A stretch of DNA of 45,768 nucleotides from a virus. Positions 1-45,768 of the stretch are shown piece after piece. The stretch is from positions 1-45,768 of IMG/VR virus record IMGVR_UViG_3300018426_000042. One strand, written 5' to 3'. Every line of letters begins with the position of its first letter. Positions within the stretch are counted from its first letter, which is position 1. Both the position numbers and the translations under genes were made by a program. Below the pieces are notes generated by a model. It did no database searches. It was not told where the DNA came from and saw only the letters and a list, made by a program, of their open reading frames with translations.

Positions 1-32
1 TCAAGTACCTCAATTCTTTTTTCATTACTCAT
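1..32 (-). CDS. Start of an unidentified gene, cut by the window edge
   Basis: An ATG at 32-30 on the minus strand overlaps the TGA stop (31-29) of the preceding sugar-transferase-like gene in an ATGA arrangement, and the frame stays open to the window edge, reading MSNEKRIEVL. The same short overlap links the other genes of this cluster, which supports it as the next operon member. Ten residues are too few to name a product. Confidence 0.6.
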   Translation of the reverse strand, partial: MSNEKRIEVL

Positions 33-958
33 TCTGGATCAATTACAAATTGTTGGTTAGGGTTGCGACTAGGATTTTGATAAACTGTTTTAAAGAACTT
101 ACTTTGCTGTGCATCTAAAGGATTTTCTGCAATAGGCACTTGTAATTCTTGCATGAGCTTTTCACCTAGATCGCTTACTTCATCGTGCAAGTACATTGGT
201 TTGATAAATTTTACTTCTTGTTCCCACATATCGTTTAAGTATTCAAAGTCACGTACATTTACATAATCCCAATCTGTACACATTGTCATGTATAGTCCTT
301 GACGTGCTCCGTAAATAGCCCATAGCCCGTTATCGACATCTGCACCTACCATAAGCCATATCCACAACCTATGTAAATTTTTCCAGTGTCCTTTAAGGAA
401 TTCTTCTTGTGTAGGTTTTACACCTTGATCAAGTGCCATTTTAACACCCTCACGGAATCCTGCTCTCCATGCTTGCTGCGGTGTCTCGTTATTGTATACA
501 TACGAATAACAACTGTTTTGTTGGATATATTTTAAATCCCAACAAAAGTCTACTTGTGCATGTGGATTATCTGGATCAGCATTTTCATGTGTACGCATGT
601 TTAACACATATTCTTTAGGCCAACATTTAAGTCCGCCGTTGCCGTACATAAGACCGTTAATTACATTCTTACCACACCAGCTAATAACACTGTGTTCTAA
701 ATCAGCATGTTCTTCAAAATCTATTTCTTGTACAAGGAATTCAGGATTGATTTGATTGTCACCGTCAACAGTAACAAACCTGTCTGTTTCTGAAAGTTCT
801 GCACAGGCTTTATGTGCAGCATCACTTCCTTTAACACCATGTACACGTTTTGCCCACGGAACTTTGCTACACAAATCTGCGTAATTTTTTTCTGCATTTG
901 GCTCATCGTAACTTAGATAGATAATATCATAGTCAATTACTTTGAACTTTTTGCTCAT
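29..958 (-). CDS. Putative glycosyltransferase-like protein (GT-A type, DxD motif)
   Basis: This 309-residue protein opens with a beta-strand (DYDIIYLSYDEP) as in nucleotide-sugar-binding Rossmann-like folds. It has a K-G-S-D-A-A-H-K segment near residue 43 and a hydrophobic strand ending in V-D-G-D-N (D65, D67), the usual position of the metal-binding DxD motif of GT-A transferases. The C-terminal half is rich in Trp and Tyr and I recognise no domain in it. No signal peptide or membrane segment is visible. It lies in a run of overlapping minus-strand genes with two further DxD proteins, suggesting a shared role in modifying a glycan, DNA base or virion protein. The substrate cannot be read from the sequence. 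The family assignment is by motif and context only. Confidence 0.6.
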   Translation of the reverse strand: MSKKFKVIDYDIIYLSYDEPNAEKNYADLCSKVPWAKRVHGVKGSDAAHKACAELSETDRFVTVDGDNQINPEFLVQEIDFEEHADLEHSVISWCGKNVINGLMYGNGGLKCWPKEYVLNMRTHENADPDNPHAQVDFCWDLKYIQQNSCYSYVYNNETPQQAWRAGFREGVKMALDQGVKPTQEEFLKGHWKNLHRLWIWLMVGADVDNGLWAIYGARQGLYMTMCTDWDYVNVRDFEYLNDMWEQEVKFIKPMYLHDEVSDLGEKLMQELQVPIAENPLDAQQSKFFKTVYQNPSRNPNQQFVIDPE

Positions 959-1569
959 ACTAGTACCTCGTGTTTATAACTATCAAAATATTTGGCTGTA
1001 TAGATACTAACTTTGTCGTTTATCTTTTCAAACTTATATTCAAAAGGAAAAGTATATTCGTCATCGTAAATTAGATCGTTTACACTTAAACGCAAAACTC
1101 TAAACAAAATATTTGGATCAAATTTTGCAGTAATACTAAAGAATATATTACTGTTAATACTTACTGCTTCTGATCTTAAAAAAGTTCTTAACGAATCACT
1201 TACCTTAATCCTCCAACATTGTTCTCTATTGTCTTGTATTATTGTTACATCACAATCTTCATCGATGTCAGAAGGTACTTCGTAAAGTGTATTATATACG
1301 TGATCATTTTCAGTTTCTAAATCACCTTTCTCACGTAGCACATATTCTTTTAAACCAATATCAAAAATAACTTTATATTCTGTCATAGTTTTTTCACCAG
1401 ACATTATATCTTTAATTTCGTTTGGTTCAACTTCGACATAAGAATTTTCTTCGTTTCCCTTTTTACCTACTCTGATAAGCTCTCCTGTATCAGGATCAAA
1501 TTCTACAAATGTTTTAGATGACACTTGCAATGTTTGTATCATATCTAAAAACGAGTTTAATTCAGACAT
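955..1569 (-). CDS. Conserved-looking hypothetical protein in the sugar-transferase cluster
   Basis: This 204-residue acidic protein matches no family I recognise. The N-terminus is helical (ELNSFLDMIQTL), followed by short beta-rich stretches such as FVEFDPDTGELIRVGKK, which resembles a small hairpin domain. The C-terminal half alternates hydrophobic and charged residues as in a beta-sandwich. It has no signal peptide, membrane helix or Cys cluster. It overlaps its downstream neighbour by 4 bases and its upstream neighbour by 8, so it is almost certainly translated as part of the operon with the DxD transferase-like genes. A structural or accessory role alongside those enzymes is an inference from position alone. 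Confidence 0.7.
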   Translation of the reverse strand: MSELNSFLDMIQTLQVSSKTFVEFDPDTGELIRVGKKGNEENSYVEVEPNEIKDIMSGEKTMTEYKVIFDIGLKEYVLREKGDLETENDHVYNTLYEVPSDIDEDCDVTIIQDNREQCWRIKVSDSLRTFLRSEAVSINSNIFFSITAKFDPNILFRVLRLSVNDLIYDDEYTFPFEYKFEKINDKVSIYTAKYFDSYKHEVLV

Positions 1570-2404
1570 CTAATAATTCCTCATATCTTTTAATTACAGC
1601 ACCTTCAATAAAGTCCTTTTCTGTATAATGCAAAATACCAGTTTGTATGTGATTACCTAATTTAAGTTTACAATCTTCATCCATATAAACACTGATTCTG
1701 TTTTGCCATTTGTTTATTGCTTCGTACCAATCTTGTATTCTTGGTTTCATGTGTGTGAAACTTGGAAATTTCACTCTTGTATTTGTAATTTCTGTATCAC
1801 AATCTAGTATCTTACTAACAATAGCTGCACTTACATCAATACTACAACGTTTTGGATAGTGTTCTTTTACATATTGTCCGTAGAAGAATTCCCAGTTGTT
1901 TACAACTAGTTCCAACCATGTATAAAACTTGTGTGAAAAATCGCATTTCTTAAAGTAATGAAATCCACTATACAAATTAGGTAATTCATTTGCTGTGAAT
2001 GCTTTTCTGTAATAATCATCTGTAATCTTATCTCCACGATATGTGTAGACGTTGCTTACAAAATACATTTCATAATTTTCTAAAAACTTTATCCAACTGT
2101 CTATGTCTTGTAGTACAAGCATATCTGTATCTAATACCAAAGTTCTAGTATAAGGAGTTACATGATATATTTTCCAACGATTGCTAATTTTCCAAGATTC
2201 TTCTTCAGCACTATCATTCCAAGGTATTTCTATAATTTGATCAAAGAAACGATGATATTTTTCTGGAACTTCATCATTTGTAATCAAACTTACAGGTATG
2301 CCCGGGTTTGTAGTAGCAATACTCATAGCATTTACACATGCTTGTAAAACATAATCATCAACATCGTTATTTTGTGCAAGCATTACAATGCCAAAATCAT
2401 CCAT
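1562..2404 (-). CDS. Putative GT8-like glycosyltransferase
   Basis: This 280-residue protein has the layout of small GT-A enzymes. An N-terminal strand (GIVMLAQNN) is followed by a helix, then PVSLITND, and then the TLVLDTDMLVLQD segment whose D92-T-D94 is a typical metal-binding DxD. A later N-L-Y-S-G-F-H-Y-F segment matches the 'NxGxxxF' acceptor-side motif seen in GT8-type enzymes, and GILHYTEK near the C-terminus supplies a His of the kind that completes the metal site in that family. It overlaps the next gene by 8 bases. The adjacent protein at 2397-3251 has the same architecture, so the two are probably tandem paralogues. The donor and acceptor are unknown. Confidence 0.68.
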   Translation of the reverse strand: MDDFGIVMLAQNNDVDDYVLQACVNAMSIATTNPGIPVSLITNDEVPEKYHRFFDQIIEIPWNDSAEEESWKISNRWKIYHVTPYTRTLVLDTDMLVLQDIDSWIKFLENYEMYFVSNVYTYRGDKITDDYYRKAFTANELPNLYSGFHYFKKCDFSHKFYTWLELVVNNWEFFYGQYVKEHYPKRCSIDVSAAIVSKILDCDTEITNTRVKFPSFTHMKPRIQDWYEAINKWQNRISVYMDEDCKLKLGNHIQTGILHYTEKDFIEGAVIKRYEELLDV

Positions 2405-3251
2405 TTGACATCTCCTTATCTATTTGACGAACCAAACTAAATTTATTCATTACGTGTATGCTTTGACCTCTTGTACGTAAAGGTGTATACTCTCCTAGAT
2501 GTTTTTCCTTTTCTACTAGGAAAAGCATATTGTCTTCTTCTAGATCCCACAGTATGTCTTTGTCAGTAGTATACATCAACTTACCTGGTAACGGAGATAC
2601 AAATCCGCCTTGTTGAAACCCGTTCATCATATGTATAGCAATACTAAAAGCAAAATCGTTTCGGAACATTTTACTTGATATTTGATAAACACGTCGATAG
2701 TGTTCATAGTTGTCTTGTATGTGTGCAATTAATTCAAAAAATCTTTTGTTTGTTTCTGTCTTTTTAAAATAAACAACTGTTGCCCAGTAAAAGTCTACAC
2801 TACTATCACTTACATACTTAAATTCTCTCGGATTGCGTACATTAGATATGTCCATACTATCTTTGTAAATTGCAAAATCGTTTACACTGCCAAAACAATT
2901 TTTAAGCAAACTATTAGACACAACATAGTCAGTATCCATAAGAATAGTTTCATCGTAAGGAGAATATTCGTATGCGTTATATCTGCCAAGGTTTTTAAAG
3001 TGGGCTCTTCTACCACTTAGTGCGCCGTCATGAAAAGTCCTGTGGTTGTCTATTAACCAAGGATCTATAGAAATTACTTCGTCAAAAACTTCTGTATCAA
3101 ACTCTCTTTCTAAGTAGTGAAGAGAATCTGTAACTAATGACGTTGGTACACCTAAATATTTTCTTATTCGTTTTGCTAAAAAATACGCCTGTTTGATATA
3201 ATCAATTTGATCGTTATTTCTTGCAAATAGTAGTACACCTTTACTGCTCAT
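2397..3251 (-). CDS. Putative GT8-like glycosyltransferase, paralogue of its neighbour
   Basis: This 284-residue protein parallels the 1562-2404 product: GVLLFARNNDQIDYIKQA at the N-terminus against GIVMLAQNNDVDDYVLQA, then VPTSLVTD, then ETILMDTDYVV with D106-T-D108 as the DxD. Beyond these blocks the two diverge (FHDGALSGRRAHFKNLGR here, absent from the neighbour), so the duplication is old or the genes were acquired separately. There is no secretion signal. It overlaps the upstream gene by 11 bases and the downstream one by 8. Assignment to a transferase fold is fairly secure from motif order. The reaction it catalyses is not. Confidence 0.66.
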   Translation of the reverse strand: MSSKGVLLFARNNDQIDYIKQAYFLAKRIRKYLGVPTSLVTDSLHYLEREFDTEVFDEVISIDPWLIDNHRTFHDGALSGRRAHFKNLGRYNAYEYSPYDETILMDTDYVVSNSLLKNCFGSVNDFAIYKDSMDISNVRNPREFKYVSDSSVDFYWATVVYFKKTETNKRFFELIAHIQDNYEHYRRVYQISSKMFRNDFAFSIAIHMMNGFQQGGFVSPLPGKLMYTTDKDILWDLEEDNMLFLVEKEKHLGEYTPLRTRGQSIHVMNKFSLVRQIDKEMSNG

Positions 3252-3594
3252 AATCTACTAAATTTTCCATCGACCTATTTGATTTAATTTTTTCGTACTC
3301 TGCGAAATAGTTATTAGATGCTGTGAAGTAAACATCTAGAATGTCATCGTAAAATTTTTCTAAGTCAGAAATATTTGTTGGAATATCGTTATCGTCAGTA
3401 AGTACTGCTTCTTCTAGCCCTTTGTCTACAAGCAGTCCTACAAAAGTGATAAGTTCTTTTGTTACAGAAAACTGACAACCGTTTGTGTAATACAAAAGAT
3501 CTTCGAAATATTTTTCTTTTAAAAGTCGTTTTTGGTTATTCATAGTAACCATAAAGTTACTAAAGTCAAGTGCTTTTTCTAACCGTTCGTCCAT
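3241..3594 (-). CDS. Small hypothetical protein, first gene of the sugar-transferase operon
   Basis: This 117-residue, mostly helical acidic protein belongs to no family I recognise. The start is well supported: the ATG at 3594 is preceded by GGAGG at 3604-3600 with a five-base spacer, and a sigma70-type promoter lies directly upstream. It is the promoter-proximal gene of a tightly overlapping operon reaching beyond the left window edge. Its predicted helices (residues 5-30 and 85-110) and lack of a signal peptide suggest a soluble cytoplasmic protein. Any regulatory or chaperone role for the transferases would be a guess. Confidence 0.72.
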   Translation of the reverse strand: MDERLEKALDFSNFMVTMNNQKRLLKEKYFEDLLYYTNGCQFSVTKELITFVGLLVDKGLEEAVLTDDNDIPTNISDLEKFYDDILDVYFTASNNYFAEYEKIKSNRSMENLVDYEQ

Positions 3595-3617
3595 AAGAGC
3601 CTCCAGTCTATTGCACT

Positions 3618-3646
3618 AGTATATAACGATTTTAGGATTTTGTCAA
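3618..3646 (-). promoter_or_regulatory. Sigma70-type promoter of the sugar-transferase operon
   Basis: On the minus strand a perfect -35 TTGACA (3646-3641) and a -10 TATACT (3623-3618) are separated by exactly 17 bases. This lies 24 bases upstream of the first ATG of the cluster and immediately after the stop codon of the preceding tail gene. Host-type promoters are typical of early phage genes, which would separate this cluster from the late structural genes upstream. Confidence 0.8.
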
Positions 3647-3648
3647 GA

Positions 3649-4860
3649 CTATATTGACTGTAAAAGTGTTCCTGTTACAGGAGCAATATCAACAGTAGTG
3701 TAAGTTGTTGTACCTATTGTCATTTCTCCTGCAGGTCTTAAAAGCTGAACGCTAGAGGAAAGTGTACCTGTAACATCTTCGTCAATGTCAAAGAAAGGGG
3801 CTTGTGACGGTGGATTATCAAGGTCTTGGAATCTTATTCTAAATCTAAGTTCTGTTGCACTAATTTCTCTTACAGCAATGTCCCATTCGTTATCCACGTA
3901 ATCACTACCTGAATAGCTTGCTATAATTTTATAGTTACTAGTAAGTCCGTTGTAATTTCCTATATTAGCTGCGACTGTTGCAGATCCAGAAGTTGTTGTT
4001 CCCGCTCGGCTAAAAGTAATTGTGCCTGCGTTAGATAATAAACTTCTCCAGTCATTTGTTTTCAATCCTGAACCGCCTGTAATACTTGCAAAGAATCTAA
4101 TTTCTCCAGAGGCATTAAAATATCCTTGCCTTTCAGCTGCATTCTGCCATGTAACTGTAAACTCGTGTGTTAGTGTACCGTTCCAGTTTAAAAATCTTTG
4201 CTTGCTTAATGTAGTGCCAGTACCGTCACGTAAATCATCTAACTCAAATTGGCCTGTGCCTTGTGCAAACAAGTTTCCTTCTACTGATGTCATAAGTGTT
4301 TCTAAGTCTGTAATAACTTGTTCTTCAACTTTATCAACTTGTGCAACAGGTTCAAAATCTGCTAGTGGGTTAGTCCCTGTTTGGTGTACTCTAGCAGCCA
4401 TAATATCAAGGTATATGCGAGACCATTGATCTGCTGTAATTTTATTACCTTGTACTTCCGATAAACTATGAGTTCCTGTGCTACCTCCAACTGCTACTGC
4501 GATTTTTGTACTAGAATTTACAGGAAGATCACTATGTAGTGTAAATGTGTTTGCACCAGTACGATTTACATAGTAGTATTGCTCGTCTTCTAGTCTGTAT
4601 GCATCATCATTGCCGCCGTTGCTATAAAGAACCAAATCACCGTCTTGGAACCCGTGGCTGTTTATTGTAATAGTTCCATCATTAGCAACAGAGCCTACAA
4701 TACTCCAATTCACTGTTCTATATGAAATAGGGTCAACATTACTACTTCTTAACGGTTGAGCATACCCAGTAGTACTTGACGAGTTTGCAGGATCACCGTA
4801 TACAGCAGCGATTCTGTCCTGAAGTAAATTAAATCTGGTTGCTAGAATTGATGTAGGCAT
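3649..4860 (-). CDS. Tail-associated structural protein, paralogue of the next gene with an inserted module
   Basis: This 403-residue protein shares its plan with the 309-residue product at 4908-5837. Both have an N-terminal helix (ATRFNLLQDRIAAVYG against AARFNNLQSRIATIQG), a common R-x-H-Q-T-G-T segment, and a common C-terminal beta-sandwich with W-x-G-x-L-x-H-E, Y/H-F-N-x-x-G and L-K-T-x-D-W-R blocks. Here about 85 extra residues (roughly 52-136) sit between the helix and the shared body, carrying a TITINSHGFQDGDLVLY and YYYVNRTGANTFTL pattern. GGAG precedes the ATG by seven bases. Position after the fibre genes suggests a tail-fibre tip or accessory adhesin. No enzymatic motif is seen, and the function is inferred from context only. 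Confidence 0.72.
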   Translation of the reverse strand: MPTSILATRFNLLQDRIAAVYGDPANSSSTTGYAQPLRSSNVDPISYRTVNWSIVGSVANDGTITINSHGFQDGDLVLYSNGGNDDAYRLEDEQYYYVNRTGANTFTLHSDLPVNSSTKIAVAVGGSTGTHSLSEVQGNKITADQWSRIYLDIMAARVHQTGTNPLADFEPVAQVDKVEEQVITDLETLMTSVEGNLFAQGTGQFELDDLRDGTGTTLSKQRFLNWNGTLTHEFTVTWQNAAERQGYFNASGEIRFFASITGGSGLKTNDWRSLLSNAGTITFSRAGTTTSGSATVAANIGNYNGLTSNYKIIASYSGSDYVDNEWDIAVREISATELRFRIRFQDLDNPPSQAPFFDIDEDVTGTLSSSVQLLRPAGEMTIGTTTYTTVDIAPVTGTLLQSI

Positions 4861-4887
4861 GCTGTCTCCGTAACGAACTCATTTATA

Positions 4888-4895
4888 CTATTTAT
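4888..4895 (-). promoter_or_regulatory. Candidate T4-type late promoter box
   Basis: The minus strand reads CATAAATAG 28 bases upstream of the ATG at 4860, in a 47-base gap between two tail genes. T4-type late promoters consist only of a TATAAATA-like -10 element, and gp55 is encoded in this window. No -35 hexamer is seen. The call rests on the motif and its recurrence before other structural genes. Confidence 0.45.
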
Positions 4896-4907
4896 GCGTA
4901 TTTTATT

Positions 4908-5837
4908 TTATAGTATAATCGAATTGAATAAGTTAGGAGCGTCTACTTCTACACTAGGTCCAGTAGCTCTGTAAATTTGTACAATACTTTTTAAAGTTCC
5001 GTCTACGCTTTCGTCAACACCGCCAACAATGCCGCCTGGTGGAACTGGAATAATCGGACTATCACCAGTATCTTCGTCTCTGAAAGATATCAAAAACTTT
5101 ATAATACTATCACTTTGTTTTCTAGCAGCAATTGTATATCTGTTTTCTGCATAAGCTGCGTTGACATCACTGCCAACCTTTTCAAATATCAGCTGATATG
5201 TATTTGTTAAATTATAAAAACCAATAGCAAAAGCAGTACCAGTACCGCTAGAGCTTGTTTCATTATGCTTAAACTGTACTTGACCTGCGTTATTTAAAAT
5301 TAGGCGCCAGTCATCTGTTTTTAATTCTGTGCCACCTGATAGTGTACTATAAAATCTTAGCTGACCGCCGCTATTAAAAAAGTGTCTTGCTTTGTCTGCT
5401 GTATCAAACGTAACTTCAACTTCGTGCTGTAAATTACCACTCCATCCAGTTGTTCTTGTGCTTGTAATACCTGCATCTAGTGTAGCTTGTGAATCGTTTA
5501 TTAAAAACCTGTCTGCTTCAATTGCTAACATAAGAGATTCAAATGCGCTAACTGCTTTCTCTACATACGGCGAAGTATCATCATCTAAGATAAGATCTCC
5601 AATATTTATAGATTCAATCGAAACTGGTACAGTTCCTGTTTGGTGTGTTCTTGCACGACTCATGTCTATATAAAGACCTTGCATGTCTTGTGCTGTTACT
5701 GTAGCACTAGTTAACGCTTGGGCACTTTCTAGTTGTTGTCCGTATCCGTCCGAACCACTACCGTTACCTTGTATTGTTGCAATACGAGATTGCAAGTTGT
5801 TAAATCGTGCTGCTGTAATTAGATCACCGACTGCCAT
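4908..5837 (-). CDS. Tail-associated structural protein, shorter paralogue
   Basis: This 309-residue protein is mostly beta-strand in its C-terminal two thirds after an N-terminal helical segment (ARFNNLQSRIATI). It is the compact form of the paralogue pair, in which GYGQQLESAQ runs directly into the helix containing YIDMSRARTHQTG. The shared body carries W-S-G-N-L-Q-H-E-V, FFNSGGQLRFYSTLSGG and LKTDDWRLILNNAG. An AGGAAAG ribosome-binding site precedes the ATG. A Pro/Gly loop near residue 265 (PIIPVPPGGIVGG) is exposed-looking and absent from the paralogue. Being next to three fibre proteins, it is probably part of the distal tail, but no known T4 equivalent was recognised. Confidence 0.72.
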   Translation of the reverse strand: MAVGDLITAARFNNLQSRIATIQGNGSGSDGYGQQLESAQALTSATVTAQDMQGLYIDMSRARTHQTGTVPVSIESINIGDLILDDDTSPYVEKAVSAFESLMLAIEADRFLINDSQATLDAGITSTRTTGWSGNLQHEVEVTFDTADKARHFFNSGGQLRFYSTLSGGTELKTDDWRLILNNAGQVQFKHNETSSSGTGTAFAIGFYNLTNTYQLIFEKVGSDVNAAYAENRYTIAARKQSDSIIKFLISFRDEDTGDSPIIPVPPGGIVGGVDESVDGTLKSIVQIYRATGPSVEVDAPNLFNSIIL

Positions 5838-5849
5838 TTTACTTTCCTA

Positions 5850-7352
5850 TTATACTTTTAGTACACATTCTACTAGTTTTTCGCCCTCGTCACTATTACT
5901 TTCAAGTGCAACACCTACTAGTGCTGTTGAAGCAATTGTTGTACAAATACCGTCGTCCCATGCGTATACAGGTTGACCTTTTGATACTGCACCTTTAACT
6001 CTTACAGGTACACGCCCTTTAAGACCTATTGCTTGCCCTTCGGCTGCTGAGTTCATTAAGTATGCTGGATTTTCTGATATAACACCTATACAAATGTCGC
6101 TTGCTTTAGCTGGGCGAGTCTCTGCTTCGCCTCCAACTGCCATTGCTGTGCCAACTGGGTGTTCAATTTCTGTTGTATATTTTTCAGCAAGGTCAGCATA
6201 CTGTGCTTCAGTTGCTCTACCTTCAAACGTTACAGCTCTAATTTTGTTATCGCTTGTTCTTATAACAATTGTACCGTTAGGTGCGCTTGCTGGACTCTGT
6301 GCAGAACTTGCTGAAAGGAAGTTTCCGCCTTCGCCTCTGAGTGTAGCTGCTTTTGTAGCTTCGCCTGTAAAGGTTGTAGCATAAACATTTGACCATTTAA
6401 TTAGTTCTGTACCTAATACTTTTGAATTATCAGTTGCAGGAACAAGACCTTCGTTTTGGACTGTAAAGACATGCTGAGAAGCACTTGAACCGTCAGTAGT
6501 TTTAAATGCTATCTTACTTTGTGCGCCAACTGCATGTTCAATAATGCCAGCACCTTGTAAGGCACCTGCTGTTGACTCGATGTAAACTTTAAGATCTAAA
6601 CTGTCACCTACAGTATAACCTGTATCTGCAAATTTTACTACTGAAACATTTAGCAAATCAACTTGGTTTTGCGAATTAATTTTAATATAGTCTGTAGCAA
6701 CTGAGTTTCCTAGCTTTGATGCATTAGAAGCAGTTCCCCAAAATACATGATCGCTTGTAGTAATACCAGTGTCAGGGGTGTTCACTAGTGTAATACCTTT
6801 TTTGATCTTGCTAAATCCTGCAATTGGGTTTGATTCAGCTAGTTGAAATGCTGTTGCACTTGTAATTGTAATTGTTTCGTCTGACAAAACACCTTCAATA
6901 ATTGTATGCGGAGTACCATTTGTGTCTAAAATTTCTCGGCTACGCATTTGGGTAACACCTTCGCCTGCGTTTTGTGGACCAATTAGTATAAAGTTTGTAC
7001 CATCATAAACATATAATTGTTTATTTGAAATATCCCACCAAAAATCGCCTTGCGATAGTCCAGTTGGATTAGTTGCTGAAATTTCTGCACCGCCAGTTGT
7101 ACGCCATTTGTTTCCGTCATAAAACTTTAATTTGTTGTTCGCACTATCATACCACAACTGACCGCTAATTGCTCTTGGTGGCGGATTAGCACCGCTAAAG
7201 TTTTCCAACAAAAACAAGAAATTTTCGTTTTGTATTTCACCGTATCCTGCATAGTTTTTGCCAATGAATTTTAAGTCAGTTGTTGTATCAACTGTACCAT
7301 CTTCAACTATAGTTAGAATACTGTTGTTATATCTATCTATTTGATAAGCCAT
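5850..7352 (-). CDS. Tail fibre protein with shared N-terminal anchor module (shortest of three)
   Basis: This 500-residue protein begins with a module of about 130 residues also present in the next two upstream genes: GYGEIQNENFLFLLENFSG, then GQLWYDSANNKLKFYDGNKW, then GDFWWDISNKQLYVYDGTNFILIGP. The repeated 'D-x-W-x-D-x-x-x-x-x-L-x-x-Y-D-G' hairpins are typical of phage fibre shafts. The middle is beta-rich with an SSASQHVFTVQNEGLVPATDNSKVLG-like run. The last 100 residues (GTAMAVGGEAETRPAKASDI to the end, with RVPVRVKGAVSKGQPVYAWDDG) form a separate domain resembling fibre trimer caps. Late expression is likely from the ATAAATAA box 27 bases upstream. Its receptor is unknown. Confidence 0.75.
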   Translation of the reverse strand: MAYQIDRYNNSILTIVEDGTVDTTTDLKFIGKNYAGYGEIQNENFLFLLENFSGANPPPRAISGQLWYDSANNKLKFYDGNKWRTTGGAEISATNPTGLSQGDFWWDISNKQLYVYDGTNFILIGPQNAGEGVTQMRSREILDTNGTPHTIIEGVLSDETITITSATAFQLAESNPIAGFSKIKKGITLVNTPDTGITTSDHVFWGTASNASKLGNSVATDYIKINSQNQVDLLNVSVVKFADTGYTVGDSLDLKVYIESTAGALQGAGIIEHAVGAQSKIAFKTTDGSSASQHVFTVQNEGLVPATDNSKVLGTELIKWSNVYATTFTGEATKAATLRGEGGNFLSASSAQSPASAPNGTIVIRTSDNKIRAVTFEGRATEAQYADLAEKYTTEIEHPVGTAMAVGGEAETRPAKASDICIGVISENPAYLMNSAAEGQAIGLKGRVPVRVKGAVSKGQPVYAWDDGICTTIASTALVGVALESNSDEGEKLVECVLKV

Positions 7353-7378
7353 TCTGTTACCCCTAAATGCTTTATATA

Positions 7379-7386
7379 TTATTTAT
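7379..7386 (-). promoter_or_regulatory. Candidate T4-type late promoter box
   Basis: The minus strand reads GATAAATAATA in the 42-base gap upstream of the fibre gene starting at 7352, with the core ATAAATAA at 7386-7379. The distance to the start codon (about 27 bases) matches the other candidate late boxes. It has no accompanying -35 hexamer. Confidence 0.45.
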
Positions 7387-7394
7387 CGCAATTC

Positions 7395-9461
7395 TTATAT
7401 TCCTGGATCAAGGTTCTGTACTGTTGTCGGATCCCATATATTTACTCCGCCAGTTTCAACTACCTCAAACCGTTTTAGTCCTCTGCTAACAGTAATTTCA
7501 ACATTACCACTAGCTGGGAAAAATGCAATGTCTTGCATTACTGATTCATTTTGTGTTCCGTTACTGTCAACAGCAACAAAACTAATATTTTTTACTGCAT
7601 CTACATCAATATTACTGGCAACAGATGATGCTGCTGTTGTTGTTGAAATAAATGCGTAACTTCCTGCAATTTTCTTTTCTGCAGGAAACATTGCTTGTAA
7701 GTGATTACAAATGTCTACGTCATCTAAGTTTGTAATATCTAAACTAAACACAATAGGTTGTGTTTCAATTTCATAATCTACATAACCTTTAGTTGCTAAC
7801 GTATCGTCAGTATCTTCAACTGTTTCGTCTCCAAGAGCAATTGCTCTATTTTTACTAATAGGTGTAGCTGCACCTGTTACTAGTGCTTTACCTGTATTTG
7901 TAATTCTTGCTGGATCGTCTGTAGGGTTAGGATTAGGTAAATTAACCCCCATTGATACTGGATACTTATAAGTTTGCGGACTGCTAAAGAAGTTGTAGTT
8001 AGGTGCATTTGTACCAGGGCCGTCAGTAACAAACGAAACGTTTCTAAGTAGTATTGTTCCAGCACTGTCTACACGTAAACTTTGCCCGTTTGATGTAATT
8101 GTGTTACCGTTGAAATTAAGATTATCAACATTTAAATATTGGAGTGTGCCAATCCTAATCAAACCTTCAGCATATATAATATCGTTTTCTAATCTATTAG
8201 CACTTAATTTTGCATCGCCGTTAATTTTATAAGACTTGCCCGAAACTAAGTCAAAATGTTCCGAACTTGTCCAAGAATCTGTAGCACTTGTCCATGTTAG
8301 TGTTTTATTACTGTTTTCTGCTAATAATATAATGCCGCCGCCATCAACTTGTGCATCTGGTAAGTTGGCACTGTCTTCGCCACGGCCTAATTCAATGTTA
8401 ATATCTTCAACACGTAATGTTTGGCTATCTAAAACTGTTTGTGTACCACGTACTGTTAGATTGCCTTCAATAATAACATCCTTAGGTGTATTGTCATATA
8501 TTCCTTCATTGCCACCTATATGTAACATAGCCTCAGGATTACTATTAAAAATACCTACTCTGTTATTTTGTGCATCTATATAGATACTATCAACTGCAAG
8601 GTCTAGTGTACTACTTTTTGTTCTAATAGTAATATCACTGTCTGTAACTTGGTTCTCAATAAAATAGTTACCGCCTAAAATCTTATGAGCAACGTTTGGT
8701 GCAGTACCAAGGATCAAACCACCTTGGTTGTTAATTGTGATTGTACCTTGTGCAACAGCGTCAACTTCTGAAGGTAGGAACTGTTCAACTGTACGTACTT
8801 CTCCGTCTGCTGTAAGAAGTGCGTTTGCACTTGTAGAAGTGCCGTGGAATTTAAAGTTAGCAGCATCAATTATATTAAAGCCTTCTTTAATAATACCGTC
8901 TGGATTATCATCTGTAACTAGTCCTTGTATACGCTCAGAATATTGTGGAGTAAATTCAAGATCACTAAACACACCTACTAAGTTACCACCAACTTTTAAA
9001 AGTGCAACTGTACGTGAACGAGATTGTTGGTCAATAATAGTATCAACTTCAAATCCTGTTTCTTTTTGCAAAGAACTATAAATTGGTCCTGCAAGTACAA
9101 GTTCTGTACCGTCATAAAAATACAATTGGTTTGTTAGATTATTAATCCAAAGGTCACCTGCAACCATTGTTGGTGCTTCTGGTTGTACAAACGGACCACC
9201 CGATGCTTTCCATACTTCACCGTCATACACCATAAGACGCTGATCGCTTGTATCCCACCATAGTTGCCCCTGTAACGGATTACTAGGTGCAGATGTGTTT
9301 GAAAAGTTTTCGAGCATTTTAATAAAGTTTTCATTAATAAATTCTCCAAAACCTTCATAGTTTCTACCAACTAATATAAGATTTGTGGACTGATTGTCTA
9401 TCTGTCCGTCAATTAAGTCTACTAGTAGTGTTCCGTCAGTTTTGTTTAATTTATAACTCAT
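7395..9461 (-). CDS. Tail fibre protein with shared N-terminal anchor module (middle of three)
   Basis: This 688-residue protein starts with the common anchor module: NYEGFGEFINENFIKMLENF, GQLWWDTSDQRLMVYDGEVW, then GDLWINNLTNQLYFYDGTEL. Beyond it are beta-helix-like repeats, including DSIYIDAQNNRVGIFNSNPE and IEGNLTVRGTQTVLDSQTL, patterns common in phage fibre shafts, and a GGGIILLAENSNKTLTWTSA segment. The C-terminal 110 residues form a distinct beta-rich domain (PIVFSLDITNLDDVDICNHL onward), probably the tip. The gap to the upstream gene is only five bases and the ribosome-binding site is weak (TGGA), so translation is probably coupled. The assignment to the tail fibre/baseplate pin group is firm. 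The exact T4 counterpart is not. Confidence 0.75.
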   Translation of the reverse strand: MSYKLNKTDGTLLVDLIDGQIDNQSTNLILVGRNYEGFGEFINENFIKMLENFSNTSAPSNPLQGQLWWDTSDQRLMVYDGEVWKASGGPFVQPEAPTMVAGDLWINNLTNQLYFYDGTELVLAGPIYSSLQKETGFEVDTIIDQQSRSRTVALLKVGGNLVGVFSDLEFTPQYSERIQGLVTDDNPDGIIKEGFNIIDAANFKFHGTSTSANALLTADGEVRTVEQFLPSEVDAVAQGTITINNQGGLILGTAPNVAHKILGGNYFIENQVTDSDITIRTKSSTLDLAVDSIYIDAQNNRVGIFNSNPEAMLHIGGNEGIYDNTPKDVIIEGNLTVRGTQTVLDSQTLRVEDINIELGRGEDSANLPDAQVDGGGIILLAENSNKTLTWTSATDSWTSSEHFDLVSGKSYKINGDAKLSANRLENDIIYAEGLIRIGTLQYLNVDNLNFNGNTITSNGQSLRVDSAGTILLRNVSFVTDGPGTNAPNYNFFSSPQTYKYPVSMGVNLPNPNPTDDPARITNTGKALVTGAATPISKNRAIALGDETVEDTDDTLATKGYVDYEIETQPIVFSLDITNLDDVDICNHLQAMFPAEKKIAGSYAFISTTTAASSVASNIDVDAVKNISFVAVDSNGTQNESVMQDIAFFPASGNVEITVSRGLKRFEVVETGGVNIWDPTTVQNLDPGI

Positions 9462-9466
9462 CTTTA

Positions 9467-11542
9467 TTATCCAGTGTATATAATATAATTTACTGCTAAG
9501 TACGGATTCATTGTATCAATCGGTGTACCTAACACTCCTGTTGTTTTTACGCCACCACTTGAAGGTAGAGCTTGTCCAGCTAGTGTACCTTGCGGAGCAT
9601 CAAACTGAATCGCTTGTGGGTCATCAGGAACGCCTGCATTGTCTCTAACTGCATAATACTGTGCATTATCCGAACCTCTCATATCGTGTTCGTGTTCTGG
9701 TAAGTTATCAACAGCAATTGTAACGTTTTCTGAACCAGCACTGTTACCAATTTCTGCTGCGCCTGGGCCTGTTACTCTGTTAGCATTAGGTGATATACCC
9801 ATTTGGTCTAAGCCTAACGGGAATCTACCTCTTAAATCAGGTAATGCAAAAAAGTTAACACCACTATCAGATAACTGATCAGGATCTTTAAAATTAAATC
9901 CAATTGCTAAAAACAACTGGCTAAATTCTGATTTACGTATTTCACTTCCGTCACAAAATAACCAACCAGTTGGCAATGTTGTTCCTCCAAACGGAACAAT
10001 TGTACCAGCTGGTATTAACGGTATTGTTTTTAAGAAGTTTTGTTTACTAATTCTATACAATCCTTGGCCGTCGCCTGACGTTTTGTTTAATAGAATCTCA
10101 TCTCCCGGCAAACCGTTTTGTATACTTTCTTTATTACTTACAAATGCGTTACTAATAGTTGTAACAAACGTTTTAGTACCTTCGCCTGTTTTACCGTCAA
10201 AGGCAAAACTTGATGCACTTACATCTCCGGTCATAGCAAATTGTGTAGCACTAGAAAGTCTATCTGCCGAACCTGCTTTACCTGAAACTGTACCAGAAAC
10301 ATTACCTTGTAAGTTTCCAAAGAATGTATTAGCATACATTTGGTCATATCTATTTAGGTTATTACCTACGTTGCGTCCGCCGTTAATATCCGGAACAATA
10401 TTACCAGTTGATAATATACCGCCAACATCTAAGTTAGCACCTATATATGCGTTTAATGCAACACCTATACCACCTTTTGTAATAATACTACCTGTTCCAA
10501 TACTAGAACTATTTGTAGTGCTTTCTACTTTAATTTTACCAGTATTTTCAGCATCTCCTGGAGTACTAGCAACCTGTATGTTACCAATAACATCTAATGC
10601 TTCGTCAGGAGCTGTATTGTTAACGCCTACAAACCCGTCACTGTCAATGCGTAGAACAGTGTTTGTGCTAGAGCCACTACGTACACGTACATCAATGTTA
10701 CTACCTGACGTGTTGTGTTGTATAATACCTGCCTCGCCTTCAACTTGAAATGTTAGCTGGCCACCTTCACCAATTTGTATACCTTGGTTGTTTTTAATAC
10801 GCATTTGACTGTCTGTTGTAGAAGGTGCATCGCCTCTTAAAAAGTTATTTGCGTTAACTGTTTCAATGCCTGATGCTGTCAACGGACTGTTAGTAACTTT
10901 TAATGCTGCTGCTCTTGACGCAAGGCCTACAAACTGGTAATCATCGTTGAGACTTGGATTTGCAAGATTTATACCTTTAGATACACTATCAAAACCAAAA
11001 ATCTGTGTTTTTAGACTAAATTCTGCGTCACTAATAATAGCAACTGTTACGTCTCTAATGTCAATACGCAATACTGTATAGTCTATATTATCCTGTCCTG
11101 TAAGAGTAACCGGAGTTGCACCTGTTACAAGACCGTCCGAATAACTAGGACCAACTAAGATCCAGTTTGAACCAGTGTACAAGTATAACTGTTGGTTATC
11201 AATGTCAACCCACAGGTCGCCTGCATTAGAGTTACTAGCAGCAGGTTCTAAATTACTTTTCTTCAAACCTGACGCTGAAATCCATGTTGTTCCGTCATAA
11301 ATTTTTAGTTGATCAACACCTTCCGTTGTGTCGTACCACAGTTGTCCTTCAACCGGTTTTAGCGGTGAAGTATTGTTTGCAAAATTTTCTAAAAGATGCA
11401 GTAAGTCTTCTGCTATAGCAGCGCCGTAGTTTGTTGTAAATCTGCCAGGAAGCTGCAAACTTGTATCCTGGTTAATTGTGTTATCTTCAACTTGGATAAC
11501 GCCCTTATTTGCTTCGTCGGTGTATCTTACTGTATATGCCAT
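9467..11542 (-). CDS. Short-tail-fibre-like protein with phage collar domain (gp12/gp10 type)
   Basis: This 691-residue fibre has the same N-terminal anchor as its two downstream paralogues (NYGAAIAEDLLHLLENFANN, GQLWYDTTEGVDQLKIYDG, GDLWVDIDNQQLYLYTG). At about residues 510-580 it carries a clear phage tail-collar domain: GTIVPFGGTTLPTGWLFCDG, then FFALPDLRGRFPLG. This is the fold that ends T4 gp12 short tail fibres. A LPEHEHD segment follows, comparable to the His-rich metal-binding tip of gp12, and the chain ends with NPYLAVNYIIYTG as collar proteins do. GGAG lies six bases before the ATG. It most likely binds the host surface irreversibly under the baseplate. The collar domain is secure, the receptor unknown. 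Confidence 0.82.
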   Translation of the reverse strand: MAYTVRYTDEANKGVIQVEDNTINQDTSLQLPGRFTTNYGAAIAEDLLHLLENFANNTSPLKPVEGQLWYDTTEGVDQLKIYDGTTWISASGLKKSNLEPAASNSNAGDLWVDIDNQQLYLYTGSNWILVGPSYSDGLVTGATPVTLTGQDNIDYTVLRIDIRDVTVAIISDAEFSLKTQIFGFDSVSKGINLANPSLNDDYQFVGLASRAAALKVTNSPLTASGIETVNANNFLRGDAPSTTDSQMRIKNNQGIQIGEGGQLTFQVEGEAGIIQHNTSGSNIDVRVRSGSSTNTVLRIDSDGFVGVNNTAPDEALDVIGNIQVASTPGDAENTGKIKVESTTNSSSIGTGSIITKGGIGVALNAYIGANLDVGGILSTGNIVPDINGGRNVGNNLNRYDQMYANTFFGNLQGNVSGTVSGKAGSADRLSSATQFAMTGDVSASSFAFDGKTGEGTKTFVTTISNAFVSNKESIQNGLPGDEILLNKTSGDGQGLYRISKQNFLKTIPLIPAGTIVPFGGTTLPTGWLFCDGSEIRKSEFSQLFLAIGFNFKDPDQLSDSGVNFFALPDLRGRFPLGLDQMGISPNANRVTGPGAAEIGNSAGSENVTIAVDNLPEHEHDMRGSDNAQYYAVRDNAGVPDDPQAIQFDAPQGTLAGQALPSSGGVKTTGVLGTPIDTMNPYLAVNYIIYTG

Positions 11543-11552
11543 CTACTGCTCC

Positions 11553-12158
11553 TTATACACCCGACAAGCTCTGGATTCTAACTGTATAATCAATTTGAAT
11601 CAATCTGTTTAATGATTTCTGCACAGGGTGAAAAATTACATGTGTTAGCAACCTTCCTGAGCCGCTAGGATCGTATGCTCTTAGTCCTAGTTCATCAAAA
11701 ATATAATTGTTTGTTAAGTCGTTTGCAGTATCAAATGCATCCTGTCCGTCTGGTTCACCGTAGTCTAACAAACAACTTACAACTACATCTGTATAATTTG
11801 TACCACTTACGTGTCTTGTTTCTAGTTTATTTCTTGCAGGATCTGTATTGTTGACTGATCTATCATCTACTACTTTTGTATACGTTTGGTTGTATAAACT
11901 TGCATTTGTTCCTGTAGAGTTTGGAGTGAGGTATGTAATAATGCCTGTAGGATCAACACTAGTACCGCCGTTACCAAAACTCATTTCATAGATAAAACCT
12001 TGTCCTGCATTGGTTATGCTTTCTGCTAATGCAATACTCATGTTTTCATAGTGTATTGCATTTCGTTTATTCACCAGAACTTTTCCAGTTTCTGGATCAC
12101 TAATCTTTATGTGTCCTTGTAAAAGCACACCGTTTTTATCGTTTATTTTATCAGTCAT
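11553..12158 (-). CDS. Small structural protein between baseplate and fibre genes
   Basis: This 201-residue protein opens with GVLLQGHIKISDPETGKVLVNKRN, a beta-hairpin domain start common in phage tail proteins, followed by a helix (IHYENMSIALAESIT) and a beta-rich body (IYEMSFGNGGT; FDELGLRAYDPSGSG). It ends in RLIQIDYTVRIQSLSG. There is no enzymatic motif. It sits exactly between the giant gp7-like gene and the fibre genes, where T4 places gp8-gp11, but I see no sequence similarity to those proteins. It may connect the fibres to the wedge. An AGGAAAC ribosome-binding site and a candidate late box precede it. Confidence 0.68.
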   Translation of the reverse strand: MTDKINDKNGVLLQGHIKISDPETGKVLVNKRNAIHYENMSIALAESITNAGQGFIYEMSFGNGGTSVDPTGIITYLTPNSTGTNASLYNQTYTKVVDDRSVNNTDPARNKLETRHVSGTNYTDVVVSCLLDYGEPDGQDAFDTANDLTNNYIFDELGLRAYDPSGSGRLLTHVIFHPVQKSLNRLIQIDYTVRIQSLSGV

Positions 12159-12175
12159 TTTCTGTTTCCTACAAT

Positions 12176-12183
12176 GTATTTAT
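12176..12183 (-). promoter_or_regulatory. Candidate T4-type late promoter box
   Basis: The minus strand reads GAATAAATACA, with ATAAATAC at 12183-12176, 18 bases upstream of the ATG at 12158 and overlapping the last codons of the giant gene. The spacing is shorter than for the other boxes, so this is one of the weaker candidates. Confidence 0.35.
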
Positions 12184-15100
12184 TCAATAAACTTTATGCT
12201 GCCGCTACGCAAGAAATTAGCGATATTATTGTTGCTCTTGCTTAATGCTGTATCTGGATCATTCCAAACTTTGCCGTGTTTTCTTATTACAAATACCTGC
12301 TTATTTGCAGGAGGTATGTAATTTTCTTCGTACAATCCTGTATCAGGATTAGGTACATTTATAGTTAATATGTTACCGTTGACACTAAATTCAGGTGGTA
12401 ATACTTCATCACCGTCTACACTATCTAATGCTAAGGTAGGATTAAACTTATCTATACTATTCTTTCTTAAACGTCTGCCTTCATAGAATACATCAAAAAA
12501 TTCTTCCGGATTAATTTCAAGATCATGTGCAGTGTTATATGTAGCTGCAAAAGTACTTGGATCAAAATCTAAATCTATAATTCTTGTACTGCCGTCTGTA
12601 GTATATATCTTAGTTATAGTTTCATCTGTGTAAGGAACATTTTTGTTTGCGCCTTGGTCATAGACTTTTGTTCCTGCTGCTACACTTTCGTTTACACTTG
12701 TACCTAGTGTACCTCTACGTAGCTGGCGCAGTGTATTACCTTCTTTAACAAGATATTCGATACGTTCTTTGTTTATCCAAATAATCCCTGGTAAGTTTTG
12801 AGCTTTGTTTGGTTCAGATAACAAGTCACCATTAGTTACTTCAATTCTTAGATCATAATAGTTTAGATCTTGTGTAAGTTCAACTTCGCTTTGATCAATA
12901 CGTTTAAAGTGTGTTCTATTAAGCATATCTTTAAACTGTCTAAATGCAAATCTTTCAGTAGCCAAAGGTGCTGAGAAACTTAGTACATCAACAACATCGT
13001 TTTCGTTTAGCTTTCTTTCTATACGAACTCGTGTTCCGTCGTCAGTAACGTAGTAATCTAAGCTAGGTATTAACAATTCGCCGTTTACACTTACCCAAAC
13101 AAACTGTGCATCGATTACAGGCTTACGCAACAGTATTTCACCTGTTGTAAGTCTATGATATGTTGAGTATTCTTTCGAACCTGTTGTAAGCGTACTTCTA
13201 GCTGCAACATCATAACTTATTCTTTCTGATTGTAAGATATTATGATTTGTAAATGTTATTATCTCAATCGGAACATCGTACCCTGGTGTATCTACAAAAG
13301 ATATTTGATTATTTTCAATTGTGTATTCACCGTCTCCTACTATATAAACTTCTAGTACATCTCCAGGTTGTCCAACGCCAGGTAACAATTCAATAATACT
13401 ATTAGCACTATCAAATGTCCACTGTTGCGGGAATGTAATAGGCTGTCCGTTAATATAAGGTTTAACGGTATTTTCAACATTAGTAATGCTACTTGCTGGT
13501 TTTTGGAACAGCTCAATTTGATACTGTCTTTGTCTAGATTCAGGAACAACATATTCTGCATTATATCCAGGATTTAATATTTTGTTTCCTACTCTTACAA
13601 GCATTTTGTATTCTGGAGGTGTTTGATAAAGTGGAGTTACAGGTAACTCAAATGTATTTGTACTTCCGTCACCTTTAAATTCCGATCTTGCCATTTGGCT
13701 ATAATTTAATTCTTCATCTGCGGAGAAAATAATATAGTCTATTACATCTCCTTCATCGGGATCTGTAACAAATCTTACAAGAGTATTTCCCCCAAAGTTA
13801 GGATAACTGTCGTCTGCTTCTACTAGAATTGCTTCTGCTGGAACACCGTTAAGTGTAACATACAGCGACATGTTTTCTTGGAATTTCACAGAAGTTAGAT
13901 AATCACTTTGTTCAAATCCAGCAACAGTTCGGCCGGTGTCTAGGATTTGTTTTTGTCCCTTTCCAACAGCAATAATACTTAATACTTGATTAGCAACAAG
14001 ATCTGGACTATTAAAGGACAATTTATTAGTTGCCCAATCAATATTGTATTGATCTTGCCCTAGTACTTGATCGTCAAGTTTAACAATTACAGATTCTGCA
14101 CTTGCAGGAATAATTTTTAAATCAAACTCGTGATCATCTTCACCTAATACAAATGTTTGGACGTATATTAATCCTTGACCGTCTGTTTCTCTTTCAAATA
14201 CTTTTATATCTAAACTATCAACTAATTGTCCAGGTACTAGTTCTTCAGGACCTTTACTTGTCATAGGTGTAACAAAGCCATCACCGTCGATAATAATTTC
14301 TTCTGCTGCAATACCTTTAGCAGTTTGATACTGTAGATCTCCACCGCTTAATGCTGTATCGTAAGAAAGTTCATCTGGCTCAAAGCTGCCATCACTAGTT
14401 TCTTTTCTTATAATAATACTGTCGCCGTCTTTTACAATTATTCCTAATTCGTCTAAGAATATATCTTGTGTTACACCGTCACCAATTATTGTTTCTATCC
14501 AAGGACCGTCGTATTCAGTATTGCTACTATCTAATGTCTGTCCGTCAATTCTTGTATATTCTGTTTCTCCAAGCAAACGAATATAAACATTATAATTAAC
14601 ACCATTTTCTAACGGAGTACTTAATCTTATACTTACTGTTGACCCATCAAATACAAAGACTTCGTCTTCAAATGTGTTTACATACGAATCCCAAGTAGTA
14701 GAATACCAAACATCACTGTCCCAACCGCTAGGTCCAGTAAATTCAAAACTTCTAACTTGTACGCCGCCGTAGTCGACGCCGTCCATCAGCTGACCTAATT
14801 CTTTTCCTAGCATGCCTGTTTCTGGATTGTAGAAAAAGTTAATCCTGTCTTGAGCATGAAGCATGTCTACGCTCTTATCATATTCTACAGTTATTACAGC
14901 ATTCAGTACTGGAGGTGTTGTAAATTCAATAACACCTTGTGTTCTTTCGTATCCTGTATTGCTGTTAACTCTATTATAATATGTAAATTCGCTTCTAAGT
15001 AATTGAACGCCGTCTACGAAAATTTTAATTTTTCTGTTGTCATTAGCAATAGGCCATTCTAAATTATATACTGTTCTAGAACCAGTTCCAACAAATGTTT

Positions 15101-18100
15101 CAACACTATCTAGATTTAAAATATACATGTTTCCTGAGGTTCTATCAAACTTCACTCTCATGTGTGCAGTTCTAACTTTGCTGTTTCCTATAATAACACT
15201 TGCACTTGCTGCTTCTCCGTCTTCAGCTTGAGATCCTACAATTCTTATAGTAGGTGCTGACAAATATCCAGAACCTGGATTTGTAACTTCTATCTTTGTA
15301 ATAGAACCTCTGCCTAAGTATGCTTGTGCTGTAGCGCCTGTTCCACCGCCGCCTTCAATGTAAACTTTAGGAGTAAATGTAAATTTACTACCAGGATTTG
15401 CTATTCTAATTTCTGTAACTTCATACCCTACATTATCTCTAAAGTCTCTTCGAGGCAATTGATTTATTTTATCATTATCAGTTACAAGAACATCATTTTT
15501 AACAACTACATCTGCAACATTAATTCCTTTTTTAACTGTGTCATAGTAAGGAGCAAGATCAAAATCAGTAATTTTACTTTGTGTTTCGTCTAATGCTTCA
15601 TAATCGCTTACATATTCTCTGATAGATGATCTATAAGGTTTAGCTTCTTCAATATATGCTTCATAACTAGGAAGTGTATCATTATTAAATGTAATATCTT
15701 GTTCTAATATTCCTAGATTATGTTTTGCTTTTACAAAACTTGTTTTAAATGCCCAATCAACATAACTTTGTTCTGAGAAAACATAACGCAAACTTGCAAA
15801 CCAAAGTTTATTATATTCTACAGCCAATTCGTCTACAAAAATATTATCTCTAATTGTATCAAGTATTATTCTTAATTCTTTAATAGGCTGATTATCATAA
15901 AAATAACTATCAAAACTTCTAGTATCAAAACCAATGCTGTTATTCAATAAATCATAAAGTGATTCTTTAAACTGTATAGTACCGTTTTGTCTACCTACAG
16001 TTTCATAATTGATTGTAAAATCTTCTGTATCTTGGTTATCGATTTTTCTTAGAAGAAGCCATCCGCCTGAACCAACGCTATTAATTTTTACAATATCACC
16101 TAAATTATTATCTAGTCCATATAATTGGTATGTTCCTTCTAGTTTGTCATTTATATCTGTAAATGCATTATACCCGTCAGCATACCAATCTGCATAATCC
16201 CAGAAAAGTTTTGTATCGAACTCTTGTACACGTTTTCTAAACCATTCGCTAGAAGTATTATCCCAGTCATAAATCGACCATTTTCCGTAAACCGAGCTAT
16301 CTGCATTTACAAGAACACTTAAACGTCTTACAATTAATCTAGTTGTGTCAGTATAGTTTTCGCCTTGACTTATAATTTCAACACTAGTAACTTGTCCAAG
16401 ATTATTAATATATGTTTGTAATTCTGCACCCGATCCTTGTCCTACTATTTCAACTGTAGGACCTTTTCTAACAGTATCAGTTTCTGGATCAAAGTTAATG
16501 TCTTTATACCCTCTGCCTGCGTCTATAATTTCCACTCTAGTAATTTTACCGTTGCTAACAATAGGTGTTAGCTGTGCTTGGGTAACTTTACTTGTACCGA
16601 TAAATCTTAATTCTTCTAAAGTATCAATTTCATAATCATACAAATTTGTAAACTTACTTGGTTTTACTTGGGCCGATGTTAACGGCGATAAATTAAAATC
16701 ATCAACAATAAGTTTTTCTATAAGAACTAGATTAATTCTTTCTATTACTTGCTTTAATGCTTCTGTCTTGTTAACAAACATTCCCTGTCTAGGAGAAAAT
16801 CTATTACCATATTTTAATTTAACTGGTAAATTCGGATCCGGAACTTGCCTAGATTGTTCGTCATATCCTATTAAACTATCAAACCATTTACGCTCAGTTT
16901 CTTCATTTAGAACGCTTGTTGCTAAGCCGTCACTCATAATTTGATATTGTGTGTGAATATTTTGTTCAGCATTTTCATTGTTGAGCCATTTAACGTTAAG
17001 CACAACATTTTTATCATTTAAGAAACTATCAACATTATGAACTATAAATCTATCTTGAGCGTGTATTGCCAAATGTCTATAACCCGAGCCTGCAGGATCG
17101 GATATAATTCTAGCTAAATCATTTACAGATAGTATTCTTGATTTATTAACAGGAACATCTGTTTTATTTCTTACCCAGAAGTAAAACTTGCTTCCAAAAG
17201 TTTGTGTAGTTTCGTCATAGTTAATAACTTGTGTGTATTGTGCATCTGCATATGCAGACTGTCCGCTTACGTTTACTGCAATACCTGCATCAGTTCCGCT
17301 AAGATCATCCCATGCACTCGGAATATAATCACTTTCTACCCATTCGTAAACTACTACTTCGTATCCCGGCATTAATTTATTAAAGTTATTAACTTGATGT
17401 ACACTGTCACCTTGATAAGCGTTGATAAATTTCGTTCTACTAATATCATACCAAACTTCGCCTACATGTGACGGACCCCAAGGGTCGGCTTCATCAAACA
17501 TACCTGCTATCGGTGTAACATTATAACGTGCTGGATCCCAAGGTGTTTTGTAATCTATTTCTTCTTCAGCAACACCAGGAAACTTTCCTTGTATAATATC
17601 TACAAAATCTAAATCAGTTAGTTTTGTATTTGTTTCTTTATTGTATAAGAAGGCACCTTCTATTTTACTAATATCAACAGTATCCACCGGTTCTCTTATT
17701 ATATTCCAAGCTGACTTATTGAACGGTTTTCTATAATCTATTATTTCGCCTTCATAAGTTTCTTTTGTTATTCTAGGCATACCTACGTAAGTATGATTAT
17801 CATTAATTAAAAGTATTTCACCAAATGTTTCAGTTTCTCCTGCATAACTAAATCTTTCTGCAAAAACAAATTCGTCATTTAGGTTTTCAAATACAAATAC
17901 AGCACCACTATTAATATTAATATTATTAAAGGTTGTAAACCCAGAGTCAAAAGAAGTAACAGTTTCTGTGTTGCCTAAACTTGTACCGTCAAATGTAGTC
18001 GGAGAAACTATGTCACCGTTCTTACTTGTTATTACTAGTTCATTTTGACTGAAGTCTATATTATAACCAAATAATTCAGATTGTTCATTGTTTGGACTGT

Positions 18101-21100
18101 AAAGTATTACTGGATCTGTAAACTGACCTTGAGCATTTTCTTTATAAACTAATACCCTGCCTTGATCAATATTTTTACTATCATTAAAAGGTTCACTTAT
18201 TGCAAGGAACTTGCCGTCGTCGCTAATAGCAATGTCATGATAGATACCGTCTTTACTGCTTGTATCTTCTATTATTTGCTTAAACATATACTTGTTACCG
18301 TCTAATTTGTATATGCCTATCGAAGTAATAGTGTCGCTCACTGTAAAGTCAGTAATATAAAATCCTTCTCCGTATTCGTCTAGTGCAAGATATTCCCAAG
18401 TACTATCCGGAGTATCTACATTAAGAGTCGGATCAATACCACCGGCGTCATCGTTGAAATAATTGTTTGCAATTCTAAATTCTTTATCGTTTAATATGCT
18501 GTGTACATAATATGTAACACCTTCAGAAAGCCCAACTTGTGCTGCTGCTCCTGCACTATCAATAGCAGCAGGTATTCTAATGCGTATCGGCATACCTATT
18601 GACATCCACGCTGTGCTCGAATCATCGCTAAGAACAATTGTGTCGTTGTCAGTATCAATTGCTTTTACTTTAACTTCAACTTTATGCTCGTTTAGTACAA
18701 CAAGCGTTTTACCATCTTTGCTTACATCAAAGTTTTTAGCAAATTGTGTAAGCGGCCATTTAGGACTAAACACAAATTCATTTTCATACAGTGTGCCACT
18801 ATTGTTTGGAAGGTATCCTAAATAATCTTCACCACTTGTAACTACTTCCCAATCTCTAGAGTTAAACGGTTGTGTTCCGTCAACTCTTGTTATTGCTTTA
18901 TATAGTTTAAGAGTACTATCATCGTCAGGGTCAGCATATTTTACAATTTCTCCCGGTGAATAATCTAAGAACGGATCATTAGCAAACAATCCTTTGTAGT
19001 CACCGTCTTTACCGTAACGCCAACTTATTCTATTCCAATAAGTTGTATTAGCAACATCAATCGGTATCTCTTCTTGTGGAACAAATCTACGTGCTTCGTA
19101 ATACTCGCCATTATTTTCAACTATTGTACCTGCTTCGAATTCGTTTATAGGTCCCCATTCTCCGAAGAAATTTTCTAATTTATCTTTGGGAACACCGTGT
19201 TTAATAATTTCAAGTTGTCCAGTGTCGCCTGTAGAACTTACAAATAAAGTATAATCTAAGCCGTCTTGGACCATTTTAATTTTGGTTCCGTATTCTTTAT
19301 TAGTTGCAGCACGTTCACTAACAAAACTGTTTACATATGAATAGCCGCTTCTGCCGTTTGACTTGAAAATACTTATAACACCTTCGTTGTCGTACTTAAC
19401 ATCACCGAAATCGTCTACAGTTACTGAATATACTTGTGTATAGTCTCTGTTATAATAATCAGGATAGTTAGCCGGAACATCAGCACCTAGTTTAAGCTCT
19501 TCGTCATAGAACCAATATTCTTCATCGACAATTTTACTGTATTGCCAGCTAGGTAATAATTGTGCGCCTCTACGCAAAGGCAAGTTTCCGTCTGCGTTTC
19601 TAAAAATTAATAATCCACCAATAAGGTCAGTTCCTAGTGCAATATCCTGCTCAACACTAGAAATCCGTCCCATGACCCTTGCAGGCTCTCCAGGAAATAG
19701 TACAGGATCTGGTTCTCTTCTGATTTCATATCTTGCAATGTTGTTTAACTGCGACCAATCACCTTCTATATTTCTAAGGAATACCCTTACAGAAAATCCG
19801 TCTCTTTGATACCTAACTACTTCTGCTCTACTAGTTGTTCTTTTAATTAAACTTAGGCCGCCGAATTCATCAAACGGTGTTTGTATGTCTGTAATTATTG
19901 ATCCAACTAGTGGTTCATACGGATCATCGCCAATAAACTCTGTAAATTCAAAATCTATATATCCGTCCCATATTTCAACAACTTCGTGTTTTTTGTTAAG
20001 TTGTTCAAATGTAAATCCAGCAGCATCTGTGTCAATAACATAATCATTTAAATCATATAAATTTAATCTTACTTCAATATTATCTCCGGTAACTGGATCT
20101 AAAAGAACATTTCCGTTTTCATCAGTAATTTTACTTTGGTATTCCTTGCTCATCCTAACAGCAAATAAATCTGTTGAAAATTCTTGTTTAACAGGTAAGT
20201 TACCGTTGTCGCCCCAATAAGTTAAATTGAGTATTTGACCTGCTTGATCTTGCTGTCCTGTATAAGATCCTATTGTACTGATTAGGTTTTGTAAGTTAAA
20301 ATATTCATTAATCTGTCTGTTGTCTGAAGCAATTTTAATATCATTGTAAATCACACCAGTACCTGTATCAAGCCATGTAGAACCATTCAAGTACGTTAAA
20401 GGAACTGTTTTTTCATTATCAGAATAAACATTAAAATACCAGAAGCCGCCTAGCCCGTCAATTATATTATCAGCAAGTATTTGATAAATGCCCATTGAAT
20501 CTCTATCATTTACATAAGCAGTACCGGTATTATCAAAAACACCGTTAACCCGTGTCAAATACATTACACAACTGTCGTCTTGTATACCAATATAATATAG
20601 TTGTCCGCTACCGGTAGGTGTTGTAATGAAATCGCCGACTTGCGGTGTATTAATAAATGTATCTACGTATAATACTAAGTCAATTTTTTCAACAATTGTA
20701 TGTGTATCTGTAATTACATCATACGTTAAGGCACCGCTGTCGCCATCCCAAGGAAAATATGCATTTAGTGTAGGGTTACTGTTAGAATATCTATTCCAAG
20801 TAACACCTACTTGGTCTCCAGGTTCGGTAGCAAGATATGCTTCAAACGGGGCTCTTAATAAAAAGTGGTCCGTTGGCTTTCCTGGAAGTCCAGGATTACC
20901 TGTTAATAATAGTGTTATTAGTGTGCTATCTGCATCAGGGGCACTTGCAATATCTTTATAACTGTTAAATGTATTGTATGTTGTTGCAGCAGATGCTGGA
21001 ATAATTTCCCTATTAGCTTTGTATAGACTTTCTCTAAAATTGATAATATCATTCTTACCGTAATTTACAAAAGGATCAAAATCTCCTTTGTACCTTGTTT

Positions 21101-24100
21101 TAATTTCTTCTGCATTTGGAACGCCAACTGCTAGATATAGCCCGTCTGGAGATACTGCAACACTTTTACCAAAGTTTATAGCTCTTTGACTCACTGCAAC
21201 ATCAACTGGCTCTGTGCCAGCGCCAAGACTAGTTTCAACACCGCCATTTATTTTTATAAGATCCCCGTTGCCGGTTGTAAAGACACCAAACACATCACCT
21301 AATTTTATTTCGGTGCCAGCATTGACTTGTTCTACTACTGTACCTATCGCACTACCTTGTTTAATTTGTTCATCTACTGCAAGATTCACAGGAACTCCAA
21401 GAGTTAACGTAACGTCAGTAATTCTAATATCATCTGGTGGAACTAACGACTGTCCTAGTACTAAGTTATTAGTTTCAATACTACGTTTGTAAAGATGTAC
21501 TTTACCGTCATTGTCATCAGGCGCTGCTGCTGCAAAATTTCTATTGTCATCACTTACAGCAATCGAAGTTCCGTACTTTTCATAGTTTTCTGAAATCGGT
21601 GTTGGGTTAAACAATACCTGTTGCTCGAAATAGTTTTGCGAGTTTTGTATTACACTCCAACTTTCACCTAGTTTATCAATCCATATTTTTTGATTCGGTG
21701 ATTTGTAAGTTTCGATTAGTGTGTTTAATTCTTGTGTGTTTGAAACCCTTACACTTCTAAACTTTGCAACTAATAGATTAACTTCTTCTTCTGTTGGTGT
21801 AATTTCTAAACCTTCAGGCAATTCTAAAACAATATCTTTTGCATCTATTTCTGCTACATAGCAGAAATAATCTAATCCAATTGCTCCTGCATTGTAAACA
21901 CCTACTACATCTCCTACTTCTAGGTCGTTACTTACGTATTTAGAAAGTGTTACTCTAGCAAAAGGTGAAGAACTTGCTTCAATAGCGTCCGCACCTTCGT
22001 CTTCAACAACTATACTTAAAGCATTATACGGTGTATCAACTAATTGATAAACATTCCATGATTGATTGTCGTCTGTTACCCAAACATAATCACCTATAAT
22101 AACTTGATCTGTTGTAACGTCAAGAAACTCGTCTTTGTCTTGAATACGATACTTGATATCCTCAACTCTTACATATCCTGCAGATTTAATAAATTCTTTT
22201 ACATCTGCAACTTTTGGAAAGATTTTTGACTGGTAATCATCTGCTTTAGAATATACTTCGTAAGGTTGTATTTCAATAACGTTATCAATGCGAGATGCAT
22301 CTTTAATATCTACTAGTTCAATAGGTTGTGGATTAATTCTAAACTTTTCTTCGTCTAGTATAAAATCAACGTCTTTATATTTGTCAGTAGCACCGTACTG
22401 TCCTAGCTCAATTGCCCATTCTTCAAAAAACTCTAAACTATCTTTGTCAGCACTATTAAGTGCATCAAACAGTTTAGTTAAACTATTCAATGTACCTTTA
22501 TCAGCAATCATACCTTGATAAAATTTAAATTGGCTTACATCATCATTGACAATATTTGCAAGATAATTCCTCGGTTGATAACCGATCAAGTGTTGTGCTA
22601 ATTTTTGTTGTCCTATATCAAAATTATCACTATCTAAATCATAAAAATCTGCAAACTGATTAATTTTATAATCAAAGTTGACCATTAGTTGTGATTCGGG
22701 TTTTTCAGCAAGACGCTGCCAAACATTATTGTTAAATGTTTCTTCGCCTGGAATATTATATAATGCTACATAATAAAATTCTTTATGCTTGACAAGGTCG
22801 CCAATTGTATAATCTTTATAGGGTTCCCATACGGTAATGTCAATATCATCATATACAAATCCTGGAATATCTAATCCACCAGTCCAATTATCAGATCTAT
22901 AACCTAAAACTTTTATGCGCTCTTGTCTGTATCCGGTCGATGGTTGGTAAATCACATCACCAAATTGGGTTTGATTATCTAATAAACATACGTGTTCTTT
23001 TTGTACTAATGGCAACTGTGCTTGATATATACCCTGATCTGTATTTTTTAGAACTAGACCAAAACTATTTTGCTGTCTAATTGTATGATCAAATGATTTA
23101 TCAATCTGTCTTGCATCTGCATCTAATATACTATACGAATAGAAGTTATCAAACAAGTTGTCTACAACTGCATAATCAGTTCTAAATTGTAAAACATTTG
23201 CAGCAGGGCTTAAACTAATTGCTGTGCCAGCTGCCCAATTTTGTGTAGTCCAGAATAAAAATTCTTTACAAGCGTATTTCCAATCGTCTAAATCTGTAGT
23301 TGTGTTATTATAAGTGTCAAATACAAAACCTTGGTCTTCAAGGTACTGACCGTATCCTAACAAAAAGTCAACTACTTCTTGACTGGTTCTAAGTTGTGTA
23401 CCGTAGTTTATACGTTTTTCAACCTTTCTAAAGGTTTTTCTTATAATTGCTCTTCTACCACCTGTAGTAGGTAGCTCTGGTAATTTAGCAAGATTTTCTA
23501 ATGTAAAAACTGCACCACTTGTAAATGCAGATGTTGTTCTATAATATATTCCTGCATTTTCAATAACAACACCTTGTAAAAATCTTGTATCAGGTGACCA
23601 AGTTTGGAATGTTTCGCTAACACCTCCTACAATAATTACATTGTCCGAATTGCTTTCAATATATTGGTAATAAGGAAAATAAGGGTTTTCAAATGCATAA
23701 CCTCTTACACGGTATCCGCCTGTAACCTTTTCAACTGTTACAGCACTATAAATTTGATTAGCTACCGGAGAACTTGTATTAAAGAATATTTTATAATTTT
23801 CTTCAGGTACAAAAACATTACCTTGATTATAAGGAGTTCTGCTGTCTAATAACAATTTAAATTTACTTTTATCACTAAATCCGCCAATCTTAAAACCCAT
23901 TTGATTTGTAAGTGTTGTAAGTTGGTTTTTATATTCTGAATATACAGAATCTACATTAGCACTAATATAGTTAAAAACATAATTAACCAAGCCGCTTGTA
24001 ATTTTTCTTTCTGCACGATTATAACTATTTGCAAATGTGAGCTTATTTAATTCAATAAATTTACCAGTATCTTTATATACTTTTTGACCGGCTATATTTT

Positions 24101-27100
24101 TTACAATTCTAGAAAGATCAAATGCTTTACCAAATATTTCATTTGGCTTTGTAAGTATCAAAGCTCTAATAATTGCAAAAGGATATTCGCTACTTCTTCT
24201 CCATGCGCTTTCAGTTGGTGAAACGTCTCCAAATGCAAATTTATTTCTAGTGTTTCTTGCAATATAATTTTTTGCATAGTTAGAAGATAGTGGAGATCTA
24301 ATTTTTCCATTTTTATCAACTGGAATATTTTTTAATAAATTAGGTCTTGCATATCGCCAATCTCTTCGAGTGTTGCCTGGTTCTTTAATTAACCCTTCGC
24401 TTAAATCTTCCCACAATATTAAATTATCTAAAGTGTAAGGTGCTTTACCGTATGTGCTATCCCACCAGTCTGGTTTAATTGTTATACCTAACATTTCCCA
24501 AGGATGTGAATGAGGGCGATCGGTGTCGTATGCTTTTCTATATACACCACGCCAAAATCCTGGAAGTAAGTTACCTTCAGGATCGTTCATCTGGGAGTAG
24601 TTAAATGTTAACTGGTTGTCTCTGCTATAAAATTCGTTTTCTGTATAATCAGAATCTACCAATTGCTGCCATTCAACAAAGTCACTTAAAAGTGCATTAT
24701 TAAGACTTTCTAGTTGGATACCTGTATCTCTATAAGTACCTGGTAGATAATCAGTAAGATCAAAAATTTCTTTGTTATAGCCAAGTTTAATATTATTAAA
24801 AATTCTACGTTCTAGTTCTAATAATAATTGATCTCGAAAATCATCAAATGCTACAACAATAGATCCGTCATGACCTTGAATTACTTTAGTAGGTTCTAAA
24901 TAAGTGTCGTCTACAAATATCTCTGGTTTGTATACCGGATACAACCCTAGTTTTGTAGGAGTAGGAGGAATATATGCACCGTCAGTTGACTCCCACTCAA
25001 TAACTTCAATTGTGTCGCCGATTCTTTGTCCTGCATCTACTAATACAAATCCATTTTCGTCAAATGTATAATCTTCAGTTATTAAAAGCAAATTTCCGTT
25101 TAAATAAACTTGAACTGATTTGTTTGTTAACTCTTTCGGATCAAAAGGTTGTGTTAAAGCATAATAAGGATTTCTAGGATCTAAAACTTCAAAAGTTAAG
25201 ACATTGTTTGCACCAATAGGAACCATATCACTAAAGTAATAAGGCATAGAAGGTGTTTTGTCTTTGTTTAATTCTGAAAGAATTTTATTTACATGTTCTC
25301 TTATTGGTCCATCATATCCCAATGTTTCAGCAATTTGTAAAAATTGTCTTTTGAATTTTGCATAATCATTTTTTGAGTTTTTAATTGCATTGATAACATT
25401 AAACTCTTTACTTGTTAAATGATATCCTGCAAGATTCATTGGAGCAGTATGCTTAACAAATCTTTTTCCAAATTTGTTAATATTTTTAATATCTCTTAAA
25501 TTACTAGGACCAGGATATCCGCCAACAAAAGGTATAATGTCTTCGATCATAGAGTCAACATGATCAATGACTTCGCCTAAAGTAAACTGTGTAATATCTT
25601 GGTTCTTTGGGTTTCTTTCTAGGTTGTAAGGAAATTCATAATAGCCGTTATCATTTTTTGTAGTTTTAGTTTTAATTCTTAATTCAACTACATCATCTTC
25701 TGCCAACTCATTATAAAATCTTACAAACAACCGAGAATTAAATCTATCTAGTTCGTAGTCTACTAAATCGAATTTTAATTTTTTATTAACATAAACTGCT
25801 ACTCTTAAATCTTGTATGTTTGCAGCATTATCAACAACATCAACTTCAAAATTATTTGACTGACCAATTGTACTAATATATTGTCTAATAATTTTTTGTT
25901 GCATTTTAACAGGCTCATTAGTCCAACTGTTTTCATAAACATAAGATCTATTTGCATTATATTTTTTCAAAAATGCAGTATCAGTAGAAACTGTATAAAA
26001 TCCTTCTTCATCTTGATACACAAAACTGTCTGTTAATAGATTAAAGTCAAATACTATATCTCCTGAATTTTCAATTGATTGATAAGTTAACGAAAATCCT
26101 AGTTCATTATCGACTGTTCCGTCTCCTCTAGCATAACTGAATAATTTTGTGCCAGTAAAGTTATTTGCTTCGTAGACTAATTGATCTCCAAAGCTGTTGC
26201 CTTTACTATCAAACAAATCAAATTTTGGTTCTATATTTGTACTTGTTTTTTCTTGAGACTTTTTCCATTCAGTTCCAGTATAATGAAATAAAGTACCGGC
26301 ATACTTGTCACCTTTTGTAATAAGAACGGTTTCTAATTCTTGTGGTAAAGTATCAACTGCTTCTTGGAGTGTTAGCTGTCTTCTGTTTCCTACTGTGATA
26401 TATTTTACTTCATATATTTTACCATTAACTAGTATGTCCTTGTCTGCTGTAAACAAAACTCGCATACCATCTGCAAGGGCAATACCGTCTACATTATAAC
26501 CGAGCTGACCTTCAATTGTTGAAAATACATCTTCTGTATAATCATCTATTAAATCAATATCGTTTTTTGCAAATACACCATTGTTAAAAAGTTTTAGTCC
26601 GGCTTCAAATTCAATAATAGGTCTTTTAGCTCTTGCACTTTGGTCTACATTACTAACTTGGCCATTGACTTCTGCTGCATACTGTATTACATCCTTATGG
26701 AACCATCTATTATATCTTGCCCAAGGGTTTTTATCAGGGCTTGCTCTATTAATAACAATATAATCTTTTTCACCTGCATAACTACTTTGATTTGCAAAAG
26801 GCAATCTATCAAAACCTTCACTATCAAACAGCACAGGCTGGTCGGTAGAGTACGCAGAAGGAAGAATTAAGTCTCGGTCTCTAACTAACTTAATCTCATC
26901 GCCTACACCTTCGACATAGTAAGAACCTTCTGCATATTTTTCAGGAGTTACTTTTCCAGAAAACTGTACTTTAAGTCCATTAGTAAATTTTATACCATTT
27001 GAACTTGTGTATTCTTTTTTCCCTAAAATTTCTGCTTCAACATTGATTGCTGTGTTTTCTTCAATGTCGTATATTCTTATTTGACCACTGGTTTGTAAAT

Positions 27101-28061
27101 CATTTTTACTTATATAGAAAAGATAGTCAGGTGAATTTAAAGGAATGGTAAACTCTATTGTGCCTTCTTCGACATAAACATTTGCAATTTCAATACCTTC
27201 CTCGTCGAATTTTGTAATGCCGTCTGGATATAATTCGCTTGTGTTTATATCATCACCAACTTCTATTCCACCTTCTTGAGGTAAAATAATAAATTCGCCT
27301 ACATCGTAACTATCACCAAATAAACTTGCGTCAAATAATCCTTCTCCTCTAACTCCTTCTCTTGTGGCAGTTATAACAGAGTTACCAGGAGTAAAAGATC
27401 TTGACAATGCAATTGCCATAGGATGACCAGGTGTGTTTATTTCAAATCTATATGTTTGTCCTCTGTAAAGCGTTAACTTCGGATTTGCTGTAAGTCCGTC
27501 TGGAGTAAAGATATATGAAACATTATCTCCTTGATCGGCAAGAGTAACTTTATATGTACTTTGGATACCTTGTTCTTGACCTAAAACATCAACAACTTGC
27601 GGACCGGTTGGTAACCAATAATACTCACGGAAGTTTACAAACTTATCCCAATCAATATGTGGATTCCAAGGATGATAGTCTTGAGAATAAAGAGAACTAT
27701 GATTTCTAACATCGCCGCCAAATACAGAAATTTGGTTTGTTATGTCATTATAGTCTTTATAGAAAGTAACATTATCTAATTCGTCTTTGATAACCATTGC
27801 TGGTTCAAACTGATAATTTTCTCTTTGCTTGCTTACATCGCCTGTATAGTTGTCTCCTGCAAGAAATGCTTTTGCATTTTTTCTTCCAAAATAAGAATTA
27901 AGTTTTTCAGCAACACCCGGCTGTATTAATTGGTCCATTGTTGCTTGTAAAAAGTTTACATTTGCGGTTGTTCTAAAATAGCGAGGTAATAAGTCTGAGC
28001 TACGTCTTCTCTCTTCGCCGTCGCCTGGCAAAGGAACGTCATTTTGGTTTTCTATAGCCAT
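12180..28061 (-). CDS. Giant gp7-like baseplate wedge protein (5293 residues)
   Basis: A single uninterrupted frame of 15.9 kb. Residues about 20-150 carry the marine T4-like gp7 signature: LLPRYFRTTANVNFLQATMD, then QPGVAEKLNSYFGRKNAK, then WNPHIDWDKFVNFREYYWLP. In T4, gp7 (about 1030 residues) initiates wedge assembly with gp10, gp8 and gp6. Extra modules follow. Repeated 'V-x-x-N-G-x-x-L ... D-Y ... G-D-x-I' beta units occur near 980-1080 and 4330-5050. Chitin-binding-like hairpins (W-x-x-Y-x-x-x-Y-x-x-G-D-x-V) lie near 1743-1790, 2322-2355 and 2964-3072. FG-GAP-like units (F-G-K-S-V-A-V-S-P-D-G) lie near 2160-2315 and 3105-3435, and Gly-rich G-x-G-Y segments near 3834-3890 and 4213-4295. 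The start overlaps the gp6 stop by one base. The gp7 role is well supported by the N-terminus and gene order. The function of the added modules is inferred. Confidence 0.8.
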   Translation of the reverse strand: MAIENQNDVPLPGDGEERRRSSDLLPRYFRTTANVNFLQATMDQLIQPGVAEKLNSYFGRKNAKAFLAGDNYTGDVSKQRENYQFEPAMVIKDELDNVTFYKDYNDITNQISVFGGDVRNHSSLYSQDYHPWNPHIDWDKFVNFREYYWLPTGPQVVDVLGQEQGIQSTYKVTLADQGDNVSYIFTPDGLTANPKLTLYRGQTYRFEINTPGHPMAIALSRSFTPGNSVITATREGVRGEGLFDASLFGDSYDVGEFIILPQEGGIEVGDDINTSELYPDGITKFDEEGIEIANVYVEEGTIEFTIPLNSPDYLFYISKNDLQTSGQIRIYDIEENTAINVEAEILGKKEYTSSNGIKFTNGLKVQFSGKVTPEKYAEGSYYVEGVGDEIKLVRDRDLILPSAYSTDQPVLFDSEGFDRLPFANQSSYAGEKDYIVINRASPDKNPWARYNRWFHKDVIQYAAEVNGQVSNVDQSARAKRPIIEFEAGLKLFNNGVFAKNDIDLIDDYTEDVFSTIEGQLGYNVDGIALADGMRVLFTADKDILVNGKIYEVKYITVGNRRQLTLQEAVDTLPQELETVLITKGDKYAGTLFHYTGTEWKKSQEKTSTNIEPKFDLFDSKGNSFGDQLVYEANNFTGTKLFSYARGDGTVDNELGFSLTYQSIENSGDIVFDFNLLTDSFVYQDEEGFYTVSTDTAFLKKYNANRSYVYENSWTNEPVKMQQKIIRQYISTIGQSNNFEVDVVDNAANIQDLRVAVYVNKKLKFDLVDYELDRFNSRLFVRFYNELAEDDVVELRIKTKTTKNDNGYYEFPYNLERNPKNQDITQFTLGEVIDHVDSMIEDIIPFVGGYPGPSNLRDIKNINKFGKRFVKHTAPMNLAGYHLTSKEFNVINAIKNSKNDYAKFKRQFLQIAETLGYDGPIREHVNKILSELNKDKTPSMPYYFSDMVPIGANNVLTFEVLDPRNPYYALTQPFDPKELTNKSVQVYLNGNLLLITEDYTFDENGFVLVDAGQRIGDTIEVIEWESTDGAYIPPTPTKLGLYPVYKPEIFVDDTYLEPTKVIQGHDGSIVVAFDDFRDQLLLELERRIFNNIKLGYNKEIFDLTDYLPGTYRDTGIQLESLNNALLSDFVEWQQLVDSDYTENEFYSRDNQLTFNYSQMNDPEGNLLPGFWRGVYRKAYDTDRPHSHPWEMLGITIKPDWWDSTYGKAPYTLDNLILWEDLSEGLIKEPGNTRRDWRYARPNLLKNIPVDKNGKIRSPLSSNYAKNYIARNTRNKFAFGDVSPTESAWRRSSEYPFAIIRALILTKPNEIFGKAFDLSRIVKNIAGQKVYKDTGKFIELNKLTFANSYNRAERKITSGLVNYVFNYISANVDSVYSEYKNQLTTLTNQMGFKIGGFSDKSKFKLLLDSRTPYNQGNVFVPEENYKIFFNTSSPVANQIYSAVTVEKVTGGYRVRGYAFENPYFPYYQYIESNSDNVIIVGGVSETFQTWSPDTRFLQGVVIENAGIYYRTTSAFTSGAVFTLENLAKLPELPTTGGRRAIIRKTFRKVEKRINYGTQLRTSQEVVDFLLGYGQYLEDQGFVFDTYNNTTTDLDDWKYACKEFLFWTTQNWAAGTAISLSPAANVLQFRTDYAVVDNLFDNFYSYSILDADARQIDKSFDHTIRQQNSFGLVLKNTDQGIYQAQLPLVQKEHVCLLDNQTQFGDVIYQPSTGYRQERIKVLGYRSDNWTGGLDIPGFVYDDIDITVWEPYKDYTIGDLVKHKEFYYVALYNIPGEETFNNNVWQRLAEKPESQLMVNFDYKINQFADFYDLDSDNFDIGQQKLAQHLIGYQPRNYLANIVNDDVSQFKFYQGMIADKGTLNSLTKLFDALNSADKDSLEFFEEWAIELGQYGATDKYKDVDFILDEEKFRINPQPIELVDIKDASRIDNVIEIQPYEVYSKADDYQSKIFPKVADVKEFIKSAGYVRVEDIKYRIQDKDEFLDVTTDQVIIGDYVWVTDDNQSWNVYQLVDTPYNALSIVVEDEGADAIEASSSPFARVTLSKYVSNDLEVGDVVGVYNAGAIGLDYFCYVAEIDAKDIVLELPEGLEITPTEEEVNLLVAKFRSVRVSNTQELNTLIETYKSPNQKIWIDKLGESWSVIQNSQNYFEQQVLFNPTPISENYEKYGTSIAVSDDNRNFAAAAPDDNDGKVHLYKRSIETNNLVLGQSLVPPDDIRITDVTLTLGVPVNLAVDEQIKQGSAIGTVVEQVNAGTEIKLGDVFGVFTTGNGDLIKINGGVETSLGAGTEPVDVAVSQRAINFGKSVAVSPDGLYLAVGVPNAEEIKTRYKGDFDPFVNYGKNDIINFRESLYKANREIIPASAATTYNTFNSYKDIASAPDADSTLITLLLTGNPGLPGKPTDHFLLRAPFEAYLATEPGDQVGVTWNRYSNSNPTLNAYFPWDGDSGALTYDVITDTHTIVEKIDLVLYVDTFINTPQVGDFITTPTGSGQLYYIGIQDDSCVMYLTRVNGVFDNTGTAYVNDRDSMGIYQILADNIIDGLGGFWYFNVYSDNEKTVPLTYLNGSTWLDTGTGVIYNDIKIASDNRQINEYFNLQNLISTIGSYTGQQDQAGQILNLTYWGDNGNLPVKQEFSTDLFAVRMSKEYQSKITDENGNVLLDPVTGDNIEVRLNLYDLNDYVIDTDAAGFTFEQLNKKHEVVEIWDGYIDFEFTEFIGDDPYEPLVGSIITDIQTPFDEFGGLSLIKRTTSRAEVVRYQRDGFSVRVFLRNIEGDWSQLNNIARYEIRREPDPVLFPGEPARVMGRISSVEQDIALGTDLIGGLLIFRNADGNLPLRRGAQLLPSWQYSKIVDEEYWFYDEELKLGADVPANYPDYYNRDYTQVYSVTVDDFGDVKYDNEGVISIFKSNGRSGYSYVNSFVSERAATNKEYGTKIKMVQDGLDYTLFVSSTGDTGQLEIIKHGVPKDKLENFFGEWGPINEFEAGTIVENNGEYYEARRFVPQEEIPIDVANTTYWNRISWRYGKDGDYKGLFANDPFLDYSPGEIVKYADPDDDSTLKLYKAITRVDGTQPFNSRDWEVVTSGEDYLGYLPNNSGTLYENEFVFSPKWPLTQFAKNFDVSKDGKTLVVLNEHKVEVKVKAIDTDNDTIVLSDDSSTAWMSIGMPIRIRIPAAIDSAGAAAQVGLSEGVTYYVHSILNDKEFRIANNYFNDDAGGIDPTLNVDTPDSTWEYLALDEYGEGFYITDFTVSDTITSIGIYKLDGNKYMFKQIIEDTSSKDGIYHDIAISDDGKFLAISEPFNDSKNIDQGRVLVYKENAQGQFTDPVILYSPNNEQSELFGYNIDFSQNELVITSKNGDIVSPTTFDGTSLGNTETVTSFDSGFTTFNNININSGAVFVFENLNDEFVFAERFSYAGETETFGEILLINDNHTYVGMPRITKETYEGEIIDYRKPFNKSAWNIIREPVDTVDISKIEGAFLYNKETNTKLTDLDFVDIIQGKFPGVAEEEIDYKTPWDPARYNVTPIAGMFDEADPWGPSHVGEVWYDISRTKFINAYQGDSVHQVNNFNKLMPGYEVVVYEWVESDYIPSAWDDLSGTDAGIAVNVSGQSAYADAQYTQVINYDETTQTFGSKFYFWVRNKTDVPVNKSRILSVNDLARIISDPAGSGYRHLAIHAQDRFIVHNVDSFLNDKNVVLNVKWLNNENAEQNIHTQYQIMSDGLATSVLNEETERKWFDSLIGYDEQSRQVPDPNLPVKLKYGNRFSPRQGMFVNKTEALKQVIERINLVLIEKLIVDDFNLSPLTSAQVKPSKFTNLYDYEIDTLEELRFIGTSKVTQAQLTPIVSNGKITRVEIIDAGRGYKDINFDPETDTVRKGPTVEIVGQGSGAELQTYINNLGQVTSVEIISQGENYTDTTRLIVRRLSVLVNADSSVYGKWSIYDWDNTSSEWFRKRVQEFDTKLFWDYADWYADGYNAFTDINDKLEGTYQLYGLDNNLGDIVKINSVGSGGWLLLRKIDNQDTEDFTINYETVGRQNGTIQFKESLYDLLNNSIGFDTRSFDSYFYDNQPIKELRIILDTIRDNIFVDELAVEYNKLWFASLRYVFSEQSYVDWAFKTSFVKAKHNLGILEQDITFNNDTLPSYEAYIEEAKPYRSSIREYVSDYEALDETQSKITDFDLAPYYDTVKKGINVADVVVKNDVLVTDNDKINQLPRRDFRDNVGYEVTEIRIANPGSKFTFTPKVYIEGGGGTGATAQAYLGRGSITKIEVTNPGSGYLSAPTIRIVGSQAEDGEAASASVIIGNSKVRTAHMRVKFDRTSGNMYILNLDSVETFVGTGSRTVYNLEWPIANDNRKIKIFVDGVQLLRSEFTYYNRVNSNTGYERTQGVIEFTTPPVLNAVITVEYDKSVDMLHAQDRINFFYNPETGMLGKELGQLMDGVDYGGVQVRSFEFTGPSGWDSDVWYSTTWDSYVNTFEDEVFVFDGSTVSIRLSTPLENGVNYNVYIRLLGETEYTRIDGQTLDSSNTEYDGPWIETIIGDGVTQDIFLDELGIIVKDGDSIIIRKETSDGSFEPDELSYDTALSGGDLQYQTAKGIAAEEIIIDGDGFVTPMTSKGPEELVPGQLVDSLDIKVFERETDGQGLIYVQTFVLGEDDHEFDLKIIPASAESVIVKLDDQVLGQDQYNIDWATNKLSFNSPDLVANQVLSIIAVGKGQKQILDTGRTVAGFEQSDYLTSVKFQENMSLYVTLNGVPAEAILVEADDSYPNFGGNTLVRFVTDPDEGDVIDYIIFSADEELNYSQMARSEFKGDGSTNTFELPVTPLYQTPPEYKMLVRVGNKILNPGYNAEYVVPESRQRQYQIELFQKPASSITNVENTVKPYINGQPITFPQQWTFDSANSIIELLPGVGQPGDVLEVYIVGDGEYTIENNQISFVDTPGYDVPIEIITFTNHNILQSERISYDVAARSTLTTGSKEYSTYHRLTTGEILLRKPVIDAQFVWVSVNGELLIPSLDYYVTDDGTRVRIERKLNENDVVDVLSFSAPLATERFAFRQFKDMLNRTHFKRIDQSEVELTQDLNYYDLRIEVTNGDLLSEPNKAQNLPGIIWINKERIEYLVKEGNTLRQLRRGTLGTSVNESVAAGTKVYDQGANKNVPYTDETITKIYTTDGSTRIIDLDFDPSTFAATYNTAHDLEINPEEFFDVFYEGRRLRKNSIDKFNPTLALDSVDGDEVLPPEFSVNGNILTINVPNPDTGLYEENYIPPANKQVFVIRKHGKVWNDPDTALSKSNNNIANFLRSGSIKFIE

Positions 28062-31000
28062 TAGTAACTATAACCTCCACTGTTTGAACTGCTGCTTGAA
28101 CTGCTGCTTGAACTGCTGCTTGTTGCTCCTGTATTAACAGATGCACTCTGCACACCTACTGTAGTAGGTATTGTGCTTGTAACAACTTTTCCAGATGCTT
28201 TTAGTTTAGTTGATGTAATTTCATCAATAATTTCTATGTCTTTAACTGTAGCGCCATTAATAAATATTTCATTATTTTCAGAATTAATTTGGAACAAACT
28301 ACCGAAAGATTGATCTGATTGTTTAGGAACAATTAAGAAACTAACAATATCTGGACTCATAGAATTCATTACGTAAGAACTTAATTCTTGGAAAAAGAAA
28401 GTATCTCCAAAGTCCCAATTTTCTGTTGAGAAAAATCTATTCATGTACCCAATGATTCTAGATTTTACATCGTTATCATTTAAAACTAAATCAGGATTTT
28501 TTACTACTTTAAAAGTAACTTGTAAATCGGGCAAGGCTTTTGATCCAAATAACACTTTATACTTAACCGGATGATATATAATTTCATCACTAATTGATTT
28601 AATAGCATTAAGTTTACTACCATACTGTCTATACAATTCGTCACTGCTCGGCGGCTTAGGCATAGAAGCTAGTTCGTTTGCCAAGTAAAGTCTAAATTGT
28701 GTATCATAGTTTTTACTTAAAATAAATGTATCTATAATATTACTTAAACTTGGATCTATTCTTGTTTCACTATCCGCTACGTGCAAATAATTAAATTTTA
28801 AACCGTCTCTACCAATATAAGCTCTATAATTTGATACAGTTGTAAGACTATTTGCAGTAGAATTAAATTCTTTAAAAATACCTTCTTCTGTTAAGTAGAA
28901 TATTTTACCGTCATTGTTAGCAGTCCTTTCAACTGCTGATTCATCAGTAACTTTAATGATGTCAGCATTTGAATTATTAAAATACTTAAAGTCTTCCACA
29001 CCGTCCGAAGTTGTATATATTTTTTGGAAGATGTATTCTTCCTGGTTTACAATTTCTTCAAACATTTCAGGGTCATCAAAAACACCGTCATCGTCTTTAT
29101 CATAAAATGTTATTTCTAACTTTCTTGTATCTCTATATCCTGCAGAATCTCTAAATTCTTTTACTGCGCTCCATGTAAAATCTCTAGTAAAAGGTCTTCC
29201 AGATCCGTCAGGTAATGTGTTTATAGATAACACATCAATTTTATCTTTTAAAACTTTACCTGTTCTAGGATTAAACACTTTACTAGACTTGTCAAAGTAA
29301 AACTTAATTTCATCTGCACTTTCGAATACATACCTAAGATTGCGATATGTAATTGTATATGTTTCGCCGTTTGTTTTAAAATAAACTAACCAACTAGCAT
29401 CTAGTTGCTGACCGCTTGTATCACCGGCTTTACCTGTACTAAATGCTCCTGTAGAGTTAATGTTATCAGCTGTTATAAGTTTCCATTGTCTAGCTGCATC
29501 GTCATATCTAATAGCATAATCATTATAAGCAAATGTTTGATCTATGATTTGTGTTTTTAAATCGTCTAACAAAACTGTTGCTAGTTTAGGCTTAACTTGA
29601 GTTAATATAGGTTTAATATTTGGATTATCTGATGTTGGTAGAATATCGTTTAAAATAATATCACCTATACCATTTGTTTCACCTGTGCCGTCTCCATTGG
29701 CAGTTACAACTTTTACCCATTTATATGTTGTAGCGTTTGGATGATCTGCATTGCCTTCCATAATAGAATTTGAACTATCGAGCATAAAATGATAACCTTC
29801 TGGTGGTTCAAATCTCAGCATTGTTCCAGATTCAATCAGTCTTAGGCTGTTACTAGTAAACTGTCCAACTTTCAAATTAACGCCGTCTTGGTCTGTTAAG
29901 TTACCTGTGTCAGCGTTTGTTTGAGTAGAAACCGATGTCCAAGATGCATTAAGATCTGTAACGATGTTTTCTGGAAATTTTGCCCAGTAAAAATTCTTTA
30001 TATTTGTTGCTTTAAGTAAAGGTTGAATTTTATTATAAATTATACCCTCAACATCGCTTTGTGTAACAAATGTAAAATCAGATCTTTCAGTAAACTCTTG
30101 TTGATATATAACACCGTCTGTGCCAAATAAGTTTGTATTACTATATTTTCCTGTTGTATCTTTAAGATCTAAGTATCTACTAATTCCGCTGCTTACTCTA
30201 TTTACAGCCTTTGTTTTTATAATATCTTGACTAACACCTAGAGGAGCAACATTATAATCTTCAGCTGTAATCATTCTATTTTGAGTATAATATGTAGCAG
30301 GAGCATTAGTTTTAATACTTGCATTCGACTCACTTTGCGCTGCATTAGTAACTGTATACTTCAAACTCATTGTGATAGTAAGAGTCTCATTAGTATTTTT
30401 TCTACTAATATAAGGAATTTCAATACTAATATTATTCATTCCAGCTGGGCCAACAGTAATATTTCTATTTGCACTAACTCTATAGTATGATCTAAATCCG
30501 CCTGCAGGTAAGTTACCAAATACACCATCGCTGAATATTAAGTTCACCCTGTCTCCAACTCTTGTAGAAACTGCGTAAACATTTCTAATATTTTTATTAA
30601 GGCTGTTATAAATGATATTATTACCTTCTACAGCATCTAACTTTGTCCATAACTCTGACTCAAATCCGTTTGAGTCTATACTGTATACCCATACATCACT
30701 GTTATTAATGTTTTGAACATCAATAGCAATGTTTTGATTTGGTGTAGGGTTACTTACAGAAAAATCACCTGTCTGCAATGCGCCTTGTCTAAAGTGCATA
30801 AAAAAGCCAGTATTGCTACTTCCTGATCCGCGACCGTCATCTCTGAATATAAATGCAGGATTATTTCCAGGCAGCGGCGGCTCTTCTAAAATTTCGCCTG
30901 CTTGTACATCTGTACTAACTACTTCAAATTGTACTGTAGAACCTTCTACAGTTTTACTAAACTTAAATCTTGGAATATCTGTGTTAAGAGCATTTAATCT

Positions 31001-31561
31001 GTATTGCTCTGTAGGAATGCCTGCTACATTATCAGACTTTACTGGATTTCCTATTCCGTTATCAGGAGGAAGTGCAGCATTTAAAACTTGTGTAAATTGT
31101 TCAAACCAAGAGCTGCTGCTTGCATCGTTCCAATTAATTGTAATTCCTGATAAATTAGTTCCGGAACTGTCTATCAATGTTTCTGTTGTTTTGATAGAGT
31201 CAAACTTTAATAGTCCGTTTGCTGCTTGGTTTCTTTTTGGATTGTAAGATATAAGTCTAGCAAGACGTAGAACACTTTCTCTGCGCTCTGCTGTTTCTAA
31301 AAAGTTTTCTCTTGCATTAAGATCTGTTCTAAATGACAGATTTTGCCCAAGGAATGCAATCATGTCAATTAGTGCAAGATATTCTGAACTTTCAATGTAA
31401 TCGTTAAAATCTTCGGGATAATTTTCACGCAAATAATTAATCAAAGTTCTGCGTAAACTATCAAAGTCATAACTTTGAAAATCTGCATTTCTGTAAGATT
31501 GGTAAATTCTTTTCCAATCTTCTGTTACTAATAATCTGTTCTGTCTATCTGTAGATGACAT
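28061..31561 (-). CDS. 6: Baseplate wedge subunit gp6
   Basis: This 1166-residue protein has the gp6 N-terminus (DWKRIYQSYRNADFQSYDFD, then LINYLRENYPEDFNDYIESS and LALIDMIAFLGQNLSFRTDL), the typical helical start of T4-like gp6 and related baseplate J proteins. The middle has the conserved ITAEDYNVAPLGVSQDIIK segment of that family. It is nearly twice the length of T4 gp6 (about 660 residues), as in other marine T4-like phages. In T4, gp6 dimers form the inner ring that joins the wedges around the hub and change conformation when the sheath contracts. It lies directly downstream of gp25, its T4 partner. The C-terminal tail is an unusual serine run made by a 12-base tandem repeat. Confidence 0.9.
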   Translation of the reverse strand: MSSTDRQNRLLVTEDWKRIYQSYRNADFQSYDFDSLRRTLINYLRENYPEDFNDYIESSEYLALIDMIAFLGQNLSFRTDLNARENFLETAERRESVLRLARLISYNPKRNQAANGLLKFDSIKTTETLIDSSGTNLSGITINWNDASSSSWFEQFTQVLNAALPPDNGIGNPVKSDNVAGIPTEQYRLNALNTDIPRFKFSKTVEGSTVQFEVVSTDVQAGEILEEPPLPGNNPAFIFRDDGRGSGSSNTGFFMHFRQGALQTGDFSVSNPTPNQNIAIDVQNINNSDVWVYSIDSNGFESELWTKLDAVEGNNIIYNSLNKNIRNVYAVSTRVGDRVNLIFSDGVFGNLPAGGFRSYYRVSANRNITVGPAGMNNISIEIPYISRKNTNETLTITMSLKYTVTNAAQSESNASIKTNAPATYYTQNRMITAEDYNVAPLGVSQDIIKTKAVNRVSSGISRYLDLKDTTGKYSNTNLFGTDGVIYQQEFTERSDFTFVTQSDVEGIIYNKIQPLLKATNIKNFYWAKFPENIVTDLNASWTSVSTQTNADTGNLTDQDGVNLKVGQFTSNSLRLIESGTMLRFEPPEGYHFMLDSSNSIMEGNADHPNATTYKWVKVVTANGDGTGETNGIGDIILNDILPTSDNPNIKPILTQVKPKLATVLLDDLKTQIIDQTFAYNDYAIRYDDAARQWKLITADNINSTGAFSTGKAGDTSGQQLDASWLVYFKTNGETYTITYRNLRYVFESADEIKFYFDKSSKVFNPRTGKVLKDKIDVLSINTLPDGSGRPFTRDFTWSAVKEFRDSAGYRDTRKLEITFYDKDDDGVFDDPEMFEEIVNQEEYIFQKIYTTSDGVEDFKYFNNSNADIIKVTDESAVERTANNDGKIFYLTEEGIFKEFNSTANSLTTVSNYRAYIGRDGLKFNYLHVADSETRIDPSLSNIIDTFILSKNYDTQFRLYLANELASMPKPPSSDELYRQYGSKLNAIKSISDEIIYHPVKYKVLFGSKALPDLQVTFKVVKNPDLVLNDNDVKSRIIGYMNRFFSTENWDFGDTFFFQELSSYVMNSMSPDIVSFLIVPKQSDQSFGSLFQINSENNEIFINGATVKDIEIIDEITSTKLKASGKVVTSTIPTTVGVQSASVNTGATSSSSSSSSSSSSNSGGYSY
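28086..28121. repeat. Three tandem copies of a 12-base unit encoding poly-serine
   Basis: The unit gaactgctgctt occurs three times without a gap at 28086-28097, 28098-28109 and 28110-28121. Read on the minus strand it adds four residues of the C-terminal serine run of gp6 per copy. The number is in phase, so gain or loss of a unit would not break the frame. This suggests slippage-prone length variation at the gp6 tail. Confidence 0.9.
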
Positions 31562-31582
31562 GGCTATTCCTTGTTTGTTATA

Positions 31583-31590
31583 ATATTTAT
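31583..31590 (-). promoter_or_regulatory. Candidate T4-type late promoter box before gp6
   Basis: The minus strand reads CGATAAATATTATAAC in the 51-base gap between gp25 and gp6, with ATAAATAT at 31590-31583, 22 bases from the gp6 ATG at 31561. It is among the closest matches here to TATAAATA, and gp6 heads the longest transcript segment of the block (gp6 plus the giant gene). Confidence 0.5.
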
Positions 31591-31612
31591 CGTATCGGAT
31601 AAAGTGCTACTA

Positions 31613-32056
31613 TTATACTAGGCCAGCTGCTTGGTCAAATCTAAAGCGTAGTGTTTCGGCAATACTATAAGGAACATATACAAGATCCGCTTCTATTTGT
31701 ATTCCTGATTCATAAGGTATTACATTTATAGTATTAACACTTACTCTAGGATCATAGTTTATGATTTCCGTAACATTTTGTATTATCGCTTCTTTTACAT
31801 CTTCTGTAAAAGGCTCAAATAATACATCCCAGATTATAGTACCAAATTCAGGGTCTGATATTTTCTCTCCTTGGCGTATGTGAAAATGATTTATGATATC
31901 TTGTTTTATAAGTTCAAGATCAAACAATGCATAAGAATCCCTATTAATGTCTACAGTAGAAAATCCTCTGTAAGACTTTCCTTGCGAACTAGTTTTAGGA
32001 ACCGCTGCATTTTTTACTGTAACTCTTTTGTAAAGATTTTTTTCTATTGTGCTCAT
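31613..32056 (-). CDS. 25: Baseplate wedge subunit gp25
   Basis: This 147-residue protein belongs to the GPW/gp25 family, the small conserved baseplate component of contractile systems (TssE in type VI secretion). The family core is clear: FDLELIKQDIINHFHIRQGE, then DPEFGTIIWDVLFEPFTED and YDPRVSVNTINVIP. T4 gp25 is 132 residues, so the length fits. It lies between gp5 and gp6, as expected, since gp25 and gp6 together make the core bundle of each wedge. The ATG at 32056 overlaps nothing. The 12-base gap upstream holds an AAGG ribosome-binding site. Confidence 0.93.
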   Translation of the reverse strand: MSTIEKNLYKRVTVKNAAVPKTSSQGKSYRGFSTVDINRDSYALFDLELIKQDIINHFHIRQGEKISDPEFGTIIWDVLFEPFTEDVKEAIIQNVTEIINYDPRVSVNTINVIPYESGIQIEADLVYVPYSIAETLRFRFDQAAGLV

Positions 32057-32068
32057 AACGTATTTACC

Positions 32069-34570
32069 TTATACAATTGCCGTGCCGCGCTTGATTGCAG
32101 CGGTTCCTAGTGCATAGTATTCATCACCTGTGGTACCGTAAGCATCTGCTTGTCCTCGTTTACCGTTACGCCAATTCTTCATAGCACTTGCACCCAACAA
32201 GTGCGATCCTGCTAACATGCCTGCAATAACTTCGTTACTATCTCCTGTTCTTACACCACCGTTTCTTTTTAAGTAAGATAAGTTTTTATTTGTGTAAGCA
32301 ATCATACCAATTTCTTGGCAGTTATTTTTATTATTCAGCCAGTCTTCTTTGTTGTTTACTCCGTTTTTACCGGTCCATGCATTTGGATTATCAAGTGTCG
32401 AATTCCTATTACTAGATCCTAAAATAATATAACCAGCCTCTTGAAGTGCAGCAGAACCAAATTGGTATTTTCCGGAAAATCCTATAGTGTTAACAACATC
32501 ATATTTGTTGCCGCTTTCTCTTTGTCCTATAGCACTCATATAGTTTGCTGTTTCTGCTTTGGTAAATCCATCAATTGTACCTGGAACATCATTCGGTCCT
32601 AATACCGGAGCAGTAAGTTTTCCTGGTCTTTGTAAACTACTGTCTTTAGTTCTGTCCGCACTAGGTGATTTAGGATCTCTTGAAGGTTGTGTAACAAATC
32701 CTCTAGCAGACTGATTCCCTGTACTAGATATTGCAGGATTTCCGGCAGCAGGAGGATTGTTAGCATTTTTCCTAAATGTGTCAGGAGTTTGAGCAGGTTG
32801 CCCGTTAATAATCTGTCCTGGACTCTCTCTATCTAATACTTCAGTTTTAAATGATTGTGGGTTTTGGTTTTCATGATGAGGCCAAGGTTCATGTTGTGGC
32901 GCTCTTGTTAGAATAGTGTTGTATGTTCCAGGATCTGGTATTCCTGGAGTTATTTGCGGTAATGTTATTTCTGGTAAAAGAACTACAGGCACAGGAACTT
33001 CAGCAGGGTCAGCAACTGTACCTTTTGTTGCATCAGCTGTTAACCCACTATTCCAATGTATTTCTCCAGCATCGCCTGTAAGAACTCCTGCAGGTTTTAA
33101 ATTTATATTAGTTGCTGCTTGCCAATAACCACTTTGTGCGGTTGTCATATGTATTGAGCCCTCAGCATCATGATGCATACTACTTTTTGATGTTACATTC
33201 CAAGTATCGTTAGTGCCTATTTTTATTGCTGCTGATGAAAACCAGTTTGATTCTGCATCTACATCTATATGTAAATTATCGCCAACTTTTAAATGTGTAG
33301 TTGTACCCGATTCTGTCTTAATCGAATCTCCAACTAGTGTTTGTAAACTATTTCCAACAGTAATTTTTCCTTCAGCACCTACATCTAAATTAAAATTATG
33401 TTTTGCTTCAAATTGTATCCTACCTGATTCAAGCTGTCTGCCGTCTGTGTTTGAACCATTAGAATACCTTGCACTAGCTTTCATGTTTATATTTCTGCCC
33501 GCTTCAACATTAAAATCTCTAAAAGCAGTTAAGTTAATATCAACTTCTGAATTTATACTAATGCTATCGTTTGCAAAAATATCAATTTTTCCGTCACTGG
33601 TCATTTCTAACCAAGCTGTTCCTCTACTATTACCAATATAAATTAAATCTTCTGAATTGTGTAAAAGTATTTGATGACCTGTTCTTGTACGCAAACGTAT
33701 AAGTTCATTATGTGGTATAGTTTCGTCGCCGCCTGCTTCGCCTGCTTCAGCATTTGCATAAAAAGGTGGAGCTTCTTCTGCATGACCTTTCCTTAATAGT
33801 TTATCATCGCCGTCGTCGAAAACAAGACTACTTCCGCCAAGACGACTTGCATAATATCCAACATTATGTTGCTCAGTACCTTGGGTCAGTGTAGGTGCGC
33901 CAGCTCTTTTATCTAAAGGACCCGGAGTACTAATACCAAAAACTGCACTCGGAACTTCTCGTCTAGCACTTGTAGTTGTAGTACCTCTTATTTCGTCTGC
34001 AATAAGCCCTTGTACTTCTAATACTTGTGTAAAATCTTTGTTATAAGGTTTATTAAATCTAGTAGGATCTTTTCCTGCACCTTCTTCTATACGCTTGTTA
34101 TATTCTCCTACAGGTAATTTAAATCCTTGTAAGTTACTAGGAGTAGCACCTGTGGTTAAGTTTGTGCTTGCCCTTCCATCAGGAACCATAAAATTCATAT
34201 TTTCGTCTTGTATACATCCGATCCAATAACCATACCTACTATTATCTTCTGTAAATATTACTAGAACCCTTGTTCCTACATCAGGCGGAACAGCCCAAAA
34301 TCCGTAACTTTTTTGTGTATATTCATATCCGTCATTTGCTGTAGTTCCGCCGGTTGACGTTACACCGTAAAAAGGTGACAAATATTTACAAGTAACTAAT
34401 TGCCCAGTTCTTTCTGGGTTATTACCCGATGTTGCTTTTAATAGTTCTACTTCTAATGTACCCATATTGAAAGGATCAAGATGATTTACAACAATTGCTT
34501 CATAAGGACCACCGGCTTTAGGTGGTCCTGCACTTACTACTGTTCTTGATAACGTGTTAGGTCTTGCCAT
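32069..34570 (-). CDS. 5: Baseplate hub/spike protein gp5 with C-terminal muralytic domain
   Basis: Three parts are visible in 833 residues. Residues about 22-130 form the gp5 OB-fold (EAIVVNHLDPFNMGTLEVEL, YGFWAVPPDVGTRVLVIFTE, YGYWIGC). Residues about 290-500 are a beta-helix needle like gp5C (HQILLHNSEDLIYIGNSRG; SISINSEVDINLTA). After a long Pro/Asn-rich linker, residues about 665-833 form a lysozyme- or lytic-transglycosylase-like domain: AIGQRESGNKYDVVN with a candidate catalytic E685, then FSGKYQFGSAALQEAG. The protein would puncture the outer membrane and cut peptidoglycan. In T4 the lysozyme sits between OB-fold and needle, whereas here it is at the C-terminal end. No cleavage site for maturation was recognised. 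Confidence 0.88.
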   Translation of the reverse strand: MARPNTLSRTVVSAGPPKAGGPYEAIVVNHLDPFNMGTLEVELLKATSGNNPERTGQLVTCKYLSPFYGVTSTGGTTANDGYEYTQKSYGFWAVPPDVGTRVLVIFTEDNSRYGYWIGCIQDENMNFMVPDGRASTNLTTGATPSNLQGFKLPVGEYNKRIEEGAGKDPTRFNKPYNKDFTQVLEVQGLIADEIRGTTTTSARREVPSAVFGISTPGPLDKRAGAPTLTQGTEQHNVGYYASRLGGSSLVFDDGDDKLLRKGHAEEAPPFYANAEAGEAGGDETIPHNELIRLRTRTGHQILLHNSEDLIYIGNSRGTAWLEMTSDGKIDIFANDSISINSEVDINLTAFRDFNVEAGRNINMKASARYSNGSNTDGRQLESGRIQFEAKHNFNLDVGAEGKITVGNSLQTLVGDSIKTESGTTTHLKVGDNLHIDVDAESNWFSSAAIKIGTNDTWNVTSKSSMHHDAEGSIHMTTAQSGYWQAATNINLKPAGVLTGDAGEIHWNSGLTADATKGTVADPAEVPVPVVLLPEITLPQITPGIPDPGTYNTILTRAPQHEPWPHHENQNPQSFKTEVLDRESPGQIINGQPAQTPDTFRKNANNPPAAGNPAISSTGNQSARGFVTQPSRDPKSPSADRTKDSSLQRPGKLTAPVLGPNDVPGTIDGFTKAETANYMSAIGQRESGNKYDVVNTIGFSGKYQFGSAALQEAGYIILGSSNRNSTLDNPNAWTGKNGVNNKEDWLNNKNNCQEIGMIAYTNKNLSYLKRNGGVRTGDSNEVIAGMLAGSHLLGASAMKNWRNGKRGQADAYGTTGDEYYALGTAAIKRGTAIV

Positions 34571-34572
34571 TA

Positions 34573-35274
34573 TTATAATCCGCCAAATGCATCTATGCTT
34601 ATATCATATTGTGTTAAAGGCTGTCCATCGGGTTTATGTGTTAGCCTATATTTTTTATCCCACTCTACTCTTTTTTCTCTTTCCTCTGACGTTAATCCTG
34701 TCGGTCTAGGGTCAACCGGCTCGTATGTCGGAGTATTAGGAGCAGGCGGTGGAACTGGTGTGTTGCGCTGATCTCGTCCTCTTGGATCGTAAGAATCAGG
34801 ATCTGCTTGTCCTTGTGGAGTATTTACATTTGCACCGCCTGCAATTACTCCTCTCTGGGCACTTAATGCTGCTGTAGCATTTGAAAGAGTATGAACTTTT
34901 TGCCCAGTTCTAAAATCAAACCTATCATCTAAAGGATTAGTTGCTATGTACGGTCTATTAGAAACTGTTTGTGTTCCTCCGTTCTGTGCAGAAGGTTGAT
35001 TCTGACTAGGTAAGGTTGTATTACTTTCAGTAGCCGGAGAAACTGTGTTTCGTTGGCCTCTGCCCCGTGGATCTTTAGCATCAGGATCTTCATAAGATGC
35101 TAAAGATTTATATCCGCCTCCTGTTGATTGATTAAATTCTCTTAATTTTTCATCAGAAGATAAATTTGAAACTTCTTGTGATCTGCGACGTTCTTCTGCA
35201 CGTTTACCAGCTGCTGTTCTTGCACTAGTTTGAGTATATCCACCTCCTCCAATGCCAAAATCATTAATTGCCAT
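34573..35274 (-). CDS. Pro/Gly/Asn-rich protein of unknown function in the baseplate operon
   Basis: This 233-residue low-complexity protein has no recognised family. It is rich in Asn, Gly, Gln and Pro and therefore probably extended or disordered. A 15-residue motif occurs twice: DPDAKDPRGRGQRNT at 63-77 and DPDSYDPRGRDQRNT at 158-172. The N-terminus is basic and helical (RTAAGKRAEERRRSQEV), and the C-terminus ends in YDISIDAFGGL, a likely docking peptide. It lies two bases from gp5 and nine from the hub peptidase gene, so all three are probably translated together. A linker or chaperone for the hub is possible but not shown. Confidence 0.65.
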   Translation of the reverse strand: MAINDFGIGGGGYTQTSARTAAGKRAEERRRSQEVSNLSSDEKLREFNQSTGGGYKSLASYEDPDAKDPRGRGQRNTVSPATESNTTLPSQNQPSAQNGGTQTVSNRPYIATNPLDDRFDFRTGQKVHTLSNATAALSAQRGVIAGGANVNTPQGQADPDSYDPRGRDQRNTPVPPPAPNTPTYEPVDPRPTGLTSEEREKRVEWDKKYRLTHKPDGQPLTQYDISIDAFGGL

Positions 35275-35283
35275 TTAAAACCC

Positions 35284-38200
35284 CTATGTTGGTATTTCGC
35301 CTCGACGGACAGTTAAAGTACCACCTTCGTTTGCTGCTGCGGAAAAATGCATAGCATCTTTAGAGCTTGTCCAATCGCCTCCCCAGCCAAGCCCGTACTT
35401 TGCAGCAAGTGCAGTCATTGCACTACCTGTACCGTTTAAAGGCATATCAGTAACTACTGCTGCACCTCTTCTAGTGATGTAGGGATTTGGGCCAGGGTTA
35501 ATATCTATTGCTACTCCGCCAGCATGCCAGCTTAGTGTGTTTGAATTGGAAATGTACCTGTAGTTATATCCGCCCAAACTTGTGATTTCATATCCAAAAT
35601 CTTTTTCAAGTTCGTCGATTAATCCTTGAAATTTCGGTGCCAAAACCGCAGCAACTTGTGTTCTAAGTCCTCTGATACTAGTTGTAATAGTAGCTAGATT
35701 TCCGCCTCCGGCACTTGGTTTTCCTTTAGGAGCTGTTGTTGTTGTTTTTCCAGTGGAGCCAGTTCTTTCTAAGGTTCTTTGTTGTCCGCCGCCGGATGCA
35801 GGTGGTGTAGAACTTCCTTGATTATTAGGCTGTCCTGCTGTACCACCAGTACCTTGGCCGCCGTCTCTGTTGCCATTCCACTGTTGTTTTTGGCTATCTC
35901 CTTCTCCAATAACTTCAGTATCTCCTGTTTCTGTATCATTTTGGCCTCTTCTTCTAAGTAATTTTAATGAACATTTAAATTGTCCTCTAGAAAAAGTATT
36001 AGTAACTTGTGTTACTTGGAATAATCCACTAAAAGGTTTTACAATTTTCGAAAACTGCATCTGACCGCCGACAACGTAATCTATAGGAGTTCTAAAATTC
36101 ACAACAATCAATACTTCTTCGTTTTGGTAATCTACTGTTCCGTCAGCATTTGTATTACGTTTGGCGCCGCTAGGAGGAGCATTATAGTTGCCCATGCCGC
36201 TAGTAGGTATCCAATAAGGGTCTCCCCAAATTTCCATCTCTGCTTGAACCATATCAGTATCACCATTAATAAGTGTATTATGAAATGCTTCAGCTATTGC
36301 ACGTTTTGTACCTAATGACGCTGATACACCCAAACCGTTTGGCACTACTGATTTTTGATATCCGTCTCTTGTAGGAGCCTTTACTTCTGACAGTTCACCA
36401 TTACTTGTTCCTCCAACGCCAGGTGCTGATACTTCTGTTCCTGGAGGTGTAGGAGATGCTGTTGTTTCTCCAGAAACACCTGTTCTGCGTGACGAGTTTC
36501 CTTGCATAAGATCTGCATACAAGTTCTGGTAAAATGCGCCTTTAAATTCGATCTGGAAATCAAGTACATCTTCATTTTTACCAGTATAAAAATAGTTGTA
36601 CTCTTTTACTGCTTGTGCTTTTAATTGTTCAGTATTTGCTGGCACACGACCCGGACCTAAAAACTTAGCTTCATCTGCCCAAAAAGGCACAACACTGTAA
36701 ACATAGATTTTTGGCTTTTTACCTGTTTTAAGTTCTGTGCCCGTGTCACTGTTTACAAAAACTTGTGTTTCAACTTTAAACCATTTTTTAAGACCGTTTT
36801 CTGCAGGTCTTTCTGCTAAAGCTCTACCGTAATCGCTATTGAGTATAACATCTTCAATAATACCTACAACGTTTGTTCCTTGTGTGTACTGTCCTATACG
36901 TTCCAAATCCTTTGTATCAACTTTATTTCTTTGTACAAATCTTATAGGTCCGTCTTGATATACTGCTTTATCTGCTTCACCCATAACTCTGGTGCCGCCG
37001 TCATTACTATTTTCAGTTAAAACTGCTCGGCCAATTTCGTTTACATTTGTTTCTGCGTATGCTTTAAGTAAATCATAAACAGTATTTGAAGGCGCTTTTG
37101 TTGAACCGTTTGGAGTGCCGTCTGCTGCACCTGGTAGATTAGATCTCTGTAAAGTTCTTGTAACTTCAAAAGGATTTGACGTAGCAGAGTTGTTGTTTAC
37201 CCTTGCTCCTTCAACTACTTTTGTAGCACCTTGTTTGTCAATAGGAAACATAATAATATATCTGTCTTCGCTAGGTGCAACATTTTTATCTTCTCTTGTT
37301 TCTTTCCTTTTGTTTAAAACATTTGTTAAACTACGTGTTCCTTTTTGTAGATATTCATCTACTTTGTTTCCGGCAATAGAAACGTCAACAGGAACTTTTG
37401 CAACTTCATCTGCTAGTGCTTGTTCATTGTAAGGAATAGCTTCTACAGAATACCTGCTACCTTGTCCATCTACTTGGAATTCGATATTTGTTAATTTTAT
37501 AGGAATATATTTTGGAGTAATAGATTGAGCACTATTTAAAGGTAAGAATTTAGAGTCTTCGTCAAACCCTAAAAATTCAATTTTAAGAACATAAGGTGCT
37601 TCAATATAGTTTGTGTATGTTGCTTGTAATGCAGCGATTTGTAAAGATTCTAAAAGCTGCCCCATGCTATAAGGTTCGATAATTGTAAAGGCTAATTTTG
37701 TACCTGTTGCTGTACCTGTTTTACTGTTAGGCGCTATCAGAGCTTCTAACTCTAAATCTTCTAGATAGTATTCGCCAGTTAACCCGTAATTTTTTTCAGC
37801 AAAGGTTGTTACTCTATTTTGTAAGTTGCCGCCGCCTGTGGTACATATAACATTAGTTAAACCGCTTGATCTAAAACTACTTTCTGGAGATGCAAGTTCT
37901 GCATCACTTACACACCCTAAGGTAATTTTATAGTTATATGTTGCATAGTGTCTCAACGGATTTAAAAGTCTACCGTTAGCATCTACAGATATGCTACTGT
38001 ATCGTCTGTCAGCTCTGCCTCCAGCACCACCAAAATTTAAACTTAATGCTTCATCTATGCCTGAAAAGAAACTATCAGCTTTAGAAATAGCACTTTGAAA
38101 CTTTCCTATTTCTCCAGTAACTGCATTTAATGACTGAGGAAGAACTTTAATAGGAGATGCTGCGCCTTCAAAGTCTTTAATTAGTGGTAACTTTCCGATT

Positions 38201-38487
38201 AAATTTTGTTCAAAATCTAATTTGCCAGCTGTACTTAATTGTTCTAGTTTTCTTGTAAACGTAGAAGTAACATTACTAGCATTTGCACTAACACCCGAAA
38301 TGCCTTTAACAGCACTTTGTAAGTTTTGGTTAAATTCTCCAAAATTAAGATTTGTAAGCTGCCTGACTCCTCCAGATAATTTAGTGTTTAGCTGATTAAG
38401 TTTTTGTCCACTCAAAGCATTATTAAGAGAACTAGTTGCAGTGCTAACATTATTTGAAAAAGTAGTTAAAAAACTTCCGAAAGCCAT
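35284..38487 (-). CDS. Baseplate hub protein with C-terminal M15-type peptidase domain
   Basis: This 1067-residue protein begins with coiled, Ala/Asn/Ser-rich helices, then a body shared with marine T4-like hub proteins (LRHYATYNYKITLGCVSDAE; FTIIEPYSMGQLLESLQIAA). From about residue 960 it carries a D-Ala-D-Ala carboxypeptidase / L-Ala-D-Glu peptidase (M15) fold: S-W-H-A-G-G-V-A-I-D with H988 and D995, then G-W-G-G-D-W with D1038, then A-M-H-F with H1047. These match the zinc ligands and catalytic acid of the family. Its place between gp53 and gp5 suggests the gp27-like hub position. It would cut peptide cross-links while gp5 cuts glycan. A Gly/Ser/Thr-rich linker separates body and enzyme. 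Confidence 0.8.
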   Translation of the reverse strand: MAFGSFLTTFSNNVSTATSSLNNALSGQKLNQLNTKLSGGVRQLTNLNFGEFNQNLQSAVKGISGVSANASNVTSTFTRKLEQLSTAGKLDFEQNLIGKLPLIKDFEGAASPIKVLPQSLNAVTGEIGKFQSAISKADSFFSGIDEALSLNFGGAGGRADRRYSSISVDANGRLLNPLRHYATYNYKITLGCVSDAELASPESSFRSSGLTNVICTTGGGNLQNRVTTFAEKNYGLTGEYYLEDLELEALIAPNSKTGTATGTKLAFTIIEPYSMGQLLESLQIAALQATYTNYIEAPYVLKIEFLGFDEDSKFLPLNSAQSITPKYIPIKLTNIEFQVDGQGSRYSVEAIPYNEQALADEVAKVPVDVSIAGNKVDEYLQKGTRSLTNVLNKRKETREDKNVAPSEDRYIIMFPIDKQGATKVVEGARVNNNSATSNPFEVTRTLQRSNLPGAADGTPNGSTKAPSNTVYDLLKAYAETNVNEIGRAVLTENSNDGGTRVMGEADKAVYQDGPIRFVQRNKVDTKDLERIGQYTQGTNVVGIIEDVILNSDYGRALAERPAENGLKKWFKVETQVFVNSDTGTELKTGKKPKIYVYSVVPFWADEAKFLGPGRVPANTEQLKAQAVKEYNYFYTGKNEDVLDFQIEFKGAFYQNLYADLMQGNSSRRTGVSGETTASPTPPGTEVSAPGVGGTSNGELSEVKAPTRDGYQKSVVPNGLGVSASLGTKRAIAEAFHNTLINGDTDMVQAEMEIWGDPYWIPTSGMGNYNAPPSGAKRNTNADGTVDYQNEEVLIVVNFRTPIDYVVGGQMQFSKIVKPFSGLFQVTQVTNTFSRGQFKCSLKLLRRRGQNDTETGDTEVIGEGDSQKQQWNGNRDGGQGTGGTAGQPNNQGSSTPPASGGGQQRTLERTGSTGKTTTTAPKGKPSAGGGNLATITTSIRGLRTQVAAVLAPKFQGLIDELEKDFGYEITSLGGYNYRYISNSNTLSWHAGGVAIDINPGPNPYITRRGAAVVTDMPLNGTGSAMTALAAKYGLGWGGDWTSSKDAMHFSAAANEGGTLTVRRGEIPT

Positions 38488-38778
38488 TTATGCTCCTAAT
38501 AACGGTACAAGATTACTTTTCTTTGGTAGGTATATTTTTGTACCTGCAGAAAAATCGTAAACAGGATCTCTAATAATATCCATATTTCTTTGTGCAAAAA
38601 TCCACCACAAGTCTTTTGTGCCGTATAGGTCATAACTTAACAAGTCCGGCCTGTGATGATAGTTCGGTGTAATCTCAAAAACAACATCATTATCTTCCGC
38701 AGGAATTGGGCGAATATTCAAGATATCTAAATATCCCGAAGTTGTGACATTTGTTTTACCATAAGGGCTCATACTCAT
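38488..38778 (-). CDS. 53: Baseplate wedge subunit gp53
   Basis: This 96-residue protein has the gp53 pattern of T4-like phages: ITPNYHHRPDLLSYDLYGTK, then DLWWIFAQRN, then DPVYDFSAGTKIYLPKKS. The C-terminal half resembles a LysM-like fold. T4 gp53 is about 196 residues, and the short form is usual in marine relatives. It completes the wedge by joining neighbouring wedges around the hub. The ATG (38778-38776) overlaps the stop of the gp48-like gene by one base. A second in-frame ATG lies two codons later (38772) and could also be used. Confidence 0.9.
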   Translation of the reverse strand: MSMSPYGKTNVTTSGYLDILNIRPIPAEDNDVVFEITPNYHHRPDLLSYDLYGTKDLWWIFAQRNMDIIRDPVYDFSAGTKIYLPKKSNLVPLLGA

Positions 38779-39758
38779 TAGATAAATCCTTCTGTTCCGC
38801 TAGAGGTGTATTCGCCGTTAGCAAATTTCCTTAGATTAAACTGAGCTTGTGTTGATCTGCTGTACTGCGGTAACAATGTAACAGTAATTGTACTTTGTAC
38901 AGGTACATAGTTCACTTGTTCTTGAACTTTTACTTGTATATAATCAACTTCTGCAGGTAAGTCTGTAGTAAAGTTTCCTACTAGTACAGGAACATTGTTT
39001 AATACATGTCTACCGTAGCCGTTTAATCTTGCAACAAGAGGTGGATTGCCTGCACTTAGGCCGTCACCGTAAAACATTTTTGTCATTGTTCTTAAATAGT
39101 GTAATACTGCAATCCAGTAAAACGCATCTTCTTCAGACTCTGCAAAAAATTCTCCAGTAACTGTAATACTATCAACTTGGCTATTTTCATAAGCATTATA
39201 AGGATAGTTTACGTGTGTAGGATGAATTTGTGAATAGTTAGCAGAGTTACCAAAAAGTATTGTAGGAGTAAAAGGAAACACTAGTTTTTTACTTGTAGCA
39301 TTAAATGCTTGAAATAAAGGACTACCTGAAATTGCATAAGGGACTGATAAACTAACACGCCAGTCGTTTGTTGCTTCATCTATACCTCCAGACGAAACAT
39401 TTTGCGATATAATACTTGCCATTGCTGCATTTGGTGCAAAAGGTTCTGCACCTGGTGTAACACCTTGTCTATATACACTACCCAACCTTGTTCTACTTCC
39501 AAATCCAGAAGAGAATGTAGCACCTAAAGCACTAAAATCTTGTGCAACACTGCCTGCTTGGTTAAGTACTGCTAGTCCACTAGATAGACTAGGATTTGAA
39601 CCAAAATTCTTTGCAGCAGAACCAAGTGAATTTAGTCCTCCTAATGCACTATTAGCACGAGTCTGTAACGAACTAAAGGTGTTTTGGAATTGGTTTACTT
39701 TACTAGACACACTGCTTATTGCACTTGTTAGTTGGTTAAAGCCGCTGAATAATCCCAT
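38778..39758 (-). CDS. 48: Baseplate tail-tube cap protein gp48-like
   Basis: This 326-residue protein starts at the ATG at 39758 (MGLFSGFNQLTSAI), which has AGGAG ten bases upstream. An earlier in-frame ATG (39779) lacks a good site and would add seven residues. The N-terminal third is an Ala/Ser/Asn-rich helical region. The C-terminal part has tail-tube-like beta segments: DSITVTGEFFAESEEDAFYW, then GNFTTDLPAEVDYI and STITVTLLPQYSRS. This pattern fits the gp48/gp54 family that caps the hub and starts tube polymerisation. Only one such gene is present here and it could correspond to gp54 instead. I prefer gp48 because of its position beside gp53. Confidence 0.75.
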   Translation of the reverse strand: MGLFSGFNQLTSAISSVSSKVNQFQNTFSSLQTRANSALGGLNSLGSAAKNFGSNPSLSSGLAVLNQAGSVAQDFSALGATFSSGFGSRTRLGSVYRQGVTPGAEPFAPNAAMASIISQNVSSGGIDEATNDWRVSLSVPYAISGSPLFQAFNATSKKLVFPFTPTILFGNSANYSQIHPTHVNYPYNAYENSQVDSITVTGEFFAESEEDAFYWIAVLHYLRTMTKMFYGDGLSAGNPPLVARLNGYGRHVLNNVPVLVGNFTTDLPAEVDYIQVKVQEQVNYVPVQSTITVTLLPQYSRSTQAQFNLRKFANGEYTSSGTEGFI

Positions 39759-39778
39759 TTTTATTATTCTCCTATACA

Positions 39779-39786
39779 TTATTTAG
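39779..39786 (-). promoter_or_regulatory. Candidate late promoter box of the gp48-gp53-hub operon
   Basis: The minus strand reads CTAAATAATG, with CTAAATAA at 39786-39779, 21 bases upstream of the gp48 ATG. It directly abuts the -35 hexamer of the divergent gp55 promoter (39787), so the two elements occupy adjacent bases. It differs from TATAAATA at its first bases, which makes it a weaker match. Confidence 0.4.
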
Positions 39787-39815
39787 TTGACAAAATTATC
39801 TACGTATATTATAAT
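39787..39815 (+). promoter_or_regulatory. Perfect-consensus sigma70 promoter for the late sigma gene gp55
   Basis: TTGACA at 39787-39792 and TATAAT at 39810-39815 match the bacterial sigma70 consensus in all twelve bases with a 17-base spacer. The -10 box ends 24 bases before the TTG start of gp55. This is the strongest promoter signal in the window and means that the host polymerase can make gp55 without any phage factor. Confidence 0.9.
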
Positions 39816-39839
39816 AAATATATTATTAGGAGAACACTT

Positions 39840-40667
39840 TTGCGAAAGAAGAATTATTTAAACAACAAAGACATTTTAAAAGAGATACACAGATCAAAAA
39901 ATACATACAATAGCTATGTAGAAAAAGATTATGCACTGTATGATATAATTTTACCAAGTATAGATAAGATCAATATTAGAACTATTGCCGAAGCAAAACG
40001 TAACAAGGCAAAACGCCTATCTACAGAAGATTACGAAACCCGTAAGGAAGCAGGACAAAAAATTAAACAAGCAGATTGTGAAGTAGATTACAAAAAAATT
40101 ACCAAAGAAGAACTAATCTTTCGTATTATGACTTTCGATCATATTCCAGACGAGCCGGGACGTAAAAAGAATCCAAAGACAGTAGCAGACACTAAAACTA
40201 AGCTAAACTTTCCACCTTTCCAACACTATAAATTTAACGAAAATGACGAATTAGTGTGTGTAGGTAAAAGTCACTGGATAGGCGGCATGGAAAACGGGTA
40301 TTTTTCTAAAAATCACGGAAAAGCTACAGATAAACTTGCACTTATGTGGATGAAACTGTGTGATAGATATGCTACACGTGGCAACGTTCGCGGTTATACC
40401 TATAACGACGAAATGCGGGGACAAGCAATTCTTCAACTTGCACAGATTGGATTGCAATTTGATGAATCAAAATCTCAAAATCCTTTTGCTTATTACACTG
40501 CTGCTGTTACTAACAGTTTTGTCCGTGTTATCAACATTGAAAAACGCAATCAAAACATTCGAGACGATATTTTAGAAATGAATGATTTAAATCCTAGTTA
40601 CACACGTCAACACGCAGGCGAATGGGAAGCGGCTGTAAAAAGAGAAAGAGAATTGTCAAAAAAATAG
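39840..40667 (+). CDS. 55: Late transcription sigma factor gp55, enlarged
   Basis: This 275-residue protein keeps both ends of the T4 gp55 design. The N-terminal YLNNKDILKEIHRSK matches T4 YVNNKELLQAI. The sigma region-2-like part is at about residues 170-245: Y-T-Y-N-D-E-M-R-G-Q-A-I-L, then FDESKSQNPFAYYTAAVTNSF and IEKRNQ. Between them lies an insert of about 130 residues of unknown role (KKITKEELIFRIMTFDHIPD; GKSHWIGGMENGYFSKNHG). T4 gp55 has 185 residues and ends in a sliding-clamp-binding SLDFLYE peptide. This protein ends in AAVKRERELSKK and lacks it. The start is TTG, with AGGAG seven bases before. It would direct RNA polymerase to the ATAAATA boxes of the structural operons. Confidence 0.85.
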   Translation: MRKKNYLNNKDILKEIHRSKNTYNSYVEKDYALYDIILPSIDKINIRTIAEAKRNKAKRLSTEDYETRKEAGQKIKQADCEVDYKKITKEELIFRIMTFDHIPDEPGRKKNPKTVADTKTKLNFPPFQHYKFNENDELVCVGKSHWIGGMENGYFSKNHGKATDKLALMWMKLCDRYATRGNVRGYTYNDEMRGQAILQLAQIGLQFDESKSQNPFAYYTAAVTNSFVRVINIEKRNQNIRDDILEMNDLNPSYTRQHAGEWEAAVKRERELSKK

Positions 40668-40696
40668 TTGACAGGTGTGCATTTTTAGTGTATATT
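40668..40696 (+). promoter_or_regulatory. Sigma70-type promoter before gp47
   Basis: TTGACA at 40668-40673 begins right after the gp55 stop codon, and TATATT at 40691-40696 follows with a 17-base spacer. TATAAC at 40696-40701 is an alternative -10. It lies 26 bases before the TTG start of gp47 and would drive the gp47-gp46-hemC operon in early or middle infection. Confidence 0.8.
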
Positions 40697-40722
40697 ATAA
40701 CAAGCGAATGGAGTAAATTAGT

Positions 40723-41736
40723 TTGTTTAAAAAAGCTGCTGTCTTTACGGACATCCACTTTGGCTTGAAAAGTAACAGCCGAGTACACAATCAAGATTGT
40801 GAAGAGTTTATAGACTGGTTCATAAAAGTTGCCAAGGAAAATAACTGCGAAACATGTTTGTTTTGCGGTGACTGGCATCACAATAGAAACAGCCTTAATC
40901 TTACTACAATGGATGCAACTATCCGTAGCATGGAAAAATTAGGACAAGCATTTGACAAAGTTTTAATGTTTGTTGGTAATCACGATTTGTACTACAAGGA
41001 CAAACGTGATGTAAGTTCTACTGAATTTGCAAAGCATATTCCAGGAATAACTGTTGTAGACAAAATTGTCGAAGAAGACGATGTTGCACTTGTTCCTTGG
41101 CTTGTAGGCGATGAGTGGAAAAATATAGGAAAATTAAAAGCAAAGTATTTGTTCGGACACTTTGAGCTTCCGAGCTTTTACATGAACGCAATGGTGCAGA
41201 TGCCAGATCACGGTGATCTAAAAGCAGAACATTTTGTTAATCAAGATTTTGTGTTTTCAGGACATTTTCACAAGAGACAAAAACAAGGCAAAATTCATTA
41301 CATCGGTAATGCATTTCCACACAACTATGCAGATGCTTGGGATGATGACCGTGGTATGATGATCCTTGATAAAGAAAACAATGCAGAACCAGAATACATC
41401 AACTGGCCAAATTGTCCAAAATACAGAACTGTAAAACTATCACAACTTATTGATGAAACTAGTACACTTATAAAAGATAAAATGTATCTTAGAGTAACAC
41501 TAGATTTGCCAATAAGTTATGAAGAAGCAAACTTTATCAAAGAAACATACATCAGAGATTACGGTGTAAGAGAGCTTACACTTATTCCTCAAAAACAAAT
41601 GGAAGAGATAACAACAGATCTAGACATTGCACAATTTGAAAGTGTTGATCAAATTGTTGCAAGCGAAATAGCGGAACTAGATACTGCAAACTACAACAAA
41701 AATATGTTGTTAGATATCTACAATGGTTTAGAATGA
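40723..41736 (+). CDS. 47: Recombination endonuclease subunit gp47 (SbcD/Mre11 type)
   Basis: This 337-residue calcineurin-like phosphoesterase has all phosphoesterase motifs in order: T-D-I-H (D10, H12), C-G-D-W-H-H (D50), V-G-N-H-D (N86, H87, D88), F-G-H-F and S-G-H-F-H. T4 gp47 is 339 residues, so it is complete. With gp46 it forms the Mre11/Rad50-like complex that resects DNA ends and is needed for recombination-dependent replication of T4. The start is a TTG with GGAG nine bases upstream. The last codons overlap the gp46 start (ATGA). A role in host DNA breakdown is also known in T4. Here it is presumed to act on the phage genome. Confidence 0.95.
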   Translation: MFKKAAVFTDIHFGLKSNSRVHNQDCEEFIDWFIKVAKENNCETCLFCGDWHHNRNSLNLTTMDATIRSMEKLGQAFDKVLMFVGNHDLYYKDKRDVSSTEFAKHIPGITVVDKIVEEDDVALVPWLVGDEWKNIGKLKAKYLFGHFELPSFYMNAMVQMPDHGDLKAEHFVNQDFVFSGHFHKRQKQGKIHYIGNAFPHNYADAWDDDRGMMILDKENNAEPEYINWPNCPKYRTVKLSQLIDETSTLIKDKMYLRVTLDLPISYEEANFIKETYIRDYGVRELTLIPQKQMEEITTDLDIAQFESVDQIVASEIAELDTANYNKNMLLDIYNGLE

Positions 41737-43505
41737 TTAGAATCAAAGATTTAACAGTTAAAAACTTTATGAGTGTGGGTAATCAAACTCAAGCGGTTGA
41801 TTTCAATCGAGAGCAACTTACACTCGTGCTTGGTGAAAACTTAGACCAAGGAGGTGACGACACCGGATCCAGAAACGGTACAGGCAAAACTACGATAATC
41901 AATGCATTATCTTACGCACTGTACGGCCAAGCACTGACTAACATTAAGAGGAATAATCTTATTAACAAGACAAATTCCAAAGGAATGTTAGTCACCCTAC
42001 ACTTTGAGAAGAACGGCGTTGACTATCGTATTGAGCGAGGAAGATCACCTAATGTTCTTAAATTTTATATCAACGATCAAGAACAAGAAATGATCGACGA
42101 AAGCCAAGGTGATAGTAGAAAAACACAAGAATCAATACACGACTTACTAGGCATGAGTCATGATATGTTTAAGCACATTGTTGCACTTAATACATATTCA
42201 GAGCCGTTCTTGTCAATGAGAGCAAATGATCAAAGAGCAATTATTGAACAACTTTTAGGTATTACAATACTAACTGAAAAAGCAGATTTGCTCAAAGAAC
42301 AAACTAGGCAGACTAAAGATTCAATCACACAAGAAACAATGAAGATTGAAGCAATACAAGCTGCAAACACAAAAATTGAATCTAGCATAGAAACTCTTGC
42401 AAGCAGACAACGTGCTTGGATTGCTAAAAAAGAACAAGATTGTGTCAAAATAGAAAAAGCAATAAAAGAGCTTGAAGAAGTTGATATTGAAAAAGAACTA
42501 GATTCACACGAAAAATTACAAAATTGGAATGAATTAAACACAGCAATTACGGCTCTTAACAAAGAAAAAAGCACACTTGAGAGCGCACTATTACGTGCTA
42601 CTAAGAGTGTTGAAAAGGCAGAAAAAGACATCGCAAATCTTGAAGATGCTACTTGTTATACTTGCGGACAAGCACTGCATGATGACAAAAAAGCAGAAAT
42701 TGAGTTAAGAAAAACAAAAGAATTAAACGATGCAATAGCTTATCAGACAGAAGTTGCAGACAAGTTACAAGATGTACTTTTAGGCTTAGATGAAATAGGC
42801 GATATTAACGGACGTCCTAATACATTTTACGAAACTGCTAAAGAAGCATATGAACACAGACAAAATGTAGACAGTTTAAAACAAGCTCTTAAAACAAAGC
42901 AAGATGAAGACGATCCTTATGAACAACAGATTGCCGATTTAAAAACATCAGCACTACAAGAAATTGATTGGACTCCAGTAAATCAGCTTACTGATTATAA
43001 AGAGCATCAAGAATTTTTGTTAAAATTATTAACTAACAAAGATAGCTTTATTCGTAAAAAGATTATTGATCAAAATCTTGCGTATTTAAATAATCGCTTA
43101 ACATACTATCTTGATAAACTAGGCTTACCTCATCAAGTATTGTTCCAAAACGATTTAAATGTCGAAATTACACAATTAGGACAAGATTTAGATTTTGATA
43201 ACTTATCAAGAGGTGAACGCAATAGACTTATCTTAGGATTGAGCTTTGCATTCCGTGATGTTTGGGAAAGTTTGTATCAAGGTGTAAATCTATTGTTTAT
43301 TGACGAACTTATCGACAGCGGCATGGACGCTGCTGGTGTAGAAGGCTCATTAGGTATTCTTAAGAAAATGGGTAGAGAACGTGATAAAAATATCTACTTA
43401 ATTAGTCATAAGGATGAACTTGTCGGTAGGGTTAATCATGTACTTAAAGTTGTTAAAGAAAACGGCTTTACTAGCTATGAAAATGATATAGAAGTTGTAG
43501 AATGA
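41733..43505 (+). CDS. 46: Recombination endonuclease subunit gp46 (SbcC/Rad50 type)
   Basis: This 590-residue protein is close to T4 gp46 in length (560). It contains a Walker A motif G-S-R-N-G-T-G-K-T (45-53), a long coiled coil interrupted by the zinc hook C-Y-T-C (C308, C311), the ABC signature L-S-R-G-E-R-N (491-497) and a Walker B L-L-F-I-D-E (D524, E525). Two such subunits zip at the hook and drive ATP-dependent movement of gp47 on DNA. The gene begins inside gp47 and ends in an ATGA overlap with hemC, so the three are translated as a unit. No residue known to be essential is missing. Confidence 0.95.
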   Translation: MIRIKDLTVKNFMSVGNQTQAVDFNREQLTLVLGENLDQGGDDTGSRNGTGKTTIINALSYALYGQALTNIKRNNLINKTNSKGMLVTLHFEKNGVDYRIERGRSPNVLKFYINDQEQEMIDESQGDSRKTQESIHDLLGMSHDMFKHIVALNTYSEPFLSMRANDQRAIIEQLLGITILTEKADLLKEQTRQTKDSITQETMKIEAIQAANTKIESSIETLASRQRAWIAKKEQDCVKIEKAIKELEEVDIEKELDSHEKLQNWNELNTAITALNKEKSTLESALLRATKSVEKAEKDIANLEDATCYTCGQALHDDKKAEIELRKTKELNDAIAYQTEVADKLQDVLLGLDEIGDINGRPNTFYETAKEAYEHRQNVDSLKQALKTKQDEDDPYEQQIADLKTSALQEIDWTPVNQLTDYKEHQEFLLKLLTNKDSFIRKKIIDQNLAYLNNRLTYYLDKLGLPHQVLFQNDLNVEITQLGQDLDFDNLSRGERNRLILGLSFAFRDVWESLYQGVNLLFIDELIDSGMDAAGVEGSLGILKKMGRERDKNIYLISHKDELVGRVNHVLKVVKENGFTSYENDIEVVE

Positions 43506-44254
43506 AGTTAAAGATTGGTGTTAGAGGAAGTAAGTTAGCACTAGCATATGCAGGTCGTGTATGCAAAGAACTTCCTTGCGACACTGAAATTGTTGTTGTT
43601 AAAACTACAGGCGACTTAAATCCTGATACTCCTATACACGAAATAGGAGGTAAAGGAGTATTTTGTTCTAAACTTGAAGAAGCACTATTAAACAACACAA
43701 TTGATATTGCTGTACACAGCCTAAAAGATATGCCAGGTGATGTTGAACATCCTGATTTAGAAATTAGTGCAGTACTAGAACGCAATAGTCCTCATGATGT
43801 AATTATAGGCAACATATTTGACGGTTTTGTATTAGGCACTAGTAGTCCAAGACGTACAGCACAACTTGAAAGTTTATACGGTAATCTAAATGTTAAGATT
43901 AAACCTATACGCGGTAACATAGACACAAGATTAAAAAAACTTGACAACGGTGAATACGATGCTATCGTATTAGCAGAAGCTGGATTACAAGCACTAGGCA
44001 TAGACAGAGGTTGGGTAAGACTTCCTATGCATCATTGTACACCAGCAGTAGGACAAGGCGTGATAGCATTACAAACAGTAAAAGGTAGTGGTGCTAGTAT
44101 AGTAGCAAAAAAGATTAACCACGATCTTACATATAGACAAGCAATGATGGAACGAGCAATACTAAAAGGAATCGGAGGAGATTGCACAACGAAGATTGCA
44201 GCATATGCAAGTGATGACAATCCCATTAAACTGAGAGCAGTATACTATGGATAA
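43502..44254 (+). CDS. hemC: Phage-encoded hydroxymethylbilane synthase (porphobilinogen deaminase), C-terminally short
   Basis: This 250-residue protein matches HemC end to end apart from its tail: IGVRGSKLALAYA (R8, S10), TTGD, GGKGVF, AVHSLKDMP (K75, D76), TSSPRRTAQL (R117, R118), IRGNIDTRL (R137, R143), AEAGLQALG, AVGQGVIAL and GGDCTTKIAAYA. D76 corresponds to catalytic Asp84 of E. coli and C228 to Cys242, which binds the dipyrromethane cofactor. HemC polymerises four porphobilinogen units to hydroxymethylbilane, the linear precursor of all tetrapyrroles. E. coli HemC has about 71 residues after the cofactor cysteine. Here only 22 remain, so domain 3 is truncated. The start overlaps the gp46 stop. 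Activity is likely from the conserved residues but unproven. Confidence 0.93.
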   Translation: MKLKIGVRGSKLALAYAGRVCKELPCDTEIVVVKTTGDLNPDTPIHEIGGKGVFCSKLEEALLNNTIDIAVHSLKDMPGDVEHPDLEISAVLERNSPHDVIIGNIFDGFVLGTSSPRRTAQLESLYGNLNVKIKPIRGNIDTRLKKLDNGEYDAIVLAEAGLQALGIDRGWVRLPMHHCTPAVGQGVIALQTVKGSGASIVAKKINHDLTYRQAMMERAILKGIGGDCTTKIAAYASDDNPIKLRAVYYG

Positions 44255-44444
44255 TGACGACACACATGATAAATTAGCTCAAGCATATCTTGAATATTTT
44301 AAAGCTAGTGAATTATTTGAAACACGTAACAGTGTACGCACACATCGTTATGTTCGTAAATGTTTACGAGACATTCGTAGTTTAGCAAAAGAACGCATGG
44401 AAGAAGTACACGAAAAGTATTTAGATAAGAAAAATAATGTTTAG
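44247..44444 (+). CDS. Small hypothetical protein following hemC
   Basis: This 65-residue, highly charged, helical protein (KLAQAYLEYFKASELFE; RHRYVRKCLRDIRSLAKERM-like core) belongs to no family I recognise. It overlaps hemC by 8 bases and the next gene by 8 bases, which strongly suggests it is translated. Its alternating charge suits a helical hairpin that binds a partner protein or nucleic acid. A link to HemC is possible from coupling but not shown. Confidence 0.65.
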   Translation: MDNDDTHDKLAQAYLEYFKASELFETRNSVRTHRYVRKCLRDIRSLAKERMEEVHEKYLDKKNNV

Positions 44445-45156
44445 TATTTTTAAAAAGAAAAGCAAAATACATATTGATTGTTTTACTAATTTTAAAGGTA
44501 TTACAACACTATTTCCTATTGAGCCTGCAGACAAGTTTGTTCCTAATTGGTTTAAAAATCTTCCAAGTACAGCAGAATCTGCTACAGGTGCAACTGTAGG
44601 AACAGTGAAAATGTGTCCTGGTATAACTGAAACATTTAAAACTGGAATTGTAATTCCAGTTTGGTGCGATCTTTTTGTTGATTTTTCAAATAACAAAGTA
44701 AGGACAGAACCTGCAGAAATGGCAGATCAACATCCTAGCTGGCAATGGGGCAATAATCAAGTTTTTAAAGAATTTCATCATTTAAAAATTGGATCACCTT
44801 GGAGATTTAAAGAAAAAACAGGTGCAAAATTTATGATGACTAATACGTTTTGGAATAATCCTTCAATAGATTATATTGTTCCAAACGGAATGATAGAATT
44901 TAAGTATCAAACTACAACAAATATTAATATTTGGATACCAAAAGGAGGATTTTCTCCAAAAAAATCTTTCACACTTGTAGCAGGAACACCTTTAGTACAA
45001 ATTGTTCCACTTGAAGATAAAGAAATTGTAATTCATATGCACGAAGTCGGTGATGATGAATATTTTGGAGACGAATTAGACTATATTTTTACACAATCAG
45101 GCATGTATTATAAGCGCAAAAAAATATTAACCAAAAGAGAGGCACAAAAACGTTAG
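44437..45156 (+). CDS. Hypothetical protein of the hemC-linked operon
   Basis: This 239-residue protein has a basic N-terminus (MFSIFKKKSKIHIDCF), a P-A-D-K-F-V-P-N-W-F-K-N-L-P segment that looks like a family signature, and a beta-rich remainder with cupin-like strands (FKYQTTTNINIWIPKGG; VAGTPLVQIVPL; IVIHMHEVGDDEY). Two His in IVIHMHEV could be metal ligands, but there is no full cupin motif. It has no signal peptide and no membrane segment. It overlaps the 65-residue protein by 8 bases. I do not recognise a function. The cupin comparison is a visual impression only. Confidence 0.65.
   Translation: MFSIFKKKSKIHIDCFTNFKGITTLFPIEPADKFVPNWFKNLPSTAESATGATVGTVKMCPGITETFKTGIVIPVWCDLFVDFSNNKVRTEPAEMADQHPSWQWGNNQVFKEFHHLKIGSPWRFKEKTGAKFMMTNTFWNNPSIDYIVPNGMIEFKYQTTTNINIWIPKGGFSPKKSFTLVAGTPLVQIVPLEDKEIVIHMHEVGDDEYFGDELDYIFTQSGMYYKRKKILTKREAQKR
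44639..44662. repeat. 11-base perfect inverted repeat inside a coding region
   Basis: AAACTGGAATT (44639-44649) and AATTCCAGTTT (44652-44662) are exact reverse complements separated by two bases. It lies in the coding sequence of the 239-residue protein and encodes a TGIVIPV segment. As DNA it could extrude or bind a dimeric protein. As RNA it would form a strong hairpin in the message. No T-run follows. Confidence 0.9.
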
Positions 45157-45173
45157 GCAATGTAAGTACACTC

Positions 45174-45623
45174 ATGCAGTGGACTTATGAAGGCAAACCA
45201 ATTGACATAATACCAGACGAGTATGAAGGATTTGTTTATCTCATAACCAATCTAAAGACTGGGCAAAAATACGTAGGCAAGAAACTAGCAAAGTTTAAAA
45301 CCACAAAGCCACCACTCAAAGGCAAAAAGAACAAACGCAGAGGCTACAAAGAAAGCGATTGGAAAGACTATTGGGGATCATCTGATAGGCTTAACGCTGA
45401 TGTTGAAGCACTAGGCCCAGACAACTTCACAAGAGAAATACTATACCTATGCAAAGGCAGGGGCGAAATGTCCTATCTAGAGGCTAAAGAGCAGTTTGAC
45501 CGCCGTGTATTAGAGACGGATGAGTATTACAATGGAATTATTAATGTTAGAGTTGGCGGCTCAGACAAACTAAAACAAGCTCTATTAGAACACACTATCA
45601 AGGCAAAACAATCCAACACTTAA
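45174..45623 (+). CDS. GIY-YIG-like putative endonuclease
   Basis: This 149-residue protein has a GIY-YIG-type N-terminus: G-F-V-Y-L-I-T-N (19-26) then K-Y-V-G-K-K (32-37) in place of GIY and YIG. It continues with Y-W-G-S-S-D-R-L, F-T-R-E-I-L, an E in YLEAKEQF and YYNGIIN near the C-terminus, the block order of free-standing phage Seg-type and related nucleases. A basic stretch (KKNKRR) lies after the YVG strand. The ATG at 45174 has no strong ribosome-binding site. Such genes often act as homing endonucleases next to their target. Here 145 bases of possibly structured, non-coding sequence follow it. The family assignment is moderate, the homing role inferred. Confidence 0.7.
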   Translation: MQWTYEGKPIDIIPDEYEGFVYLITNLKTGQKYVGKKLAKFKTTKPPLKGKKNKRRGYKESDWKDYWGSSDRLNADVEALGPDNFTREILYLCKGRGEMSYLEAKEQFDRRVLETDEYYNGIINVRVGGSDKLKQALLEHTIKAKQSNT

Positions 45624-45631
45624 GGTTGGCG

Positions 45632-45754
45632 GGCCAGTTTGAAAATACCGCTGTGGAAAAAGTTTCCGTATAGGAACACACGTAACATGCTGAGCGGCAT
45701 CCGGTAGTAGGGTGTTTGATTGGCATAGATGGAATGTTGGCTGTCGAAAAACTG
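45632..45754 (+). ncRNA. Candidate structured RNA downstream of the GIY-YIG gene
   Basis: This non-coding stretch contains several compatible pairings. CAGTTT (45635-45640) pairs with AAACTG (45749-45754). CCGCT (45648-45652) pairs with AGCGG (45693-45697). An arm is formed by TGTG/CACA (52-55/77-80 of the 45600s) and TTCC/GGAA (45664-45667/45673-45676). Directly after AGCGG comes a CATCC/GGGTG hairpin (45698-45702/45710-45714). GGCCA (45632-45636) can alternatively pair with TGGCT (45738-45742). The strand cannot be fixed from pairing, but plus matches the flanking genes. No tRNA, tmRNA, known riboswitch or group I intron core was recognised. Confidence 0.3.
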
Positions 45755-45768
45755 CAAAGTACATAAAA

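Follow-up and report, generated by a model that had tools for sequence, protein, structure and literature searches.

The DNA analysed here, IMG/VR record IMGVR_UViG_3300018426_000042 (45,768 nucleotides in full; hereafter the window), carries T4-superfamily genes, with a tail and baseplate cluster on the minus strand and homologues of gp55, gp47 and gp46 on the plus strand. The two divergent gene sets are separated by 81 bases (39759-39839). The features of this region, together with those of a comparison promoter, are as follows.

28061-31561, minus strand: gp6-like baseplate wedge gene
31584-31590, minus strand: comparison late box of the gp6-like gene
31600-31617, minus strand: comparison upstream element (UE) of the gp6-like promoter, in the same register and with no sigma70 hexamers (profile score 14.0, not an independent score since the gp6-like family belongs to the training set)
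38488-38778, minus strand: baseplate wedge subunit gene, gp53-like (phrog_7145)
38778-39758, minus strand: gp48-like gene, so named from its position, which opens the late operon (PHROG: virion structural protein)
39774 +/-2, minus strand: predicted late transcription start
39780-39786, minus strand: late box CTAAATA of the baseplate (gp48/gp53-like) operon, from the relatives' columns and motif enrichment before genes
39787-39792, plus strand: -35 hexamer TTGACA of the gp55 promoter, from sequence and the relatives' alignment
39796-39813, minus strand: UE of the late promoter, placed inside the sigma70 spacer and extending into the -10, with the core TACGTAG at 39800-39806
39810-39815, plus strand: -10 hexamer TATAAT of the gp55 promoter, from sequence and the relatives' alignment
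39822 +/-2, plus strand: predicted gp55 transcription start, from the position of the -10
39840 (start) to 40667 (end), plus strand: gp55, late sigma factor, 275 aa, TTG start
40668-40696, plus strand: second sigma70-type promoter, TTGACA-17-TATATT, between gp55 and gp47, its spacer unlike the UE

The ATG at 39779 given for the gp48-like gene in the list of open reading frames is probably not its true start, which is placed instead at 39758 because relatives lack the former ATG and an AGGAG precedes the latter. Elsewhere on the minus strand, a single open reading frame of 5,293 codons occupies 12180-28061, and a sigma70-type promoter (TTGACA-17-TATACT, 3595-3650) lies amid the late cluster before a 117-aa open reading frame (3241-3594).

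The assignment of gp55 as a T4-type late sigma factor, on which the original prediction relied, is upheld by matches to phrog_12791, to phrog_234 (E 3e-21) and to T4 gp55 itself (7d7c, E 3e-8; profile match to 7d7c_F, E 3.1e-8). A structure model (pLDDT 87) likewise finds 7d7c_F as its best match (Z 14.1, rmsd 3.3, 119 residues aligned). Residues 131-237 align with residues 8-116 of T4 gp55, and the protein has some 125 extra N-terminal residues relative to its T4 counterpart, a part on which the structure search was uninformative.

The perfect TTGACA-17-TATAAT promoter predicted to read gp55 is borne out at 39787-39815, with both hexamers and a spacer within the usual 16-18 bases; it is the sole 12/12 consensus match among 42 promoter-like sites in 32000-45768, and an exact TTGAC-N18-TATAAT occurs once in the whole record, at gp55. 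TTGAC is present in 69/69 distinct relatives, a count that holds by construction as the loci were anchored on this motif, and the last base of the -35 (39792) is A in 41 and T in 28 of them. Conservation of the spacer goes well beyond what a sigma70 promoter demands, and the idea that it reflects a sigma70 requirement was rejected because other sigma70 spacers in the same records differ. An antisense sigma70 promoter arising from the palindromic ATTATAAT was dropped as well, many relatives having GTTTATAAT in its place.

On the opposite strand, each column of the late box is shared by 66 to 69 of the 69 distinct relatives, and the neighbouring column 39779 is free (T 34, G 23, C 9, A 3). The box had been drawn as eight bases, 39786-39779, touching the -35 hexamer; the adjacency stands, the unconserved eighth base does not, and 39780-39786 constitutes the fixed box. 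An 8-base frame of the T4 kind would include 39787 and so give a one-base overlap of box and -35. In T4, the late box lies at -13 to -6 relative to the start, the rule from which the start at 39774 is predicted. The arrangement of a TAAATA-type box one turn before a start, ahead of structural genes, is that of T4-type late promoters, where the box lies about one helical turn upstream (described in the available text of PMC2988020 and PMC7892883). TAAATA is depleted in the window (32 copies, 89 expected) and stands within 60 bases upstream of 6 of the 19 minus-strand gene starts there, and 98 of the 153 ATAAATA copies in six records fall outside gene bodies, intergenic DNA making up 31,452 of their 688,529 bases. 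As judged from sequence, both promoters look real, divergent and overlapping, as had been proposed.

The UE spans approximately -39 to -22 of the late promoter, centred near -30, and reads ATTATATACGYASTTWAT on the late strand, with a G+C-containing, partly palindromic core. A profile of the spacer recovered 17 sites of at least 12 bits in six records, four of them at gp55 itself, against a mean of 2.2 and a maximum of 6 for profiles with shuffled columns; spacer-like sites lie near late boxes elsewhere, before genes without sigma70 hexamers. Around 674 late boxes, gp55-type boxes having been removed, 22 of 45 TACGYAS sites lie at exactly -20, with no more than 2 at any other position; they precede the gp6-like baseplate wedge gene (19, all one orthologous gene), tail tube (2) and baseplate hub (1) genes. 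The gp6-like promoter carries UE and box, with the sigma70 promoter absent, in 33 distinct sequences. A cross-trained profile, built from the gp6-like baseplate gene alone (29 distinct sequences), scored best at the exact register in 77/90 gp55 blocks and within one base of it in 86/90, and rejected 15 other sigma70 spacers (scores -32 to -7). Across six records, 13 of the 110 late promoters scored at least 9, the next best being 4.2; the 13 comprise gp48-type (5), gp6-like (6, the training family) and tail tube (2) promoters, and the gp48-type promoter of G003 lies outside the 110. The UE as a feature of every late promoter was accordingly rejected. These comparisons demonstrate, at the level of motifs, that UE and box together make up a late-promoter unit also used at other tail genes, and because the pair recurs there with no sigma70 promoter, two promoters appear to be dovetailed before gp55. 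The contact in the earlier picture of touching promoters is real, but the UE inside the spacer had been missed, and "interlocked" describes the arrangement better. Its location also offers an alternative reason for the fixed spacing.

On the plus strand the four elements follow one another as late box (reversed), -35, UE (reversed) and -10, and close relatives keep this interlock in 92 of 97 distinct upstream regions: a pattern matched 90, and L040 and L046, whose -10 reads TATACT, were added by eye. The predicted conservation of the shared arrangement is thereby confirmed. The close-relative set was selected by best tblastn hit; L287 and L288 fall in a sister lineage in a 51-row tree built from the window plus 50 of 250 loci, giving 92 of 95 for the tree clade, in which the exceptions are L041, L297 and L320. 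L079, which has no upstream sequence, was dropped from the counts. A protein search yielded 80 viral-contig relatives, 77 with an anchored upstream region and 69 of these distinct (L006, L030 and L079, with upstream sequence absent or too short, are not in the 69-locus alignment), among which the conserved block spans 39780-39816, with sharp edges on both sides and A/T-only columns at 39792-39795. Mean pairwise identity across interlocked loci (3000 pairs) is 0.85 for the box, 0.94 for TTGAC, 0.72 for the UE and 0.98 for the -10, compared with 0.34 and 0.37 for the flanks and 0.43 for four-fold sites of gp55. A DNA-pattern scan of viral contigs gave at least 120 stretches; among the 80 matches listed, which were checked, gp55 comes directly next in 76 of the 77 that extend 60 or more bases downstream, and a baseplate gene lies on the opposite side in 76 of 80. 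Of the other four, three offer fewer than 200 bases there, and the fourth, L134, lacks both genes. The protein search and the pattern scan share contigs and are not fully independent. A chance origin of the arrangement was rejected, both by its conservation and by the gp55 adjacency of the pattern matches.

Natural variants exemplify other configurations. In L041, nested by the tree inside the interlocked clade, box and UE stay together, the sigma70 hexamers are absent there and a sigma70 promoter with an unrelated spacer lies 56 bases away. Seven close loci have no G between box and -35, and six (L291, L293, L298, L303, L304 and L323) keep box, spacer and -10 with a weak -35, TTGCAT or TTGCTT. 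The sister lineage L283-L288 (6 loci) is interleaved in another phase, in the order -35, late box, -10, UE. Agrobacterium phage Atu_ph07 (L082, ~2910-2935), whose gp55 is only 44% identical, keeps TATTTAGTTGACAAATTAACTAC, its box abutting TTGAC, but lacks a -10 at a distance of 16-18 bases; the GTCAA stretch may thus contribute to the late promoter directly. Farther afield, the seven named jumbo phages examined all share the divergent order of genes and have a late box ahead of gp55, situated 2-4 bases from the gp55 promoter in RaK2 and GAP32. The late box is present in 64/64 distinct loci of the L246 group, with TTGAC 21-55 bases from the box start in 60/64 when searched within 60 bases, and in 41/41 of the L244 group, with TTGAC within 60 bases in none; the 41 include a few loci of the alternative phase (L283-L286). 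The gap between box and gp55 promoter is 11 to about 85 bases in the PA5oct-type phage, SCTP-2, Phosso and the L246 group, so tight overlap is not general to gp55 systems.

The system shares with T4 a gp55-family sigma factor and a TAAATA-type -10 box before structural genes. In the available text of PMC2988020 and PMC7892883, T4 late promoters lack any upstream or -35 element, the structure study finds the -35 position unconserved, and gp33 reads no DNA. Most of the 110 late promoters scored here fit that description, and the UE-bearing subset departs from it with an element at about -39 to -22; moreover, one late promoter is interlocked with the early promoter of gp55 itself. The UE is the most novel part of the finding because these T4 accounts, as available, describe late promoters without one. 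T4 middle promoters also carry a phage element near -30 beside a -10 element, a MotA box (TGCTTtA) 12 bp from the sigma70 -10 (available text of PMC2988021), whereas the UE (TACGCACTTWA) precedes a late box and its consensus has no TGCTT. In jumbo phages CBB and GAP32, RpoD-like and ATAAATA promoters were predicted by motif search, with a gp55-like gene just 3' of an RpoD-like variant promoter; the available text of PMC5259590 mentions neither late-box overlap nor an upstream element. Divergent overlapping promoters serve as a switch in plasmid pLS20, in a study whose title names DNA looping (PMC4207663, available in part), but here the promoters are of two sigma classes and one makes the sigma factor of the other. 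A literature search found, in the text available, no earlier report of this overlap or of such an upstream element. As T4 late promoters have no upstream element and gp33 reads no DNA, something else must read the UE here, the candidates being the extra N-terminal part of gp55 or another protein. T4-type late promoters depend on gp33 and the gp45 clamp; models for these two proteins (PF16805, PF09116) matched in 0/7 records, with controls likewise silent.

RNA polymerase covers some 70-80 bp of promoter DNA. With predicted starts only about 48 bp apart (39774 minus, 39822 plus), the two promoters would need the same DNA and admit one polymerase per template, and this geometry supports the predicted blocking of one promoter by polymerase at the other. 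A dovetailed, mutually exclusive promoter pair acting as an early-to-late switch, with gp55 shutting off its own synthesis, is therefore a moderately probable reading, in which the exclusion follows from the geometry and the starts, the timing and the feedback are inferred. Early in infection, host polymerase with its main sigma factor would transcribe gp55-gp47-gp46 and cover the whole late promoter. As gp55 accumulates, gp55-polymerase, perhaps assisted by an extra UE-reading factor, would open the late promoter toward the baseplate operon, covering both hexamers and the spacer of the gp55 promoter and thereby stopping gp55 synthesis on that template. More tentatively, UE plus box may define a second late-promoter class, bipartite and exclusive to tail and baseplate genes, with a domain or factor dedicated to reading it, and the dovetailed copy would make tail commitment and sigma-gene shut-off one event; the restriction to such genes derives from six records, the flanks of other loci and four gene families. 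If these readings are correct, an early-to-late switch would reside in one 38-bp piece of DNA that interleaves promoters of two sigma classes, and T4-type late transcription would carry an extra element setting tail genes apart from other late genes, in a large and widespread group of uncultured tailed phages.

A serious rival, albeit a less probable one, holds that both promoters are used and that nothing is regulated by their overlap. With the -35 straddled by UE and box, no insertion or deletion separates the promoters without breaking one, and the register would be frozen by accident. The topology that forces this (UE between -35 and -10, box outside), the compact intergenic region and the escape of L041 only with a separate sigma70 promoter all suit such an account. 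Yet the second interleaving phase in the sister lineage suggests that overlap is favoured, common ancestry being possible, and the six loci with TTGCAT or TTGCTT keep the overlap regardless of a weak -35; together these lean toward selection for overlap, short of proof. That TATTTAG, the box read on the gp55 strand, is mere A+T-rich upstream sequence of the gp55 promoter with no late start is highly improbable. It does touch the -35, and A+T-rich upstream sequence aids many promoters, but box and UE stay paired in L041 away from the sigma70 promoter, the 38-bp pattern occurs almost exclusively before gp55 among the matches listed, and the box precedes the ribosome site and ATG of the opposite gene.

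Also rather doubtful is a reading in which a separate DNA-binding protein occupies the UE, represses gp55 from within the spacer and activates tail late promoters, giving an operator-type switch instead of competition between polymerases. Its centre near -30, where MotA binds T4 middle promoters, its partly palindromic core and its presence at tail and baseplate genes only would accord with this, but no candidate protein was found, MotA models giving no match in the records searched (controls were likewise silent), and the extra N-terminal residues of gp55 could read the UE themselves. The dovetailed pair with gp55 self-shutoff remains the preferred reading.

Several further motifs accompany these promoters. 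A near-perfect palindrome, ATATCTACGAAGTAGATAT, lies upstream of the late box at 83997 in G001, 96214 in G002, 92744 in G003 and 58041 in G005 (records within L212, L219, L228 and L238). A second late-box context, with TACGC, TGCGCAT or similar directly 5' of ATAAATA, occurs at 4895 in the window and at G001 43564, G002 20322, G003 91036 and G004 69708. L247, a contig binned with a Flavobacteriaceae genome, has two late boxes upstream of gp55, one a single base from TTGACA. In L244, L249-L273 and related loci, many gp55 leaders share an inverted repeat, GACC-TGTTTGT-GGTC, that is conserved and may act as an operator in the form of an RNA hairpin or as a binding site for a protein; the L244-type loci with this repeat have no TTGAC promoter after the late box.
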